This document shows positions 1 through 60,603 of a stretch of 60,603 nucleotides of DNA, piece after piece. Below the pieces are notes generated by a model, which did no database searches, was not told where the DNA came from, and saw only the letters and a list, made by a program, of their open reading frames with translations. A program made the position numbers and the translations under genes. Source of the stretch: Saprospiraceae bacterium (GTDB taxonomy: Bacteria; Bacteroidota; Bacteroidia; Chitinophagales; Saprospiraceae). Where the stretch lies: positions 1-60,603 of the forward strand of contig JALHLK010000029.1 in NCBI GenBank assembly GCA_022844565.1, read 5' to 3'. The number at the start of each line of letters is the position of its first letter. The first letter of the stretch is position 1.

Positions 1-87
1 ATCCTCGAACATAAGTCTAATATTTGTTATTATTTAATGATTTTGAACCACTAATATATACAATATTTTTCTTATGTTCGCTTTTTT

Positions 88-363
88 ATGCTATTTTTTT
101 ATCCATTATTCACGTTAAATAATCATTATTACAAATCCTATTCAAAAGCTTTGCCTGTAGAAACGGAGCAGTTTCCAGATTCTTTATTGAAGAATATCAT
201 TCCGATTCAAAGTAGCGACAGTCAGTTGTTGAATGAATTTGCCAATAGCTTCGAAAACAGAAGAGGATACTTGAATCTAATTTTAACCAACACCTTGCCC
301 ACCGTAATCTCCAGCGCGAATGAGTTGATTTTGCTTTTGAAGAAAGAATATAACATCCAATAA
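88..363 (+). CDS. hypothetical protein, 91 aa
   Basis: I do not recognise this ORF. It begins at an ATG; the frame is open only back to a TAA at 52-54, so little is missing upstream. The first 15 residues are aromatic and hydrophobic, without a clear signal peptide; the rest looks helical and ends in a Leu/Lys-rich stretch. It sits next to a 640-base gap full of hairpins, so it may be a remnant of a decayed gene or a small accessory protein. No motif supports a function. Confidence 0.35.
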   Translation: MLFFYPLFTLNNHYYKSYSKALPVETEQFPDSLLKNIIPIQSSDSQLLNEFANSFENRRGYLNLILTNTLPTVISSANELILLLKKEYNIQ

Positions 364-447
364 ATCATGGAAGAAAATCGAAATTTACAGGCTTTGTAAT
401 TTTATAATTTTACTCAAAATAAAGGCCAATAAATTAGTGTAATATTA

Positions 448-747
448 AACCCAGATTACTTATTAGAAATTAACTGCAAGAAAATATGAACTACCTAACT
501 TAAAGTTGTAATAGCTGTGACGGGGCGCCACAGTTCAAGACTAAATTGACTTGCGGTCAATTTTTAACGTCTTTCATGTCCTCTATGCAGCTAAGGCTGC
601 AAAAATTATTGGAGAAGCTAAAATCCGGTTGGTTTTAGTTCTCTGCTAAATTGATATTTCGGATATCAATTTTTTACGCAGCTCATGTGCTTCACTACTA
701 TTTTCCCTAATTTCCTTTCGAATAAAGTTCAATGCGTAATCTGGGTT
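448..747. repeat. 300-bp inverted-repeat-bounded element with internal hairpins
   Basis: The ends are a perfect 12-bp inverted repeat, AACCCAGATTAC at 448-459 and its complement at 736-747. Inside lie several hairpins: ATTGAC/GTCAAT near 547, GCAGC/GCTGC near 587, and AATTGATAT/ATATCAATT near 650. No ORF is visible. The left end recurs as a related copy at 11278-11357. This looks like a non-coding mobile palindrome (MITE-like) or a decayed insertion-sequence end. Confidence 0.55.
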
Positions 748-839
748 AAAAGAAAAGTTCAATATTTATCTATTACATATCTTAAAAGTAAAATATTATT
801 CTACTTTTACTTCATTATTTACATATATTAAATTGCTAT

Positions 840-997
840 TGCTCCGTCTAAATAATTTTTTTAAATTAAGTTGTGAGCTATTTTTGGATAGATCAAGGCA
901 AAAAATGTAGATGAACTGGGTAGTTCAGCGAGGCTTTTTAACGAAGAGATATCCAAAAAGAGCCACAAATTATTTAATTTTTTAATTAGACGGAGCA
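840..997. repeat. 158-bp MITE-like imperfect palindrome
   Basis: The whole element folds on itself. The outer arms TGCTCCGTCTAA (840-851) and TTAGACGGAGCA (986-997) are a perfect inverted repeat. Inner blocks also pair (GCTATTTTTGGATA against TATCCAAAAAGAGC), and the apex is GAACTgggtAGTTC. It ends six bases before the ATG at 1004, so it occupies the whole upstream region of that gene. A TAnnTTTG-like -7 box (TATTTTTG, 879-886) lies inside it. Its design matches the 162-bp elements at 51105 and 51425. Confidence 0.7.
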
Positions 998-1003
998 CTA
1001 GTT

Positions 1004-2734
1004 ATGTTTTTGATAAATTGTAAATTCAAGATATTGATTGGAATAACATCGGTCTTTTTTATAGGATGCAAAAAAGTAGTAGATACCCCTAAAGATATAT
1101 CTCAATACCCGCAAGTCATGTGTGCCCCCATTATCACAGATAAAGACTGGTACATCAAAGATAATAAAGCGCCTCTTTTCGAAGGTCTTGAAGCTTTAAG
1201 TTTTCCAATAACCACTGAAAATAAATTGGCACAAAAATATTTTAATCAAGGACTTATTTTAGCTTATGCATTTAACCATGCCGAAGCTGCCAGGTCCTTT
1301 TATTATGCTTCTAAACTTGATAGTACTTGTGCTATGTCATATTGGGGCTTTGCCTATGTCTTAGGGCCTAATTATAATGCAGGGATGGAAGAAGACAATT
1401 ATCAAAGAGCATATGATGCTATTCAAAAGGCAATCCTATTGTCTGAAAAATGTTCAGCCAAAGAGAAGGCTCTTATTAGTGCAATGTCAAAACGGTACAC
1501 GAAAATGCCACCAAAAGATAGGGTGGAATTGGATATAGCCTATGCTAAGTCAATGAAAAAGGTATTTTTAGATTTCCCTGATGACGCGGATATAGGAACA
1601 TTATATGCAGAATCCCTCATGAACCTTCATCCTTGGGATCTCTGGGATAAATCAGGCAAAGTCAGACCATGGACTCCTGAAATTATCAACACTTTGGAAA
1701 AAGTGATTACATTTAGCCCAAGACATCCAGGCGCACATCATTTTTATATCCATGCTGTGGAAATGTCCTTCGAGCCTCATAAAGGATTACATAATGCACA
1801 ATTGTTTGATGATGGACTGGTATCAGGGGCAGGTCATTTGTTGCATATGCCATCGCATATATACATCAGGACAGGAGATTATCACAAAGGAAGTCTTTCC
1901 AATATTAAAGCTATCGCAGTAGACAGTGGGTATGCTACAGCATGTAATGCCCAAGGAGTTTACCCTTTGGCATACTTTCCTCATAATTATCACTTCCTTG
2001 CGGCGACTGCTACTTTGGAAGGTAATAGTAAATGGGCCATTTACGCATCAAATAAAGTATCTACCCATTCCAATCAACAATTGATGAAAGAACCGGGGTG
2101 GGGTACAATCCAACACTACTTTTGTATACCCTATTATGTTAATGTTAAATTCGGAAAATGGGAAGAAATTTTAAATAAAAACAATCCTGATACTACTCTG
2201 CATTATCCACAAGCAATCAGAAATTATGCCAGAGGAATGGCTTTTGTTGGGTTAAAAGATTTGAAAAGTGCCAAGTCTGAATTGATGCTCTTAGAAAATT
2301 ATTTAAAAGATGAAAGCCTCAAAGAAATCACTATTTGGGACATCAATTCAGTAGATGTCCTGGTCCAAATTGCATACAAAGTATTAATGGCTGAAATCTT
2401 AGCCAGTGAATCCGATTTTAGCACCAGTATAAAATTACTAAAAGAAGCTGTAGAAATGGAGGATGGGTTAAACTATAATGAACCCCCCGATTGGTTTTTT
2501 TCTATAAGACATAATTTGGGTTCGACCCAAATAGCCGCTGGGAAATACCAAGATGCCGTTAAGACATATGAAGACGATTTAAAAAGGTTACCTCAAAATG
2601 GATGGGCAATACACGGATTAAAACTAGCGTATGAAAAATTAAAGGATATTAAAAAATCAAAAGAAATGGAACATGTATTAAGTTCGATTTGGTCAACGGC
2701 TGATGTAGAATTATATGGTTCAAAAGTAAAGTGA
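1004..2734 (+). CDS. TPR-repeat lipoprotein
   Basis: This 576-residue protein starts with a lipoprotein signal peptide ending in a lipobox (FFIGC, Cys 22), so it should be anchored in the periplasm or outer membrane. The rest is helical, with TPR-like units. Recognisable segments include a repeat with AEAARSFYYASKLD near residue 92, a conserved AHHFYIHAVE segment and an MPSHIYIRTGDY segment in the middle, and a final TPR near residues 500-550. Proteins of this type are widespread in Bacteroidota and lack an assigned reaction. The lipobox supports the start. Its promoter region is entirely a palindromic repeat element, so expression may depend on that element. Confidence 0.75.
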   Translation: MFLINCKFKILIGITSVFFIGCKKVVDTPKDISQYPQVMCAPIITDKDWYIKDNKAPLFEGLEALSFPITTENKLAQKYFNQGLILAYAFNHAEAARSFYYASKLDSTCAMSYWGFAYVLGPNYNAGMEEDNYQRAYDAIQKAILLSEKCSAKEKALISAMSKRYTKMPPKDRVELDIAYAKSMKKVFLDFPDDADIGTLYAESLMNLHPWDLWDKSGKVRPWTPEIINTLEKVITFSPRHPGAHHFYIHAVEMSFEPHKGLHNAQLFDDGLVSGAGHLLHMPSHIYIRTGDYHKGSLSNIKAIAVDSGYATACNAQGVYPLAYFPHNYHFLAATATLEGNSKWAIYASNKVSTHSNQQLMKEPGWGTIQHYFCIPYYVNVKFGKWEEILNKNNPDTTLHYPQAIRNYARGMAFVGLKDLKSAKSELMLLENYLKDESLKEITIWDINSVDVLVQIAYKVLMAEILASESDFSTSIKLLKEAVEMEDGLNYNEPPDWFFSIRHNLGSTQIAAGKYQDAVKTYEDDLKRLPQNGWAIHGLKLAYEKLKDIKKSKEMEHVLSSIWSTADVELYGSKVK

Positions 2735-2878
2735 AAACATGATTTATATTACTTTATTTTGATTTACCACACTTAAATTTATTAACAAATAGTAAGGTTG
2801 TTTGCTTCTGACCCTCTATAATTATAAAATTGTAATTTATTTTTTAAATTAACCATCTTAACTTTAAACTTTATAAAC

Positions 2879-2974
2879 ATGCAAGAAAACAAAAATATCC
2901 CAGAAGAGCAACCCACAGAAAACAAGCAACCCATTGTGGCTTCTGGCTCAAAGATTATATACCTAATACAATAA
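2879..2974 (+). CDS. 31-aa ORF, possible gene remnant or leader peptide
   Basis: ATG to TAA encodes 31 residues, a charged Pro/Glu/Gln-rich start followed by a short hydrophobic end (KIIYLIQ). It stops six bases before the amidohydrolase ATG at 2981. It could be the N-terminal stump of a membrane protein cut off by rearrangement, a small leader peptide translated before the next gene, or chance. Nothing identifies a family. Confidence 0.25.
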   Translation: MQENKNIPEEQPTENKQPIVASGSKIIYLIQ

Positions 2975-2980
2975 ACGAAA

Positions 2981-4243
2981 ATGAAAAAATTGATTCCACT
3001 CGTGCTTTTTTTGTGCTCTACAGTATATCATTATGCGCAATCCTCCGATAAATTTACGCTCTTGAGACCGTATCAGATATTTGACGGAGAGACAATGCAC
3101 ACTGATTGGGTGGTGCTGGTAAAAGGCCAACGAATAGCGCATGCAGGACCGATGAACTTTATAATGCCTGAAGGGACTATAATCATTGATCTAAAAGGGA
3201 TGACATTGCTGCCAGGGCTCATAGAAGGTCACACGCATTTGTTTCTTCATCCTTACAATGAAGTGTCGTGGGAAAATCAGGTACTCAATCAAAGCAGGTC
3301 AGAAAGAACAATCCGTGCTGTCAATCACGCTAAATCTACTTTGATGGCAGGCTTTACCACGGTGAGAGATTTGGGTACCGAAGGGTCTATGTACGATGAT
3401 GTTGGACTTAAAGAATCAATAGAGAAGGAAATCATTCTCGGCCCACGTATGATCATTTGCACAAGGGCTTTGGTCACAACGGGCAGCTATGGTCCGAAAC
3501 TATCACCTGACAATCAGAACGAAATTGGAGCTGCTGTAGCCGATGGGCATGAGGGTTTGATCAAAGAAATCAGAACACAAATAGGCAAAGGAGCAGATTT
3601 CATCAAGTTGTATGCCGACTACAGATGGGGCCAAAACCGATTGGCTCAGCCTACTTACACGCAGAATGAATTGAAGCTCGCAGTAGAAGTGACGGTGAGT
3701 TCAGGCAGGAAAGTAGTCACTCATGCAGTTACCCCGGAAGGTATGCGCAGATCGGTTATGGCTGGAGTGTCAACTATAGAACACGGCGATATGGGGACTG
3801 AAGAAGTATTCCAAATGATGAAAGAACAAGGAGTAGCTTTGTGCCCTACATTGGCTGCAGCCGAAAGTATCTTGACATACAGCGGTTGGAAAAAAGGAAT
3901 CGATACTGACCCTCAACGCATTTCTGATAAAAAAAAGAGTTTTGCCCTGGCACTTAAGTTAGGAGTCACAATATGTATGGGTGGAGACGTAGGCGTATTC
4001 TCACATGGAGATAATGCTAAAGAAATGGAACTCATGGTAGAATATGGTATGAAACCTATTGACGTTTTAAAGTCTGCCACCTCTGTTAATGCTGATGTTT
4101 TTGGCTATGGAGACAAAATTGGTCGAATCAAAAAAGATTTTTTCGCTGATTTGATTGCTGTTTCAGGTGACCCCTCCCAAGACATCAAAAATGTTCGAAA
4201 GATATCACTTGTGATGAAAGGTGGAGTGATATACAAAAATTAA
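2981..4243 (+). CDS. secreted amidohydrolase (imidazolonepropionase/prolidase-like)
   Basis: This 420-residue protein has a signal peptide (residues 1-19, cut after YAQ) and a metal-dependent amidohydrolase TIM barrel. The metal and catalytic motifs are visible in order: HTH in EGHTHLF near residue 83, a Lys in FIKLYAD near 210 (possible carboxylated bridging lysine), His in VVTHAVT and IEHG near 245-270, and Asp in GGDVGVF near 335. This pattern fits the binuclear dipeptidase/imidazolonepropionase-like group, which often cleaves Xaa-Pro or Xaa-Arg dipeptides. The substrate cannot be read from sequence. The C-terminal beta segment closes the usual composite domain, so the gene looks intact. 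Confidence 0.85.
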   Translation: MKKLIPLVLFLCSTVYHYAQSSDKFTLLRPYQIFDGETMHTDWVVLVKGQRIAHAGPMNFIMPEGTIIIDLKGMTLLPGLIEGHTHLFLHPYNEVSWENQVLNQSRSERTIRAVNHAKSTLMAGFTTVRDLGTEGSMYDDVGLKESIEKEIILGPRMIICTRALVTTGSYGPKLSPDNQNEIGAAVADGHEGLIKEIRTQIGKGADFIKLYADYRWGQNRLAQPTYTQNELKLAVEVTVSSGRKVVTHAVTPEGMRRSVMAGVSTIEHGDMGTEEVFQMMKEQGVALCPTLAAAESILTYSGWKKGIDTDPQRISDKKKSFALALKLGVTICMGGDVGVFSHGDNAKEMELMVEYGMKPIDVLKSATSVNADVFGYGDKIGRIKKDFFADLIAVSGDPSQDIKNVRKISLVMKGGVIYKN

Positions 4244-4285
4244 GGTGTGTGCTATCTATGCGCTTGATGACTTTTTCAGCTAGAC

Positions 4286-4975
4286 CTATTTAAAAACTTC
4301 ATCCTTCACCCCTTTGTTGATACTATATGCCGAGTAAGTTATTTCAACTTTGCCTTTCTTGTTTTCTGCTTTGTCAAAATCACTTTTGGCTGCTCCATTG
4401 TCGTAATCAAAGGTGATGCCTTTGGGTAGTTTATATCCTTTTGCATTAAAGCTAAATTTTACTTTTTTGGGTAAACCATAGTCAGAATGCTCGCCATATT
4501 GCATCGATATTTCATAGGTGCCATTTTCTTTTGTGGTAGTAATTGATTTGAGTACAAGGAGATTTTTTGTGTCGATGTATAGCTTTGACAACACTACATC
4601 TTCAGTATCTTCTTCAGGCAATATCTTGACTATGGTTACTGGAGTGCCATCGATCACCTCACTTCCTGCCTCTATGACTTGGTAATTTTTCATGCTAAGC
4701 ACATTGTTCATATTGACATTGATGGTGCCTTTGGGGATGAAAGATACCCCATTTTCATTTTTTATTTTAAGCTTGTTGGGCTTTTTATAATAGATTTTTA
4801 CATTGGCTATTGGCACTTTTATAAACAATACATTTGTTTTCATTTTGCCAGAAGCTTCATAATCTATGACTTTTTCATATTTTGCTTTGACTTTTTTTAC
4901 GAGCTCTTCGACATCAGTCTGGGCATTTACAAGGTTCAAGTTCAACAATAATATAGCGACTACTAAAATTTTCAT
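4286..4975 (-). CDS. LolA/RseB-like outer membrane lipoprotein-sorting protein
   Basis: I start this gene at the internal ATG (4975), because it gives a clean signal peptide (MKILVVAILLLNLNLVNAQ); the frame also runs upstream to 5029. The mature protein of about 210 residues has the alternating beta pattern of the LolA/LolB/RseB fold: an early helix (VEELVKKVKAKYEKV), then strands of the half-barrel that binds lipid. Neighbours on the same strand are an ABC permease and ATPase, which suggests an envelope or lipid-related export unit. An upstream hairpin (5009-5043) separates it from the permease and may attenuate or process the transcript. Confidence 0.7.
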   Translation of the reverse strand: MKILVVAILLLNLNLVNAQTDVEELVKKVKAKYEKVIDYEASGKMKTNVLFIKVPIANVKIYYKKPNKLKIKNENGVSFIPKGTINVNMNNVLSMKNYQVIEAGSEVIDGTPVTIVKILPEEDTEDVVLSKLYIDTKNLLVLKSITTTKENGTYEISMQYGEHSDYGLPKKVKFSFNAKGYKLPKGITFDYDNGAAKSDFDKAENKKGKVEITYSAYSINKGVKDEVFK

Positions 4976-5008
4976 ATGCTTAATATAATTTTTTTTAATG
5001 AATGATTT

Positions 5009-5043
5009 ATCACTGAAAGCAATTATCACGCTTATTCAGTGAT
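5009..5043 (-). promoter_or_regulatory. intergenic hairpin in the ABC transporter operon
   Basis: ATCACTGA (5009-5016) pairs with TCAGTGAT (5036-5043), and AAGC/GCTT continues the stem inward after a 2-base bulge. On the minus strand it follows the permease gene and precedes the LolA-like gene. No T-run follows it in that direction, so an RNA-processing or attenuation hairpin is more likely than a terminator. Confidence 0.5.
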
Positions 5044-5058
5044 TTAATATTGACTCAA

Positions 5059-5958
5059 TTACGTCAAAATATCCTTTTTCCTAAATTGCCAGATAGCAAT
5101 ACCTAAAAACAACAAAATGTAACCAAAGAGGATTGCACTACTTTTGTATATGGCACTTATATTTTCAATGGATCCTTTTATTACGGCACCACTATTTTCT
5201 CCCACCATTTGATAAGTCTCAGGATAAAAAAAGCCTTTCCAGCCCAACATATGTGTCGTAAACAACCACGGAGTGATCGTATTTTCAAACAATGGAACTG
5301 TCAGCTGTTGGATAATGGTACAAACAATTACTACGGTCGTAGCGGTAACAATAGGACCTATCGAGTTATCACTAAATACAGAAAACATGATCGCTAAAGC
5401 AGCAATCACCGATAATCCGAGTGTTGCAAAAAGAAAAGCCAATAAATATCTCCACATAATATCTGACGCTTCGAGCACAATGACATCAAATTGACGTCCA
5501 ATAAAAAGATCGCTTGTTCCAAAAAGAATATTACTCAAAAACAAACCTAATATCGCCATCCAAAATAACATCAAGACGATATAAATCACACTTGCACAAT
5601 ATTTGGCCAATATAATCTGTGTACGACTAATCGGTTTGCCTATCATAAATCGTAATGTACCCATACCCGCTTCTCCACTGATTTGGTCACCTGCGATAAG
5701 GGCAACAAGCAGTGGTATATGGATCAAAAGCATATTCAAGACAAAAAAACATACAAAGTAACCATTCAGCATCTCTTTTCGAGGGATCTCAAAAGTATCT
5801 TCCTGCGCTGACAAAAGAAGGCCAACAAACTCATCACCGTTCGCTTTTAGGGCCAGCTGAATTAAAAAAATCAGAACTGCTAAAGCACCAAAAGCAATGT
5901 AAGTCCTTGGTCTTTTTGATATTTTAAAAAGTTCAATTTTTAAAAGAGTGAAAAACAT
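5059..5958 (-). CDS. ABC-2 type transporter permease
   Basis: This 299-residue integral membrane protein has about six predicted membrane segments: near 20-37, 70-90, 120-145, 170-195, 200-220 and 275-292. A cytoplasmic loop with GEAGMGTLRFMIGKPISRTQI is typical of ABC-2 permeases, in which the coupling region contacts the ATPase. The ATPase gene lies 34 bases upstream on the same strand, so the two form one exporter. The substrate is unknown. The downstream LolA-like gene hints at a lipid or envelope component. Confidence 0.85.
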   Translation of the reverse strand: MFFTLLKIELFKISKRPRTYIAFGALAVLIFLIQLALKANGDEFVGLLLSAQEDTFEIPRKEMLNGYFVCFFVLNMLLIHIPLLVALIAGDQISGEAGMGTLRFMIGKPISRTQIILAKYCASVIYIVLMLFWMAILGLFLSNILFGTSDLFIGRQFDVIVLEASDIMWRYLLAFLFATLGLSVIAALAIMFSVFSDNSIGPIVTATTVVIVCTIIQQLTVPLFENTITPWLFTTHMLGWKGFFYPETYQMVGENSGAVIKGSIENISAIYKSSAILFGYILLFLGIAIWQFRKKDILT

Positions 5959-5992
5959 AATTTATATTTTAGGTGCAGATATTATGTGAAAT

Positions 5993-6913
5993 TTATTGTG
6001 AGACAGTTTCGGTAGTTTGTTCAAGAAAATAATCTTCAAGGCTATGCTTTGGCCTCAAACTTAAGACGTGTATATTATGATGCACAAGCATGACATTAAA
6101 GTCGCTTATTTGGTTTTTATTCATTTCAAATATTAAAGTGTTGCCAATACGCTTCTTAAAAGATTGTTGCCAAGCTGTAGTTGATATTTTTGCTAAAGCT
6201 TCATCTGCATGATCTACAATCAATTCGATCTGTGCCATTTCTGGCTTAAGTAGCGTATTGATGCTGCCTTCGATCACTTTTTTACCTTTGTTAATGATGA
6301 GGAGATCAGTGGCTATCATTTCCATCTCAGACAAGAGGTGAGAAGACACCACCAAAGTTTTGCCCATATCATTTTTAAGGTGTAGGATCAGATTTCTTAT
6401 ATCGGCGATACCTTGTGGATCGAGTCCATTGACGGGTTCGTCAAGGATGATCAATTCGGGATTATGTACTAATGCAGTGGCAATGCCAAGTCGCTGCCTC
6501 ATCCCTTGAGAAAATATTTGCATAGAACTGTTTTCCCAACTGGCCAAACCCACTCTGTCCAACAAGTCCATGATCGATTTTCTTTCGACCTTTATCCTAC
6601 TCAATTTTGCAAATAATGCTACATTTTCATACGCAGTGAGATATTTATACAAATCAGGTCTTTCGATCACGGCTCCTATATTCCTTAGTATATCATTAGG
6701 ATTTTTTCGAAGATCTTGACCAAAAATGGTAATATCGCCATTTGTTGGTTTGATCAATGTCATCAACATTCGGATGGTAGTGGATTTACCCGCTCCATTT
6801 TGTCCGAGAAAACCATAAATACTACCCGTTGGCACCTTAAATGACAGGTCTTGTACTGCATGGACATCTTTAAATGATTTAGAAAGGTTTTTTACTTGAA
6901 TGATATCTGACAT
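5993..6913 (-). CDS. ABC transporter ATP-binding protein
   Basis: This 306-residue ATPase carries all the family motifs: Walker A GQNGAGKST near residue 37, a signature in FSQGMRQRLGIA near 133, Walker B LIILDEPVNGLDP near 155, and the switch His in VVSSHLLSEME near 190. The C-terminal 90 residues form the extra domain seen in drug/lipid exporter ATPases of the CcmA/DrrA type. It heads an operon with the permease and LolA-like gene. Divergent transcription from 7135 leaves a 221-base shared regulatory gap. Confidence 0.9.
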   Translation of the reverse strand: MSDIIQVKNLSKSFKDVHAVQDLSFKVPTGSIYGFLGQNGAGKSTTIRMLMTLIKPTNGDITIFGQDLRKNPNDILRNIGAVIERPDLYKYLTAYENVALFAKLSRIKVERKSIMDLLDRVGLASWENSSMQIFSQGMRQRLGIATALVHNPELIILDEPVNGLDPQGIADIRNLILHLKNDMGKTLVVSSHLLSEMEMIATDLLIINKGKKVIEGSINTLLKPEMAQIELIVDHADEALAKISTTAWQQSFKKRIGNTLIFEMNKNQISDFNVMLVHHNIHVLSLRPKHSLEDYFLEQTTETVSQ

Positions 6914-7052
6914 ATAATTACTACATGATTCTACATGGAGAAATGCATATTTTATAAAAAGGTTGAGACAATAGAGATAAATTATTGGTACTTGTTTTTA
7001 TTTAATTTATAAGACTTCAATTACTTAAAATTTACATTTTTGATTTTTTATT

Positions 7053-7071
7053 TATGACATGATTTGTCATA
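7053..7071. promoter_or_regulatory. inverted repeat in divergent promoter region
   Basis: TATGACA (7053-7059) and TGTCATA (7065-7071) form a perfect 7-bp inverted repeat with a 5-base spacer. It lies between the divergent ABC exporter operon and the DinB gene, where an operator could control either or both. No regulator gene adjoins it. Confidence 0.4.
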
Positions 7072-7134
7072 ATCGAGTATTGGTCTATTCTTCATAAAAT
7101 ATTTCAAGTTGTTTACCGTTTTTCCTTAAAATTT

Positions 7135-7767
7135 ATGATGAAAGAAAATAACATTACCCGTAGAGATTTTGCACGCAATCTAGGAATTGGTGGTCTTGGT
7201 ATTGGATCATTAGTCACTTCTGGCGAGAATAAGGATTCAAATATTTATGTCAGTGACAACATCAATCATATTGGACCCAAAAAAGGTTTTTCACCGCAAA
7301 TTGGTACGCTGGTGTCTATGTTAGATTGGATAAGAGACACGGTTTTAAGATATAATGCTAAATTGACGGTAGCCCAATTAGATCATCTACACGATAAAAA
7401 TTCAAATACAATTGGTTCATTAATGATGCATTTAGTAGCAACTGAAGTGATATATCAAGACATTACCTTTCATAATTTAGAAGATTTTTCTCCAAAGAAT
7501 GCAGAAAAATGGAAAATTGCGATGGATCTCGGTGAAGCTGCAAGAAATTCTATAAAAGGTCATCCGCTGAGTTATTACCAAGATATGTATAATGAGGTCA
7601 GAAAGGAAACTACAAAAGAACTCAAGAAGCGAGATGATCAATGGCTTTTATCAGGCGAAACCAAAGAATGGAACTGGAATAACTATTGCAAATGGTTTCA
7701 TGTAGTAGAACATTATGCTAATCATAGAGGACAAATTACTTGGCAATCTAGAAGATTACCGATGTAA
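7135..7767 (+). CDS. DinB-superfamily protein with Tat-like signal
   Basis: This is a 210-residue protein. The N-terminus contains a twin-arginine motif (TRRDFARNLGIGG) followed by a Gly-rich hydrophobic stretch, suggesting Tat export. From about residue 55 it follows the DinB four-helix pattern with three metal-ligand histidines: His in LMMHL near 102, and His residues in WFHVVEHYANHRGQI near 187-198. DinB-fold enzymes are metal-dependent thiol transferases or hydrolases; the exact reaction is unknown. Two adjacent ATG codons (7135, 7138) are equally possible starts. It ends 10 bases from the convergent DUF418 gene. Confidence 0.8.
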   Translation: MMKENNITRRDFARNLGIGGLGIGSLVTSGENKDSNIYVSDNINHIGPKKGFSPQIGTLVSMLDWIRDTVLRYNAKLTVAQLDHLHDKNSNTIGSLMMHLVATEVIYQDITFHNLEDFSPKNAEKWKIAMDLGEAARNSIKGHPLSYYQDMYNEVRKETTKELKKRDDQWLLSGETKEWNWNNYCKWFHVVEHYANHRGQITWQSRRLPM

Positions 7768-7777
7768 AAACGGTTGA

Positions 7778-8965
7778 TCAAGGACGACTTCCTAAACTAC
7801 TAATAAAATTGGTACTGATTCTCCATACTTTTTCAATTGGTCCTTGGTCAAATCTGGATAACCAAGCTTGGCTAAAATAAACTTGTAAGACAAACACAAT
7901 AAGACCAATTAAGAAGGAGGCTCCAGATCCTAAACTAGGTAAAAGGCCTACACCCCAGGAAAAAAAGATGGCAGTACCCATGGCTGTTTGCATTAGGTAG
8001 GTGGTCAAGCCCATTCTGCCTACAAGACTTATTTTTTGTAAAAAGGGTTGAAATTTAATTTTTCTTGTAAGTGCATAGAATAGGCACAAATATATTATTG
8101 CAAGAGCAAAATTGACTAAGTCAAAAGGTATCGCAAGAAAAATCATCACATATTTCATATTTTGTTGAAGGCCTAAATTGTTGACTATCAATCCAGAAAT
8201 GACTAAAATGATAATTGAAGATAGTAGCAATCCTATACCTTTTTTCAACAGAGATTTAGTAAAAATACCCTCTAAAGTAGATTTACTCTTGCCCACCCAA
8301 AGACCAAGTAAGAACATGCCAAAAGTAATAAATATTCTTCCTGAGATAACTTGAAATGCCATCTTACCAATAAATTCTCGACTATTAGCTCTTAAAATGT
8401 CTACATAACTTCCTGTTGCGAGTGTATCAAAATAAGCTTGAAGTTCTATATCGGGAATGTTAAAATTATCACCATATAGATTCAGATTAAAGATCAAATC
8501 AATCGCTCTGAAAATCAAAGAAGGTATGTTGGCTGCGAAAAGCAATCCTAAATAAAGCAGATGTTTGGGGTTGAAATTATAAAACAAGGGTAATAAAATA
8601 CCTAACAATGCGTAGATGGTCAAAATATCTCCTCGATAATGAAGATGATGCAGCCAACCTATTCCAAACAACACAATCAATCGTATGATGAATTTCTTAA
8701 TATGAAATATGTCAAAAGTCTTAACTAAATAATGAAAACTCAAACCAAAAAGGAATGAAAAAATCATATAAAACTTTCCGGAAATAAATAAACCTACAAA
8801 GCCTTGCGCTATTTGGTCTAATAGACTTGGAGTGACTGAATCATTTATACTTTTAGGAAATTGTCCTGCATAGTACTTTTCCATAAAGTGGACTAAACTT
8901 ATACCCAGTAAAGTCAATCCTCTTAGGGCGTCTAGTTTCCAATCTCTTTTTGCTGCCAATTCCAT
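7778..8965 (-). CDS. DUF418-family membrane protein
   Basis: This 395-residue protein has about ten hydrophobic segments. The N-terminus reads LDALRGLTLLGISLVHF, the usual opening of the YeiB/DUF418 family, which is related to acyltransferase-3-like membrane proteins. The C-terminal half carries the conserved LVGRMGLTTYLMQTAMG-type segment and the DUF418 ending with FDQGPIEKVWR. Members are thought to act in the membrane on unknown small substrates; no reaction can be assigned here. It stands alone, convergent with the DinB gene. Confidence 0.85.
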   Translation of the reverse strand: MELAAKRDWKLDALRGLTLLGISLVHFMEKYYAGQFPKSINDSVTPSLLDQIAQGFVGLFISGKFYMIFSFLFGLSFHYLVKTFDIFHIKKFIIRLIVLFGIGWLHHLHYRGDILTIYALLGILLPLFYNFNPKHLLYLGLLFAANIPSLIFRAIDLIFNLNLYGDNFNIPDIELQAYFDTLATGSYVDILRANSREFIGKMAFQVISGRIFITFGMFLLGLWVGKSKSTLEGIFTKSLLKKGIGLLLSSIIILVISGLIVNNLGLQQNMKYVMIFLAIPFDLVNFALAIIYLCLFYALTRKIKFQPFLQKISLVGRMGLTTYLMQTAMGTAIFFSWGVGLLPSLGSGASFLIGLIVFVLQVYFSQAWLSRFDQGPIEKVWRISTNFISSLGSRP

Positions 8966-9031
8966 TTTTACAATTTTCTTTATTTAATACGACAGCAAAT
9001 AAAGTTAGGTTGCATTTATGAGTGGAGAACC

Positions 9032-9454
9032 TTATTCATCTTTAGAGATAAAATAAACCTCTTGAATTTTTTCATGTTGGATCTTGTAAATAGCGATGGC
9101 TTGTAACTTTGGGCGATCTTTTTGGAATGTTACACTTTCTTGGTCAATAACTGTATTGCCCATCACCATTCGATTGACCAATTCACAATGTAAATCAGGA
9201 AAGTCAGCAAACATTTTACTGTATTGTTTTTTCATGATATCTTTCCCTTGGAACTGCAAAATAGTAGGAAAACCATACACTTTGACACTGTCGCTGTACG
9301 GTAGTATAAATGCTTCGATGTCTCTATTGTTGTAAGCAGTGAGTTGATCAGTAGCCAATTTTGTGCTCGTTTCTTCTATTGTTTGACAAAATAGGAGGTT
9401 GAAAAACATCATAAAAATGTAGGACAATATTAGTTTTAGTTTTGTGTAATTCAT
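9032..9454 (-). CDS. SnoaL/NTF2-like secreted protein
   Basis: This 140-residue protein has an N-terminal hydrophobic signal (residues 1-24), then a cone-shaped NTF2-like fold: an early helix with DQLTAYNNRDIEAFILPYSDSV, then strands ending in AIYKIQHEKIQEVYFI. The pattern AYNNRDIEAF...YSDSVKVY is typical of the SnoaL-like/ketosteroid-isomerase superfamily. Members bind small hydrophobic ligands or act as enzymes; the catalytic acids cannot be assigned with certainty. It is monocistronic, 66 bases downstream of the DUF418 start. Confidence 0.75.
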   Translation of the reverse strand: MNYTKLKLILSYIFMMFFNLLFCQTIEETSTKLATDQLTAYNNRDIEAFILPYSDSVKVYGFPTILQFQGKDIMKKQYSKMFADFPDLHCELVNRMVMGNTVIDQESVTFQKDRPKLQAIAIYKIQHEKIQEVYFISKDE

Positions 9455-9598
9455 TTGCTGATTTTATGAGTTCAAAACTACGATTCTTATTTGAGAAATT
9501 AAAACTTGTGTTTTAAAAGCTTCATAATTGGTAAATTAGAATGAATTTTGCCTTTTATAGGCCTAAACAGCATATATAGAGTAAGATAAGTATTATTA

Positions 9599-11197
9599 TT
9601 GCAATACTTTTATAAAAAACTACTCAATCCTAAAATTTTGAAAAAGATCCATTTATTATTTGTTTTACTTTTTGTGATCATTGGTAAATCTGCAGCCCAA
9701 ACAAGGAAACCCAAAACGTATGCTTTAATCATAGGAGTTTCGAAATATAAAAACAGTGATATTGCCTCACTTAATTATGCGCATATAGACGCTGACGCTT
9801 TTTATCAATTTAGTTTATCACCTCTTGGCCTTGGCATACCTCAAAATCAAGTCAAATTATTGACGAATGAAGATGCCACTCTTGTAAATATCGAAGATGA
9901 GCTGTTTACACTAAAATCGTCAACAAAAAAAAATGATATTGTTTATATTTACTATGCAGGACATGGAGCCATTGAGTCTACCAAATTAAAGTTGGGTTAC
10001 CTTTTGGCCCATGACTCCAAGTATATGCAGCAATCAATAAGAGCGATACCCCTAAGATTAATTGACGAAACAGTAGAATCCATTTCCATAGACAATGAAG
10101 CTAAAGTTTTTCTTATCACAGATGCGTGTCATTCAGGTAAGTTGGCAGATCCGGCTTTTACAAATGATAGCCACTTAAATGCTCAATTGAGTAGAACTCA
10201 AACAATGAATGAAGTAAGAATAACATCTTGTAAGGAATTCGAATTGTCTTTTGAAGATAAAGCATGGGGAAATGGTAGAGGGGTATTTTCTTATTTTCTT
10301 CTCAGAGGTATGGCAGGTGAAGCAGATGGTATTGGGACGCCCACCAAGGACGGGTCAGTATCAATTGGTGAAATTAATAACTTTTTATCAAAAAACGTAC
10401 CTGCGGAAGTAAATTCGGTCAAGCAAAGCAAGCAAAACCCAGTTATCAAAGGTTCAGTATCTATTGTGCTCAACCAATTTAAGCCAGGTGCAATAAATGA
10501 AGTGGTAAAACTCAAAACAAATGACTCTATAGCGATATCAAACAACACAGGCAGTAGAGGCCTTGTTGTGAATTCTGCGGTAAGAGATTTTGCCCAAGAA
10601 GTTATTGATGAGAAGTTTAATAATGAAAAGACAGATGTAAGATCTTTATCTACTAAATCACCAGCAGCCATAAAGCGGTTTTTGTTAAAAGAGTTTATGA
10701 AGATCAATGCCTTTACTAAGCGCAAGCTATCACCTGACGAAGGTTACAAATTGATAGCAAAAATTTTATATGAAAAATATCTTGATCACATGGACCCTTA
10801 TGTTTGTGGAAGTGTCGAGAAGACTACAAATAGCTTTTATTCTAACATCGATACCTATATACATGAATTGCCATATGTATTAGAAATAGCCAATAAATTA
10901 TTACAAAATGATCATTACCTTGTAAAAAGGTTTACGATGCAAAAAGAGTATCTTTCTGGCTGTTCTGTAAGACTTAAGATAATTGATGAATCCCAAACAG
11001 ACATGATTGAAGAAGCTTTAGCTTTTCAAAATAAGGCACTTGCTTTGGCACCTGAAGCAGCCTATGTCCACAATGAGCTTGGACTGTTACATTTATTAAA
11101 AGGGGAGAAAGTAAAAGCTAGATCTTATTTTGAAAGTGCTATTGAGATCGCTCCCTTGTGGGTTATTCCTAAAAACAATTTAAGCAAAACAGAATAA
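9599..11197 (+). CDS. caspase-like (C14) protease with C-terminal TPR
   Basis: The protein is up to 532 residues. No ATG exists near the start. A TTG at 9599 opens the frame, but a second TTG at 9638 gives a textbook signal peptide (KKIHLLFVLLFVIIGKSAAQ) and may be the true start. The caspase domain spans about residues 38-290, with the catalytic His in YYAGHG near 122 and the catalytic Cys in TDACHSG near 177. A linker follows, and the C-terminus is a TPR pair (residues 475-530). Prokaryotic metacaspase-like proteases cleave after basic residues in known cases. Export makes a periplasmic or surface role likely. Partner and trigger are unknown. Confidence 0.85.
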   Translation: MQYFYKKLLNPKILKKIHLLFVLLFVIIGKSAAQTRKPKTYALIIGVSKYKNSDIASLNYAHIDADAFYQFSLSPLGLGIPQNQVKLLTNEDATLVNIEDELFTLKSSTKKNDIVYIYYAGHGAIESTKLKLGYLLAHDSKYMQQSIRAIPLRLIDETVESISIDNEAKVFLITDACHSGKLADPAFTNDSHLNAQLSRTQTMNEVRITSCKEFELSFEDKAWGNGRGVFSYFLLRGMAGEADGIGTPTKDGSVSIGEINNFLSKNVPAEVNSVKQSKQNPVIKGSVSIVLNQFKPGAINEVVKLKTNDSIAISNNTGSRGLVVNSAVRDFAQEVIDEKFNNEKTDVRSLSTKSPAAIKRFLLKEFMKINAFTKRKLSPDEGYKLIAKILYEKYLDHMDPYVCGSVEKTTNSFYSNIDTYIHELPYVLEIANKLLQNDHYLVKRFTMQKEYLSGCSVRLKIIDESQTDMIEEALAFQNKALALAPEAAYVHNELGLLHLLKGEKVKARSYFESAIEIAPLWVIPKNNLSKTE

Positions 11198-11277
11198 TTT
11201 GTCTTTGTATGATGGTATAAGGTGAGGTTATTTTTCAGTACCATGGACGGAAAATTGAGTACTGAAACTATTATGAA

Positions 11278-11357
11278 GCATATTTTTCTTGCAGTTCACC
11301 CCGTTGGATGTTATCCTACGCGGTTAATTTCTAATTCATAATCTGGATTTTATTATC
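11278..11357 (-). repeat. partial copy of the 448-747 repeat end
   Basis: Read on the plus strand, CATATTTTTCTTGCAGTT and then AATTTCTAATtcaTAATCTGG match the reverse complement of bases 441-500. A small hairpin-forming insert (CCGTTGGAT/ATCCTACGCGG) lies between the two blocks. The end of this repeat falls where the -33 element of the following gene should be; the -7 box TATATTTG is at 11365-11372. Confidence 0.5.
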
Positions 11358-11392
11358 AAAAGCATATATTTGCCGCAAAATTAATGTGCAAT

Positions 11393-13579
11393 ATGCCAAG
11401 AAAAGTACTCACTTTATTCCTTCTGTTTTTATTTTCAGTTTTATTACTAGCTCAGAATACCAATGATAAGGACTTTGTTTTTAAGCTTAAAAATGTTACT
11501 ACAGCAATCAATATTGATGGTAAGGCAAATGAACAAGATTGGTTAAATGCTAATCAACTTACCAATTTTGTCTTGAATCAGCCAGTAGATGTTGGTGTAC
11601 CAAAATATCAGACTGTTGTTAAAATGTTGTGTGATGAAGCTAATCTATACATATTGGCAATATGTTATGATGATCCAAACTATGTGATTCAGACTTTAAA
11701 GAGGGATGAATTTGGGCGAAGTGATGAGTTTGCGGTACTGATAGATCCTGTAGGTAAAAAAGCGAATGGTTTTGGATTTGGAGTCAATGCGATGGGAGCT
11801 CAAACGGAGGTATTGCTTTCTACAGGTGAAGCTGACCAATCTTGGGATAATAGATGGTATTCGGAAGTGACTAGAGAAGAAGATAGATGGACAGTAGAAA
11901 TGAAAATTCCGCTAAAGAGCATCCGATTTAATGAGGAGAATCTGGTTTGGAGAGTCAACTTTGGGAGGATTGATCCAGGAAATAATGAAACAAGTGTTTG
12001 GGCTCCAGTGCCACGACAATTTGAATTTGACGATATAGGCTATTATGGTACTTTGGAATGGCCAGAATCTCCAGAGAAAAGAGGAGGTAATGTATCGCTC
12101 ATACCTTTTGTCTCGATTGGTCAAGACAAAACAGCTACCGGTACCGATGAGTTTGTGCGTGTTGGTGGTGATGCCAAAATTGCGCTCACTCCAGCACTTA
12201 ATCTTGATTTGACCACATTTTCTGATTTTTCTCAAGTGGAAGTAGATGCTCAGGTTACAAATTTGACAAGGTTTAATATCTTTTTTCCAGAGCGGAGGCA
12301 GTTTTTTATAGAAAACAATGATATTTTTTCTAATTTTGGGCAAGGGGCTGATCAAGTCTTTTACTCAAGAACCATTGGCTTAAATCAACGAGGTTCTCCA
12401 ATTCCCATCTTGTACGGTGCAAGACTTACAGGTAATGTCAGTGAAAAGCTCAGAATTGGAACTTTCAACATGCAGACACGAGATAAAGCTACACAAGGAG
12501 GTGATAATTTTAGTGCAGTAGCCTTTCAGCAACGCGTTTTTCAAAGATCTACATTTCGCGGTATTTTCCTGAATAGACAAGGTGTAGAAAACGACAGTTG
12601 GAGTAAAGGTAATTTTGGAAGAAATGCAGGTGGAGATTTTGTCTATACCACGAATGATGGTAAATTTCAATCGTCGATCGGATACTTACATTCTTTCAAA
12701 GGCAAGGATTTTAATACGAATAATGGTCAGATGTATTATGGTTTAGAGTACAATGGACAAAATTTTAGAGGGTTTATTAATGTGCAGCATGTTGGAAAAA
12801 ATTATTTTTCTGATATGGGTTTTAACGGAAGAATAGAAAATTATGATCCAGAAGAGGATAGGGTAGTGCGGATAGGGTATACCAATGTGGGCTCCATGCT
12901 CAATTATTACCATTATCCTAAATCGAGTAAAAATATAAACTTCCATTGGTCGGGATTCGAAAATTTTGTGTGGGTCAATAGCGATGGATCAGGTATGAAT
13001 GAGTGGTACACAAGATTGCGGCATTTTCTGTTTTTTAAAAATACTTCTGCGCTCAGATTTAGACTGAATAATAATTTTGTTAGGCTAGTATTTCCTTTTC
13101 AAATCACAAGTCCCGCACTACCCAAGGGTGATTACAATATGACAGAGTTTAACATTCAATACAATAGTGACAATAGGCGGGTATGGGTAGCAGATTTATT
13201 CGGTGTGTACGGCCAGTTTTATAATGGATACAAGCATACATACCGCGCTGGCATCACATACAGAGTTCAACCTTGGGGCAACTTCCGATTAGGTGTAGAG
13301 CATAATGATATTCGGTTTCCATCACCTTACGCGGATAGAAAAATAACTTTGGGCACCGTAAGAACAGAAATCAATTTTTCGACAAAACTCTTTTGGACTA
13401 CCTTCTTACAATACAATACCCAATCTGATAATTTTAATATCAATAGTAGGTTACAGTATCGTTTTGCACCAATGAGCGATGTATTTTTAGTATATACCGA
13501 CAATTATGGTATTGAAAATATGTTTACCAATAAAAGTAGGTTTGTAGTGCTCAAAGTGAATTATTGGTTGACGATGTAA
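11393..13579 (+). CDS. CBM9-like/DUF5916 outer membrane protein
   Basis: About 728 residues. A -7 box (TATATTTG, 11365-11372) favours the ATG at 11393 over the one at 11384. A signal peptide ends at LLLAQ. Residues 30-220 form a carbohydrate-binding family-9-like beta sandwich (INIDGKANEQDW opening; DRWTVEMKIPLKSIRF near 165-180). Residues 230-731 form a DUF5916 barrel with FPERRQFFIENNDIF near 300 and alternating aromatic strands to the C-terminus, so it is probably outer-membrane embedded. The function is not known; such proteins are common in Bacteroidota and are proposed to act in glycan or peptide handling at the surface. Confidence 0.85.
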   Translation: MPRKVLTLFLLFLFSVLLLAQNTNDKDFVFKLKNVTTAINIDGKANEQDWLNANQLTNFVLNQPVDVGVPKYQTVVKMLCDEANLYILAICYDDPNYVIQTLKRDEFGRSDEFAVLIDPVGKKANGFGFGVNAMGAQTEVLLSTGEADQSWDNRWYSEVTREEDRWTVEMKIPLKSIRFNEENLVWRVNFGRIDPGNNETSVWAPVPRQFEFDDIGYYGTLEWPESPEKRGGNVSLIPFVSIGQDKTATGTDEFVRVGGDAKIALTPALNLDLTTFSDFSQVEVDAQVTNLTRFNIFFPERRQFFIENNDIFSNFGQGADQVFYSRTIGLNQRGSPIPILYGARLTGNVSEKLRIGTFNMQTRDKATQGGDNFSAVAFQQRVFQRSTFRGIFLNRQGVENDSWSKGNFGRNAGGDFVYTTNDGKFQSSIGYLHSFKGKDFNTNNGQMYYGLEYNGQNFRGFINVQHVGKNYFSDMGFNGRIENYDPEEDRVVRIGYTNVGSMLNYYHYPKSSKNINFHWSGFENFVWVNSDGSGMNEWYTRLRHFLFFKNTSALRFRLNNNFVRLVFPFQITSPALPKGDYNMTEFNIQYNSDNRRVWVADLFGVYGQFYNGYKHTYRAGITYRVQPWGNFRLGVEHNDIRFPSPYADRKITLGTVRTEINFSTKLFWTTFLQYNTQSDNFNINSRLQYRFAPMSDVFLVYTDNYGIENMFTNKSRFVVLKVNYWLTM

Positions 13580-13608
13580 ATGGGATAGATACTATCAGAA
13601 TATATTAC

Positions 13609-13732
13609 AACTTGGCTGACTAAATAAGTTTATAACTAGCTAAATTAATTTAATATGTGCATAAGCTGGCTGATTATAAGTATTTAAACACAGCCAAGTT
13701 TATCTATAAATGGTATAAGTTGGCTGATTATA
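13609..13732. repeat. short imperfect repeats in the 13580-14045 gap
   Basis: The 466-base gap after the DUF5916 gene has no ORF. AACTTGGCTGAC (13609), AAGCTGGCTGATTATAAG (13663) and AAGTTGGCTGATTATAG (13716) are imperfect direct copies, with an inverted CAGCCAAGTT at 13691. A perfect hairpin AAGGCTA-A-TAGCCTT follows at 13919-13933. These may be structured leader or trailer RNA or decayed repeats. Confidence 0.4.
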
Positions 13733-14045
13733 GGAATCTATGTCCGTTTAATTTACAGTTTTGAATTTATGGTTTGAAAAAATATTTTCTCTCTAATTTA
13801 TTGGTACTACTGCAAATTTAATGGATCAGAAATTAGGTAAAAACAAATAAAAACAATTTATATGATCCTTTTAAATAATTGAAAAGTTAGTTTTTTTAGA
13901 GCTAAAAGCCAACTGCTCAAGGCTAATAGCCTTAAAATCAGTAACAATTTATTTTTGTTTTAAAATTTTGAGTACAAATTAGTGTGTTTTCACTTTATCT
14001 ACTAAATTGCATTAGAATTAATTACTCAACAAAAACTTTTATAAA

Positions 14046-14936
14046 ATGAAAAAATTTGCATTTGTACTCAGTTTACTCACTTTCGCCCTTTTACTTAATG
14101 CCCAAGATGATGATAATCCAACAGGATTGCCTGGGGATAATTTTAGTCTTGAGGGAGCGCTTGAGTTATTTAAAAACTCGGCTTCACCAGAGGAATTTGA
14201 AAAGCAATTGAATACCGAAAAAAATCAAGTGAATAATCTAGACTTGAATGGAGATGGTGACATAGACTACATAAGAGTGGTTTCACAAAAGCATGGAGAT
14301 GTACAACTCATCATTTTGCAAGTACCTGTGTCTGCCTCAGAAAATCAAGATATTGCAGTTATAGAAATTGAAAAGACTTCAAAAAATGAGGCTATGCTTC
14401 AAATTATTGGCGATGAGGACATATTTGGTGAGGAAGTGATCGTAGAACCCTCAGATGGCAATGATGAAGAAGAGGAAGATGGTGGTAGTGGTCCAAATTT
14501 CGAGCAATATAATGTATCAATTGTGGTAAATGTTTGGGGTTGGCCCTCTGTAAGTTACATCTATGCCCCTGCATACAGGCCTTGGGTGTCACCATGGAGA
14601 TGGGGATATTACCCTAATTATTGGAAACCTTGGAGACCACTTTCTTGGTCAGTTTGGCGTCCAATTAGAGTTAGGTATCATAGTCCTACCATACGTGTGG
14701 TCAGGACACACAGAGTTGTCAACGCACATAGAATATACAAACCTGCAAGAGTCACTTCTACCACGGTAAGAACTCGCCATGCTAATGCTCATGCCAATTA
14801 TAAAGTAAACCGCACAAAGACAACTGTCAAAGGTCCTCGTGGTAACAGTGCTACTAAAACAACTACCAAAGTGAAAGGACCAAAAGGAAACGTAAAAGCG
14901 CAAAAGACAAAGGTTAAGAGAAATAAGAAAGGGTAA
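14046..14936 (+). CDS. secreted protein with Ca-binding-like loop and basic tail
   Basis: This 296-residue protein has a signal peptide (residues 1-19, ending LNAQ). Residues 62-75 contain an EF-hand/dockerin-like loop (LDLNGDGDIDYI). Residues 135-150 are strongly acidic (Asp/Glu/Gly). Residues 165-215 are rich in Trp, Tyr and Pro. From 220 on the chain is basic, with repeats of KGPRGN/KGPKGN. Bacteroidota often encode such low-complexity secreted proteins near envelope genes. The function is unknown; the opposite charges of the middle and tail could support self-assembly or binding to anionic polymers. Confidence 0.7.
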   Translation: MKKFAFVLSLLTFALLLNAQDDDNPTGLPGDNFSLEGALELFKNSASPEEFEKQLNTEKNQVNNLDLNGDGDIDYIRVVSQKHGDVQLIILQVPVSASENQDIAVIEIEKTSKNEAMLQIIGDEDIFGEEVIVEPSDGNDEEEEDGGSGPNFEQYNVSIVVNVWGWPSVSYIYAPAYRPWVSPWRWGYYPNYWKPWRPLSWSVWRPIRVRYHSPTIRVVRTHRVVNAHRIYKPARVTSTTVRTRHANAHANYKVNRTKTTVKGPRGNSATKTTTKVKGPKGNVKAQKTKVKRNKKG

Positions 14937-15195
14937 GTCGAGTAACTGAATTGGCAAAAATAAAAAATTTATTCAAACCAAAGTCCGATCTAAAGATTGT
15001 GAAACAGTAAAAAAAGTAATTCAAATTATATTAATCTTAATAAATTTAGATTTCTTTGTGATTCAAATTTTGGATTTATTTTAGTACGAATGGTTTTTCC
15101 TGGATAATACTTGATCTTTGTGTAGATATATGAAACAATGATTTTGCATGGTATATTTTGGTATAAACTTTTATAGCATGCGAAATCAGTAGTTT

Positions 15196-15972
15196 ATGGT
15201 TTATTATAGAGTTTTAATATTGATTGGTTGTCTTTTTATGTTTTCCTCAAATCTTTCATCTCAAAGGCAAGACAGTATTCGTAACCCAAGTTTTTTTTCT
15301 GGGGTGATCACTGCTACCAACAATGGCATTTCTCTTATTCCGAGTTTTACATTAGGTAGACCTGCAATGTTATTTGATTTATCTATGGGTAAAGGCAGGT
15401 GTAGCTTTGACCCGATGTTGAGATTTGGAATGGACGGTAAGCCTTGGGCTTTTGTCTTTTGGGGACGGTATAAATTGATAAATAATCCAAAATTCAAAAT
15501 GAACATTGGTGCTCATCCTTCTATAATTTTTAGAGATATTAAAGAAACAACAATCTCAGGTGAAGTGAAAAATTATTTGAATAGCCAAAGATTTTTTGCC
15601 TGGGAAGCAACTCCTACATTCCATATTAATAAAAAAGTAAACTTTGGAATAAGCTATTTAGGGGCCACTGGGTTGACAAATGATCTAGTTAAAAGCACTA
15701 CCTTTCTGGCTCTAAGATCTATGATATCAAATATTCCCATCAATAAGTCTTACAGTCTTTCCTTTAGTCCACAAGTATTTTATCTAAGAATGGATAAACT
15801 TGATGGTACTTATGCTAGTGCAATTGTTGGGGTGAATAAGAGGAATCTTCCTTTTTCGCTATCAACTGTTTTAAGTCAAAAAATAAAATCTGACATTGCT
15901 GGAAAGGAATTTCTTTGGAATATACAGTTGCAGTATAATATTAACAATCAATATTTAAAGATTCCGATGTGA
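15196..15972 (+). CDS. putative outer membrane beta-barrel protein
   Basis: This 258-residue protein has a signal peptide (residues 1-22, cut near LSSQ). The mature part shows alternating polar and aromatic residues (FFSGVITATNNGISLIPSF; AFVFWGRYKLI; FGISYLGATG; SLSFSPQVFYLRM), as expected of membrane strands, and about ten strands could fit. No specific family is recognised. It is monocistronic and is followed by the convergent response regulator. Confidence 0.6.
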   Translation: MVYYRVLILIGCLFMFSSNLSSQRQDSIRNPSFFSGVITATNNGISLIPSFTLGRPAMLFDLSMGKGRCSFDPMLRFGMDGKPWAFVFWGRYKLINNPKFKMNIGAHPSIIFRDIKETTISGEVKNYLNSQRFFAWEATPTFHINKKVNFGISYLGATGLTNDLVKSTTFLALRSMISNIPINKSYSLSFSPQVFYLRMDKLDGTYASAIVGVNKRNLPFSLSTVLSQKIKSDIAGKEFLWNIQLQYNINNQYLKIPM

Positions 15973-16069
15973 TTTATTGGTTTTATTTGATACTAGATAT
16001 TTGTTGAGGCATATTTTTCTTTCTGTTTTTGTTATGAAAAGTCATCTATTGACTCTATTCAAAAGAAAA

Positions 16070-16663
16070 CTATATTATACCCAACAACCCCATCTGTGTC
16101 AATTTAACTACAAGATCCGTACTATTTGTGCAATCGAACTTTTTAATCAGACCTGTTTTTTGATTATTTATGGTATTGACTGAGGTACCGAGGGTTTTAG
16201 AAATTTCTTTAGAAGACAAACCTTTTGAAATGAAATTGGCAATTTCCTTTTCTCGCTCGGTTAAAGTAAGTAATGGCTTCAAATTATTAGTCTTTATCTT
16301 TTGGCTTTCATATATCATTTTTGACGTTGACCACAAAACGCTGATTGGCTCTGTTTTATTCACAATCGCAGATACACCTAAATCTCTTAATGATTGGATA
16401 ATAAAGGGATTTTTAATGCTAGAATACACTACAACTTTAGTCTTTGGAAAGTTATTAGCCAAGTAGTCAAACAGCGTAATACCAGCATCTTCATCTGAAA
16501 GTACATCTGAAATAATGAGGTCCACCTCTATTTCTTCAAGATGTTTTTTGACTTTGGCTATTGTGCTACATTGGTATACATGCGTAACATTTGGCATGGA
16601 CTTCAGATACAATGCTATAGCTTCTGTAATTAAAATATGATCATCGTAGAGCAATACTTTCAT
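16070..16663 (-). CDS. LuxR/NarL-type response regulator
   Basis: This 197-residue protein has a receiver domain (residues 1-118) with the acidic pair in LLYDDH, the phospho-acceptor Asp in LIISDV near 52-54, Ser in VYSS and Lys in VNKTE. A LuxR-type helix-turn-helix follows (LTEREKEIANFISKGLSSKEISKTLGTSVNTINNQ region, 130-175). It lies 46 bases downstream of the TPR histidine kinase and has its own -7 box (TATATTTG at 16681-16688, minus strand). The kinase probably phosphorylates it. It is a paralogue of the regulator at 18772-19365. Confidence 0.9.
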   Translation of the reverse strand: MKVLLYDDHILITEAIALYLKSMPNVTHVYQCSTIAKVKKHLEEIEVDLIISDVLSDEDAGITLFDYLANNFPKTKVVVYSSIKNPFIIQSLRDLGVSAIVNKTEPISVLWSTSKMIYESQKIKTNNLKPLLTLTEREKEIANFISKGLSSKEISKTLGTSVNTINNQKTGLIKKFDCTNSTDLVVKLTQMGLLGII

Positions 16664-16709
16664 GAGAATATTCTATTGAGCAAATATATTTCTTTTATAT
16701 TTAGAAAAA

Positions 16710-18680
16710 CTAAATTTTAGATATTATATCTACTCCAGCTAAGGTACCTCCACCTAATGCATTCTCAAATTTTAATTTTACATTACTTCCCTCAAGCATA
16801 TTGTTTAAAAATATTATGCCCATTCCTGAACCTTCATGTTGGGTATTCAAATCAAGGTTTTCTTTACCTAATTTATGTAAAATATTTGGATCTATGCCTA
16901 GTCCGTAATCTCTAACAAAAATACCTTCCTTTGTTGCAAAAATTTCAATTTTCTGATTGTTTGGACTATATTTGATAGCGTTAGTAATCAGATTAAGTAA
17001 TACAATATATAGTTGATGCGATGAGATGGGTAAAGTTAAAGTATCAGAATCGTTTACCATGTTTACTAATTGAAGATTTTTTTCTTTTAGTTTGTATTTT
17101 AACTGATTATTTACTTTTTCTATGATCTCAATAATTGAATTAATATCCATTGTTGGTTTAGAATTTTGGAGATTTGATTTCTTAAGTTGAAGAAGATTGT
17201 TAACAATATTATTTGTGGCAGATACTTGGTCTCCAATACTTTGAATAGCTTGCTTTAAAAAAGGATCATCTGACTTTATTTTACTAAGTAAAAGTTGTAA
17301 ACCCAACATAGGTTCTTTAATATCATGGGTTAAGGAGTCGATTAGATTTTCATTTGTTTTGCTATATATCACCAATTGAGTGTTTTGACTAGAAATCGTT
17401 TTGTTTGCTTTGGTTTTAATAAGGTACGCTCGATAAGAAAAAAACGCCAATACTGTAATTAGAAGAAGTCCCAATCCTAAAAATTTTTGGAATATTTTTT
17501 CTTTGTGTATTTCTTGTTCATTTTCAAGAGCGATAACTTCTTTCTCTTTTGTAAATTCAAATTCTTTGTTGAGTTCTGTTATTTTTTGTATATTTTTTTC
17601 ATTGGTTAGGCTATCCTTATATTTTATGTATCCTTGATAAAACTCAAGTGCCTTTTTATAATCACCACTTATATTTGCAGCATCGTACATACATAACCAA
17701 GCCTTGGTAGCCCAAGCTATATCACCTATTTTCATCAAATTATCTTTTGCGTATGCACAAGATTCAATTGCTTTTTTATATTCACCTTTTCTGAAAAAGT
17801 GTTTTCCTTTATCAACTGAAATATAATAAAGATCACCCACATTTCCCGATTTTTCAAAATATAGGTGTGCTTCGTCGAAAAGTTTTTCTGCTTCATCAAA
17901 TCTGTACATTTCGTCGTAGGTCGCTGCTAAATAACACTTAAGGTCATTGATCATAAAATGGTCTTGCAGTGTGTCGAAGATGGATAGTGTATTTTTAAAA
18001 ACGACTTCAGCTTCTTGAAAATTACCCGATTCTAAAGCTGTTATGCCTAGGCTCCTTAGTGCATAAGCTACTACTTTTTTATTATTAGCTTTGTTTCCAG
18101 ATTCAACTGCTTTGTTTAAATATTCACGCGCATCATCGTACTCTTTCATATTATTATAAAGGTCACCTAATTTCACATAAAGATTACCAAGGTTTGTATA
18201 ATTATCTGTCTTCTTTGCGATATCGATAGCCTCAAGATAAATTGTGATGGCTTCATTGTTTTTGCCTAAATTGTTTTTTACGAGACCATAATTGACCAAA
18301 AAGAATGGGTCAAAATGTGGAATTTGAAATTTTGTAAAGTACTCATAAGCCTTTTCTAAATGATATTCGGCTTTTGATAATTCTCCATTTCTATAATAGC
18401 CAATACCGGCGTAGTGATGAAGATTAATTTTTTCCTCTTTTGTGATGGTTGAATTCAATAACAGCCTATCGACATGGTGATATATTTTGTCATCAAAAGC
18501 TATTCTATCTGTAAACAATGCCTTTATTGCTCCTATTTTAGAAGGAACATTTTTTGAATCACTGATTATTACTTGATAAAGAGAGTCTTTTTTTTGGCCA
18601 ATATCTGAAATGGGTATTTGTGCAAAAGCACTTGTAATACTTTTTGAAATACAGATGAATATTATACAAAATCGGAGCAC
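16710..18680 (-). CDS. TPR-containing sensor histidine kinase
   Basis: This 656-residue protein starts at GTG (18680), supported by a signal peptide ending SAFAQ and a TACATTTG -7 box at 18707-18714. Residues 25-390 are TPR repeats facing the periplasm. A single membrane helix lies near 405-425. The cytoplasmic part has a HisKA-like helix with SLTHDIKEPM (phospho-His near 460) and an ATPase domain with NLITNAIKYSPN, RDYGLGID and GSGMGI boxes. Kinases of this type read envelope or peptide signals through the TPRs. It sits between two LuxR-type regulators, both plausible partners. Confidence 0.9.
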   Translation of the reverse strand: MLRFCIIFICISKSITSAFAQIPISDIGQKKDSLYQVIISDSKNVPSKIGAIKALFTDRIAFDDKIYHHVDRLLLNSTITKEEKINLHHYAGIGYYRNGELSKAEYHLEKAYEYFTKFQIPHFDPFFLVNYGLVKNNLGKNNEAITIYLEAIDIAKKTDNYTNLGNLYVKLGDLYNNMKEYDDAREYLNKAVESGNKANNKKVVAYALRSLGITALESGNFQEAEVVFKNTLSIFDTLQDHFMINDLKCYLAATYDEMYRFDEAEKLFDEAHLYFEKSGNVGDLYYISVDKGKHFFRKGEYKKAIESCAYAKDNLMKIGDIAWATKAWLCMYDAANISGDYKKALEFYQGYIKYKDSLTNEKNIQKITELNKEFEFTKEKEVIALENEQEIHKEKIFQKFLGLGLLLITVLAFFSYRAYLIKTKANKTISSQNTQLVIYSKTNENLIDSLTHDIKEPMLGLQLLLSKIKSDDPFLKQAIQSIGDQVSATNNIVNNLLQLKKSNLQNSKPTMDINSIIEIIEKVNNQLKYKLKEKNLQLVNMVNDSDTLTLPISSHQLYIVLLNLITNAIKYSPNNQKIEIFATKEGIFVRDYGLGIDPNILHKLGKENLDLNTQHEGSGMGIIFLNNMLEGSNVKLKFENALGGGTLAGVDIISKI

Positions 18681-18771
18681 TTGCTAGGAAGTTAATAACA
18701 AAATGCCAAATGTAATAAATTAAAAATAGTAAATAAGTAAAGCACAAAAATTAGCAGGAGAAATTCTTTTT

Positions 18772-19365
18772 TTATATCTTGACATATCCCAATCTTGTCA
18801 ATTTTACAACCAATTCTGTACTTGAATTGCAACTAAATTTTTTAATAAGTTTATTTTTTTGATTATTTATCGTGTTTATGGATGTTTTGGTAATTTTGGC
18901 AATGTCAGAAGCCGACAAACCTTCTACCATAAGATTTACAATAGTTTTTTCCTTTTTTGATAATGCAATAGTTGTTGATTTACCTTCCTGTAATAGGGGT
19001 TGAAAAGATGTTTTATTTTCCAAAATCATTTCAGCTGCCTTGTTTGGGGGTGTTTTTTTATTAATAAAAAAGTGAGCACCAGCCTCCAGTATGCATGATT
19101 GAATTATGGGTAATGTCACGACACTGTAAACTACGATATATGCATTCGGACATAAGTGGGCAACTTGGTCAATGAGATGTAAACCTAATTCTTCACTAGT
19201 CATTAAATCAAGTACAATAATTTCCGGCTTACTTTTTTCAATATGTTTGAGCAATGCTGCACTTTCATCAAACCAACAAATAAATAAGCTTTTATCTAAA
19301 ATATTAAAGGATTTGGATAATTCCCTTGCAATGTAAATTTGATCATCAAAAAGGGCAATATTCAT
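18772..19365 (-). CDS. LuxR/NarL-type response regulator
   Basis: A receiver plus LuxR-type HTH protein of about 197 residues. I start it at the second Met (MNIALFDDQ, 19365): the upstream ATG at 19392 falls inside the -7 box TATATTTG (19390-19397, minus strand). The receiver has FDDQ, phospho-acceptor Asp in IVLDLM, Ser in VYSV and Lys in INKKTP. The HTH has LSKKEKTIVNLMVEGLSASD and INTINNQKNKLIKKF. It is similar along its length to the 16070-16663 regulator, and both flank one kinase gene. Its promoter carries an inverted repeat shared with the LytTR gene at 21289. Confidence 0.88.
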   Translation of the reverse strand: MNIALFDDQIYIARELSKSFNILDKSLFICWFDESAALLKHIEKSKPEIIVLDLMTSEELGLHLIDQVAHLCPNAYIVVYSVVTLPIIQSCILEAGAHFFINKKTPPNKAAEMILENKTSFQPLLQEGKSTTIALSKKEKTIVNLMVEGLSASDIAKITKTSINTINNQKNKLIKKFSCNSSTELVVKLTRLGYVKI

Positions 19366-19389
19366 TTGAACTTTTGTTTTAAAAAATCG

Positions 19390-19437
19390 CAAATATACTA
19401 TGCCATTTTTATCATGTCAATAGTTAAAAATAACTAT
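19390..19437 (-). promoter_or_regulatory. promoter and operator of the response regulator
   Basis: On the minus strand the -33 TTG (19418-19420) and -7 TATATTTG (19390-19397) are 20 bases apart, the Bacteroidota housekeeping form. ATAGTTA/TAACTAT (19420-19437) is a perfect 7-bp inverted repeat touching the -33 element. The same arrangement occurs at 21206-21255. Confidence 0.65.
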
Positions 19438-19463
19438 AGGTTAGTCCTAATCACGTTATTAAA

Positions 19464-20984
19464 TTATTTGATTACTTCCCACAAAATCTCTGCCACTTCC
19501 TTCTTTTCTTTAGAAAAATTGATCCCTATAGCTATAAGTTTCTTGCCATCATGCGCATAAGGAGTAAAATATCCTTTTTCTCGTATTTGGTCCAATGCTT
19601 CACTTGCTGATTTGTCTAATTTGATCTCAATACAGTAGATTTTATCTGCAAAATGAATGATACAATCTATTCTGCCTTCAGCAGTGAGGACTTCGCTCTG
19701 CACATAGATACCTAATAACTTGAAAGTAAGGTGTAAGATGGCATGAAAGAAAGCCTCGTTTTCATTTTGCCATATGGTGTAAGGGAGCGATTTGAAAAGG
19801 GTATTGATGATTGATTTTACGTCATCAAAATTTTCATTAATTAAGGCTTCTTCGAGTTTTTCTGCAAGAACTACACTTGTGTTTTCATTATCGGATATAT
19901 AAGCATTTGACAATAACTCTAAATATGATCTTTTTACTTCCAAGTTTGGATAATTTAAAGTACAAGAGTCGCGATCTTCGTTATATGCCGTAAATGTTAG
20001 ATATCCAGTTTGAAACATCAAGGGCACAATAGCAATATTTTCTAAATTGAAAGAACTTAGAAAATTTAGAGATGATTTATGATTTTCAAAGTTATATGCT
20101 TTTTTGTCTTTAGTAAGATTGATCAAAAATGTAGGGGTACCACTATCAAACCAATAGTTTCTATATTGACGTGTAGAGAAAAAATTAATCAACGAAAATG
20201 GATTGTACACCCATGTCTTCATATCCCATGTGTATCCATTGTACCATTCTTTGATTTTTGCTTTGTCTTCTATCTTAAGTTCTTCTACGAAGTTGGATTC
20301 CAATTCATCTTGGGTGATACCGCAAATACCTGCAAATCTATGGTCTACGGTCAGGTCAGCAAGATTGTTCAAGTCAGAAAATATGCTTACTTTGGTAAAT
20401 TTAGATATCCCCGTGATAAATACCATTTTAAGATAGGGGTCTGCTTCTTTGAGAATGGAATAAAATTTTTTCATAACATTTCTATTCTCTAAAGCTTGTG
20501 CAGTATCTATACCTAGAAAATGAATAATAGGTTTATCATGTTCATCAATTAGGACGACTACTTTACCGCGAGAAGCGGATAGTTTTTGAATTAATTCCCT
20601 AAAGATAGATGCTAATTCAATATTTACAATTTGAACATTATATTTTTCTCCTAATTCAATTAGGGAGTCTTTTAAAGAAAACTCCAAACCTTTTTTTTCA
20701 AAGTTAATATCTGCAAATGAAATCCTGATCACAGGATAAGTTACGTCCCAATTCCATTTATCTTCGACATAAAGCCCAGTAAATAGTTGTTTTTTACCTT
20801 CAAACAATGCCTGCATAGTCGTGGTTAGCATAGATTTGCCAAATCTTCGGGGACGAGATAGAAAGTAATACCCTCCTCCTTTAGTCAAGTCAAGGATGTA
20901 TTTGGTCTTATCTATGTATACAAAATTTTCAGTTATTATTTCTTCAAAATCTTGTAAACCTACTGGATATTTACGCTTCAACAT
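19464..20984 (-). CDS. AAA-ATPase-like / PD-(D/E)XK nuclease-family protein
   Basis: About 506 residues from the ATG at 20984. The frame continues to 21014, but a -7 box TATCTTTG (20998-21005, minus) excludes that start. The N-terminus (MLKRKYPVGLQDFEEI) begins the AAA-ATPase-like domain, with Walker A in RPRRFGKSML near residue 45, Walker B in VVVLIDEHDKP near 150 and a sensor segment MVFITGISKFT near 195. The C-terminus (residues 400-506) is a PD-(D/E)XK fold with GRIDCIIHF and IEIKLDKSASEALDQI carrying the catalytic Asp and E-x-K. This family is highly amplified in some Bacteroidota. Its role is unsettled; defence or transposon-linked functions have been suggested. Confidence 0.85.
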   Translation of the reverse strand: MLKRKYPVGLQDFEEIITENFVYIDKTKYILDLTKGGGYYFLSRPRRFGKSMLTTTMQALFEGKKQLFTGLYVEDKWNWDVTYPVIRISFADINFEKKGLEFSLKDSLIELGEKYNVQIVNIELASIFRELIQKLSASRGKVVVLIDEHDKPIIHFLGIDTAQALENRNVMKKFYSILKEADPYLKMVFITGISKFTKVSIFSDLNNLADLTVDHRFAGICGITQDELESNFVEELKIEDKAKIKEWYNGYTWDMKTWVYNPFSLINFFSTRQYRNYWFDSGTPTFLINLTKDKKAYNFENHKSSLNFLSSFNLENIAIVPLMFQTGYLTFTAYNEDRDSCTLNYPNLEVKRSYLELLSNAYISDNENTSVVLAEKLEEALINENFDDVKSIINTLFKSLPYTIWQNENEAFFHAILHLTFKLLGIYVQSEVLTAEGRIDCIIHFADKIYCIEIKLDKSASEALDQIREKGYFTPYAHDGKKLIAIGINFSKEKKEVAEILWEVIK

Positions 20985-21065
20985 TCTATTTGTAAAACAA
21001 AGATACTTATTCAAATCTATTTTTCGTGAATTTGTTGTAGCACTATGTATATAACAAATTACACA

Positions 21066-21136
21066 AAAATGTTTTTGATTTTACCCACTTACTCTCCCGA
21101 TAACATGGCGGGAGAAAACCAAATCAAAAACATTTT
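21066..21136. repeat. nested perfect hairpin
   Basis: AAAATGTTTTTGATTT (21066-21081) pairs perfectly over 16 bases with its complement at 21121-21136. Inside, CTCCCG/CGGGAG forms a second perfect stem. It lies in the divergent gap between the AAA/PD-(D/E)XK gene and the LytTR gene. It resembles a small mobile palindrome more than a terminator, since no gene reads into it. Confidence 0.6.
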
Positions 21137-21205
21137 AAAATTTGGCCTATGGCTACCGTGATAATTTGTCCATTTATTTTATAAAACCAGATTAAAATTC
21201 CTTTC

Positions 21206-21255
21206 CAATAGTTAAAAATGACTATTGTGGATCGAAATTTTTTACTATATTTTTG
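21206..21255 (+). promoter_or_regulatory. promoter and operator of the LytTR gene
   Basis: CAATAGT/ACTATTG (21206-21227) is an inverted repeat whose right arm supplies the -33 TTG (21225-21227). Exactly 20 bases later comes the -7 box TATTTTTG (21248-21255). This mirrors the promoter at 19390-19437 and excludes a start codon at 21253. Confidence 0.65.
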
Positions 21256-21288
21256 TGCTTTATTTTAATTCTTATTGATTTTGTCATT

Positions 21289-21741
21289 ATGATCGTTAAT
21301 TCCCCTCCATACATCATACCAATTACAGAGTATGCTACTATAATGGCTGAAGTCCAGTATTGGAAAGATAAGTACTTTGACCTAAAACGAGAAGTATATA
21401 ATCACGATAGTCGTAAAAGCATATCTATTCAGATCAAAGATCATGGCATAATCAAAAATATCAAGCTCAAGGAGATAATCATGATTGAAGCTGCCAAAAA
21501 TTATTGCTATATACACTTTGTAGATGGCAAAAGTATACTTAGTGCAAAAACTTTAAAAGCATGGATTGAGAAAATTGGATCAGATAGTGATTTTATACGA
21601 ATACATCGCACTTATTTTGTCAATAAAAATCATATCAATTCTTATCAATTAAATCCTAGACAAATTACCCTTACCAACCATCGACAAATTCCAGTTGCCC
21701 GAAGATTTAATTTGAATACGCTAAATAACTTTCAATTATGA
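21289..21741 (+). CDS. LytTR-domain DNA-binding regulator without receiver
   Basis: A 150-residue protein from the ATG at 21289; the frame opens earlier at a TTG inside the -7 box, which is not a start. Residues 1-50 are a short N-terminal segment with a helix (YATIMAEVQYWKDKYFDLKREV). Residues 52-150 are a LytTR beta-fold: IKLKEIIMIEAAKNYCYIHF, then FIRIHRTYFVNKNHI and LTNHRQIPVARRF. It has no receiver domain, so it may act as a constitutive regulator or dimerise with others. It lies 97 bases upstream of the S74 adhesin-like gene on the same strand and could control it. Confidence 0.85.
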   Translation: MIVNSPPYIIPITEYATIMAEVQYWKDKYFDLKREVYNHDSRKSISIQIKDHGIIKNIKLKEIIMIEAAKNYCYIHFVDGKSILSAKTLKAWIEKIGSDSDFIRIHRTYFVNKNHINSYQLNPRQITLTNHRQIPVARRFNLNTLNNFQL

Positions 21742-21838
21742 GTACTTACAATACTGGCAAATATGTATTTCACAAATCAGAAATTCCGCAAATCAGCAAA
21801 TAAACATTTTAACTTTAAATCATCTAAACAATTTTATC

Positions 21839-23791
21839 ATGAGTCGTTTTTTACCAATTTTACTCCTTATGTTACTTTTTGTGGGAGCAACTGCGCAAGT
21901 AGGTGTTAATACCACAACACCAGATCCAACATCAGCTTTAGATATCGTTTCACCTATGAATGACAAAGGTTTGCTCATTCCTCGGATGACCGAAGCACAA
22001 AAAGATGCGATACTGATGCCAGCTTTAGGTTTAATAGTATTTCAAACTGACGTAAAAATTGGTATCCATTTTCATAACGGTACATCTTGGATATATCTCA
22101 GCTCATTTTTTTCAGATGCTGATCCAAGTAAAATAGTATATAGTGATGCTGCTAACTTTGGTAAAGACTTTTTAGTAAATGCTAATACGATGGATATTGA
22201 TCCAATGGCTGCGGAAGAACAAAAAATGATGTTTTTACCCTCTCTCTACGGCAGTTTTAGAGCGGGTACTGTTGATGACGATAGTTGGGACTTTGCGAGT
22301 ATGGGGAATATGAGTTTTGCAACTGGATATAATACAAAAGCAACCAATGAGGTGTCAACTGCTACAGGGAGTGAAACTGTCGCATCAGGAGAAGCTTCAT
22401 CTGCTCTTGGTGATGTAACAATGGCATCAGGAGAGGTTGCCACATCTATGGGAAGCGGTACTTCTGCTTCAGGTATTGTAGCTACAGCAATGGGAGAGGC
22501 TACACAAGCTGTCGGTGATGTATCAACAGCGTTGGGCTATACCACAATTGCCGAAGGCATCATATCAACTGCTATGGGTGAAGAAACTACAGCAAATGGT
22601 GAAGTATCAACAGCGATGGGTAGCTTTACCATTGCTCAAGGTATCATTTCAACAGCAATGGGTGAGAATACCCAAGCCATTGGCGACGTATCAACTGCTA
22701 TGGGCTTTAATACGATAGCATCGGGAGAAGCTTCGACTGCTATGGGTGATGGATCTACAGCCTCAGGCTTAAGTTCTACGGCCATAGGCTACAATACGGT
22801 AGCCTCAGGTGAAGCCTCGACAGCTATGGGAGACAGATCTATAGCCTCGGGATTGGGCTCTACTGCTATAGGATACAATTCTAGAGCAAGTGCAGAAACT
22901 TCTGTAGCTATGGGTGAAAATGTACATTCCAAAAGTTTTGGAGAATTGGCTGTAGGGTTAAATAATACAGAATACACCCCTGTCGGTGTTAGCACTTTCA
23001 GTGGGACAGACCGTGCATTTGGAGTAGGTATCGGGGCAGACAGTTTGAATCGTAAAGATGGTCTTATCGTCTATAAATCAGGCAATACATTTATCAGTAA
23101 TGATGGTGGAACACCTACTAATGGAACTGCATCGATAATTTCTGGCTATGGATCTGGGGCATTACAAGTTAGAGGATCTGGTGATGGGTTTAACTTGGTA
23201 ACTGGTACTGGTAATAATAGTTTTAATATAGCTAAATTTGGAACTCCAACTGCTGGTAATAGATATATTTCCTTTGGTCATTTAGGAGGATCAATTTCAG
23301 GCAGTTTTGCAGAAATTGGAAGAATTGAAGCAAGTGGTAGCTCTGGAGTGAGTTATTTGACATCATCCGATGTAAGACTCAAAAACGATAATGGTGTTTA
23401 CCAAAATGGCTTAACGACCGTAAACAAAATCAAAATCCACGATTATACATGGAAAGAAAGTAAGGTAAAAGACGTAGGAGTTTTTGCTCAAGAACTTTAT
23501 AAAGTTTTTCCAAATGCCGTATCTAAAGGTGACGAAGTAGATGAAACCGACCTGTCAAAAATAGAAAAACGTTGGCAAGTGGACTATAGCAAATTGGTAC
23601 CCGTATTGGTGGCGGCTACACAAGAATTGGCTGCAAAAAATCAAGAATTGGAGAAAGAATTGGCCAAATATAAGGCAAATGCAAAAAATTTAGATTTACA
23701 ACTCAAAGAAATGGCTTCCCTTAAAAATGACATTGAGGCCATTAAAGCTCAATTGGGTTTAAATACACAAACGGTATCTTCAAATAAATAA
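21839..23791 (+). CDS. YadA-head-like repeat protein with S74 chaperone domain
   Basis: This 650-residue protein has a signal peptide (residues 1-20, GATAQ). Residues 21-90 form an N-terminal domain common to Bacteroidota surface proteins. Residues 155-365 hold about 14 head-type repeats of 14 residues with the core S/T-A-M-G, as in YadA-like trimeric heads. Residues 370-505 are beta-rich. Residues 508-590 match the intramolecular chaperone of Peptidase S74 (SSDVRLKND; VGVFAQELYKVFPNAV), which trimerises and usually cleaves itself off. A coiled coil (610-640) ends the chain. Together this predicts a secreted trimeric fibre. A terminator follows directly. Confidence 0.85.
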   Translation: MSRFLPILLLMLLFVGATAQVGVNTTTPDPTSALDIVSPMNDKGLLIPRMTEAQKDAILMPALGLIVFQTDVKIGIHFHNGTSWIYLSSFFSDADPSKIVYSDAANFGKDFLVNANTMDIDPMAAEEQKMMFLPSLYGSFRAGTVDDDSWDFASMGNMSFATGYNTKATNEVSTATGSETVASGEASSALGDVTMASGEVATSMGSGTSASGIVATAMGEATQAVGDVSTALGYTTIAEGIISTAMGEETTANGEVSTAMGSFTIAQGIISTAMGENTQAIGDVSTAMGFNTIASGEASTAMGDGSTASGLSSTAIGYNTVASGEASTAMGDRSIASGLGSTAIGYNSRASAETSVAMGENVHSKSFGELAVGLNNTEYTPVGVSTFSGTDRAFGVGIGADSLNRKDGLIVYKSGNTFISNDGGTPTNGTASIISGYGSGALQVRGSGDGFNLVTGTGNNSFNIAKFGTPTAGNRYISFGHLGGSISGSFAEIGRIEASGSSGVSYLTSSDVRLKNDNGVYQNGLTTVNKIKIHDYTWKESKVKDVGVFAQELYKVFPNAVSKGDEVDETDLSKIEKRWQVDYSKLVPVLVAATQELAAKNQELEKELAKYKANAKNLDLQLKEMASLKNDIEAIKAQLGLNTQTVSSNK

Positions 23792-23810
23792 CAATATATA
23801 ATAAATAAAA

Positions 23811-23843
23811 AACTGTCATGTATTGCATCTTGACAGTTTTTTT
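23811..23843 (+). terminator. Rho-independent terminator after the S74 gene
   Basis: AACTGTCA (23811-23818) pairs perfectly with TGACAGTT (23831-23838), followed by a run of seven T. It lies 20 bases after the stop codon. Confidence 0.85.
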
Positions 23844-23924
23844 GTATTTGAAATATAGTTTTTAGAATGCTCCGAATATAAAGGCCACCTATTACTACTT
23901 TTTAATAATATAGAAATAAAAAAT

Positions 23925-24833
23925 ATGGGAATAGAAATTCCAGTACCAACTTTCTTAATGAATATACCTACATCCTATTCTACCAAGATTAGAAATAATC
24001 CTTGGATGGAGGATTACAGCGCTAAAGAACTTGAAATCAACGCTTCGAAGGCACTTGATGAGATGTGGGAGGTCTATTCCTTTATGGCTTGTGAGGGATT
24101 CGTTTACCTCCTACCCAATACAGCAGATTGTAATCTTCAAGACTTGACCTTCGTCGCTAATAATGGGATTGTCCTGCACAATATAGAGCAACCGACTTAC
24201 ATAGCTTCCAATTTTACAGCAGTCAATCGAAGAGGTGAGGAAGCACTTGGTTTAAATTTTTTCAATCAATTGGGATACCAGACACTTCAATGTCCATTTA
24301 AATTTGAAGGCGAAGCTGATATGAAGTTTTTAAGAGACAATATTTATATAGGCGGCTATGGTATAAGAACAGAATTAGCTACTCATCAGTGGTTTAGAGA
24401 TCAGTATGGGCTAGAAGTGATCAGCGTGCAAATGACTGACCCGTATATCTATCATTTGGATTGTGCCATCTTTACTTTGTCAAAAAATAAATTGGTTGTG
24501 GCTGTAGATGCTTTTTCAAAACAAGATATAAAGAAAATAGAAAAAGTAGCAGAAATTATCCCTGTCACCATTGATCATTCGAGAGCCGGTTTGACCAACA
24601 GCGTTAGGGTCAACAACTTTATTTTAAATGGATCAGACATTGACTTTTTGAAAAAAACGAGCAAGTACTATAAAATGGAGCGGGATAAAAATCAAAAAAT
24701 CGAAGAAATAGCAGCTGACAATGGAATGGAAGTTTGTTACTTTAATTTGGAAGAGTTTATGAAAGGTGGGGCATTAATGTCTTGTTTGGTAATGAATATC
24801 AATTACAAATCATACAAAAGCGACTTGTTTTAA
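23925..24833 (+). CDS. DDAH/arginine-deiminase-superfamily hydrolase
   Basis: A 302-residue enzyme of the guanidino-group-modifying superfamily. The active-site pattern is complete: acidic residues in FEGEAD (residues 127-132), Arg in GGYGIRTE (143-150), catalytic His177 in DPYIYHLDCAIF, and nucleophile Cys287 in KGGALMSCLV. This pattern is closest to dimethylargininase/citrulline-hydrolase-like members that act on arginine, citrulline or methylated arginines; amidinotransferase chemistry cannot be excluded. It is the first gene of a tight operon: one base separates its stop from the decarboxylase-like gene, which itself overlaps a MATE exporter. The substrate is unknown, but the context suggests an arginine-derived metabolite. 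Confidence 0.8.
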   Translation: MGIEIPVPTFLMNIPTSYSTKIRNNPWMEDYSAKELEINASKALDEMWEVYSFMACEGFVYLLPNTADCNLQDLTFVANNGIVLHNIEQPTYIASNFTAVNRRGEEALGLNFFNQLGYQTLQCPFKFEGEADMKFLRDNIYIGGYGIRTELATHQWFRDQYGLEVISVQMTDPYIYHLDCAIFTLSKNKLVVAVDAFSKQDIKKIEKVAEIIPVTIDHSRAGLTNSVRVNNFILNGSDIDFLKKTSKYYKMERDKNQKIEEIAADNGMEVCYFNLEEFMKGGALMSCLVMNINYKSYKSDLF

Positions 24834-24834
24834 T

Positions 24835-25548
24835 ATGGCACAAAATGTAGCATCATGGCGTCGCAAAGTACAAGCGGAGTGTAAAGACTTAAGCATTGGT
24901 AAGTTATCATCCGAATACTTTTTTCGCGATCCACTAAGGCCCATCAAAAATAACCAGGATTTTTTCTATTCTCCCGCGGACGGTATCATCATAGATTGCA
25001 AAGAGGTCAGCTCTATTCATGATGAAATCATCACAAAATATAAACACGCTACCATTGACGAACTATCACATGGTCAAATAGATGAAGATGAATATTGGGT
25101 GTTGACCATTTTCTTGACTTTTTATGATCCACACATAATCAGATGTCCGATGAATGGCTTTATCAATAGGCTAGATTTACCATCCTATATTATCGATGAT
25201 AAATCTATGCTAGATGTAGAGCAAGCTGTTTTGAGTCCGAAGTTTAAAGAAATCAAGCAAGAGCTTATTGGTCACATCGCTTTTAATCAACGGGTTCTTT
25301 TTTCTATAAAACCTCCAAAGGGGCCGGACAAATTTTACATGCTTTTGACCGCTGATTATGATATTGATACAATTGTGTCATTTTTCTCTGTAAAGCATGA
25401 AAATATTAAGCAAAATACCAGAATAGGATCAATAAGGTATGGAAGTATGGTAGCTTGTATCATACCTAAAAGCTGGAATATAAGACCATTGCACAGCATC
25501 AATACTCATGTAGAAGCGGGGATAGATCCATTGTTTGAGTTTTTATGA
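24835..25548 (+). CDS. phosphatidylserine-decarboxylase-type proenzyme
   Basis: A 237-residue member of the PSD family, of the short form. It shows SPADG (Asp48), FYDPHIIRCPMNG (His100) and the self-cleavage site in RIGSIRYGSMVACIIP (Gly203-Ser204), where Ser becomes the pyruvoyl group. The catalytic Asp-His-Ser set is intact, so it should process itself. PSDs make phosphatidylethanolamine, but relatives decarboxylate free amino acids, tryptophan being one case. Its place between a guanidino-modifying hydrolase and a MATE exporter makes an amino-acid substrate plausible. It starts one base after the upstream stop and overlaps the next gene by four bases. Confidence 0.85.
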   Translation: MAQNVASWRRKVQAECKDLSIGKLSSEYFFRDPLRPIKNNQDFFYSPADGIIIDCKEVSSIHDEIITKYKHATIDELSHGQIDEDEYWVLTIFLTFYDPHIIRCPMNGFINRLDLPSYIIDDKSMLDVEQAVLSPKFKEIKQELIGHIAFNQRVLFSIKPPKGPDKFYMLLTADYDIDTIVSFFSVKHENIKQNTRIGSIRYGSMVACIIPKSWNIRPLHSINTHVEAGIDPLFEFL

Positions 25549-26819
25549 AAATAGACAGAAAAACCTTATTTAACTATACTTTGCCACTCATTATCGGAGG
25601 CTTATCTGATGAATTATTAATGCTTTTGGATGTATATTTGATTTCGTTCAAAGGTGATGAGTATTTAGCTGCCATAGGTTTGATAGATGCTTTTTTGTTA
25701 TGTATTTTGACTTTTGGAGATTCGCTGAATGATGCTTATCAAAATTACTATTCGCGCAATGTTTCTAAGCGACATTTTAATATTTCTTTACAAAGAAAAT
25801 CAGTTTGGATATTTTTGAAATATGGCATTTTGATCACCTTGGTGTTTGGGGCTACTCCTTACGCTATCAATATATTTTTTGACAATGAAATCTTTAGTTT
25901 ACTGGTTGATACGATACCAATCTTGATACCAATGATCTTAGTCGATTATGTATCAATGTCATTAAATGCTTATTTAGTGGGCAATGACAAGTTGCGAGAA
26001 ATTGGTAAATTAGCAGTATTTGAATTAATTTTTAATAGTATTTTAGGGTATATTTTGCTTTATGAGTTGGATATTAATTTATCTCCATTATGGATTTTGG
26101 TAGGTATATCACTTATGTCAAAAATTATAACTGCAGGGTGGATGTTTGGGTATATTAAAAAGATTACCCCACCTAATTTCAAAACCTACCCGATCAAAGA
26201 CACACTTTTTAAGACACTTAGAGATGCCACCGTGTATCCTGCCTTATTGGATATTAGCTATTTTATAGGTACCTTCATACTATTTATATTTTGCTCTATT
26301 TATTTTAAACATAGCGAAATAGCCTTGTTGACATTATTCTTTTCATACATAGGCATACTTTCTGTGACATCAGAAGCATTTTCAGAGACTTCACTCAATC
26401 ATTTTTCCTCAATTTATGCTAAAAAAAATCTAACTATTTTCCCAAAATTGAGCACTGAGATTATCTTCATTTCCTTGTTAACTACAGCAATTATTTTTTT
26501 AGGCGTCATAGTAGTCGATTTGCTACTTTATGGCTTTGTATTAGAAAAATTATTTTTGTTTTTGATCATCCCTGCTCTAGTACTTTTTGATACGTACAAT
26601 GAGATTTACTCTATTGCGATCATTGTGAGGTTAAAAAATGATCTCCTTGCCTCTGCCCACTTCATCTACGGCATTGTATGCACTATTGCCATTGTATTTT
26701 TAACTTTTTTATGGCGGTTTGAAGCTATTTCCATACTACTAGCCATATTAATAGCTCAAATAGCAACATATATTTACTTAAAAAGAATAAATGGTCGGGT
26801 TTGGAAGGTTCTGAAGTGA
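25545..26819 (+). CDS. MATE-family exporter
   Basis: A 424-residue integral membrane protein with about twelve hydrophobic segments in two halves, the MATE/MOP-flippase pattern. N-terminal features include TLPLIIGGLSDELLMLLDVYLISFKGDEYLAAIG, typical of MATE helix 1-2. The length is slightly short but complete. MATE proteins expel cationic organic compounds using Na+ or H+ gradients. The ATGA overlap with the PSD-type gene implies translational coupling, so it probably exports the product of the two upstream enzymes. Downstream lie three copies of a palindrome between convergent genes. Confidence 0.85.
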   Translation: MKIDRKTLFNYTLPLIIGGLSDELLMLLDVYLISFKGDEYLAAIGLIDAFLLCILTFGDSLNDAYQNYYSRNVSKRHFNISLQRKSVWIFLKYGILITLVFGATPYAINIFFDNEIFSLLVDTIPILIPMILVDYVSMSLNAYLVGNDKLREIGKLAVFELIFNSILGYILLYELDINLSPLWILVGISLMSKIITAGWMFGYIKKITPPNFKTYPIKDTLFKTLRDATVYPALLDISYFIGTFILFIFCSIYFKHSEIALLTLFFSYIGILSVTSEAFSETSLNHFSSIYAKKNLTIFPKLSTEIIFISLLTTAIIFLGVIVVDLLLYGFVLEKLFLFLIIPALVLFDTYNEIYSIAIIVRLKNDLLASAHFIYGIVCTIAIVFLTFLWRFEAISILLAILIAQIATYIYLKRINGRVWKVLK

Positions 26820-26849
26820 TCGAGTGTAGGGCAATCAGTATGATTAAAC

Positions 26850-26930
26850 TTTAAAATATCATGATAAATTAAATAATAGGTTTAAAATATCATGATAAAC
26901 TAAATGATAGCTTTAAAATATCATGATAAA
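26850..26930. repeat. three 31-bp-period copies of a palindromic site
   Basis: TTTAAAATATCATGATAAA recurs at 26850, 26881 and 26912, a period of exactly 31 bases (about three helical turns). Each copy centres on the perfect palindrome TATCATGATA (26857, 26888, 26919). It lies between convergent genes, where no promoter is needed. Confidence 0.75.
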
Positions 26931-26969
26931 ACAAACACTACTATCCAATTTTTAGCCTAATATAACGAT

Positions 26970-28043
26970 TCAATAATTCGCCTCCATCATTTTGATTTTT
27001 TCTTTCCATGTCTGAATTTGAGAATTAAATTGCAACAAGTTTATCATCAAAATCAGGGCGATCATCATACCCAATATCGCCAAGTTAGTATTGGTATAAT
27101 AATATAAGAAAAAGCCTACGCTAGATATCGTCAGCACCATAAAGAGTATAGACATAGTACTTGCTCTATGTTTTAGCCCCATGGACAACACGAGATGATG
27201 TAAGTGCGTCCTATCTGCATGAAAAGGACTTTTACCTTTTTTTAATCTTGCTCTAAACACTCTAATTGCATCAATCACGGGTAATAGGAGTATAGAAATA
27301 ATGCCAATCAGTACAAAGGCACTGTTAGATTTTGTAGTTGATATTTGCAGTAAGTGTATACTTGCAACAACCAAGACAAAGCCAATCATTAAGGATCCTG
27401 CGTCGCCCATGAATATTTTTTGACTTTTACTAAAATTAAATTTTAAGAATCCGACAAGTGCACCAATAAAGGCAAGTGAAAGAACGGTCATTTGAACATG
27501 ACTATTGATGATAGCAAATAATGTCAGCATGGTAAAGCCAAGGATACCAAGCCCTCCTGCCAACCCGTCAATACCATCCATAAGATTGTATGCATTGACG
27601 ACACCTGTGATGATTACTAAAGTAAGTATGTACTGACCCCAAGTAGGTATATCGTAAATACCAAATAAACCATAAAGCGATTCAATTTTGATACCCACAG
27701 TAAATGTATAATGTGCCAATAAAAGCTGAACTATCAGTTTAAACGATGCTCTTAGGTCAAACCGATCATCTATCACCCCCATCGTCAATAAAATAACAAG
27801 CGCAATAAACAAGTTTTTATAAATTAATATGGTGGGGTCAAAAGTCATTGACAAACTAAATGAAAGTGTAGCTGCTGCGAAAACAGCTATTCCACCAACA
27901 AGTGGTATAGGAGTAGCGTGAACTTTTCTGATATTTGGCTTATCAGTCAGACCAATTTGAATAGCTACTACCCGAAGCACTGGAATGATTAAGATCGTCA
28001 AAATCAACGAGGTAAGAAGAGGTAATAAAGTTGAAAAGGTCAT
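26970..28043 (-). CDS. WecA/MraY-type undecaprenyl-phosphate sugar-phosphate transferase
   Basis: A 357-residue protein with about eleven membrane helices. Family motifs are present: DKPNIRKVHATPIPLVGG near residue 35, AYNLMDGIDGLAGGLG near 150, MGDAGSLMIGF near 213, and HADRTHLHHLV near 275 (the cytoplasmic HxxH loop). These enzymes transfer a sugar-1-phosphate, commonly GlcNAc-1-P, from UDP-sugar to undecaprenyl phosphate, the first step of exopolysaccharide or O-unit assembly. It is the last gene of the EPS locus, two bases after the DUF1972 glycosyltransferase, in the transcription unit driven by the sigma-54 promoter at 29274-29292. Confidence 0.9.
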   Translation of the reverse strand: MTFSTLLPLLTSLILTILIIPVLRVVAIQIGLTDKPNIRKVHATPIPLVGGIAVFAAATLSFSLSMTFDPTILIYKNLFIALVILLTMGVIDDRFDLRASFKLIVQLLLAHYTFTVGIKIESLYGLFGIYDIPTWGQYILTLVIITGVVNAYNLMDGIDGLAGGLGILGFTMLTLFAIINSHVQMTVLSLAFIGALVGFLKFNFSKSQKIFMGDAGSLMIGFVLVVASIHLLQISTTKSNSAFVLIGIISILLLPVIDAIRVFRARLKKGKSPFHADRTHLHHLVLSMGLKHRASTMSILFMVLTISSVGFFLYYYTNTNLAILGMMIALILMINLLQFNSQIQTWKEKIKMMEANY

Positions 28044-28045
28044 GA

Positions 28046-29248
28046 TTAGAAAGATTTAAATGTTTTGAAATGTGCTAAACCACTGTTTAACAGAGCTTTA
28101 TTTTTAAGGGTCGATATTTCTGGCATCACAGCAATTTTTGTCTTGATAGCAAGAGCTTCATCTACAAGCAGTTGATATTTCTGGGCGATATGACTCCAAG
28201 TATATCTTCTTTTTGCTATTTGCTCCATTTCTATTCCAATTTGTTTTAATTTTGAAGTGTATATATTATCTAATTCGTGGATAAGTGTTTCTAAACTATT
28301 AAAATAGATGGCTTTGTTTTCAGTGGTCACTTTATTGTAAGATACGCTATTGGCTATAATAGGCAATCCTAAATACATTGCTTCTACGAGGGAGGGATTT
28401 GTACCTCCGGCAGTATGTCCGTGTACGTAAAGTGAAGCATTGCTTCTAAGTACATCCAACTTCTCTTGATTGTATATTGGGTCGAGGATGTAAATATTTG
28501 CATACTTACTGTATTTTTCTTTCAGCTCAACACCATATTGGCTTTTATCCCAGTTGCCCACGATTACCAAAGGCATTATGTCTGTCAATGTAAAAGCTTC
28601 TAAAATGAGATGCACATTATTTTCTGGTTCTATTCGACAAACTTTGAAAGCATATGGATTATTTAAAAATGAATATTGCTCAATAGCTTCAGTTGTGATT
28701 GGAACTTTCATAGTGTGGTCTGCACCGTATTCTATTATTCTACTTAGTGAACCATATCTTGCGGCTGTGTAATCTTGGATAGCCTCATTATCTGATATAT
28801 CAATGTGGGAATACTTGACTGCAAGACCTTCTGCCCAAAATAGATACCATTTAGCGAGGATATTCCATTTATCTCTTTTCCACTCGATACCATCAATAGA
28901 GATAATGATTTTTTTATTGGTAAACCACTTTACAAAAGGTAATATCCAAGCACCAGCAACGCCTAATATCAATAGTACGTCAGCATAAAACAATGAATGG
29001 ATTATTGAAAGTGTATCATAAGGTATACTCTGGATACCATTTGCATCCAATGGAAGATATGTCAATTTTGCACCTTTATATTCTTTAACACGTTCTGCCT
29101 TTGCGTATTTTTTACCTGAACAGTATACGGTAAGATGGTGCTTATCGCCCAAATCTTCGATAAGGTGTTCGGTCAATGTTTCGAATCCTCCATAATTGGC
29201 AGGAACTCCTACAGTACCGATTATGGCTATTTTCTTTTTTGTTTGCAT
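28046..29248 (-). CDS. DUF1972-type glycosyltransferase
   Basis: A 400-residue GT-B enzyme. The N-terminus IGTVGVPANYGGFETLTEHL is the DUF1972 signature, a group that includes rhamnosyl-like transferases. IDGIEWKRDKW lies near residue 120, and the C-terminal half carries the GT4 donor-site motif GGTNPSLVEAMYLGLPI near 285. It probably adds the second or a later sugar to the lipid-linked unit begun by the adjacent WecA-type enzyme. The gene is 188 bases from the preceding EPS gene, and the gap contains a sigma-54 promoter and upstream activator site, so it heads its own transcription unit. Confidence 0.88.
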   Translation of the reverse strand: MQTKKKIAIIGTVGVPANYGGFETLTEHLIEDLGDKHHLTVYCSGKKYAKAERVKEYKGAKLTYLPLDANGIQSIPYDTLSIIHSLFYADVLLILGVAGAWILPFVKWFTNKKIIISIDGIEWKRDKWNILAKWYLFWAEGLAVKYSHIDISDNEAIQDYTAARYGSLSRIIEYGADHTMKVPITTEAIEQYSFLNNPYAFKVCRIEPENNVHLILEAFTLTDIMPLVIVGNWDKSQYGVELKEKYSKYANIYILDPIYNQEKLDVLRSNASLYVHGHTAGGTNPSLVEAMYLGLPIIANSVSYNKVTTENKAIYFNSLETLIHELDNIYTSKLKQIGIEMEQIAKRRYTWSHIAQKYQLLVDEALAIKTKIAVMPEISTLKNKALLNSGLAHFKTFKSF

Positions 29249-29273
29249 ATACTTAAATAATTTTATAAGCTTG

Positions 29274-29292
29274 GTGCTAAAGGAGTGCCAAT
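29274..29292 (-). promoter_or_regulatory. sigma-54 promoter, EPS unit 3
   Basis: On the minus strand TTGGCAC-N4-TTAGCA has the -24 GG at 29288-29289 and the -12 GC at 29276-29277, with the required 10 bases between. The GG starts 40 bases upstream of the ATG A (29248), the same as in the promoters at 34841 and 42167. The expected transcript leader is about 16 bases. Confidence 0.85.
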
Positions 29293-29345
29293 AAGTTAAC
29301 TAATTGATATATAAGTGATTAAATTTAATTATTGTAAAATTTAAA

Positions 29346-29378
29346 TTCCATAATTTGGAATAAATGAATTTTATGGAA
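29346..29378. promoter_or_regulatory. upstream activator site, EPS unit 3
   Basis: TTCCA-N5-TGGAA (29346-29360) plus a third TGGAA at 29374-29378, written on the plus strand. It begins 98 bases upstream of the start codon at 29248 and about 82 bases upstream of the expected transcript start, where enhancer-binding proteins act. Confidence 0.8.
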
Positions 29379-29436
29379 TGATGTTTTTCAACCTGATAAG
29401 TGGCTCGAAATAATTCAAATATTCAATAACATCAAT

Positions 29437-30537
29437 TTATAGACCTTTAGGAGTTATATGCTTGATTATCTTGTTCATCTTTTCTTTCATTTGTCGATCT
29501 CTAAACACCTCCAGCCTATTCTTTGCCCTAGTGGAAAATTGGATATAACGGTCACGATCACGGAAAAGCGCGTGTAATACCTCACTTAGTTTTATCTTAT
29601 CTCGTGAATCTAATGCAAAACCCGTGACTTCATCTTCTATGACTTCTAATATTCCACCCAAAGGAGGGACAATAGCAGGTAGACCATAAGCCATACCTTC
29701 AATAATCGTAAGGCCAAAAGTTTCGACCCAACCATCAGGTCTAGATAAATTTGCGATGACATCTGCCCATTGAAAGAATGGGTGTAAGTCTTTTTGAGAG
29801 GGATATAAGACTAAGTTTTGTGGCATTTTAGTGTTTTTAAAAAAATCATCAATCTCATTTTGACTGGCATTGAGTACCAATCTAAATGAATACATCTGAT
29901 GATCACAAGCTAACTGAATGAACTCAAATACACCTTTGTAGGTCTTCAAAGAGCAAATCATCAATACATTTAGAGGCTTTTTTACAACAGATTTAGGAAG
30001 GACTTTTTCCATAAATGAGTCTTCGATGGTATTGTATACCAAATGATTTGTAACTTTGGTGATCTTGTGAGAAGACGCTACATATTCAGACACATTGATA
30101 ATGTCACTCGCTGCATATTTCACCACTTTAAATAAGAACCATTTTAAAATAGCTGGATTTACTGTACTTTCGTGAATGTGGTATATCACTCTTGCACCTC
30201 TTATTTTTCCAATGATAGCCGCTCCAAATGGCAAAACCGTATTGACATAAACAATATCGTCTTTGCTGATTTTCAAAAACATTTTGAACATCAAGATGAA
30301 TTGACTTGTTGTAAAAAACATCAAACGTAGCCACTCATTACTTTGGAATTTGTACCAACCTTTTGTAAAGATTACTCCTTGAATATCCGAAAGAAATCCT
30401 TCTTTATTTTCATTGGTATAAAGATGAACTATTTTTTTCTCACTAACCCAATGTTTGATAAGTTGGCTCAAAACTTTAGGGCTACCACTACGGTCATTTA
30501 ACAGATGGAAGGCGAATATTTTTTGCTTTGTCATCAT
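29437..30537 (-). CDS. GT4-family glycosyltransferase
   Basis: A 366-residue GT-B glycosyltransferase. The C-terminal domain carries the GT4 E-x7-E motif within ETFGLTIIEGMAYGLPAIVPPLGG near residue 290, for nucleotide-sugar binding. The N-terminal domain has IYHIHESTVNPAI near 140. It is the last gene of the unit that begins at 34815 and overlaps the upstream glycosyltransferase by four bases. Two adjacent ATGs (30537, 30534) are possible starts. The sugar and linkage cannot be inferred. Confidence 0.88.
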   Translation of the reverse strand: MMTKQKIFAFHLLNDRSGSPKVLSQLIKHWVSEKKIVHLYTNENKEGFLSDIQGVIFTKGWYKFQSNEWLRLMFFTTSQFILMFKMFLKISKDDIVYVNTVLPFGAAIIGKIRGARVIYHIHESTVNPAILKWFLFKVVKYAASDIINVSEYVASSHKITKVTNHLVYNTIEDSFMEKVLPKSVVKKPLNVLMICSLKTYKGVFEFIQLACDHQMYSFRLVLNASQNEIDDFFKNTKMPQNLVLYPSQKDLHPFFQWADVIANLSRPDGWVETFGLTIIEGMAYGLPAIVPPLGGILEVIEDEVTGFALDSRDKIKLSEVLHALFRDRDRYIQFSTRAKNRLEVFRDRQMKEKMNKIIKHITPKGL

Positions 30538-31751
30538 AGTTTGGCATATATTTTATTTAATTGTTCGCCACGTCTATCCCAATGGAATACGTCAATAAAT
30601 CTTTGTCTTGCTTCAGAACGCATTTTTGTAAGTTTTTCTGGATTGAGATAAAGCTCTTGTAAAGCATTCACTAAGTTTGCAATGGTGGTATCATGATTAT
30701 TTTGAGGGATTTTGTAACCACAATCTTCAGTGATAAACTCTCCGGGCCCCACATTGTCAAGACAAATCACAGGCAATCCAAAGGATAAAGCTTCAGGTAC
30801 CACCATACCCGCACCTTCGTGAGATGGAAACATAAACACAGAAGCCGATTTAAATTTTTGCATTAAAGCTTCTCTTTCGATCCATGAAATAAATTTCACT
30901 TGTTGGTCAATATTATATTTTAATGTTATACTCCTTAGATAATGCTCCTCAGGTCCATTTCCTACTAGTATCAAATGACATTTGACTTTGTCTTCATATG
31001 GTAAACTTCTCACCATTTTAGCGAATGATTTGATTGTGAGGTCAAAGCCTTTGAGTGGTACAAATCTACCTGCTGAGATAACGGTAAAATTTGAGGTTTC
31101 TTGATGTTCGTGCCAACCAAAATCTTGCGATGCTACAGATGGCGAAATGGAATAATTTTCTTTCAAACCTAATACTTTTGGCACAGAACTATTCATACAA
31201 AAAATATGACTCGCTTTGTTTTTAGTACGCTTCAAATTGATGGAAAAATTCCAAAAATATAATTTAACCAGCCATGTCAATCGGTCTTTTAACCAATACT
31301 TTTTGCTAAACAAACCCAAATATTGTGATGGTATCAATGGGTGATGACCTACGTGCCCCCAAACAAATGGTTTTCCCAATTTCCAAAGAAAAGAAGGCGT
31401 CCAATCATTATGAAAATTGACATTATGGGTGATATCAAACGTTAGATTTTGTTTTTTGATAAATGGTACAACACCATATTGCCACATCAGATAATAAAGC
31501 ATAGCACCTCTGCTACCTTTCTTCCAAAAACGCATCCAATAAGGAAGGTCGAAATAAAGAAATTGGATGTTTGAATATAAATCATTGGGATTTTCTTCCA
31601 TATATTTTTCAACAGCTGGACGATTATTTTCTCTCGTAAATGCGATTACTTTGTTGAATCGAGCTATTTGCATCACAAAATTCCAGCCCATACCATCTTC
31701 AGAGCCTTTGTAGGGATTCACAGCATAGGTGGTTGCTAGAATTGTCTTCAT
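30534..31751 (-). CDS. GT4-family glycosyltransferase
   Basis: A 405-residue GT-B enzyme. An N-terminal acceptor domain opens with NPYKGSEDGMGW, followed by a GT4 donor domain with SAGRFVPLKGFDLTIKSF near 230, LILVGNGPE near 265, and the E-x7-E motif in HEGAGMVVPEALSFGLPVICL near 320. The Asn-Pro...Gly-Ser-Glu start resembles transferases of polysaccharide loci in Bacteroidota. It overlaps the acyltransferase gene upstream and the next glycosyltransferase downstream by four bases each, showing translational coupling within the unit. Confidence 0.88.
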   Translation of the reverse strand: MKTILATTYAVNPYKGSEDGMGWNFVMQIARFNKVIAFTRENNRPAVEKYMEENPNDLYSNIQFLYFDLPYWMRFWKKGSRGAMLYYLMWQYGVVPFIKKQNLTFDITHNVNFHNDWTPSFLWKLGKPFVWGHVGHHPLIPSQYLGLFSKKYWLKDRLTWLVKLYFWNFSINLKRTKNKASHIFCMNSSVPKVLGLKENYSISPSVASQDFGWHEHQETSNFTVISAGRFVPLKGFDLTIKSFAKMVRSLPYEDKVKCHLILVGNGPEEHYLRSITLKYNIDQQVKFISWIEREALMQKFKSASVFMFPSHEGAGMVVPEALSFGLPVICLDNVGPGEFITEDCGYKIPQNNHDTTIANLVNALQELYLNPEKLTKMRSEARQRFIDVFHWDRRGEQLNKIYAKL

Positions 31752-32437
31752 ATCCTTGATTTTAATAGTTTAGCAGGAATGCCGCCAATCACTGAATTAT
31801 TAGGGAAAGAATGGGTAACAACTGCACCTGCTGCGATGATGCAGCCATCACCTAGGGACACACCATCTAAAATAGTTACTTTACTTCCTATCCAGCAATT
31901 ACTTCCAATTTTGATCCCTTTTCTTGATACGCCTTGTAGTCTGATAGGTAGATTTGGATTATCGTAATGATGGTTTTCTGGATGGCAGCTAAAGTATTGA
32001 CCTATGATACAATCATCGCCAATTTCCAGACCACCAGCACCACCCAAGTATGCAAACTCTCCGATCCCGACATTATTACCTATTTTGATAAATTCACCTG
32101 GCATATTAAAAGTCGTAGAAATTACAACTCTACTAAATGCCCCAATTCCTACCCGGTCACCAAAGGTTACCCCTTCTCTACCTAAGGCGCTAATGGATAC
32201 ATGGTCACCTAGTTTTAGGTATTTGCCATAACGGATATTTGGCAAATTGAAAAATTTCACGTCACTCCCTAGCAATGCCATCTTGGGATTTTTACCATAA
32301 AAAAACAACTTCATTCCTCTCAAAATACTCCAAAAGTTTGTCCATAAAAATGATAGCAAAACCAAAGAGCTTATGGATGAGTCTAATTGAAAGTTTGGAT
32401 TGCGCATTTGGATGATTCTAATTGCTATTTGCCTCAT
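31748..32437 (-). CDS. left-handed beta-helix acyltransferase
   Basis: A 229-residue hexapeptide-repeat protein. Repeats such as IGNNVGIGEFAYLGG, IGDDCIIGQY and IGSNCWIGSKVTILDGV form the left-handed beta helix, and the catalytic His lies in SCHPENHHYDNP near residue 138. The ending VIGGIPAKLLK matches O-acetyltransferases of the WbbJ/maltose-acetyltransferase group. Within this EPS unit it probably acetylates a sugar of the repeat unit. It overlaps the downstream glycosyltransferase by four bases and follows the kinase-fusion gene by two. Confidence 0.88.
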   Translation of the reverse strand: MRQIAIRIIQMRNPNFQLDSSISSLVLLSFLWTNFWSILRGMKLFFYGKNPKMALLGSDVKFFNLPNIRYGKYLKLGDHVSISALGREGVTFGDRVGIGAFSRVVISTTFNMPGEFIKIGNNVGIGEFAYLGGAGGLEIGDDCIIGQYFSCHPENHHYDNPNLPIRLQGVSRKGIKIGSNCWIGSKVTILDGVSLGDGCIIAAGAVVTHSFPNNSVIGGIPAKLLKSRI

Positions 32438-32439
32438 TT

Positions 32440-34815
32440 TTATATAAGTTTAGCTTGGATGGACTTTGAAACCAAATGAAGGGTTCTGGCCAGGTGAATA
32501 TTTTCTATAGCGAGGTATTGTCCAATTCGTTTTTTGTCTAAATCATTAAACAAACTGATGTAATCGTGCGTCAATTTTTTGATAGTTTGCTCATCCAATT
32601 CTTTTTTTCTTGAAAGAATAGTTTGTGCATCAGCATACAAAAAGAAGTTTAATGTTGGTTGAAAAAGCAGTTTATATCCACCTCTGAGAAGCCATTTTGG
32701 TAATGAGATATTACTACGTAAACTATCGTTGATAAAGTCAAAATAGTAACGATCGTATAAAACTACATGCCCGCGCAACACATGTTTTAAATAGATATAA
32801 AATTGGCCAATAATATAGTCGGTATAATAATATGCAAACCTCAATAATGAACTTATCGTGCTCTTGTTATTGCCTTGTCGAGGGAGGTTTTGAGCAGCGT
32901 ATTTTTCAGCTTCAGATTTTCCTTTTGTCCATGCACTTAATATTGGTAATAGTGAAGGTCTGTGTCGAATAACAACTACTTTTTTACGTAATTTTTTCTC
33001 CATTTCTCTCTTCGTCTTTTCGATGATAGTAGATTTACCTGCACCATCTACACCACTAAAAGTGATGACTAAGCCATTTTGCTGAAATATGTTATTTATA
33101 ATATCAAAAGCATAAGTGAGTGTGTTTATTAAAGACATCACACCTTTGTTACTTTGTAGCTTTTTTATTTCTTTCAAAAGAGCTTTTGTATTGGGCTTTT
33201 TGTCATGAAATTGGACGTTAATCAGATCAGCCAATTTTTTATTTTTTAATTTTATGACATCGACGTAAGCGTCAAAACGTGATGGAATGGAAGCATTATT
33301 TAGACCATAAAACAAGCCGATAAACTGAATGGTATCCATTAAGTTGACCTTTTTGATTCCATTACTACTGACGTAAGCATCATTCATCATTTCATTTACA
33401 GACATGTACTCGATGTTCTTCCTTTTCAATTGGTGAATACAATCAACGCTAAGCAACTCATGGGAATTGGTTAGTATCATCAACCTGGTCATTGCAAAAC
33501 CACGATTGACTTTTAATTTATCAAATAATGGATGTTCGCGAAGAAATTGAATTAAATTTTTTGCTATTGGTTTTGACATAAGTAGGTCCAAATCAGAATA
33601 GGCAGAAATTTTCTCAGGCTGATCTTCGATTTTTAACCCTGCATATTTTTGAAAATAAAGATGGTCAAATATATCCAGTATGACAAGTTCTCTTTGATTG
33701 ATTTTGGAACTTAAAACGTCACTTAAAGCAAGATTCCAAGTATTTAAGAGCCAATGAATTTGTGTGTGCCATACACTTTGCTTTTCATAAATTTCTAGAT
33801 AATTAAGGACATTGACTAAAAGATAAAAAGATAAGTATTTTTGGACGTCATTAGTGGGTATAAAGGTTTGTGATTTGGTTTCAATTTCTTTTTTTATGGC
33901 TTTCCAACTTTTCTGTTGAGTCAACACTCCATTTTGTATTATAAAATGAAAAAAATCAAAACCTAAAGGATAATTGACAGAAGATAATTCCCAGTCGTAT
34001 ATGTATAGTTCTTCATGTTGATTTGTAAAAATATTCCAAGGTGTGAAGTCACAATGAGCTAAGTGTGTGTCAACAATACTGCCTATGAGTGATTGATGAA
34101 GAATTTCTAATTTTTTTATGATTCCAGAAGGCAACTTTTTCCTTGCGTTTTTAAGAGCTTGTATTCTTGAACCTATGTTATGCTTTTGATCAAAATCGTC
34201 ATAAGCATATTCGCAAGCATTTACTTTGGCTAAAGATTGAAGAAATAGGTTATGTTGCTGACTCCATTGGTTTTTTCGTATTGAAAATGATTCATTTTCT
34301 TGGAATGTTACGAAGTTGTTATCACCATTTACTAATTCTGGAAAATGAAAATTTAAGTCCGTCCCTTTTTTTAATATATCAATAGCTGCTATCTCGTTAT
34401 TGATTAATTTTTGGCTTTGCGGTGTGATAGCAATTTTGGTAAAAAATCCCTTTTTAGTATATTCCTCCTTTTGGTATAAAATATATTTTTGATTTGGTCC
34501 AACTGTCCCAGTAAAAAGTGCCCATTCATTTTGATTCATCAATATCGTATCCGCTAAGACTACTTTGCTTGATTTAAATACCAATTTTTGGATTCTTAAA
34601 GCAAATATCAATTTGATCAACAAGGCAAACACGTTGGCTTTTAAACCTTGCACATGATAGAACTTTAGAAAGTATGGACTTTTGCAGCTGGAAGGCCATA
34701 TCCATCTTATACTACCGTCAGGATTAGATAAGTATTGTACAGTTACGACTTCAGATTCTGTGCGATTTACCGATTTTGAAACTAAGTTGTTGAAAATATT
34801 TTGAATGTTGTGCAT
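32440..34815 (-). CDS. APH-like / nucleotidyltransferase-like / thymidylate-kinase-like fusion
   Basis: About 791 residues. I start at the ATG at 34815 rather than an upstream TTG (34839), because the sigma-54 promoter and activator site sit at exactly the spacing used by the two other EPS promoters. Three parts are visible. An APH/choline-kinase-like domain has HCDFTPWNIF and IYDWELS near 260-285. A nucleotidyltransferase-like region has YSDLDLLM and LLSVDCIH near 410-470. A thymidylate-kinase-like P-loop domain has FSGVDGAGKST near 590 and a DRYYFD segment near 700. The three activities could phosphorylate or activate a sugar or lipid precursor; the reaction is unknown. It heads the second EPS transcription unit. 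Confidence 0.8.
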   Translation of the reverse strand: MHNIQNIFNNLVSKSVNRTESEVVTVQYLSNPDGSIRWIWPSSCKSPYFLKFYHVQGLKANVFALLIKLIFALRIQKLVFKSSKVVLADTILMNQNEWALFTGTVGPNQKYILYQKEEYTKKGFFTKIAITPQSQKLINNEIAAIDILKKGTDLNFHFPELVNGDNNFVTFQENESFSIRKNQWSQQHNLFLQSLAKVNACEYAYDDFDQKHNIGSRIQALKNARKKLPSGIIKKLEILHQSLIGSIVDTHLAHCDFTPWNIFTNQHEELYIYDWELSSVNYPLGFDFFHFIIQNGVLTQQKSWKAIKKEIETKSQTFIPTNDVQKYLSFYLLVNVLNYLEIYEKQSVWHTQIHWLLNTWNLALSDVLSSKINQRELVILDIFDHLYFQKYAGLKIEDQPEKISAYSDLDLLMSKPIAKNLIQFLREHPLFDKLKVNRGFAMTRLMILTNSHELLSVDCIHQLKRKNIEYMSVNEMMNDAYVSSNGIKKVNLMDTIQFIGLFYGLNNASIPSRFDAYVDVIKLKNKKLADLINVQFHDKKPNTKALLKEIKKLQSNKGVMSLINTLTYAFDIINNIFQQNGLVITFSGVDGAGKSTIIEKTKREMEKKLRKKVVVIRHRPSLLPILSAWTKGKSEAEKYAAQNLPRQGNNKSTISSLLRFAYYYTDYIIGQFYIYLKHVLRGHVVLYDRYYFDFINDSLRSNISLPKWLLRGGYKLLFQPTLNFFLYADAQTILSRKKELDEQTIKKLTHDYISLFNDLDKKRIGQYLAIENIHLARTLHLVSKSIQAKLI

Positions 34816-34840
34816 AATATCATTTTTATAGCATGACAAT

Positions 34841-34859
34841 AGGCAAAGGGTTTGCCAAT
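34841..34859 (-). promoter_or_regulatory. sigma-54 promoter, EPS unit 2
   Basis: On the minus strand ATTGGCAAACCCTTTGCC has the -24 GG at 34855-34856 and the -12 GC at 34843-34844, 10 bases apart. The GG starts 40 bases from the ATG A at 34815. It is among the closest of the three to the YTGGCA-N-TTGC consensus. Confidence 0.87.
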
Positions 34860-34912
34860 GATATAATGTATTGATAATGAGTTACATAATGTGTATTTAA
34901 AATTTGGTAATA

Positions 34913-34945
34913 TTCCAAAATATGGAAAAAAATTAAATTTTGGAA
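34913..34945. promoter_or_regulatory. upstream activator site, EPS unit 2
   Basis: TTCCA-N5-TGGAA at 34913-34927, with a third TGGAA at 34941-34945 (N13). It begins 98 bases from the start codon. The spacing is identical to the sites at 29346 and 42239. Confidence 0.8.
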
Positions 34946-34967
34946 GGAAAAAGTATTGTTTGAATAT

Positions 34968-35000
34968 TTTGTTTACAGTAAACTGTTTACTGTAAACAAA
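34968..35000. promoter_or_regulatory. 33-bp double palindrome
   Basis: TTTGTTTACAGTAAAC and its exact complement flank a single T (34984). Each half itself contains the palindrome GTTTAC-N-GTAAAC. It lies 18 bases upstream of a small HTH ORF and is probably that gene's operator. Confidence 0.65.
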
Positions 35001-35018
35001 AAGTTATGTATTTGCATC

Positions 35019-35159
35019 ATGAAGCCTAGGGATAAGATTTTAAAAATACTTCACAAGAATGATCAGATTAGCATACATGAAATGGCTAATGAGCTTTCTG
35101 TATCCAGATTAGCTTTCACAAGAAGTTTCAAAAGTTTTGAGGTGATTTCAGAACTTTAG
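35019..35159 (+). pseudogene. truncated winged-HTH regulator
   Basis: A 46-residue ORF whose first 37 residues (MKPRDKILKILHKNDQ, then ISIHEMANELSVSRLAFT) read as a DeoR/MarR-like helix-turn-helix. The chain then changes character and stops inside the 3' end of the convergent Wzy gene, so the effector part is missing. A strong double palindrome precedes it. It is probably the broken start of a self-regulated gene that once occupied this spot between EPS units; a functional mini-regulator cannot be excluded. Confidence 0.45.
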
Positions 35160-36459
35160 CACTACTGTATCCTTCCACCCTGCCCGTCCTTACCAAATGT
35201 AATCGCTGCCTTATCGTCAATATATTCCCTGGTCTAAAAGAAATATACATAATGACCAACTGGTAAAATAGAATGCCATAGTTGGATTCTCCAAAAATAC
35301 CAAATTCAGTAAAGGAATTGATTATCAAAGGTATCAATAGACAAAAGAGCATCAATTTTTTCTCGGCATTCTCCAGTAAAATGCCTCTAATAGTAAAAAT
35401 CATCTGAAACAAAACAATTGTAATACCAATGAGCCCTAGATTCATCAAAACCTGCATAAAAGTATTGTGAGTCATTTTACCAGGGTAGGTATGTGCACTT
35501 TGAAAATATTCTTTGTAGTCGATCCGCATAAATCCAAAGCCTAATAAAGGTTCTCTAGGCAATCCCTCGTTGATCAATGCCTGCCAGAAGGGCAATCTCC
35601 CTGTAAGCGTCAGTACTTCCTCCATTCTTTCCGGGTCACCATCTTTGAGTACTACTTTGTAAATCGCAATGGGGGCCACCATCATCATCACAACAATGGC
35701 CGCGATGGCAAATTTCTTTTGTTCAGATTGCAAAACATGAAATCCAATGATCAATAGTGCCCCAATCAATGAGGATCGCGAACCAGTGGCAAAAAGACCA
35801 TAAAATAATATGAGTAGTTTGAAAATTGTCCACCATCTGTGATAATTTCTTCTAATATCAAACATCAGTCCTGCGACGCCTACACCCGCCAACATCCCGA
35901 GTTCATTGGGATTCATCATATAGCCACCCAGCCGTGCCTCCTCTCCACCATGTGTCAAACGATAAAAAACATCAGGATTGACATACATTCCGATCACAAA
36001 GACCAAAATAAGTACATAAGCACTGTTGCCTAATAAATTGTACAATCTGATAGGGTGGTCAGGAAAAAACTGATCCAATAAATACAGACTTTTGATAAAA
36101 TAGAAACAAAAGACTAAGGTTTGAGATGTCATAAACCATTGTAAAGCACTGTATCCGACATTGGTACTCCACATAAACGAGGCTAAACCAAGGAGTAAGT
36201 AAATTCCATAAAAAGACATAGAAAGTACATTGTTGGTCTTTAGATTGTCTGCTGCTCCATAGTTAATGATATTGCGATATACATACCAAGATGATAGCAA
36301 CATACCCATCCTTCCAACTACTTTGATAGCTCTTGTAATGTTGATATTTTCACTCCATGTAAAAAAACAGGCAGTCATTAAAAGAAGGATCAACATCAGT
36401 TGCCAATTGATCTTTTTAAGAAAAATACTGTGATCCTGATCTTTTAATTCTATCTTCAT
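35128..36459 (-). CDS. Wzy/O-antigen-ligase-like polymerase
   Basis: A 443-residue protein with about ten to twelve membrane helices. The cytoplasm-adjacent segment FATGSRSSLIGALLIIGFHVL near residue 225 is the Wzy_C/O-antigen ligase signature, followed by a large periplasmic loop (about 270-330) with GFGFMRIDY and AHTYPGKMTHNTFMQVLMNLG, the conserved H-N-x-x-L region. It should polymerise flipped repeat units in the periplasm. It is the last gene of EPS unit 1, joined directly to the upstream glycosyltransferase (adjacent stop and start). Its 3' end overlaps the opposite-strand HTH fragment. Confidence 0.88.
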   Translation of the reverse strand: MKIELKDQDHSIFLKKINWQLMLILLLMTACFFTWSENINITRAIKVVGRMGMLLSSWYVYRNIINYGAADNLKTNNVLSMSFYGIYLLLGLASFMWSTNVGYSALQWFMTSQTLVFCFYFIKSLYLLDQFFPDHPIRLYNLLGNSAYVLILVFVIGMYVNPDVFYRLTHGGEEARLGGYMMNPNELGMLAGVGVAGLMFDIRRNYHRWWTIFKLLILFYGLFATGSRSSLIGALLIIGFHVLQSEQKKFAIAAIVVMMMVAPIAIYKVVLKDGDPERMEEVLTLTGRLPFWQALINEGLPREPLLGFGFMRIDYKEYFQSAHTYPGKMTHNTFMQVLMNLGLIGITIVLFQMIFTIRGILLENAEKKLMLFCLLIPLIINSFTEFGIFGESNYGILFYQLVIMYISFRPGNILTIRQRLHLVRTGRVEGYSSAKVLKSPQNF

Positions 36460-37557
36460 TTATGTATACAATTCATCATATTTTTCAACCAAAATTGGCC
36501 AGTCAAAGACTTTTTCTAACATTGTCCTTGCACCGCTGACGTAATTTACAGCCTGGTTTCTAGCATATGCTTTACATAGCTTATCCATTGCTGACATCAA
36601 TTGTGATACATTATTATTATCAATAGAAATGCCAGCTTGGTATTGGGTAACATATGCTGCCACATTAGTAGCCTTACTCACGATAGAAGGCACACCAAAA
36701 GATGCCGCTTCAAGAACAGACGTCGGTAAGCCCTCATTCCTTGAAGGGTGAGCAAATACATGCATTTGGCTGATCAATTCATCCTTTTCCTTACCAAATT
36801 TTTTACCCCACAATACCACGTTATTTATTTTTTTTTCAAGAATATATTTTTCTATAAAATCACGGCCTTCTCCATCTCCAATAATCCATAATTTGGAATT
36901 TCCTTCTGTTTTTTGGAATTGATAAAAAGCTTCCATCAATAGGTCAAGACCCTTGGTTTGCGTATCTAGCCGACCAACAAAACCGATGGTAAAATCTCTA
37001 TTTTTTAAGACGTTTACCTCTGTAACATTTTGGTCGAAACCATATGGCAGGAGAAATGACTTAACAGAGGGATAGATTTTTTCCAAACCTTCTACTTCAC
37101 TATTTCCGATAGAGTGGACCTTGTGTACATGTTTTAGAATTGTTTTTTCGAAGGCATGAAAATATACTTTTTTTATCCATTGACTTCGTTGCATAGCGAC
37201 TTCATTGTATGCTCCGTGAGGTGTGATGACAAACTTGATTTGATGCTTTGCAAATAATTTTGCCAATGAACTAAATAAAGGAATCCATCCCCCATGGAGA
37301 TGATAAGTAGCCGCATTATTTTTTAAAATAGCTTCCTTTAATTGGTTACTAATACGAAATGGCATTTTCTCTGATTTGAACAATTCTGTATGAAATATTC
37401 GATTGGGATAATCATGTATTGGGTATTCAGTAATACCCCAAACACTTACTTTTCGACCTGCTTTTGTCTGCTCAGAAGCCAGATTGAAAACCACCTTATT
37501 AACACCATTAAGCCTTTCTGGATTGGCTTTGCCTAGTACGATATGTACGATTTCCAT
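36460..37557 (-). CDS. GT4-family glycosyltransferase
   Basis: A 365-residue GT-B enzyme. The N-terminal domain starts MEIVHIVLGKANPERLNGVN and contains ITPHGAYNEVAMQRSQW near 110-130. The donor domain has IGFVGRLDTQTKGLDLLMEAF near 190, WIIGDGEGRD near 225 and the E-x7-E motif in HPSRNEGLPTSVLEAASFGVPSI near 280. It overlaps the flippase gene by 25 bases, a strong sign of coupled translation. The sugar is unknown. Confidence 0.88.
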   Translation of the reverse strand: MEIVHIVLGKANPERLNGVNKVVFNLASEQTKAGRKVSVWGITEYPIHDYPNRIFHTELFKSEKMPFRISNQLKEAILKNNAATYHLHGGWIPLFSSLAKLFAKHQIKFVITPHGAYNEVAMQRSQWIKKVYFHAFEKTILKHVHKVHSIGNSEVEGLEKIYPSVKSFLLPYGFDQNVTEVNVLKNRDFTIGFVGRLDTQTKGLDLLMEAFYQFQKTEGNSKLWIIGDGEGRDFIEKYILEKKINNVVLWGKKFGKEKDELISQMHVFAHPSRNEGLPTSVLEAASFGVPSIVSKATNVAAYVTQYQAGISIDNNNVSQLMSAMDKLCKAYARNQAVNYVSGARTMLEKVFDWPILVEKYDELYT

Positions 37558-38753
37558 ATATTAATATTTTTTAAATGTAGAATTAAACTCCAATATGCCA
37601 TTAGGATTATTTGAGAAACTATTAGCCCATATATGACCCCTTGTAAACCAAATGTGAATATTAGATAATGTGATGTGATAAGTGAAAAACCCAAATTAAT
37701 TAAATAAGCATAGAAAAAGTGATCATTGATTTGTAAAGTTCTAATTAAGAAACGTAGGGGCTGACTTAGAAAGATAAAAATATACAAAACACTATAGCCT
37801 TGTACAACGTATGCAAAGTCTACGTATTGGTTTCCACCCGAAATCACTAAAATTGGTTTTGCCAGTAGTAATGTAATAACCAATAAGGGTAAGAAAATGA
37901 GTCCCATTTTATGATTTGTATCTTTTAAATAATGGAGTGCTGAGGGTAGACTAAGTCTTAACTTTTCGGCAGTTTGAGGTAATACATAGTTTTCAAATGT
38001 TTGTAACAATACATTTAAAACTCCAAATAATGATTGAGCTAACCGCAATGCAGCTAGGGCTGTTGTTCCAACATATATTCCTGCCGCTACGACAAAAAGA
38101 TTACCAGCCCACCATTGACTTAAAGCACTAAGAAAAAGCCACTTTCCTTCTTTAATATGAGTCCTAAAGTATTTGAGGACATCTTCCCTTTCAATGAAAA
38201 ATGGCTTTAAAAAAGCGACAATCAGAATCAAAGAAAAGCTATACCCATAAGCAAAAACCGTAAGAATTTGTTCGAGGTCTTGGATGTTTTGAATCATTGA
38301 TATAGCCAGCGTCGTGATCAAATATATAGAAGTAAAGAGGTCAAGAATAATGGTATGTACCGTTTTGTCCAATGACAATAATACTCTTCTCCCAAAATCA
38401 TTAATGATAAAGCCAAATATGAATAGATAAGACCCAACGGATACCTCGTAAAGGTTAAAGCATGTATTAATAGAAATAGAAAGGGTAAGCATAACTCCCA
38501 TCAAAAAAAATTGCCAAAAGACCAAGAATGAAATATAAGAGGATGTCTTTTGAATAGCAACTTGAAAAATCTGAATACCCCAAGCACTTAAAGCACTAAT
38601 ACCAAGATAAACTATTAAGATATAGGCAGCATATTGCCCAAATGAGGAGGTGTCAAGGTGTCGGGCAAGCATAATAGTCATGAGAAAATTTGTTCCACTT
38701 ACGATCATTTGGTCTGCTAAAACTTGAATTTTTCGATCCTTTACCCAATTCAT
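37533..38753 (-). CDS. Wzx-type polysaccharide flippase
   Basis: A 406-residue membrane protein with about twelve helices, in the pattern of the MOP flippase superfamily: VKDRKIQVLADQMIVSGTNFLMTIMLARHLDTSSFGQYAAYILIV at the N-terminus is the usual Wzx helix 1-2 region. It should flip undecaprenyl-linked repeat units across the inner membrane for the Wzy polymerase. It overlaps the Wzc-like gene by four bases and the next glycosyltransferase by 25. Confidence 0.88.
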   Translation of the reverse strand: MNWVKDRKIQVLADQMIVSGTNFLMTIMLARHLDTSSFGQYAAYILIVYLGISALSAWGIQIFQVAIQKTSSYISFLVFWQFFLMGVMLTLSISINTCFNLYEVSVGSYLFIFGFIINDFGRRVLLSLDKTVHTIILDLFTSIYLITTLAISMIQNIQDLEQILTVFAYGYSFSLILIVAFLKPFFIEREDVLKYFRTHIKEGKWLFLSALSQWWAGNLFVVAAGIYVGTTALAALRLAQSLFGVLNVLLQTFENYVLPQTAEKLRLSLPSALHYLKDTNHKMGLIFLPLLVITLLLAKPILVISGGNQYVDFAYVVQGYSVLYIFIFLSQPLRFLIRTLQINDHFFYAYLINLGFSLITSHYLIFTFGLQGVIYGLIVSQIILMAYWSLILHLKNINIWKSYISY

Positions 38754-40939
38754 CTGATAATCTTATTTTTGATGGCAAAAAATGTGTTTTTTATAGTTCT
38801 GACTATTTCCAATATAAAACTAGGATTGTATCCTACTCGATTTATAGCAAAATGTACATTTGGTAATTTGAATTCTTGCTGTATGATATCGACTTCGAAT
38901 ACTTTTTTTGCAGGGGTCAATCTAGTATCGATACAAACCACATTTAGATCAGCTATCGCCATCAAAGCCAAAGTGAAGGCTTCACCAAAATTTGAATTGA
39001 TTACCATTGTTTGATCAAAATATTGACACTGGTCTTCCAATACTTGCTGTATTTCTTCCGTTGTCTTGTAGACCATTTTCGTACTACATAAGGTTAACAT
39101 TGAGCTGTTCGGTTCTATGTTTTTTATCGACCAAAAATCGTCTCCTTCTACGTTTTCCTCAATTTCGACATTTAACAATTTTCGCCCTTGTTTTTTTAAT
39201 GTTTGGATCACTTCGTCTGAAATGAATTTTGTTGCGTGCTTTTTATTAAAACTTGTAAAACAAATTATACCATTTGGTTGTAAAAGTTCCTTTACCTGCC
39301 ATTGAGTCAATGTGGTAAGAAAAAAGCTTGCCTTTTCAGAAGGCTTTTTCAATTTGGGTACGGCTGCAATAATAGGAATCATACTACTCGATTCAACACT
39401 TGAGATATCATTAACCCTAGCTTTCATGCTGTGTACAATAAAAATCAACATCATCGCCCCTAACATTCCTAGTATAACTGCGACTCCCTTTATGATAGTT
39501 CTATTTGGAGAAACAGGCATTTTACTTATACTTGCTGGTGTGATAATTCTATGAAAGGCAACTTTTGCAGCTTTGGCAATCTCGGCCTCAATTTTCTTTT
39601 GATTCAAAAAGTTATAAGACTGTTGATAGATTTCAAACTCCCTGTTCAGAATGGTCATAATTCGTTCTTTCTCAGGTACTGTGATGAATACTTTTTCTGC
39701 TTCGTCGATATCAAAGACTAAATTATTGTATTTTGATTCAAGATTTTTCTTTGTATTGGTTATACTTTCTCTTAGATAAGAGGATATATCGTCTATTTTG
39801 TGGTCTATGGTGATCACTCGCTCATCTTTAGGTGTATATTCCAGAAGTAAGTCTTTTTTCTCCGATTGCAATTGTTTGATTTTTTTGATCATTTCTGTAG
39901 ATAGCAAGTCTGTAAAAGCTTCAAAATTTGGTGCTAAATCGAGGAAATTATCTTTTCCTTTTTGCATATAAACATCCAATTCCTTAATAGCATCTAAGCT
40001 CATTTTTAAATTAGTTTGCTGTATCTTTAATTGGGATATTTTTCTTAGATCAGTCTCGGTCTCTTGTCGAATGTTGGTAATGTCTTCTTTTTCTCGATAG
40101 TTTAAGATATCGGCTTCTGATCCTGAAAGCTTACCGCTTATCTCTGCGATTCTTTTGTTTAAAAAATCAACAGTTACATTCGCCGCTCCAAATTTTGTTT
40201 CGATGTAGTCTTCAATATAGGCCTCTGCTAATGCGTTAGGAAACAAAGAAGCCTTCTCAGGATGTGCCGATTTGTAGCTGATTCTGATGATAGGCACATC
40301 CTTATCGACGGAAGAAACATCGAGATTAGTCAATATTTCACTTATCAATTTTTCTGGGCTTCTGAATGTGATAGTGTATTTATCAAAGATATTGAGATTT
40401 GGCTTTTCGGTTACTAGTTTTTTGTTGAGTGCCACAAAGAGTCTAGTATCACCTATCGTAATGGTGTCACCCATTTTACATTTATGCAAAAATCCAGCTG
40501 GGTCTGTAATCGTGTAATTGATTGTATCCATTACATGGATGAGAAAAGTTCTATCGTAATGCAATGGGTCTATAGTCACACTTTTTATAAAAAGGGGTGC
40601 GTCATGAAAAAGTTCTGTATTCTTTAAGCTCCCTTGTCTTACTAAGATAGATTGAAAAGGGACTTTGTCAAGTGCCTTCTTTATAATGGTATGTGACTTT
40701 ATCAATTCAATTTCAGCTTGTATTTTTTGAGTATTTGCAAAAACATCTAAATCTTTGAAGAGGTTGCTGTTGGGCACGCCTTGATGAAGATCAGCTAAAC
40801 TAAGTTTTGCAGTACTCTCATACATCGGAGTCACGTAAGACAAGTACTTTGAAGCCAATAAATAAGCTAAGACCATTGCACCAACAATGATAATCCATCC
40901 TCGAAATAGGGGTTTAATAAAATTGAATTGATTACCCAT
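38750..40939 (-). CDS. Wzz/Wzc-type chain-length protein with degenerate kinase domain
   Basis: A 729-residue protein. Membrane helices lie near residues 14-32 and 478-500, flanking a periplasmic Wzz domain with a long coiled coil (about 270-440, with the GumC-type segments). The C-terminal cytoplasmic part (about 520-729) has the size and layout of a bacterial tyrosine-kinase domain. However, the Walker A position reads ICFTSFNKKHATKFIS instead of a GEGKST-type loop; the A' and B aspartates are also absent, and no Tyr-rich tail is seen. It therefore appears to be a pseudokinase that still pairs with the Wza exporter. It starts 24 bases after the Wza gene. Confidence 0.85.
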   Translation of the reverse strand: MGNQFNFIKPLFRGWIIIVGAMVLAYLLASKYLSYVTPMYESTAKLSLADLHQGVPNSNLFKDLDVFANTQKIQAEIELIKSHTIIKKALDKVPFQSILVRQGSLKNTELFHDAPLFIKSVTIDPLHYDRTFLIHVMDTINYTITDPAGFLHKCKMGDTITIGDTRLFVALNKKLVTEKPNLNIFDKYTITFRSPEKLISEILTNLDVSSVDKDVPIIRISYKSAHPEKASLFPNALAEAYIEDYIETKFGAANVTVDFLNKRIAEISGKLSGSEADILNYREKEDITNIRQETETDLRKISQLKIQQTNLKMSLDAIKELDVYMQKGKDNFLDLAPNFEAFTDLLSTEMIKKIKQLQSEKKDLLLEYTPKDERVITIDHKIDDISSYLRESITNTKKNLESKYNNLVFDIDEAEKVFITVPEKERIMTILNREFEIYQQSYNFLNQKKIEAEIAKAAKVAFHRIITPASISKMPVSPNRTIIKGVAVILGMLGAMMLIFIVHSMKARVNDISSVESSSMIPIIAAVPKLKKPSEKASFFLTTLTQWQVKELLQPNGIICFTSFNKKHATKFISDEVIQTLKKQGRKLLNVEIEENVEGDDFWSIKNIEPNSSMLTLCSTKMVYKTTEEIQQVLEDQCQYFDQTMVINSNFGEAFTLALMAIADLNVVCIDTRLTPAKKVFEVDIIQQEFKLPNVHFAINRVGYNPSFILEIVRTIKNTFFAIKNKIIR

Positions 40940-40963
40940 TTTTTTTTTTCTATTTTGATTATT

Positions 40964-41707
40964 TTAAAATGCACCCATGAATATGGCAGCAGAGGTTAAC
41001 GCGGTGGTAAAAGGAATGATGGTAGAGATCCTTTTATCAAATTCTTTATATTTTTTTGAAGGTACAACCACTACATCACCAGGATGTAGGTTGATATTTC
41101 TTTGCAACAAGTCACCATCTTTGGTGAGATCGATATTAGCAATATGCACATGCTCACCAACCTGCCTTAGCACTTTTACAAACTTTGGATTAGCATAAAA
41201 CTCTAATCCTTTACATCTCGTGATCATTTCCAATAAAGTATTGCGTTCTTTATCGACCGTTATGACTTGTGGATCTCTTACTTCACCCAAAACGGTGATT
41301 TCGCGGTTAAGGACTTTTATATCAATCACAGGTACTTTTATCCATTCACTATAAATGGTCTTTAAGGTATCTTTAAGCTGAATGATCGTCATTTTCTCTA
41401 CGTTAAATGTACCAATTTTTGGGATTTCAATGTTTCCATATGCATCGATCATGAGCCATTTACCATATACTTCATTGGAGTTGTAGATGCCATATGTACT
41501 ACCGACACTTATCTCGTCTTGACCCCAAATACTTATGGTGATTTTGTCGTCTTTACGAAGATGGTATTGATATGTTGCATTATTCCAAAATATGGTATCT
41601 AATGCAGCTATGGAATTGTCGGCAGATTTGTTGTGAAATATGTTGGATGTTTTACATGACGAAAGACCAACTACTATCATTGCTATTAGATAAATACTAG
41701 ATCTCAT
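40964..41707 (-). CDS. Wza-type polysaccharide export lipoprotein
   Basis: A 247-residue protein with a lipoprotein signal (lipobox GLSSC, Cys 18). Residues 50-150 match the polysaccharide-export domain (YQYHLRKDDKITISIWGQDEISVG; WLMIDAYGNIEIPKIGTFNVEKM). Residues 155-225 match a SLBB domain (REITVLGEVRDPQVITVDKERNTLLEMI; NINLHPGDVVVVPSKKYKEFDK). A hydrophobic C-terminal helix ends it (TTALTSAAIFMGAF), the outer-membrane pore segment. It should form the export channel for the polymer, docking with the Wzc-like protein encoded next. Confidence 0.9.
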   Translation of the reverse strand: MRSSIYLIAMIVVGLSSCKTSNIFHNKSADNSIAALDTIFWNNATYQYHLRKDDKITISIWGQDEISVGSTYGIYNSNEVYGKWLMIDAYGNIEIPKIGTFNVEKMTIIQLKDTLKTIYSEWIKVPVIDIKVLNREITVLGEVRDPQVITVDKERNTLLEMITRCKGLEFYANPKFVKVLRQVGEHVHIANIDLTKDGDLLQRNINLHPGDVVVVPSKKYKEFDKRISTIIPFTTALTSAAIFMGAF

Positions 41708-41709
41708 AT

Positions 41710-42141
41710 TTATATAAATTGGAAAATTGATTTTAAAATAGAAGTTTTACGTTCTTGTAAAATCTCTTTGATATCATCAATTTTATATAAGGTCGCCCTT
41801 ATGTTCTCTTCCATTTTATCATCTTTACGGATATAATCAAATGCTCCATGTTTTAATGTAGCTACAGCAGTATCTATATCTTCCTGAGCGGATACCATGA
41901 CTACAAAAATATTAGGATTGTACCTTTTGATTTTTCTTAGTGTCTCATATCCATTGTAGATATCCATTTGATGATCAAGAAATATGACATCAGGGTTTTG
42001 ATGAATCTCATTTAGACAATCTACTCCACTTTCAAAACAAAAGATACTTTCGAAACCCTCTTGTGTAAGAAACTGCTTCATGATCTCAAGATGAAAGAGA
42101 TCGTCGTCTACCAAAAAAACTGATTTAAATTTGTGTTGCAT
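41710..42141 (-). CDS. stand-alone receiver-domain response regulator
   Basis: A 143-residue receiver domain with no output domain. The acidic triad lies in VDDD near 12-14 and the phospho-acceptor Asp in VIFLDHQMD near 56; VSAQED supplies the Ser and YIRKDD the Lys. Its second half is strikingly like the receiver of the sigma-54 activator at 48108-49460 (VSAQEDIDTAVATLKHGAFDYIRKDD against ISAQEEIAVAVELLKAGARDYIIKDD). It is the first gene of EPS unit 1, two bases from the Wza gene. It could act as a phosphate sink or feedback partner for the same kinase. Confidence 0.88.
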   Translation of the reverse strand: MQHKFKSVFLVDDDLFHLEIMKQFLTQEGFESIFCFESGVDCLNEIHQNPDVIFLDHQMDIYNGYETLRKIKRYNPNIFVVMVSAQEDIDTAVATLKHGAFDYIRKDDKMEENIRATLYKIDDIKEILQERKTSILKSIFQFI

Positions 42142-42166
42142 AATATTCTATTTTTTGAAACAGTAT

Positions 42167-42185
42167 ATGCGAATGGTGAGCCAAC
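42167..42185 (-). promoter_or_regulatory. sigma-54 promoter, EPS unit 1
   Basis: On the minus strand AGTTGGCTCACCATTCGCAT has the -24 GG at 42181-42182 and the -12 GC at 42169-42170, with 10 bases between. The GG starts 40 bases upstream of the ATG A at 42141. Confidence 0.83.
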
Positions 42186-42238
42186 TTCATACTATGCAGA
42201 TAATCAACAAGATAGACTTTATGATATTAATAAGTATT

Positions 42239-42271
42239 TTCCACAAATTGGAAAAATATATATTATTGGAA
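42239..42271. promoter_or_regulatory. upstream activator site, EPS unit 1
   Basis: TTCCA-N5-TGGAA at 42239-42253, and a third TGGAA at 42267-42271 (N13). It begins 98 bases upstream of the start codon at 42141. Confidence 0.8.
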
Positions 42272-42367
42272 AAATTTCTTTAGCAATGTAAGGAATGCTT
42301 TGGGCTCTCATGTAATTTAGTGGTTGTCTTCCTTTAGACTAAATGATAGGTCAACTTCGGAGGGAAA

Positions 42368-42498
42368 GAGTGGCGATGTGTAAGGTCTAGCACCTCATAT
42401 CGCCACTCTAGAAAAGCCCTGAAAGGGCTGCATACATTAAACATAGGGGATCCTCCCTATAAAGTTATGCTCCAACCATTATAGCCATGAAAGGGTGT
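42368..42498. repeat. REP-like palindromes in the 42142-42609 gap
   Basis: GAGTGGCGAT (42368-42377) pairs perfectly with ATCGCCACTC (42399-42408). AGCCCT-gaa-AGGGCT follows at 42415-42429, and a degenerate second copy (GCCATGAAAGGGTG) lies at 42484-42497. The GCCCTGAAAGGGC form is a common dispersed palindrome in Bacteroidota. The rest of this 468-base gap holds the sigma-54 promoter and activator site. Confidence 0.6.
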
Positions 42499-42609
42499 AA
42501 TACATCACGATCAGGTAAATAAATAATCCCAAACCTTACAAAAATCCTTTTGACATATCAAAATCCCCATAATAAGTTGTTTGTAAAGTATTGTCATCCA
42601 TTTAATCCA

Positions 42610-43443
42610 TTACTCATACCTAATCATTTTGGCCAAATCATGAAAATATTGTTTAGACCAAATGTTAAGTTCAGAGGGGTTTTGGATAAATCGCTCTATA
42701 TCAACTAATGCCATTTTTATGTCTGTTTTTGAGATTTTGTCAATAATAATTTTATTCAGAAGCTCCTTATTTAAGGTAGTACCTTTATTTAAATGATTAC
42801 TTTGTATTGCTCTTTCCTGTAGATGTCTAAGATTTAAAGGCGTTCCTCTCTTAATAAACCATTCTAAATCATACCAATCTCTGCCTTTTACACGGGTTTT
42901 CCATTCTCTATATAAAAAAGCGTGCATCTTTCCTGCAAATAGATAAGATTCTTTAAATGTGTTGATATAAAAAGAAAAAGGCCTTAAAATTAACTTAGGT
43001 TCCGTTTCAAAAAACATGGGAGGTTTTCTATCTATTTCTATTTTGATTTTGATAGAAGCTGAATTATTTTCTTGTACTGATATAATATTCCATTCTGTAT
43101 TATCCTTCAAAAAAGCGGATTGGACATCATTGGGATGTACCTTATCCTTTACTGTAAGATCCACGGCAAGCCCATGCAGATGACATTCTTTCTCGATATA
43201 TGTAAAATAATCTTTAAGTGAAAAATTTGGATCAGAATAGTTTAATGAAAAATCAATATCTTCAGAGAATCTTGGCAAACCATATAACATTCTTAGAGCA
43301 GTTCCTCCGTAATAAGATGCTTTTGAAAAAAAATCACTTCTGGAAAGGCCAGACAATGTGATGTATTGAATTATCTCTCTTTTTGCTTTTAGAGATTCAT
43401 CCTGATTGGTTACCATATATGAATTATACCATTCTTTTATCAT
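42610..43443 (-). CDS. abiEii: AbiEii-type nucleotidyltransferase toxin
   Basis: A 277-residue nucleotidyltransferase. The active-site block YYGGTALRMLYGLPRFSEDIDFSL (about residues 43-67) has the GG-T and D-x-D positions of the AbiEii/MenT family, and GRDWYDLEWFI near 195 is the downstream family motif. Known members transfer pyrimidine nucleotides to tRNA and block growth. It lies one base after the AbiEi-like antitoxin gene, so the pair is a type IV toxin-antitoxin or abortive-infection module. It sits between the signalling operon and the EPS operon without interrupting either. Confidence 0.88.
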   Translation of the reverse strand: MIKEWYNSYMVTNQDESLKAKREIIQYITLSGLSRSDFFSKASYYGGTALRMLYGLPRFSEDIDFSLNYSDPNFSLKDYFTYIEKECHLHGLAVDLTVKDKVHPNDVQSAFLKDNTEWNIISVQENNSASIKIKIEIDRKPPMFFETEPKLILRPFSFYINTFKESYLFAGKMHAFLYREWKTRVKGRDWYDLEWFIKRGTPLNLRHLQERAIQSNHLNKGTTLNKELLNKIIIDKISKTDIKMALVDIERFIQNPSELNIWSKQYFHDLAKMIRYE

Positions 43444-43444
43444 T

Positions 43445-44080
43445 TTAGGTGTTGTTTGCTATTTTTAATAAAAAACCAATTTCTTTTTTCTTATTCCCCG
43501 CAATAAAACATTCTTTGAATATACTTTTATCTGCTTCCTTGAAGAAGTCCATATCAAACCTTAAATTTTCTTCTAAATAGTAAATCATATCATCTGCATT
43601 TATTATAGGAATATTCTTTTCCGTCCAAATGAGATCGCAAATCGCTTTTTCAGGAGAGGCCATCAGAAAACTACAATAATCGTTCATTTTGAGAGAATTA
43701 ATTCCTATAGAAAATTTAGCTTTTTGAGAAGGAAAATAGGTAAATATTCCGACAGGAGTTTTGTATTTTCGAAACCTACTCAATGACATTGATTCTACAC
43801 CAACAGTTTGTTCAGATAAAATACCATAATAGCTTAAAGCTGAGAATCGACTAACGTAGGAAGGACCATACAATGTGTTGGCAATGTTATAATTTAAATA
43901 TTGATTTTTGTGTTTTACATTATTTAAAATATAAAGACCTCTTTGTATCTTTGTTAACTCTCCATTTTCTATCATGTAACCAATTTTGTCATTTATTCTT
44001 TCGTAATTTGCTAAAAAATTAGATAAAATAGCATGACTTATAGGTACATTTTCTACATTATAAATAATTTCGGGTTTCAA
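43445..44080 (-). CDS. abiEi: AbiEi-type antitoxin/repressor
   Basis: A 211-residue protein starting at TTG (44080); the next Met is inside the HTH, so TTG is needed for a full-length domain. The N-terminal 60 residues (NDKIGYMIENGELTKIQRGLYIL) form the winged-helix of AbiEi antitoxins; YVSRFSALSYYGI and SPEKAICDLIW are conserved family segments. AbiEi proteins repress their own promoter through inverted repeats. A matching palindrome lies just downstream of the -7 box at 44108-44120. It is translated just ahead of the toxin. Confidence 0.85.
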   Translation of the reverse strand: MKPEIIYNVENVPISHAILSNFLANYERINDKIGYMIENGELTKIQRGLYILNNVKHKNQYLNYNIANTLYGPSYVSRFSALSYYGILSEQTVGVESMSLSRFRKYKTPVGIFTYFPSQKAKFSIGINSLKMNDYCSFLMASPEKAICDLIWTEKNIPIINADDMIYYLEENLRFDMDFFKEADKSIFKECFIAGNKKKEIGFLLKIANNT

Positions 44081-44102
44081 TATTTTATATTTATTTGATT
44101 AG

Positions 44103-44138
44103 ATAAACGGAATAATTCCGATTATAGATACAAATATA
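44103..44138 (-). promoter_or_regulatory. AbiE promoter and operator
   Basis: The -7 box TATATTTG (44131-44138, minus strand) is followed within a few bases of the expected transcript start by CGGAAT-A-ATTCCG (44108-44120). The palindrome extends outward as ATAA/TTAT after one mismatch. Its position fits autorepression by AbiEi. Confidence 0.6.
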
Positions 44139-44243
44139 TCATATTATTTTATTCAAAAATACAAAATTGCTTAAATATTCAAATTTATGTATTTTTCAGT
44201 AAGTGCCAATAGTATGAAATCTTATAAAACCTAATTCTTAGTA

Positions 44244-47200
44244 TCACCGCACCTGACGAGCCACCTCCCTCAGCACTTTAATAATTTGCCTCACGGCAGC
44301 ATACATTTCTTCATTTGACCCGACACTATCAAATTTTTCGACATTTCTCACCAGTGCCTTTAGAGAAACTATACCCATCTGATCTATACTTGGTTTGATT
44401 TTATGTGCAATTTTTTTAATGGCTTCTACATCGTCATTTGCTAAAGCTTTCTCTAATGTTAAAGTATTTTCATCAACTAAACCAACAAAAATAGATATCA
44501 TTTTCTGTACAAAGACATCATTGCCGCGACTAAACTGTTGAAGCTGATTCAAGTCGTATAGTGGTTCTTTTGTTTGCAGAACATCTTGACGATCCAATGC
44601 AAGGTTTTCTATTTTTACAACATCGTAAGCCAAACTCAATACATGCTCTATTTTTTTAAAAAAATCCTGCTCGTCATAGGGCTTGGTGATGAAGTCATTC
44701 ATTCCTTTTTTGAGATACAAGTCGATATCGTGCTTGAAAGCATTGGCCGTAAGTGCGATGATGGGTGTTTGGTTTTGGAGTTTTTCTCTGATAAATGTAG
44801 TGGCCTCTACACCGTCCATGACTGGCATTTGTATATCCATTAATACAATGTCAAAGTTCTGTTTTTGAATCAGTTCAGTGGCTATCAGACCATTTTCGGC
44901 TTCGACTGTTTCAAAGCCCAAAAAGTCCAAACTTTGGATGGCTATAAAACGGTTCATCTCATTATCTTCAACTAGTAGGGCCTTTTTGCCTTTGAAAGTA
45001 CCCTCTTTGATAAGTAGGCTATTGGAGGTTAAGCTGTCTGCACTTCCTATTGGCAGCATTAAATTAAAACTACAGGTTGTCCCTTTGTATTTCTCGCTTC
45101 TTACATTCATATTACCGCCCATGAGCTTGATCAAATCATTGGAGATGGCCATGCCTAAGCCTGTTCCTTCATATTTGCGGTTGGATGTATTGTGTTCTTG
45201 CGAAAATTTGTCAAATATCTTTGTAAGAAACTCTTCGGACATGCCAATACCTGTGTCAGCAACTTCAAATTTTAAAGTCTGATTTTGTTCATTTTCCTCT
45301 AGTAATTCTACAGACAAATGAATACTCCCTTTATCTGTAAATTTGATGGCATTGCCTATTAGGTTGATGAGGACTTGTCTCAATCTTGTATCGTCTCCTT
45401 TGAGCACAGGTTTTACGTTCATGCCAACATTCAACTTAAATTCTAGATTTTTATCTTTGGCTTGTGAATACATGATGGAATGAACATTATAAGCCAATGA
45501 GCTTGGGCTAAAAGCTCCCTGTACGATTTCCATATCTCCGGATTCGATTTTAGCAATGTCGAGTACATTATTGAGTATGGTTAGCAAATGTTTGGCAGAA
45601 CTTTCAGATTGTTTGACATAAAAGTGCTGTTCTGTTGTCAAATTTTCTTTTGTCAGCTGACGAATCATACCAATGATGACATTTAAAGGCGTGCGGATTT
45701 CATGACTCATATTGGCTAGAAATAGCTCTTTGGCTTTGGCTGCTGCTTCTGCAAAGGTAATGGCCTTGGCCAACTCTTCCTCAAGTCTTTTTTGTTCTGT
45801 TATATCGAGATGTATTCCTATACTTCCTATCGATTGTCCTCTATCATTGTAATTTGGAGCTCCACTTACAAACCACCAATGTTGTTTTCCAAATTTGTCA
45901 GTTACCTCAATTTCATAACTATCAGAAATAGAATGACTTCTTGTTTCATTTTTTTCATAAATAATATTTCTATGACTTTCTTTCACAAAAAGCTCAGCAG
46001 CCTTTAAGCCTTTGAGTTCATTTAATTCATAGCCTGACATATCGCAAAAACTTTGATTGGCATATATAATCACATCATTTAAGTCCACTTCCAATAGCCC
46101 TAAATTCATATTGGTTATGATATTGCGGTACTTTTCCTCTTGTAGTCGTAACTGATTTTCCCATTTTTGTCTATTTCGGATATTGATCAGCATCTGCCCA
46201 AAAAGGAATAACAATCGTTTTTCTTTATCATTGTAATCATGATGCTTTTTGACAGAATCAAAACCTACAAAGCCAACCAATTCTTTTCCATCTAATAAAG
46301 GAATAGCAATTAAACTCTTAATACCTTGTGGTTCTAAAATCGATTTTAGACCTCCTTCATCATCGTCATTAAGTGCTAATACATCAGGAATATAGAATGC
46401 TTCTCCTTTTTGGTGTTGTTCTACCCATTGAGGGAAAAACTCCATAGGAACATCCTGAAGATTAGATATTTCGGGCTCTACTCCTTCATTGCACCATTCG
46501 TATGTATTGGATGTCGTGGCCGTATTAAAATCGTAGTCAAAAATATAAGATCTGTCCGCAGATACAAAAAGTCCCATTTTTTGTAAAGAATTATTAATAG
46601 TATTTTCTACATCTTTAGGATCTAAATTGATGTAAGTAGATGCTATATCTATCAGTGCTTCTTGCAACTGCAATTCTTGATCGAGCTCTTTTTGAGCTTC
46701 ATATTGTTGGGTTCTATCAGAAACTACACCGTCCAATCTGGTAGGTTGGTTATTTTCATCATAAATAAATTTTCCTTTATTATTAACCCATTTTAGTGAT
46801 CCAGATGAAGTTTTGATTCGATATCTTACATTGAATTTACCATTTTCATTGAGTTCATTCCAAATTTCTCTACCTATTAACTTATCAGAATTTATTATTA
46901 ACTTTTGCCACAAACTAAAGTCATCCAAAAACTCTTTTATGTCTATCTCAAACATAGCTTCTACGGAGGGTGTGACAAAAAGCACCTCCATTTCAGGTAG
47001 TTTTATTGAATATACCACATCAGTCATCTCATTAAATATGCTTTCTATTTGAAGTTTTGCATGGTTGAGATCTTTATTAGATTTTTTAATTACAGCAGAT
47101 TGAGTATCAATTTTTTTTACTAAATCCGAAAGTTCATTTTTATGTATTTCAGATTGTTTTAAAACATGTAGATAATCGAATGTGGGATCATATGGTGGAA

Positions 47201-47561
47201 AATCTGCAATACTTAATTTGAATGGTTTGAGCTGCTCAATGTCCATAATCCAAAGACTCGAAATAAAAACCAACAGGTTTTCATCTGCAAATTTTCGAAA
47301 TTGCCCCCTAAAGAGTAATCCATTTTCAATATTTTTTAAATAAAATGCTTCACTCAATAATGAACTTATTGCTTCGTGATTAACTTTTTCCAAATAAGGT
47401 CTTTGGACTTGAAATAAGCTTAAATAGGAACGGCCTTCAGCATCACCTACTATTTTTTTTAAGCTATTTCCTATGACTTTTATGGTTAAGGACTCGTCCA
47501 AAACGATAGAATATGGAAAAATCTCTAAAAGTAATTCTATTTCACTTACTAATTTTCCCAT
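44244..47561 (-). CDS. hybrid histidine kinase with HNOBA, PAS, GAF, REC and HPt domains
   Basis: A 1105-residue cytoplasmic kinase with no membrane helix. Domains in order: HNOBA-like (1-140; FPYSIVLDESLTIKVIG, FQVQRPYLEKV, LSIADFPPYDPTFDYLHVL), coiled coil, PAS (175-290), GAF (300-470), PAS (480-600), HisKA (FLANMSHEIRTPLN), ATPase (NLIGNAIKFTDKG, DTGIGM, GTGLGMAI), receiver (LLVEDNEMN; MDIQMPVMDG) and a C-terminal HPt with AHKIKPS as the phospho-His site. HNOBA domains pair with H-NOX proteins, and the H-NOX gene directly precedes and overlaps this one by 13 bases. The HPt should pass phosphate to the sigma-54 activator of the same operon. Confidence 0.92.
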   Translation of the reverse strand: MGKLVSEIELLLEIFPYSIVLDESLTIKVIGNSLKKIVGDAEGRSYLSLFQVQRPYLEKVNHEAISSLLSEAFYLKNIENGLLFRGQFRKFADENLLVFISSLWIMDIEQLKPFKLSIADFPPYDPTFDYLHVLKQSEIHKNELSDLVKKIDTQSAVIKKSNKDLNHAKLQIESIFNEMTDVVYSIKLPEMEVLFVTPSVEAMFEIDIKEFLDDFSLWQKLIINSDKLIGREIWNELNENGKFNVRYRIKTSSGSLKWVNNKGKFIYDENNQPTRLDGVVSDRTQQYEAQKELDQELQLQEALIDIASTYINLDPKDVENTINNSLQKMGLFVSADRSYIFDYDFNTATTSNTYEWCNEGVEPEISNLQDVPMEFFPQWVEQHQKGEAFYIPDVLALNDDDEGGLKSILEPQGIKSLIAIPLLDGKELVGFVGFDSVKKHHDYNDKEKRLLFLFGQMLINIRNRQKWENQLRLQEEKYRNIITNMNLGLLEVDLNDVIIYANQSFCDMSGYELNELKGLKAAELFVKESHRNIIYEKNETRSHSISDSYEIEVTDKFGKQHWWFVSGAPNYNDRGQSIGSIGIHLDITEQKRLEEELAKAITFAEAAAKAKELFLANMSHEIRTPLNVIIGMIRQLTKENLTTEQHFYVKQSESSAKHLLTILNNVLDIAKIESGDMEIVQGAFSPSSLAYNVHSIMYSQAKDKNLEFKLNVGMNVKPVLKGDDTRLRQVLINLIGNAIKFTDKGSIHLSVELLEENEQNQTLKFEVADTGIGMSEEFLTKIFDKFSQEHNTSNRKYEGTGLGMAISNDLIKLMGGNMNVRSEKYKGTTCSFNLMLPIGSADSLTSNSLLIKEGTFKGKKALLVEDNEMNRFIAIQSLDFLGFETVEAENGLIATELIQKQNFDIVLMDIQMPVMDGVEATTFIREKLQNQTPIIALTANAFKHDIDLYLKKGMNDFITKPYDEQDFFKKIEHVLSLAYDVVKIENLALDRQDVLQTKEPLYDLNQLQQFSRGNDVFVQKMISIFVGLVDENTLTLEKALANDDVEAIKKIAHKIKPSIDQMGIVSLKALVRNVEKFDSVGSNEEMYAAVRQIIKVLREVARQVR

Positions 47562-48097
47562 GATACTTTTAAAATTTCGTGTGTACTTTGACCACTTAGC
47601 GATTCCACATGATCTGTGGTTACTTGTGTATTAAAAAATTTGCCCAATCCAGACATAAGACCATAAACAAATGCAGTCAGGCCAATTCTTTTGGAAAAAT
47701 AATGCAAATGCAAAGAGTTGTCTTCAACTTCAGAAATTTTAAATTCGGGTGGCGTCAATTTTGGGTACATCATCATTACTCTATTGTGAAAAGATGGAAG
47801 ATTGAGTAAGAATGTTTTAAAGTTATCGCCACCGCTTTCTAGTAAGTATCCGTAGTGATTTTTACCTGTATGCAAGATCCACCATTCACCAAAAAGACTC
47901 AATACTTCGTCAACTGTCACTCCTAATTCAGTAGCTATAGTTCCCGCCAAAGTAAAGGTAATATCGTCATCATAACTTTCACTACTGATAAAATATTCGA
48001 TATTAATATTGCTTTTTACTTTAATATCTTCCCATTTTTCCTGACCATAATTGGCAACTACCAATTCTTCAATAGATTTGTTTACAATTCCGTACAT
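47549..48097 (-). CDS. H-NOX heme nitric-oxide sensor
   Basis: A 182-residue HNOB-family protein. The heme ligand is His104 (PSFHNRVMMMYPKLTPPEF), the heme-propionate contact is the Y-x-S-x-R motif (Tyr133, Ser135, Arg137 in HYFSKR), and conserved Pro residues follow the His. Bacterial H-NOX proteins bind NO and inhibit or relieve partner kinases, often in biofilm control. Here it lies between the sigma-54 activator gene (10 bases upstream) and the HNOBA hybrid kinase (13-base overlap), so the three are one co-translated signalling unit. The length is typical of stand-alone H-NOX. Confidence 0.93.
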   Translation of the reverse strand: MYGIVNKSIEELVVANYGQEKWEDIKVKSNINIEYFISSESYDDDITFTLAGTIATELGVTVDEVLSLFGEWWILHTGKNHYGYLLESGGDNFKTFLLNLPSFHNRVMMMYPKLTPPEFKISEVEDNSLHLHYFSKRIGLTAFVYGLMSGLGKFFNTQVTTDHVESLSGQSTHEILKVSWEN

Positions 48098-48107
48098 AAC
48101 TTAATTA

Positions 48108-49460
48108 TTATATTTTGATTTCGCCACTTTTGATCATATTGTATATTTTGGACTTCCCGATGTCCAATTTTTCAGCTACAAACACTACATTTTCATCATA
48201 TTTCTTAAGATAAGTTTCGATGATTTCAATTTCAAATTCTTTTAATGTCTTTTCGGACGATGAGTATGGTTTTGCGTCACCAACCTGATAAAAACTCAAA
48301 TCTTCGGCTTTGATTTCTTGGTCATCTGTCATAACACATGCAAGGTCAATGACCGCTTTTAGTTCTCTCACATTTCCTGGCCATGTATATTTTCTTAATT
48401 TTGTTTTAGCAGTTTCTCCTAATCCCAGTGATTTAGTTTTATTTACCTTGGCATATTCTTCAATAAAATATTTGGCGAGAATAATAACATCATGATCTCT
48501 GTCTCTTAAGGCTGGTAGCTCTATAGGTAAGCCTACAATTCTAAAAAACAAGTCTTCTCTAAATCGGCCCCCTCTTACCTCTTCCGCCATATTTTTATGA
48601 GTAGCAGTGATGAGTCTTATATCAATTTTTATCGATTTAGTACCGCCAACTCGCACTACTTCCCGCTCTTGAATCACTCTCAACAACTTACTTTGGATCG
48701 ACAAATCCAACTCTCCGATTTCATCCAAAAACAAAGTACCTCCATTTGATTCTTCAAATTTTCCTAATTTCATGGCAATAGCACCTGTAAAAGCTCCTTT
48801 CTCATGACCAAAGAGCTCACTTTCTACCAATTCTTTGGGGATGGCCCCCATATTGACAGCTATAAAAGGTTTTTTACTTCGATCACTATTAAAATGTATG
48901 GCTTTGGCATAGACTTCTTTACCGGTGCCTGTTTCTCCTGTCAGAGATACGTTGATGTTGGTATTAACCGCTTTTTGAAGTAGATTAAAAGTTTTTTTGA
49001 TGGCATCACTTTGGCCAATTATCGTATTTTCGAAACTATATTTTTGCCCCAACTGCTCCTTGAGTTCTTCTACTTCCTGCCGAAGATTTAGATTTTCTCG
49101 TATGTGGATAATAGATTTCCAAAGTTGTTCTTTTGTGTGGTCGTCTTTGATGATGTAATCTCTTGCACCCGCTTTGAGCAATTCTACAGCCACTGCGATC
49201 TCTTCTTGAGCACTGATTACAATGACAGGAATCTGTTTATTACGTGCCTTGATTTCCTTGAGCAACTTGTCTCCTGTGATATCCGGAAGGCCAAAATCCA
49301 TGCAAATCAAATCAGGCTTTTTGTACATCTGATTGAGCAAATCCTTTCCGCTTGTGTATAATTCAATTTCATAATCGGGATTCATCTCAAGGTGATGCTT
49401 GAGTATTTGCCCATACCATGGATCGTCTTCTACTACGAATATATTGAAGATTTTACTCAT
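48108..49460 (-). CDS. NtrC-family sigma-54 enhancer-binding response regulator
   Basis: A 450-residue protein. The receiver (1-120) has VVEDD and phospho-acceptor Asp in LICMDFGLPD. The AAA+ domain (145-375) has Walker A GETGTGKE, the sigma-54 contact loop GAFTGA, Walker B GGTLFLDEIGE and the R-finger region GGRFREDLFFR. The Fis-type HTH at 405-450 has VVFVAEKLDIGKSKIYNMIK. Such proteins bind sites about 80-150 bases upstream of -24/-12 promoters. Three such promoters with a shared upstream site drive the neighbouring EPS locus, and this is the only sigma-54 activator in the window. It heads the H-NOX operon. Confidence 0.93.
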   Translation of the reverse strand: MSKIFNIFVVEDDPWYGQILKHHLEMNPDYEIELYTSGKDLLNQMYKKPDLICMDFGLPDITGDKLLKEIKARNKQIPVIVISAQEEIAVAVELLKAGARDYIIKDDHTKEQLWKSIIHIRENLNLRQEVEELKEQLGQKYSFENTIIGQSDAIKKTFNLLQKAVNTNINVSLTGETGTGKEVYAKAIHFNSDRSKKPFIAVNMGAIPKELVESELFGHEKGAFTGAIAMKLGKFEESNGGTLFLDEIGELDLSIQSKLLRVIQEREVVRVGGTKSIKIDIRLITATHKNMAEEVRGGRFREDLFFRIVGLPIELPALRDRDHDVIILAKYFIEEYAKVNKTKSLGLGETAKTKLRKYTWPGNVRELKAVIDLACVMTDDQEIKAEDLSFYQVGDAKPYSSSEKTLKEFEIEIIETYLKKYDENVVFVAEKLDIGKSKIYNMIKSGEIKI

Positions 49461-49488
49461 AAAAAGTTTTATTTTTTAAATGGGAGAA

Positions 49489-49512
49489 TCTTTGACTTAA
49501 ATTTTTCAAAGA
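49489..49512. promoter_or_regulatory. inverted repeat upstream of the activator gene
   Basis: TCTTTGA/TCAAAGA with a 10-base spacer lies 29-52 bases upstream of the start codon at 49460. The 315-base divergent gap 49461-49775 otherwise shows only a TCTTAAACT direct repeat (49546, 49600). I see no sigma-54 promoter or TTCCA/TGGAA site here. Confidence 0.35.
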
Positions 49513-49775
49513 CAAATATCATGAATATTTATGTTAAAATGAGACTCTTAAACTAAAATCTATTGAAATTGAAGATTTTTGTTTTTCTCATTAAAAGAAT
49601 CTTAAACTTAGCATTGAAAAACTCCCATTTGGTTCCGCTTATAATTTTCTCAATTTTAATTTAAACCTTATTATAAGATTTGGGTCTAAGAGAAAGATTT
49701 TTCCAAGTTAAATTCCCAATGACTTAAATTACATACTAATAGCAGAAATCTAAATCTAACGTTAAAAATAATAAA

Positions 49776-51092
49776 ATGAAATTGCCAAGCATTTTAGCAT
49801 TTATCATGACTTTGTTTATGTTGATACAAAATAATAAAATTTTAGCTCAATACTATTATCCTCCCGCAGCCAATGCCACATGGGAAAAGGTGACTCCTCA
49901 ATCTTTAGGCTGGAATGTAAGCTTGCTTGATAGTTTACAAAACTTCTTGGCAAGTCGAAATACAAAAAGTTTTGTAATACTTAATAAAGGAAAAATTGTG
50001 CTTGAATGGTATTTTGAAGATCATTCGAAAGATAAATTGTGGTATTGGGCGAGTGCCGGAAAAACATTAACCGCTGGTTTAGTAGGCATTGCCGAATCTA
50101 AAAATCAACTAAAACTTACCGACCCTACAAGTAAATATTTAAACAAGCAGTGGACATCATGTAATCCTATCAGTGAAGAAAAAATTACCATTTGGCATCA
50201 AATGACAATGACTACAGGTTTTGATGAAAAAGGGAACTTAGGATGCACAGATGCAGTTTGTCTAAAATGTATTGCAGAACCTGGGTCTCGATGGTTTTAC
50301 CATAATGCTCCATATACTTTACTCGATGAGGTGATCTTAAATGCAACAAAACAAAATCTTACACAATATTTTCGTAGTGAAATTGGGCAAAAAATTGGGA
50401 TGGACGGAATTTTTATCAAAAGTGATGAAAATAATGTCTTTTATTCTTCTGCCCTGAGTATGGCAAGATACGGTCACCTACTCTTAAGTCAAGGTAAATG
50501 GAATTCAACTCAAGTTATCCCTGCAGATTTCATAAAAAGGCTTTCAAACTCTAGCCAAGCAATAAATCCTTCGTATGGATTTTTGACCTGGCTAAATGGA
50601 AAAGATAAGGTTACACTACCTGGAAGTATAATATCTTTTAAAGGTCCTATATTCCCTAGTGCACCTCAAGATTTGTATGCAGCCTTGGGCAAAAATGATC
50701 AAAAATTGCATGTTGTGCCCTCCATGGATTTAGTTTTGGTCAGAATGGGTAATGCAGCTTACGACGCAAATGAAAATGTACCTTTGGCTTTAGATAGAGA
50801 AATTTGGGAATATTTAGGTAAGATAGTCGGGTTCAAGCCTTCTTCAACTGATGAAATTCAAGATAACATTTTGCCAAATGCAGTTGTGAATACATTAGTG
50901 ACAGACAATTTATTGAAAATAGACACTGATTTTCCCTTTAAAATGGGAACTATATTTAATAAAGATGGTCAAAAAATGATGGACTTTACAGACAATACCA
51001 TTGACATTTCTAATTTAAATAATGGTTTTTATATGGTGACTTTAAGACTCAATAATGGTAGTTTTAGACATGAAAAAATATTCAAATTATAA
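49776..51092 (+). CDS. T9SS-exported beta-lactamase-family serine hydrolase
   Basis: A 438-residue protein with a signal peptide (residues 1-25, ending ILAQ). The serine-hydrolase domain has the S-x-x-K motif in WASAGKTLTAG near residue 92 (Ser-Ala-Gly-Lys) and a Y-x-N motif in WFYHNAPYTL near 173. Such class-C/esterase-like enzymes act on esters or D-amino-acid peptides. Residues 360-438 form a type-A T9SS sorting domain ending NGFYMVTLRLNNGSFRHEKIFKL, so it is secreted or surface-attached. It is divergent from the EPS regulators with no sign of the same control. Confidence 0.87.
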   Translation: MKLPSILAFIMTLFMLIQNNKILAQYYYPPAANATWEKVTPQSLGWNVSLLDSLQNFLASRNTKSFVILNKGKIVLEWYFEDHSKDKLWYWASAGKTLTAGLVGIAESKNQLKLTDPTSKYLNKQWTSCNPISEEKITIWHQMTMTTGFDEKGNLGCTDAVCLKCIAEPGSRWFYHNAPYTLLDEVILNATKQNLTQYFRSEIGQKIGMDGIFIKSDENNVFYSSALSMARYGHLLLSQGKWNSTQVIPADFIKRLSNSSQAINPSYGFLTWLNGKDKVTLPGSIISFKGPIFPSAPQDLYAALGKNDQKLHVVPSMDLVLVRMGNAAYDANENVPLALDREIWEYLGKIVGFKPSSTDEIQDNILPNAVVNTLVTDNLLKIDTDFPFKMGTIFNKDGQKMMDFTDNTIDISNLNNGFYMVTLRLNNGSFRHEKIFKL

Positions 51093-51104
51093 ATTAAAGG
51101 ATTA

Positions 51105-51266
51105 ATACCAAATGAGTTTACAAATTAGTCCAAAATAAAAGAATGGATTTTTTATTAAGTCGATGAAAAAAATCGTTGCATAGCCTAAGCTACGGAACTA
51201 TTTTTTGAAGAAGAATCAATAAAAAAGATAACTTTTATTGGACTAATCTGTATGTTCATTTGGTAT
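51105..51266. repeat. 162-bp MITE-like palindrome, copy 1
   Basis: It starts ATACCAAATGA and ends TCATTTGGTAT, with ATTAGTCCAA/TTGGACTAAT as a second paired block. The whole element is an imperfect palindrome with apex TAGCctaaGCTA. It differs from copy 2 at only three bases. Flanks are AT-rich; no clear target duplication is visible. Confidence 0.8.
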
Positions 51267-51424
51267 AACTTAGTCTGTGGTTTAGTTTCAAACAAAATCA
51301 GGATTTTGATAATCACATAACAACTTGATTTGATTTTAATCGGTGCAACTTTCTGCATCATAAACACTTTTTTTATTAAGAATCTAAAATTTTGAAGTTC
51401 TATTCAATTTTCTATGGTCAAATA

Positions 51425-51586
51425 ATACCAAATGAGTTTACAAATTAGTCCGAAATAAAAGAATGGATTTTTTATTAAGTCGATGAAAAAAATCGTTGCG
51501 TAGCCTAAGCTACGGAACTATTTTTTGAAGAAGAATCAATAAAAAAGACAACTTTTATTGGACTAATCTGTATGTTCATTTGGTAT
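51425..51586. repeat. 162-bp MITE-like palindrome, copy 2
   Basis: Near-identical to copy 1 (three substitutions in 162 bases), in the same orientation, 158 bases downstream. The spacer 51267-51424 has no gene. Together the two copies fill most of the 607-base gap 51093-51699. Confidence 0.8.
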
Positions 51587-51699
51587 AAATTTATCATTGT
51601 GCTAATAACTCAATTATCAAAAACATAATTGCACTTATTAATTCAAACTGTAATCTGCCTGTAGATTAAAATTTTAATTTTTACCTTAGTATATTTTAA

Positions 51700-52209
51700 T
51701 TGGAGTTGCTAATTTTTTCAACTTATAATTCTGTCAGTTTGCAAGTTATTTCATTTGATGGTTTATGCTTTAAAGCGATTAATAGCGAGGGCTTTGAACA
51801 AGCTTCGTTAGAATACACATCTATAGAACGTAAACAAGCAAAGTTGAAGGAGGTTGAAACTTTTGATCTAAATCAACTAAATGATCAAACTTGGATTACG
51901 ATTCTGAAAGTTGCTGAGTTAGAGAAGCTGATTGTTTCTACCAAATTAGAGGCTAATGGGATGTTTTCAATCAAAAGCTTTTACGGTAGAAATATTTTTG
52001 TTTTAAAACAACTATCGGACCCCAATTATTTTGTTTTATTTGATAATAAAGAACTCCCATTGATACAAATAAAAAAGTCAAAACCTATTGTAAATTGTTT
52101 AGAGGCGTATGAAATTAACTCCAGTTCAAAAGATACATTAAAAAGTGATTGGTTTCTGATTCTTCACGCTGTACATTGTGCTTCATTATTGGGCCAAAAG
52201 ACTAAATAA
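51700..52209 (+). CDS. hypothetical protein, 169 aa
   Basis: I do not recognise this 169-residue protein. It starts at TTG (51700) or a second TTG at 51706; no ATG is near. It has no signal peptide. The pattern is alternating strands and helices, ending in SDWFLILHAVHCASLLGQ. It ends 22 bases before the ATG of the LytS-type kinase, so it may belong to that operon and serve as an accessory protein. Confidence 0.5.
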   Translation: MELLIFSTYNSVSLQVISFDGLCFKAINSEGFEQASLEYTSIERKQAKLKEVETFDLNQLNDQTWITILKVAELEKLIVSTKLEANGMFSIKSFYGRNIFVLKQLSDPNYFVLFDNKELPLIQIKKSKPIVNCLEAYEINSSSKDTLKSDWFLILHAVHCASLLGQKTK

Positions 52210-52231
52210 AAAAATATTAAGCAAAAAAATA

Positions 52232-54049
52232 ATGCGAAAATTCATCATATTATTCCTCTTTTGGAAATCACTTTTTAACCTTCAGGCTCAAAATTCTTGC
52301 TTTTGTAATGACTATATTCTTTTAAAAAATAATCCAAAAAATAAAGAAGAAGAAATTATCAAAAAATTAATTTCTAAAAATGGAATATGCAAGGCAAAAG
52401 GTTATGAATTATGGGCTGATAATTTAGAAAGTGAAGTAAAGCTTGATTCGGCTTTAGAAGTTATTTTAATCGCAGAAAAATTATATAAGAAATCTTCATG
52501 TAGTGATACTATTTTATTAAATACCTATAAAATTTTAGCTCAAATTTATTACAGTAATGCAGATTATGTAAATGCCCAAACTTATACACTAAAAATGAGT
52601 AAATGTGCAGAGAATGCGGGTAATTTTTACGAACAAGCACTAGGCTATACAATGGTTGCTCAACTTTTTAATCAAACTGATCAAGCTTCAACTGGGATTA
52701 AGTATACCAACAAAGCGGCACAATTGTTATCTAAAATTGAAAAGGAAAAAATGTCTACCATCATATCAGTCTTAAGCAGCAGATACTTATGGCATTTTCA
52801 AGATACAAAAAACGAAGGTAGTCTTGATTTATCAGAATCATATGCTAGACAGTACTTATCAATAGCAAAATTACAACAAGACACTTTAAAGATCAACAGA
52901 GCTTTAAATAAACTACAAGGTGTGAGCTATGAGCGCAAAGACTATAAGAAAGCAATGACTTTACTAGATTCGGCAGCAATTTATTTAAATGAAAATGACT
53001 ATGAAGGCCTGCGTTTGCATTATTATGACAAAGCCGATATTTTAATAGAACTTGATGAATTAAACCAGGCCCAAGTTTCAGCGGATTCAGCATTATATTA
53101 TGTTAGTTTTAGTAAAAACCCATCTTATTTGGCAGAAGTTTATGAATTAAAAGAACGAATTGCCTTTACCAAAGGTGACCTAAAGCAAGCATATGAAATG
53201 AATAAGCTTAAGACAATGATTATCGATAGTATACGTAATGTAGAAAAAATTGAAGCTGTCACTGAATTAGAGAAGAAATATAGTCAAGTCAAAAATGAAA
53301 ATATTATCAAAGATTTGGATAAAAAAAATCAATTTTATCTATTAATGTCTTTAAGTGCGTTTTTAGGACTAGTGGCTATTGGTTTTTACCTTAGACAACA
53401 AAAATTAAATCACAAACAAAATATTCTCGAAACAGAACAAAGGCTCAATCGTGCAAGAATGAATCCTCACTTTTTTTTCAATGCACTTTCAAGTCTTCAG
53501 AAATTTGCTCTTGCTGATAATGATGGGCAAGCATTAGCAAGTAACTTATCAAAGTTTAGCAACATCATGAGAGAAACTTTAGAAAGTACATATAAAGATT
53601 ACATTACCGTCGAGCAAGAAATGGATTTTCTTAATGAATATTTAGAGGTTCAAAAAATGAGATTTCCCAATACTTTTAGTTTTAATATTCATGCAAACGA
53701 AGATATGGAATTGAATGATATATTAATTCCTTCCATGATTCTACAACCATTTATTGAAAATAGTATCGAACATGGTTTCTCAGGAATTGACCATAGTGGA
53801 CATGTGGATATTTTCTTTAAAATTGAAAATGATGAATTAAAAGTCGAGATCATAGACAATGGAAAAGGTCTGAATACTGCTTTGAAAGAAAAAAATGAAC
53901 ACATTAGTAGGGCAGGGCAAATTCTTAAAGATCGAATTTATCTACTAAATATCAAATTAAAAAGTAAAGCTGGATTTAGTATCGATAACAATAAAGATGG
54001 TAAGGGTACGATTGTAAAAATTCATTTACCTTTGATGTACCAAAGTTAG
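52232..54049 (+). CDS. LytS-type TPR sensor histidine kinase
   Basis: About 605 residues from the ATG at 52232, which gives a signal peptide ending NLQAQ; the frame opens upstream at 52178. Residues 30-380 hold TPR repeats in the periplasm (Cys-rich N-terminal end), with one membrane helix near 390-408. The cytoplasmic part is a His_kinase domain of the LytS/YehU type: NPHFFFNALSSLQKF (phospho-His), then ATPase boxes LQPFIENSIEHGFSG and IIDNGKGLN. The downstream gene, five bases away, is its LytTR response regulator. The signal is unknown. Confidence 0.9.
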   Translation: MRKFIILFLFWKSLFNLQAQNSCFCNDYILLKNNPKNKEEEIIKKLISKNGICKAKGYELWADNLESEVKLDSALEVILIAEKLYKKSSCSDTILLNTYKILAQIYYSNADYVNAQTYTLKMSKCAENAGNFYEQALGYTMVAQLFNQTDQASTGIKYTNKAAQLLSKIEKEKMSTIISVLSSRYLWHFQDTKNEGSLDLSESYARQYLSIAKLQQDTLKINRALNKLQGVSYERKDYKKAMTLLDSAAIYLNENDYEGLRLHYYDKADILIELDELNQAQVSADSALYYVSFSKNPSYLAEVYELKERIAFTKGDLKQAYEMNKLKTMIIDSIRNVEKIEAVTELEKKYSQVKNENIIKDLDKKNQFYLLMSLSAFLGLVAIGFYLRQQKLNHKQNILETEQRLNRARMNPHFFFNALSSLQKFALADNDGQALASNLSKFSNIMRETLESTYKDYITVEQEMDFLNEYLEVQKMRFPNTFSFNIHANEDMELNDILIPSMILQPFIENSIEHGFSGIDHSGHVDIFFKIENDELKVEIIDNGKGLNTALKEKNEHISRAGQILKDRIYLLNIKLKSKAGFSIDNNKDGKGTIVKIHLPLMYQS

Positions 54050-54054
54050 GAAAA

Positions 54055-54816
54055 ATGAATTTAGTTAAGATTCTTATTATTGACAACGAACCTGATATTC
54101 GGGAGATTCTAAAACAAATGATCATAAAATGGGCAAGTGGTTCATACATCATCGATGAAGCAAACGGTGTAGCCAGTGGATTAGCTAAAATTAATAGTTT
54201 TAAGCCGGATATTGTGATGCTTGATGTAGAAATGGATGATGGTACAGGATTTGATTTACTTCAAAAAGTTAAAGAACCAAGTTTTCAACTTATTTTTACA
54301 ACTGCTCATAATAAATATGCTGTCAGAGCATTTAAATTTAGTGCCATTGAATATTTAATGAAGCCTGTAGACCCAATCGAACTATCTTCTTGTCTAGAAA
54401 AAGCAACTCAATTTATAGCTCGCACAATTTTTCAAAGGCAACTTGAAGTTTTAATGGAGCAAACAACAGAAAAAAGACCTAAAGAACCACAAATTGTTCT
54501 TAAAGATGCCGAAAAAACATATTTCGTTAAGTTAAGTGAAATCATTTTTTGTAATGCCCATGGTGCATACACGAAATTTTATTTGACAAAGGGAGAACCA
54601 ATATTTATGTCTCGAAATCTTGGAGCTTATGAAGAAATTCTTGCACCTGAGGGATTTATAAGAACACATCATTCTTGTCTCGTAAATTCTACTAAAATTA
54701 AAATTTATGATAGAAAGAATGATAGTGGTACTTTGATGGTCGAAGGAGGACATATCCTACCCATTTCACAAAGGAAAAAGGATTTTGTTGTTCAGTTTTT
54801 AGAAAATGGATTTTGA
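54055..54816 (+). CDS. LytTR-family response regulator
   Basis: A 253-residue protein. The receiver (1-125) has IIDNEPD, phospho-acceptor Asp in IVMLDVEM near 57, Thr in IFTTAH and Lys in LMKPVD. The LytTR DNA-binding domain (145-253) has IVLKDAEKTYFVKLSEIIFC, GFIRTHHSCLVNSTKI and LPISQRKKDFVV. It follows its kinase by five bases and forms a two-component pair with it. Targets are unknown; LytTR proteins bind short direct repeats. Confidence 0.92.
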   Translation: MNLVKILIIDNEPDIREILKQMIIKWASGSYIIDEANGVASGLAKINSFKPDIVMLDVEMDDGTGFDLLQKVKEPSFQLIFTTAHNKYAVRAFKFSAIEYLMKPVDPIELSSCLEKATQFIARTIFQRQLEVLMEQTTEKRPKEPQIVLKDAEKTYFVKLSEIIFCNAHGAYTKFYLTKGEPIFMSRNLGAYEEILAPEGFIRTHHSCLVNSTKIKIYDRKNDSGTLMVEGGHILPISQRKKDFVVQFLENGF

Positions 54817-54966
54817 TTTTAAGTCTTATACTTCATCATCGTTTAATGGGTGGGTAAAAGCACATTTTTAGGAATTCTGTTTTTGTAAATATCCTTTAAA
54901 TATCAATTGCCAAATCTATTTATTCACTTGTAAAAGAGGAAAAAAAAGTAAGATTAAATGAATTAA

Positions 54967-55209
54967 TTTTGTTTTATAATTCAAGTTTTAATTTCTCCTA
55001 ATCCAAGTACAGGTGTTTTTAATTTAAACACATTGGATGCTGTTAATTACAAAATATATAATTATTTGAATTCTTTGATTCTTGAGAGCAAAATTTTTGA
55101 GAATAAAAATATTCAAATAGATCTTAGTCAAAACCCTGCAGGCCTTTACCATTTAATAACCAATACAATCGACGGGCAACAAAAAACACTACGACTTATA
55201 AAACAATAA
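54967..55209 (+). pseudogene. orphan T9SS type-A sorting-domain fragment
   Basis: An open frame of about 80 codons after a TAA at 54964 encodes ISPNPSTGVFNLNTLD near its start and NPAGLYHLITNTIDGQQKT then LRLIKQ at its end. This is the complete pattern of a T9SS C-terminal sorting domain, but it has no start codon, signal peptide or cargo. It must be the tail of a deleted secreted-protein gene. The bases 54817-54966 and 55210-55484 around it hold no other gene. Confidence 0.75.
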
Positions 55210-55259
55210 CTTTAATTTGATTCCCCTTTTTTAATTTACTTTTATTTAATAAAAATGAT

Positions 55260-55293
55260 GTCCCTGATGATGGTCAAATTATCAGGGACTTTT
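55260..55293 (+). terminator. Rho-independent terminator
   Basis: GTCCCTGAT (55260-55268) pairs perfectly with ATCAGGGAC (55281-55289) and is followed by TTTT. It lies downstream of the T9SS fragment, presumably the terminator of the lost gene, and still insulates the helicase promoter. Confidence 0.85.
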
Positions 55294-55397
55294 CATTTTT
55301 ATTCAAATTTTCCACAGATAAGTGTAAAAAAATTAATCTATATTTTAATAAAAACAAATTGTAAATCAGACATTTGATTGTCATATATTTACTTATA

Positions 55398-55429
55398 TTG
55401 ATTTTATTCAATGTAAAAACCTATCTTTG
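55398..55429 (+). promoter_or_regulatory. housekeeping promoter of the DEAD-box gene
   Basis: TTG at 55398-55400 and TATCTTTG at 55422-55429 are 21 bases apart and fit the Bacteroidota -33/-7 form. The leader to the ATG is about 50 bases, as often seen for cold-regulated RNA helicases. Confidence 0.65.
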
Positions 55430-55484
55430 CACAAAATATCTTCAATATTGAAGTTCAATTCAATTTTTTTTATACAAATTATAT

Positions 55485-56765
55485 ATGCATTTTAGCGATT
55501 TAAACATTATAGAACCTATTCTCAAAGCGATAGAAGGAGAAGGTTATACCACCCCAACACCAATTCAAGCCCAAGCTATACCACAAATGTTACAAGGAAA
55601 AGACGTCCTTGGCTGTGCACAAACCGGTACAGGCAAAACAGCTGCATTCGCGATTCCAATTTTACAATTACTTAACAAAGCACCTCAGCAAACTCAAAAT
55701 AAGAGAAAAATTAAGTCATTAATACTTACTCCTACACGTGAGCTTGCCATACAAATAGAAGACAGCTTAAAAACCTATGGCAAAAATCTAAGCTTAAGAA
55801 GTGCCGTCATCTTTGGGGGGGTAAATCAATCAAAACAGACCAATGAACTGGGCAGAGGCATTGATATCTTAGTAGCGACACCAGGAAGGTTACTTGATCT
55901 AATTGGACAAGGATATGTTGCTTTAGACGCTATTGAATTTTTTGTACTAGATGAAGCCGATAGAATGCTAGACATGGGCTTTGTAAATGATGTCAAAAGA
56001 GTGATAAAATTATTACCAGTCAAACGTCAAAATTTATTCTTTTCTGCCACGATGGCTCCTGAAATTTTAGAACTCGCAGGTACAATATTGCAAAATCCTG
56101 TACTTGTTGAAGTTACTCCAGTTTCATCTACTGCCGAAAAAATTTCGCAATCCATCTATTTTGTAGATAAAAATAATAAAAATGCCTTGTTGGTCAGTCT
56201 ATTAGGAGAGTCAAAGGCCGAGACCGTATTAGTATTTTGTAGAACAAAGCACGGTTGTGATAAAATCGTAAAATTTATCGCATCTCATGGTATAAAATCA
56301 GATGCTATTCATGGCAACAAAGCGCAAAATAATCGCCAAAGAGCCTTATCAAACTTTAAAAACAAAGTGATTAGAGTTTTGGTGGCCACAGATATAGCAG
56401 CACGTGGTATTGATGTAGAAGGTATGGAATTAGTCATCAATTACGATTTGCCAAATGTGTCGGAAACATATGTTCACCGTATTGGTAGAACAGGTAGAGC
56501 TGGCAAAGATGGTCAAGCAATATCTTTTTGTGATTTTGAAGAAAAAGCTTACCTCAAAGACATAGAAAAATTGACGAAGCAATCCATTCCAGTTGTTAAA
56601 GACCACCCTTTTCCAATGACATTCTTTGAAGTTGTCAAAAAAGAAGTAAGACCTCCAAGACCTAAAAACTTCATGGGGAATAACCAAGGTTTTGGCAAAA
56701 CTAGTGGTGGAAATAGCGCAGGTGGCAATAAAAACATGAGAAGGTTTAGTCAAAAACAAAAATAA
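55485..56765 (+). CDS. DEAD-box RNA helicase (RhlE-like)
   Basis: A 426-residue helicase with all core motifs: Q motif (GYTTPTPIQAQAIP), motif I AQTGTGKT, Ia TPTRELA, Ib TPGRLLD, II DEAD, III SAT, V ATDIAARGID and VI HRIGRTGRAG. The C-terminal tail (about 375-426) is basic and Gly/Asn-rich, typical of RhlE-like enzymes that bind RNA nonspecifically. It unwinds short RNA duplexes in ribosome assembly or mRNA decay. It has its own promoter and shares a convergent terminator region with the next gene. Confidence 0.94.
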   Translation: MHFSDLNIIEPILKAIEGEGYTTPTPIQAQAIPQMLQGKDVLGCAQTGTGKTAAFAIPILQLLNKAPQQTQNKRKIKSLILTPTRELAIQIEDSLKTYGKNLSLRSAVIFGGVNQSKQTNELGRGIDILVATPGRLLDLIGQGYVALDAIEFFVLDEADRMLDMGFVNDVKRVIKLLPVKRQNLFFSATMAPEILELAGTILQNPVLVEVTPVSSTAEKISQSIYFVDKNNKNALLVSLLGESKAETVLVFCRTKHGCDKIVKFIASHGIKSDAIHGNKAQNNRQRALSNFKNKVIRVLVATDIAARGIDVEGMELVINYDLPNVSETYVHRIGRTGRAGKDGQAISFCDFEEKAYLKDIEKLTKQSIPVVKDHPFPMTFFEVVKKEVRPPRPKNFMGNNQGFGKTSGGNSAGGNKNMRRFSQKQK

Positions 56766-56795
56766 AAAGGGCATTTTAGGAAAAACGCCCCCTTT
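56766..56795. terminator. bidirectional terminator hairpin
   Basis: AAAGGGC-a-TTTT and AAAA-ac-GCCC(CC)TTT form a hairpin directly after the helicase stop. A-runs and T-runs flank it on both sides, suiting the two convergent genes. Confidence 0.6.
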
Positions 56796-56828
56796 ATCAT
56801 TCAAATCAAAATGTCTTATTTTTTCTAC

Positions 56829-59800
56829 TTATTTTTGTATTAATAATTTTTTAGTAACAAATCCTTCTGCTACTACAAAATAGATTCCATTATTGTATCT
56901 CGATACATCGATAGAAGATTTGTTTTCAAAAGTAGTAATTGATTGGCCTGACATGTTGTACACCCTTCCAGTCAATTCTCGACTAAAGTAAACTTCTGAT
57001 ACATTAGAAGGATTGGGGTAAACGGCATAATCACGATCTTCGATTAATTCTACACTTGAGGCGATATTAGCTATCACTTCAAATATGGATACTGTACTAG
57101 AAATTTCATTGGCTACCAATATCAAATTTTTACTGTTTGGACTTTCGTTTGCTGTTATTGAAATGATACCTTCAGCACCTAAGTCATCTGTTGCTAGCCC
57201 TTTTCTATTATTGACGTATGTGGTAAAAGTAGGGCTTTCTGGATTTGACACATTAAAAACGGCAACGCCTCCAGTACGCTCTAAAGCGACAAAAGCAAAA
57301 GTTTTACCATTTATGATAGCAATAGCAACACCTTCTGGTTCGGGTCCTTTGTTGTCAGATCTATTTTTGCGTGCTATAGTTGGACTGCTGTTATTAGCAT
57401 TGAAATATACAGAATCTTTTGTAATTCGCTCTAACCAATCCCCAGAATCCCAAACGAGTTTACCATCAGCAGCATTCCAGATCGAGAAAGACCTTGAACC
57501 TATCAAATGTAATTCATCAAAGTCTCCATCACGATCAGTATCACCTGTGAATCCTGAAATGACCAATCTTCCCAATGCATCATCCCTCCTCAAAAGTGTA
57601 GAATCTGGAAATTTTGTAGGATCTAATCTGATATTGGTTACGGTTGTCTCTTCTACCACATTACCCCAATCTCTAAAATCTCCTTCATTTGCCGTTATTA
57701 GATAATTCTTACCACCAATTTGAAAACTTGACATTGCATCAGGGGCATATGCCATTTTTACTGGCCAATTGCTCAATGCCACAAAGTTATGTCGATCGGT
57801 TGCATCAAAACCATTACCCGGCAAGGTCGCATCTTTAAAACCAAGCGGGTATACTAATGGATTTGTACCATTTAGTGCAATTTCTTTGGTCGTTATATCG
57901 ATGACTACCATGGCATTGTTTTCTTGCATAGACACATAGGCAAATTTAGAATCTGGTGAAAAGGCTATATATTCGGGTTCTAAATCTTGGGCAACTGTGA
58001 CCGTATCTATTCTTGGTCCAGATCCAAAAATACGAACACCAGCCGCTCTCAAACTCGTTTTTAATGGATTTAAACTTCTAAGGTTTATGGTTTTTACATC
58101 AGATTGAGTAGTATTTAAAATGCCTTTAGAAATGTCAATTAAACTAACAGAACCCTCAGGGTCTTCTGCGTAATTGTTTGTTGGCTCTGCTTCATTTGCT
58201 GTAGCTACCGTTTTACCATCCGGTGAGATGGCTACCATATCGGGTAATACACCAACCGTCAAAGTTTTTAATACTGTGCCGGCCGTATCAAAAAATGCAA
58301 CCCTACCGTTTGATGATTTGATCGAATCTTCAAAACCTGCGGCAATTATACCATTTTGACATGTCACTGAATTTATGCCTCCTAAAGAACGAATATCTAC
58401 GGAGCGTATCGCTTTTGGTGAAGCAGGATTTGCAAAATCTACAATGTCTAAACGATTAGCAAGAGAGTTGGCAATAAAAAGACGTTTTGAGGTTTTTTCG
58501 TAGGCTACAATTTCAGCTGAATTTGCACCTACTGCAGGTTTGTTGACGTAACTATTTAACAATTTTAATTCTAATTCATTGGTTCTTGCAGGTGTTTTTC
58601 TATCATCATCTTGAAGGAAAACAATTGCTACAGAATCTCTACCTATTGCCCCATTTGTAGGATTTCTTAAAATAATTGAAAAATATTCATCCGATTCTTC
58701 TATCGCATCGTTGTTTGGGCGAAGTACATTGAAAGTCACCGTTCTTGCAGATGCGCTCGTGTCACCAGTAAAAGTAAGTTGAAACTCTCCTGAATTTTGT
58801 AAATCACTACTCAACAATGCAGACCCATTTGCTTGCAATACTTTAACAGTTGTAGGCTGGCCGTTAGGGTTGTTGATTGTAGCGTTGATGGAAATATTAG
58901 CAGCACTTTCTGAAACTAAAATAGACCTAACTGCAAACTGCATTGTAGGAATTGCCGCTTGTACAGGAAGTCTATTTGGTGACGCTGAGATGTTTATATT
59001 ATTAAATGTCTTTCCAAGGCTTGAAGTAGAGGCCCTCCAATTACTTGCTACACCATTGTCATTTGCTGGATTGATAATTTCTAAAGAAGGTCCAAGACCG
59101 TCTGGTTCAAGTGGCCAAGGTGCAGCATCGTCGTAAGTCAATGAATCAACTACAGCGTTTAGTGTATTTTGTATCTCTATTTTCTCACCTCCATTACTTA
59201 AAAAATCAGAAGTCCATCTCCCGATAGCACTCACTCCATAAAATCTTCTAAAAGCAACCGAGTCCGAACTTATAGTCGCGGCTTGTGAAGCTGCCAAAGA
59301 AAACTCAGGAAATACACCACCAATACCAGCAGTAAATTTTAATCCTCCAAGAGCAATTGCACTTGTTCCTCTATTGTAAACTTCTACAAATTCTAGCGAA
59401 TCTCCACCCGTTCCAATATTGTACATCAATTCTGAAATCAAAAGGTTGCCACCAGCGTAATTATTGTAATATAGATTATCGAAAACGGATGCTTCCGTTT
59501 GAGTATTGTTTGCTAAATCAATAAAACCATTACCTGATAAACGATACTTTTTGCCCACCTCCAAAGCAGGTACGGTCAATGTTGTTGTCTTTGTAAGACT
59601 ATCAAAGACCAAGTTACTTATACTTATAGCTGGAGAAAATATATAATTGACTAGATTTGTTGCCGAAGCACGCGTCACGGATTCAGAAAAGGTCAAAATC
59701 AACGTGGTTTGGCTTGGTATTTGAAGACTATTGACAGTAGGAGCTAAGACATCATTACCACCAATAGTAAAAGGAATTGTTGAGAACGGTATATCAGGAA

Positions 59801-60434
59801 CAACTCCATCCATGTGTTGATCTCCTGTACCGTCTTGAGAATCCCAATTGGTTGACACTTGATTTAGCAAAGTGATAATTGCAGATTTGTCGGATGCACT
59901 TCTATTTCCTTTGTAAGCTGCAATGTCTAAATTAGCAGGCAATAGAACTTGCCCCGTGGTACCCGCAACTAATTTTGTGCTATCTAATGAAGCTGATAAT
60001 GCAGCAGGTGTGTTAGTCATTACAACATTTATAAAGAGGGTAGGAGTGTTTTCATTTGTTCCCAAATAAACATATACCGCTTCACCCCCAGCCGCTAGGC
60101 CAGTATTGCCTGTTGAAGTAGCAGACCCAAAATTGACGATAGGGGTATTTGAGTTGAATTTTTGAAAACTTATGATTGTTCCGATTGGGATTATTGCAGT
60201 TCCGGTATTCCATGTTGTGATACTTTCGCCTGTATTAAAAGACGTACCATTCCATTCATCATCTCTAAGATATACGGTAGAGTTGGCAGGAATAGGAGCT
60301 AATGCTACATAGGCCATGTCATCGTCTCCATCAGTATTTAGACCTACACACATCAAATCTCCAGGAGTTAATGATTGAGCATTATTGAATAAGTATAATA
60401 ATACAAATCCAAATGAAAATATTATTTTTCTCAT
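56829..60434 (-). CDS. T9SS-secreted multidomain protein with lamin-tail and choice-of-anchor I domains
   Basis: A 1201-residue protein with a signal peptide (1-19, FNNAQ). Parts in order: an N-terminal beta domain (20-220), a Big/SbsA-like domain (230-325, DVLAPTVNSLQIPSQTTLILTFSESV), a lamin-tail domain (330-460, LLISELMYNIGTGGDSLEFVEVYN), a Calx-beta-like domain (490-610), and a large beta-propeller-like choice-of-anchor I region (630-1110, with ISPDGKTVATANEAEPTNN and YIAFSPDSKFAYVSMQENNAMVVID). A T9SS sorting tail closes it (1125-1201, ending GFVTKKLLIQK). It is probably a surface or released protein with hydrolase-like or adhesive function; no catalytic residues are assigned. Confidence 0.87.
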   Translation of the reverse strand: MRKIIFSFGFVLLYLFNNAQSLTPGDLMCVGLNTDGDDDMAYVALAPIPANSTVYLRDDEWNGTSFNTGESITTWNTGTAIIPIGTIISFQKFNSNTPIVNFGSATSTGNTGLAAGGEAVYVYLGTNENTPTLFINVVMTNTPAALSASLDSTKLVAGTTGQVLLPANLDIAAYKGNRSASDKSAIITLLNQVSTNWDSQDGTGDQHMDGVVPDIPFSTIPFTIGGNDVLAPTVNSLQIPSQTTLILTFSESVTRASATNLVNYIFSPAISISNLVFDSLTKTTTLTVPALEVGKKYRLSGNGFIDLANNTQTEASVFDNLYYNNYAGGNLLISELMYNIGTGGDSLEFVEVYNRGTSAIALGGLKFTAGIGGVFPEFSLAASQAATISSDSVAFRRFYGVSAIGRWTSDFLSNGGEKIEIQNTLNAVVDSLTYDDAAPWPLEPDGLGPSLEIINPANDNGVASNWRASTSSLGKTFNNINISASPNRLPVQAAIPTMQFAVRSILVSESAANISINATINNPNGQPTTVKVLQANGSALLSSDLQNSGEFQLTFTGDTSASARTVTFNVLRPNNDAIEESDEYFSIILRNPTNGAIGRDSVAIVFLQDDDRKTPARTNELELKLLNSYVNKPAVGANSAEIVAYEKTSKRLFIANSLANRLDIVDFANPASPKAIRSVDIRSLGGINSVTCQNGIIAAGFEDSIKSSNGRVAFFDTAGTVLKTLTVGVLPDMVAISPDGKTVATANEAEPTNNYAEDPEGSVSLIDISKGILNTTQSDVKTINLRSLNPLKTSLRAAGVRIFGSGPRIDTVTVAQDLEPEYIAFSPDSKFAYVSMQENNAMVVIDITTKEIALNGTNPLVYPLGFKDATLPGNGFDATDRHNFVALSNWPVKMAYAPDAMSSFQIGGKNYLITANEGDFRDWGNVVEETTVTNIRLDPTKFPDSTLLRRDDALGRLVISGFTGDTDRDGDFDELHLIGSRSFSIWNAADGKLVWDSGDWLERITKDSVYFNANNSSPTIARKNRSDNKGPEPEGVAIAIINGKTFAFVALERTGGVAVFNVSNPESPTFTTYVNNRKGLATDDLGAEGIISITANESPNSKNLILVANEISSTVSIFEVIANIASSVELIEDRDYAVYPNPSNVSEVYFSRELTGRVYNMSGQSITTFENKSSIDVSRYNNGIYFVVAEGFVTKKLLIQK

Positions 60435-60489
60435 TTTACTTTTTTACGGTTTTATAAAAATTTTAAACCATAAAGGTAAATCCGAGAGA

Positions 60490-60520
60490 TTGTTCAATAA
60501 AGTGTGTCTACATATCTTTG
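60490..60520 (+). promoter_or_regulatory. housekeeping promoter at the window end
   Basis: TTG (60490-60492), 20 bases, then TATCTTTG (60513-60520): a strong -33/-7 match. The next ATG is only four bases after the -7 box, so its transcript would be nearly leaderless, unless the in-frame ATG at 60564 is used. Confidence 0.6.
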
Positions 60521-60524
60521 TAAA

Positions 60525-60603
60525 ATGAAAGAAGAAAGAACAAAAATTGAAACAGAAGAATTAATGCAAAGGATGCAAAAGCACCTTTATTCTAAAGAGC
60601 CCT
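60525..60603 (+). CDS. partial CDS, N-terminus only
   Basis: An open frame from ATG 60525 runs off the window. The visible part is charged (KEERTKIETEELMQRMQKHL) and looks like a helix. In-frame ATGs at 60564 and 60573 could be the real start, as the upstream ATG abuts the promoter -7 box. No family can be assigned from 26 residues. Confidence 0.45.
   Translation, partial: MKEERTKIETEELMQRMQKHLYSKEP

Follow-up and report, generated by a model that had tools for sequence, protein, structure and literature searches.

Three exopolysaccharide units of a Saprospiraceae bacterium as a probable sigma-54 regulon with upstream palindromes and a linked NtrC-type activator

We examined the exopolysaccharide (EPS) locus of a Saprospiraceae bacterium in a window of 60,603 nucleotides (the whole stretch of DNA that was analysed). 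The EPS genes lie in three units, each preceded by a sigma-54 promoter and, further upstream, by a palindrome; the window also holds genes for an NtrC-type activator, an H-NOX protein and a hybrid histidine kinase (Table 1). The genes found in the units largely agree with the first-pass annotation, except that the gene called Wzx (37,533-38,753) owes its name to position only and had no match in Pfam or NCBIfam. That annotation missed both the palindromes and the IHF-like sites, as well as the genes for the activator and the sensor (44,244-49,460).

Table 1. Genes and sequence features of the EPS locus and of the neighbouring regulatory genes.
Feature	Position	Strand	Remarks
UAS1, palindrome (candidate enhancer)	42239..42253	-	TTCCAATTTGTGGAA; ends 56 bases before TGGC of P1
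IHF-like site of P1	42202..42214	-	one mismatch, read on other strand
P1, sigma-54 promoter	42168..42184	-	TTGGCTCACCATTCGCA; GG-N10-GC motif
RR1, single-domain response regulator	41710..42141	-	first gene of unit 1
Wza-like export protein	40964..41707	-	unit 1
Wzc/chain-length-like protein	38750..40939	-	unit 1
Possible flippase	37533..38753	-	unit 1; Wzx by position only
Glycosyltransferase	36460..37557	-	unit 1
Wzy-type polymerase	35128..36459	-	last of unit 1
UAS2, palindrome (candidate enhancer)	34913..34927	-	TTCCATATTTTGGAA; ends 56 bases before TGGC of P2
IHF-like site of P2	34864..34876	-	TATCAATACATTA; exact
P2, sigma-54 promoter	34842..34858	-	TTGGCAAACCCTTTGCC; GG-N10-GC motif
KAPkin, large, C-terminal P-loop kinase-like region	32440..34815	-	first gene of unit 2
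Hexapeptide acyltransferase	31748..32437	-	unit 2
Glycosyltransferase	30534..31751	-	unit 2
Glycosyltransferase	29437..30537	-	last of unit 2
UAS3, palindrome (candidate enhancer)	29346..29360	-	TTCCAAATTATGGAA; ends 56 bases before TGGC of P3
IHF-like site of P3	29297..29309	-	TATCAATTAGTTA; exact
P3, sigma-54 promoter	29275..29291	-	TTGGCACTCCTTTAGCA; GG-N10-GC motif
GT_DUF1972 glycosyltransferase	28046..29248	-	first gene of unit 3
WecA-type initiating transferase	26970..28043	-	unit 3
NtrC-type sigma-54 activator	48108..49460	-	REC-AAA-C-terminal helix
H-NOX (haem-NO-binding) protein	47549..48097	-	His104 + YxSxR
Hybrid histidine kinase	44244..47561	-	HNOBA match, PAS, GAF, HisKA, HATPase, REC, Hpt

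The observation of three GG-N10-GC promoters, made in the first-pass annotation, is confirmed: the first G of the -24 GG lies at 42,182 (P1), 34,856 (P2) and 29,289 (P3), all on the minus strand, 40 bases separate it from the A of the ATG (42,141, 34,815 and 29,248) in all three, and each motif has the TGGCA / TTGC context. RpoN, which the genome had been expected to encode, is present as one gene (PF04552 match, E = 1.1e-46). The window holds nine matches to TGGC-N7-TNGC where 3.28 would be expected, and none of 100 shuffles gave as many; the six matches other than the three promoters are all within ORFs. A sigma-70 scan stayed near chance (80 found; mean of 70.0 in shuffles), and an Rfam search of the window and of one related locus (L079) gave no match. 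The genome-wide count of TTGGC-N7-TTGC (63 sites vs. 4 in the control) was rejected as a measure of the regulon, since at least nine of the sites belong to one dispersed repeat.

Since the promoter motif alone is only about three times as frequent as expected, it is the palindromes (TTCCA-N5-TGGAA) that remove doubt, and their signal is the stronger of the two. The window contains three perfect copies, one per promoter (0.23 expected; three reached in 0 of 100 shuffles), with a distance of exactly 56 bases from the end of each copy to the T of the downstream TGGC. What is special in this genome is only their placement, not their frequency: there are five copies genome-wide compared with eight in a backwards control, and the two outside the window both lie inside ORFs. 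At the level of sequence, the arrangement is that of a helically phased upstream site with a bend site between it and the promoter.

A search for the activator in relatives also gave orthologs without EPS units nearby (most of L060-L074, within the retrieved stretch), so neighbourhoods were taken by H-NOX (40 of 78 matches used) and by KAPkin (80 of 128 loci kept, two of which, L247 and L248, are titled outside the phylum, as Arcobacter and Hyphomicrobiales MAGs). In 120 related loci, with the duplicate contigs L177, L191 and L211 left out, TTCCA-N5-TGGAA was counted 93 times, compared with at most 11 for any of 29 permuted half-sites. In the relatives' EPS loci the palindrome stands ahead of the same genes that open the units in the window: with the three duplicates kept in, 69 of the 82 palindromes of the 80 KAPkin loci are at most 460 bases upstream of RR1, KAPkin or GT_DUF1972, and a site with at most one mismatch is absent upstream in 13 of 40 RR1, 34 of 80 KAPkin and 23 of 62 GT_DUF1972 regions.

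Among 60 relatives, the perfect palindrome combined with the strict TGGC-N7-TNGC was found in one genome besides that of the window (G025). The relatives differ at the -12 C, and sometimes in the palindrome, so the -12 box was omitted from later searches. In 64 promoters of relatives, selected on the palindrome and TTGGC only (duplicate promoters of L177, L191 and L211 left out), TTGGCA is kept in 58 and the G at position -12 in 54, whereas the -12 C position has C in 20, T in 20, A in 23 and G in one. Conservation of the GG and GC dinucleotides thus holds for TTGGCA and the -12 G and breaks down at the -12 C; their loss in close relatives, which the first-pass annotation itself had named as evidence against its proposal, is in part what we see. 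Its broader proposal of one coordinated sigma-54 set spanning the EPS units is supported, as are the sigma-54 promoters themselves, the presence of RpoN and conservation in related loci (TTGGCA and the -12 G); all-or-none control and the leader of about 16 bases are predictions.

The fixed distance to the ATG, on which that proposal leaned, does not extend to relatives in general: it holds in two close relatives, L176 and L136, whose KAPkin promoters match the window (ATG 42 from the T of TGGC), and distances near 40 recur, yet the range over all pairs is wide. We considered ATG spacing as the main signal and rejected it as a general one because of this variability. The conserved spacing is instead that from the palindrome to the -24 box, whose lengths in relatives form clusters one helical turn apart (kinship among loci ignored). 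Exact IHF-like sites occur in 14 of 56 spacers, compared with 0 of 56 control stretches.

The encoded activator has a REC domain, an AAA domain with GAFTGA and Walker motifs, and a C-terminal DNA-binding helix, which was taken from an alignment, there being no HTH_8 match in Pfam. Its score against TIGR02915 (PrsR) is 358.9 bits, below the curated cut-off of 502.6. Comparison of the recognition helices with the half-sites revealed that one helix residue co-varies with the site, N or K going with TTCCA and R mostly with TTCCC, in a table that ignores kinship, omits the duplicates L177 and L191, class G (L194, L199) and class S (L205), and keeps in class K both L147 and L211, stretches of one contig. 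The protein is likely to be the activator that reads the palindromes.

The H-NOX protein matches PF07700 (E = 5.9e-48) and contains His104 and YFSKR, which we take to be the proximal histidine of the HNOB domain and the YxSxR motif, both marks of H-NOX; the residues of the receiver, AAA, kinase and Hpt parts and those for haem are all conserved. In the window the activator adjoins H-NOX and the hybrid kinase, and elsewhere FIST (NosP-type) proteins take the place of H-NOX. Across 46 KAPkin-retrieved loci, the neighbours of the activator include H-NOX or FIST in 21 and neither in 16, with nine cut off; in Hymenobacter a hybrid kinase rich in PAS domains occupies their place. Because 16 loci show neither sensor, nitric oxide (NO) cannot be the universal input.

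We consider it quite probable that the three EPS units make up a single sigma-54 regulon, with the linked activator acting on the palindromes and H-NOX as the most likely input. The phosphorylated activator would bind TTCCA-N5-TGGAA, whose centre lies 64 bases upstream of the -24 GG; the intervening DNA would be bent at the IHF/HU-type site, allowing the activator to touch RpoN-RNA polymerase at -24/-12, and the promoter would be opened with ATP. One activator would thus serve all three units. The signal would most likely enter via H-NOX, which would control the hybrid kinase, with phosphate passing along His, Asp, Hpt and Asp to the activator; in related loci FIST takes the place of H-NOX, or a PAS-rich kinase is found with neither. 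The sequence itself shows the promoters, the palindromes, their phasing, the gene linkage and the half-site co-variation, from which binding, bending, phosphotransfer and NO as the signal, with its sign, are inferred. NO-bound H-NOX inhibits partner kinases, and on this precedent NO would turn EPS off.

It may be that the EPS units are under the activator and the palindromes while H-NOX and FIST respond to haem or some other ligand, or have another target, so that NO is not the signal; we hold this to be somewhat less likely than not. The loci with neither sensor and the Hymenobacter kinase speak for it, as does a title cited in PMC12570481 that reports haem detection by NosP, whereas the presence of two unrelated families with NO sensors in the same place beside the activator, and the retained haem-binding residues of H-NOX, favour NO.

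It is unlikely that these sigma-54 promoters have palindromes read by a different protein (a repressor, or any of the three further strong sigma-54 activators) while the linked activator serves other targets. The genome does contain four strong sigma-54 activator genes, binding of the palindrome by the linked one is a prediction, and the association across 396 genomes is weak (the long pattern, counted by eye, is in 44 of 112 genomes with the activator vs. 75 of 284 without), so most distant matches are probably chance. However, 20 of the 67 palindrome-promoter matches listed lie at most 20 kb from the gene of this activator, where 0.68 would be expected (genomes G142, G144, G149 and G165 have pattern and activator but no row among the matches listed), it is the helix of the linked activator that co-varies with the half-site, and the phased upstream position with IHF-like sites suits an enhancer better than a repressor site. 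Finally, that three promoter-like sites with equal spacing arose by chance in AT-rich DNA is extremely improbable, for although TGGC-N7-TNGC alone is only threefold enriched and the long pattern is scattered widely through other genomes, the number and placement of the palindromes, the permuted controls, the gene-specific placement in relatives and the helix/half-site co-variation all oppose it.

A literature search of open-licence PubMed Central found no earlier report of this circuit. The EPS-linked sigma-54 system PrsK/PrsR at PEP-CTERM genes of Proteobacteria (Haft 2006, PMC1569441; Aquincola, PMC9850573) similarly pairs an EPS-linked NtrC-type response regulator with a kinase, and has an upstream motif, spacer and -24/-12 promoter that comparative genomics revealed; one PEP-CTERM gene of Aquincola was shown to be RpoN-dependent (PMC9850573). 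Its kinase is transmembrane and it acts chiefly on single PEP-CTERM protein genes, whereas here EPS biosynthesis units and H-NOX or FIST partners are involved. EPS clusters are likewise under sigma-54 activators in Vibrio vulnificus (DctD2, PMC9040800) and Burkholderia cenocepacia (NtrC, PMC5491218; BerB, PMC5552954), but in other phyla and, according to the abstracts, with dicarboxylic acids, nitrogen and c-di-GMP as inputs. In H-NOX/NosP NO signalling, which affects biofilm, a haem sensor gene also adjoins a histidine kinase gene (PMC12570481), and the output regulator described there has a c-di-GMP-type domain; here the linked regulator is a sigma-54 activator whose candidate site has been mapped. 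The sigma-54 motif SM4 of Flavobacterium psychrophilum, in the same phylum, is likewise of the -24/-12 type, with one promoter mutagenised (PMC9723704); the targets given there are chaperones, envelope stress, gliding and exported proteins, not EPS units, and no enhancer site is described.

The prospects seem to us evenly balanced for a circuit widespread in Bacteroidota in which gas sensors of two unrelated families, H-NOX or FIST/NosP, signal through a hybrid kinase to a dedicated sigma-54 activator that directly switches all EPS units, with an enhancer half-site that co-evolved with the recognition helix, and in which NO would control matrix synthesis directly and not only via c-di-GMP. The proposed regulon offers a concrete EPS circuit for free-living Bacteroidota (site, activator, conserved operon structure and candidate signal), testable in culturable genera such as Pedobacter, Neolewinella and Hymenobacter, and the natural TTCCA/TTCCC co-variation is a ready-made way to test how enhancer-binding proteins achieve specificity. 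Should NO prove to be the input, the circuit would be a direct transcriptional route from nitric oxide to biofilm matrix synthesis.

The three minus-strand promoters of the exopolysaccharide (EPS) units 1, 2 and 3 (P1, P2 and P3) are present as TTGGCTCACCATTCGCA, TTGGCAAACCCTTTGCC and TTGGCACTCCTTTAGCA; each reads GG-N10-GC at the place given by the first-pass annotation, and in all three, as it had also claimed, the first G of the GG is separated by 40 bases from the A of the start codon (ATG). RpoN, whose presence that annotation had asked to confirm, is encoded once in the genome, which also has four strong sigma-54 activator genes, of which the window contains one. Because the strict pattern TGGC-N7-TNGC matches 9 times in the window where 3.28 matches are expected, it is only suggestive by itself and not conclusive for sigma-54 promoters. 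The same genome carries a dispersed repeat of at least nine copies (L079, L080, L084, L091, L092, L094, L096, L101, and L102), with similar flanks around TTGGCGACATTTTTGC, which resembles sigma-54 sites and inflates motif counts; Rfam gave no match to it in L079. Four sigma-54-like matches at 477-478-base spacing on contig C44 of genome G000 (5810-7258) suggest a tandem repeat.

Upstream of each promoter there is a perfect inverted repeat, TTCCA-N5-TGGAA (UAS1, UAS2, and UAS3), ending exactly 56 bases from the T of TGGC in all three cases. The window contains exactly three copies (0.23 expected; three were reached in 0 of 100 shuffles). The signal is one of placement and not of number, since the 5.59 Mb genome holds five palindromes, below the backwards control (eight), and the two outside the window both lie within ORFs.

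Features of the window at and around the EPS units
Feature	Position	Location	Remarks
NtrC-type activator	48108-49460	same strand as unit 1, upstream	
H-NOX protein	47549-48097	same strand as unit 1, upstream	
Hybrid kinase	44244-47561	same strand as unit 1, upstream	HNOBA, PAS, GAF, HisKA, REC, Hpt matches
AbiEii-type gene and 211-residue partner	42610-44080	between kinase and UAS1	
UAS1 palindrome	42239-42253	minus-strand promoter P1	
UAS2 palindrome	34913-34927	minus-strand promoter P2	
UAS3 palindrome	29346-29360	minus-strand promoter P3	
Near-perfect long hairpin	34967-35001	Wzy-KAPkin intergenic region, upstream of UAS2	stem of 16 pairs with a 3-base loop; terminator-like, plus strand
YadA-head and Peptidase_S74 protein	21839-23791		
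Beta-lactamase-fold protein	49776-51092		type IX secretion-type C-terminal sorting domain
Choice-of-anchor I protein	56829-60434		type IX secretion-type C-terminal sorting domain

The activator (the putative reader of the palindrome), the kinase and the H-NOX protein contain the receiver Asp, GAFTGA and Walker motifs, H-box, REC Asp, Hpt His and, in H-NOX, His104 and YxSxR. The AbiEii-type gene and its 211-residue partner, for which Pfam gave no match, possibly form a type IV toxin-antitoxin pair. About 200 bases separate the end of the kinase match from RR1 (the response regulator gene that opens unit 1) in L136, a close relative, and nothing comparable to the pair lies there, which makes the pair look like an insertion that left UAS1 and P1 unharmed.

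In five same-genus genomes searched, the best matches to the activator reach 35-37% identity (E about 1e-77 to 1e-72) and none is a close ortholog, so the locus is judged accessory in that genus. H-NOX is present in 75 of the 396 genomes from this order; among the 40 H-NOX neighborhoods retrieved, EPS genes accompany the activator, H-NOX and kinase in L136, L147, L157, and L173, and L164 has some of these genes. L059, which was retrieved by the activator, has the full set as well. An alignment scan of named genomes with KAPkin (the kinase-like first gene product of unit 2), from which 80 of 128 loci were taken, gave loci titled Saprospiraceae, Cyclobacteriaceae, Hymenobacter, Pedobacter, Flavobacterium, Lewinella, and others. 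Three gene orders recur, with palindromes before the first gene: RR1-Wza-Wzc-Wzx-GT-Wzy, KAPkin-hexapeptide-GT-GT, and GT_DUF1972-WecA (the start of unit 3). At least one perfect palindrome occurs in 41 of these 80 loci, and 69 of their 82 palindromes lie within 460 bases upstream of RR1, KAPkin or GT_DUF1972 (13 lie elsewhere). Perfect palindromes precede RR1 in 18/40, KAPkin in 35/80 and GT_DUF1972 in 24/62 cases, rising to 27/40, 46/80, and 39/62 with one mismatch; the remaining upstream regions have no recognizable site at up to one mismatch. In a half-site control (120 loci, 2.24 Mb), TTCCA-N5-TGGAA was found 93 times and each of 29 other half-site orders at most 11 times; TTGGC lay 40-95 bases from the palindrome 59 times, other TTGGC orders at most 21 times. 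L186 has a second palindrome away from the EPS units (21032-22000), with an RR1-like gene on the minus strand to one side and an H-NOX gene on the plus strand to the other, and in L075 another S74 protein (13870-15927) lies beside glycosyltransferases and a palindrome-promoter.

For promoter anatomy, 64 promoters were selected on the palindrome (at most one mismatch) and TTGGC at 48-90 bases. Outside the selected positions, A follows TTGGC in 58 of 64. The GG/GC conservation on which the first-pass annotation had staked its proposal holds in part: G occupies its -12 position in 54 of 64, but the next base is C in only 20 (T 20, A 23, G 1). Both the distance to the ATG and the C at -12, as seen in the window, are local features. 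The palindrome-TTGGC distances fall into clusters about one helical turn apart (28 at 52-57, 10 at 64-68, 14 at 72-76, and 11 at 83-86 bases, with one at 48); Rayleigh nR2 is 26.0 at periods 9.5 and 10 and 19.5 at 10.5, with nine periods tried and values inflated by related sequences. The spacer between palindrome and promoter was also compared with the IHF consensus WATCAANNNNTTR: among 56 less redundant promoters, 14 have an exact copy there, vs. 0/56 stretches of the same length lying upstream of the palindrome and a mean of 0.6 in dinucleotide shuffles, and with one mismatch 40 have one, vs. 4/56 and 9.8. These 40 sites start mostly at 15-19 (12 sites) or 27-31 (20 sites) bases before TTGGC; within the window itself the site is exact at P2 and P3 and has one mismatch at P1.

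The half-site varies with the C-terminal helix of the activator, GKS-K/T-IY-X-M in most members. The 15 loci with N at X have 33 TTCCA palindromes, spread over 14 of them, and the 25 with K have 20, over 10, with no TTCCC in either class; in the 20 with R, four TTCCA in three loci compare with eight TTCCC in six, TTCCC having the highest ratio among all half-sites in that class. Fisher's test gives p of 1e-7 by sites and 8e-5 by loci, ignoring kinship of loci. TTGGC is near five of the eight TTCCC palindromes (distances 53, 55, 55, 75, 77, and 83 bases).

The long pattern TTCCA-N5-TGGAA-N(50-78)-TTGGCA matches in 119 of 396 genomes, and an activator ortholog is found in 112. Genome presence ties the two weakly (matches in 44/112 genomes with the activator vs. 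75/284 without), whereas the tie by place is strong: among the matches listed for the 40 genomes with both, 20 of 67 are no more than 20 kb away from the activator gene, where 0.68 would be expected, and these 20 come from 14 genomes. Nine such stretches from eight genomes include four (three genomes) with EPS units (L286-L288 and L290) and two with an RR1-like gene (L291 and L294); L289, L292, and L293 have neither. Both L292 (G069) and L293 (G228) carry an activator-FIST pair bracketed by palindromes, and no EPS unit was matched within the retrieved stretch.

The gene after the activator also encodes a FIST protein in Neolewinella (L234) and Pedobacter (L206); in those Hymenobacter loci that were inspected, a PAS-rich hybrid kinase is present. 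FIST is described, in the available text, as a domain of NosP NO sensors (PMC12570481). The activator is present in 46 KAPkin-retrieved loci; H-NOX accompanies it in 9 of them, FIST in 12 and neither in 16, and in 9 the sequence ends too early. Since two unrelated families containing NO sensors occupy one position, NO is the favored candidate for the signal.

We found no paper on this sigma-54/palindrome/activator EPS circuit in the open-access literature. In the texts available, the PrsK/PrsR system, linked with sigma-54 to PEP-CTERM genes, comes closest (PMC1569441, PMC9850573). Francke et al. (2011) drew a broad link of sigma-54 to EPS, and the terms "bacteroid", "cytophaga", and "flavobacteri" are absent from their main text as available; a 2025 sigma-54 survey, in its accessible portion, names polysaccharide export for Myxococcia and other functions for Bacteroidota. 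For F. psychrophilum, the accessible text describes a sigma-54 motif and its test at a single operon, with no EPS target among those it names (PMC9723704).

The proposal that the EPS units form a single sigma-54-driven set is thus probably right, judged from sequence; stronger evidence for it than the promoter pattern comes from the enhancer, from the way it is phased and from how it co-varies with the linked activator.
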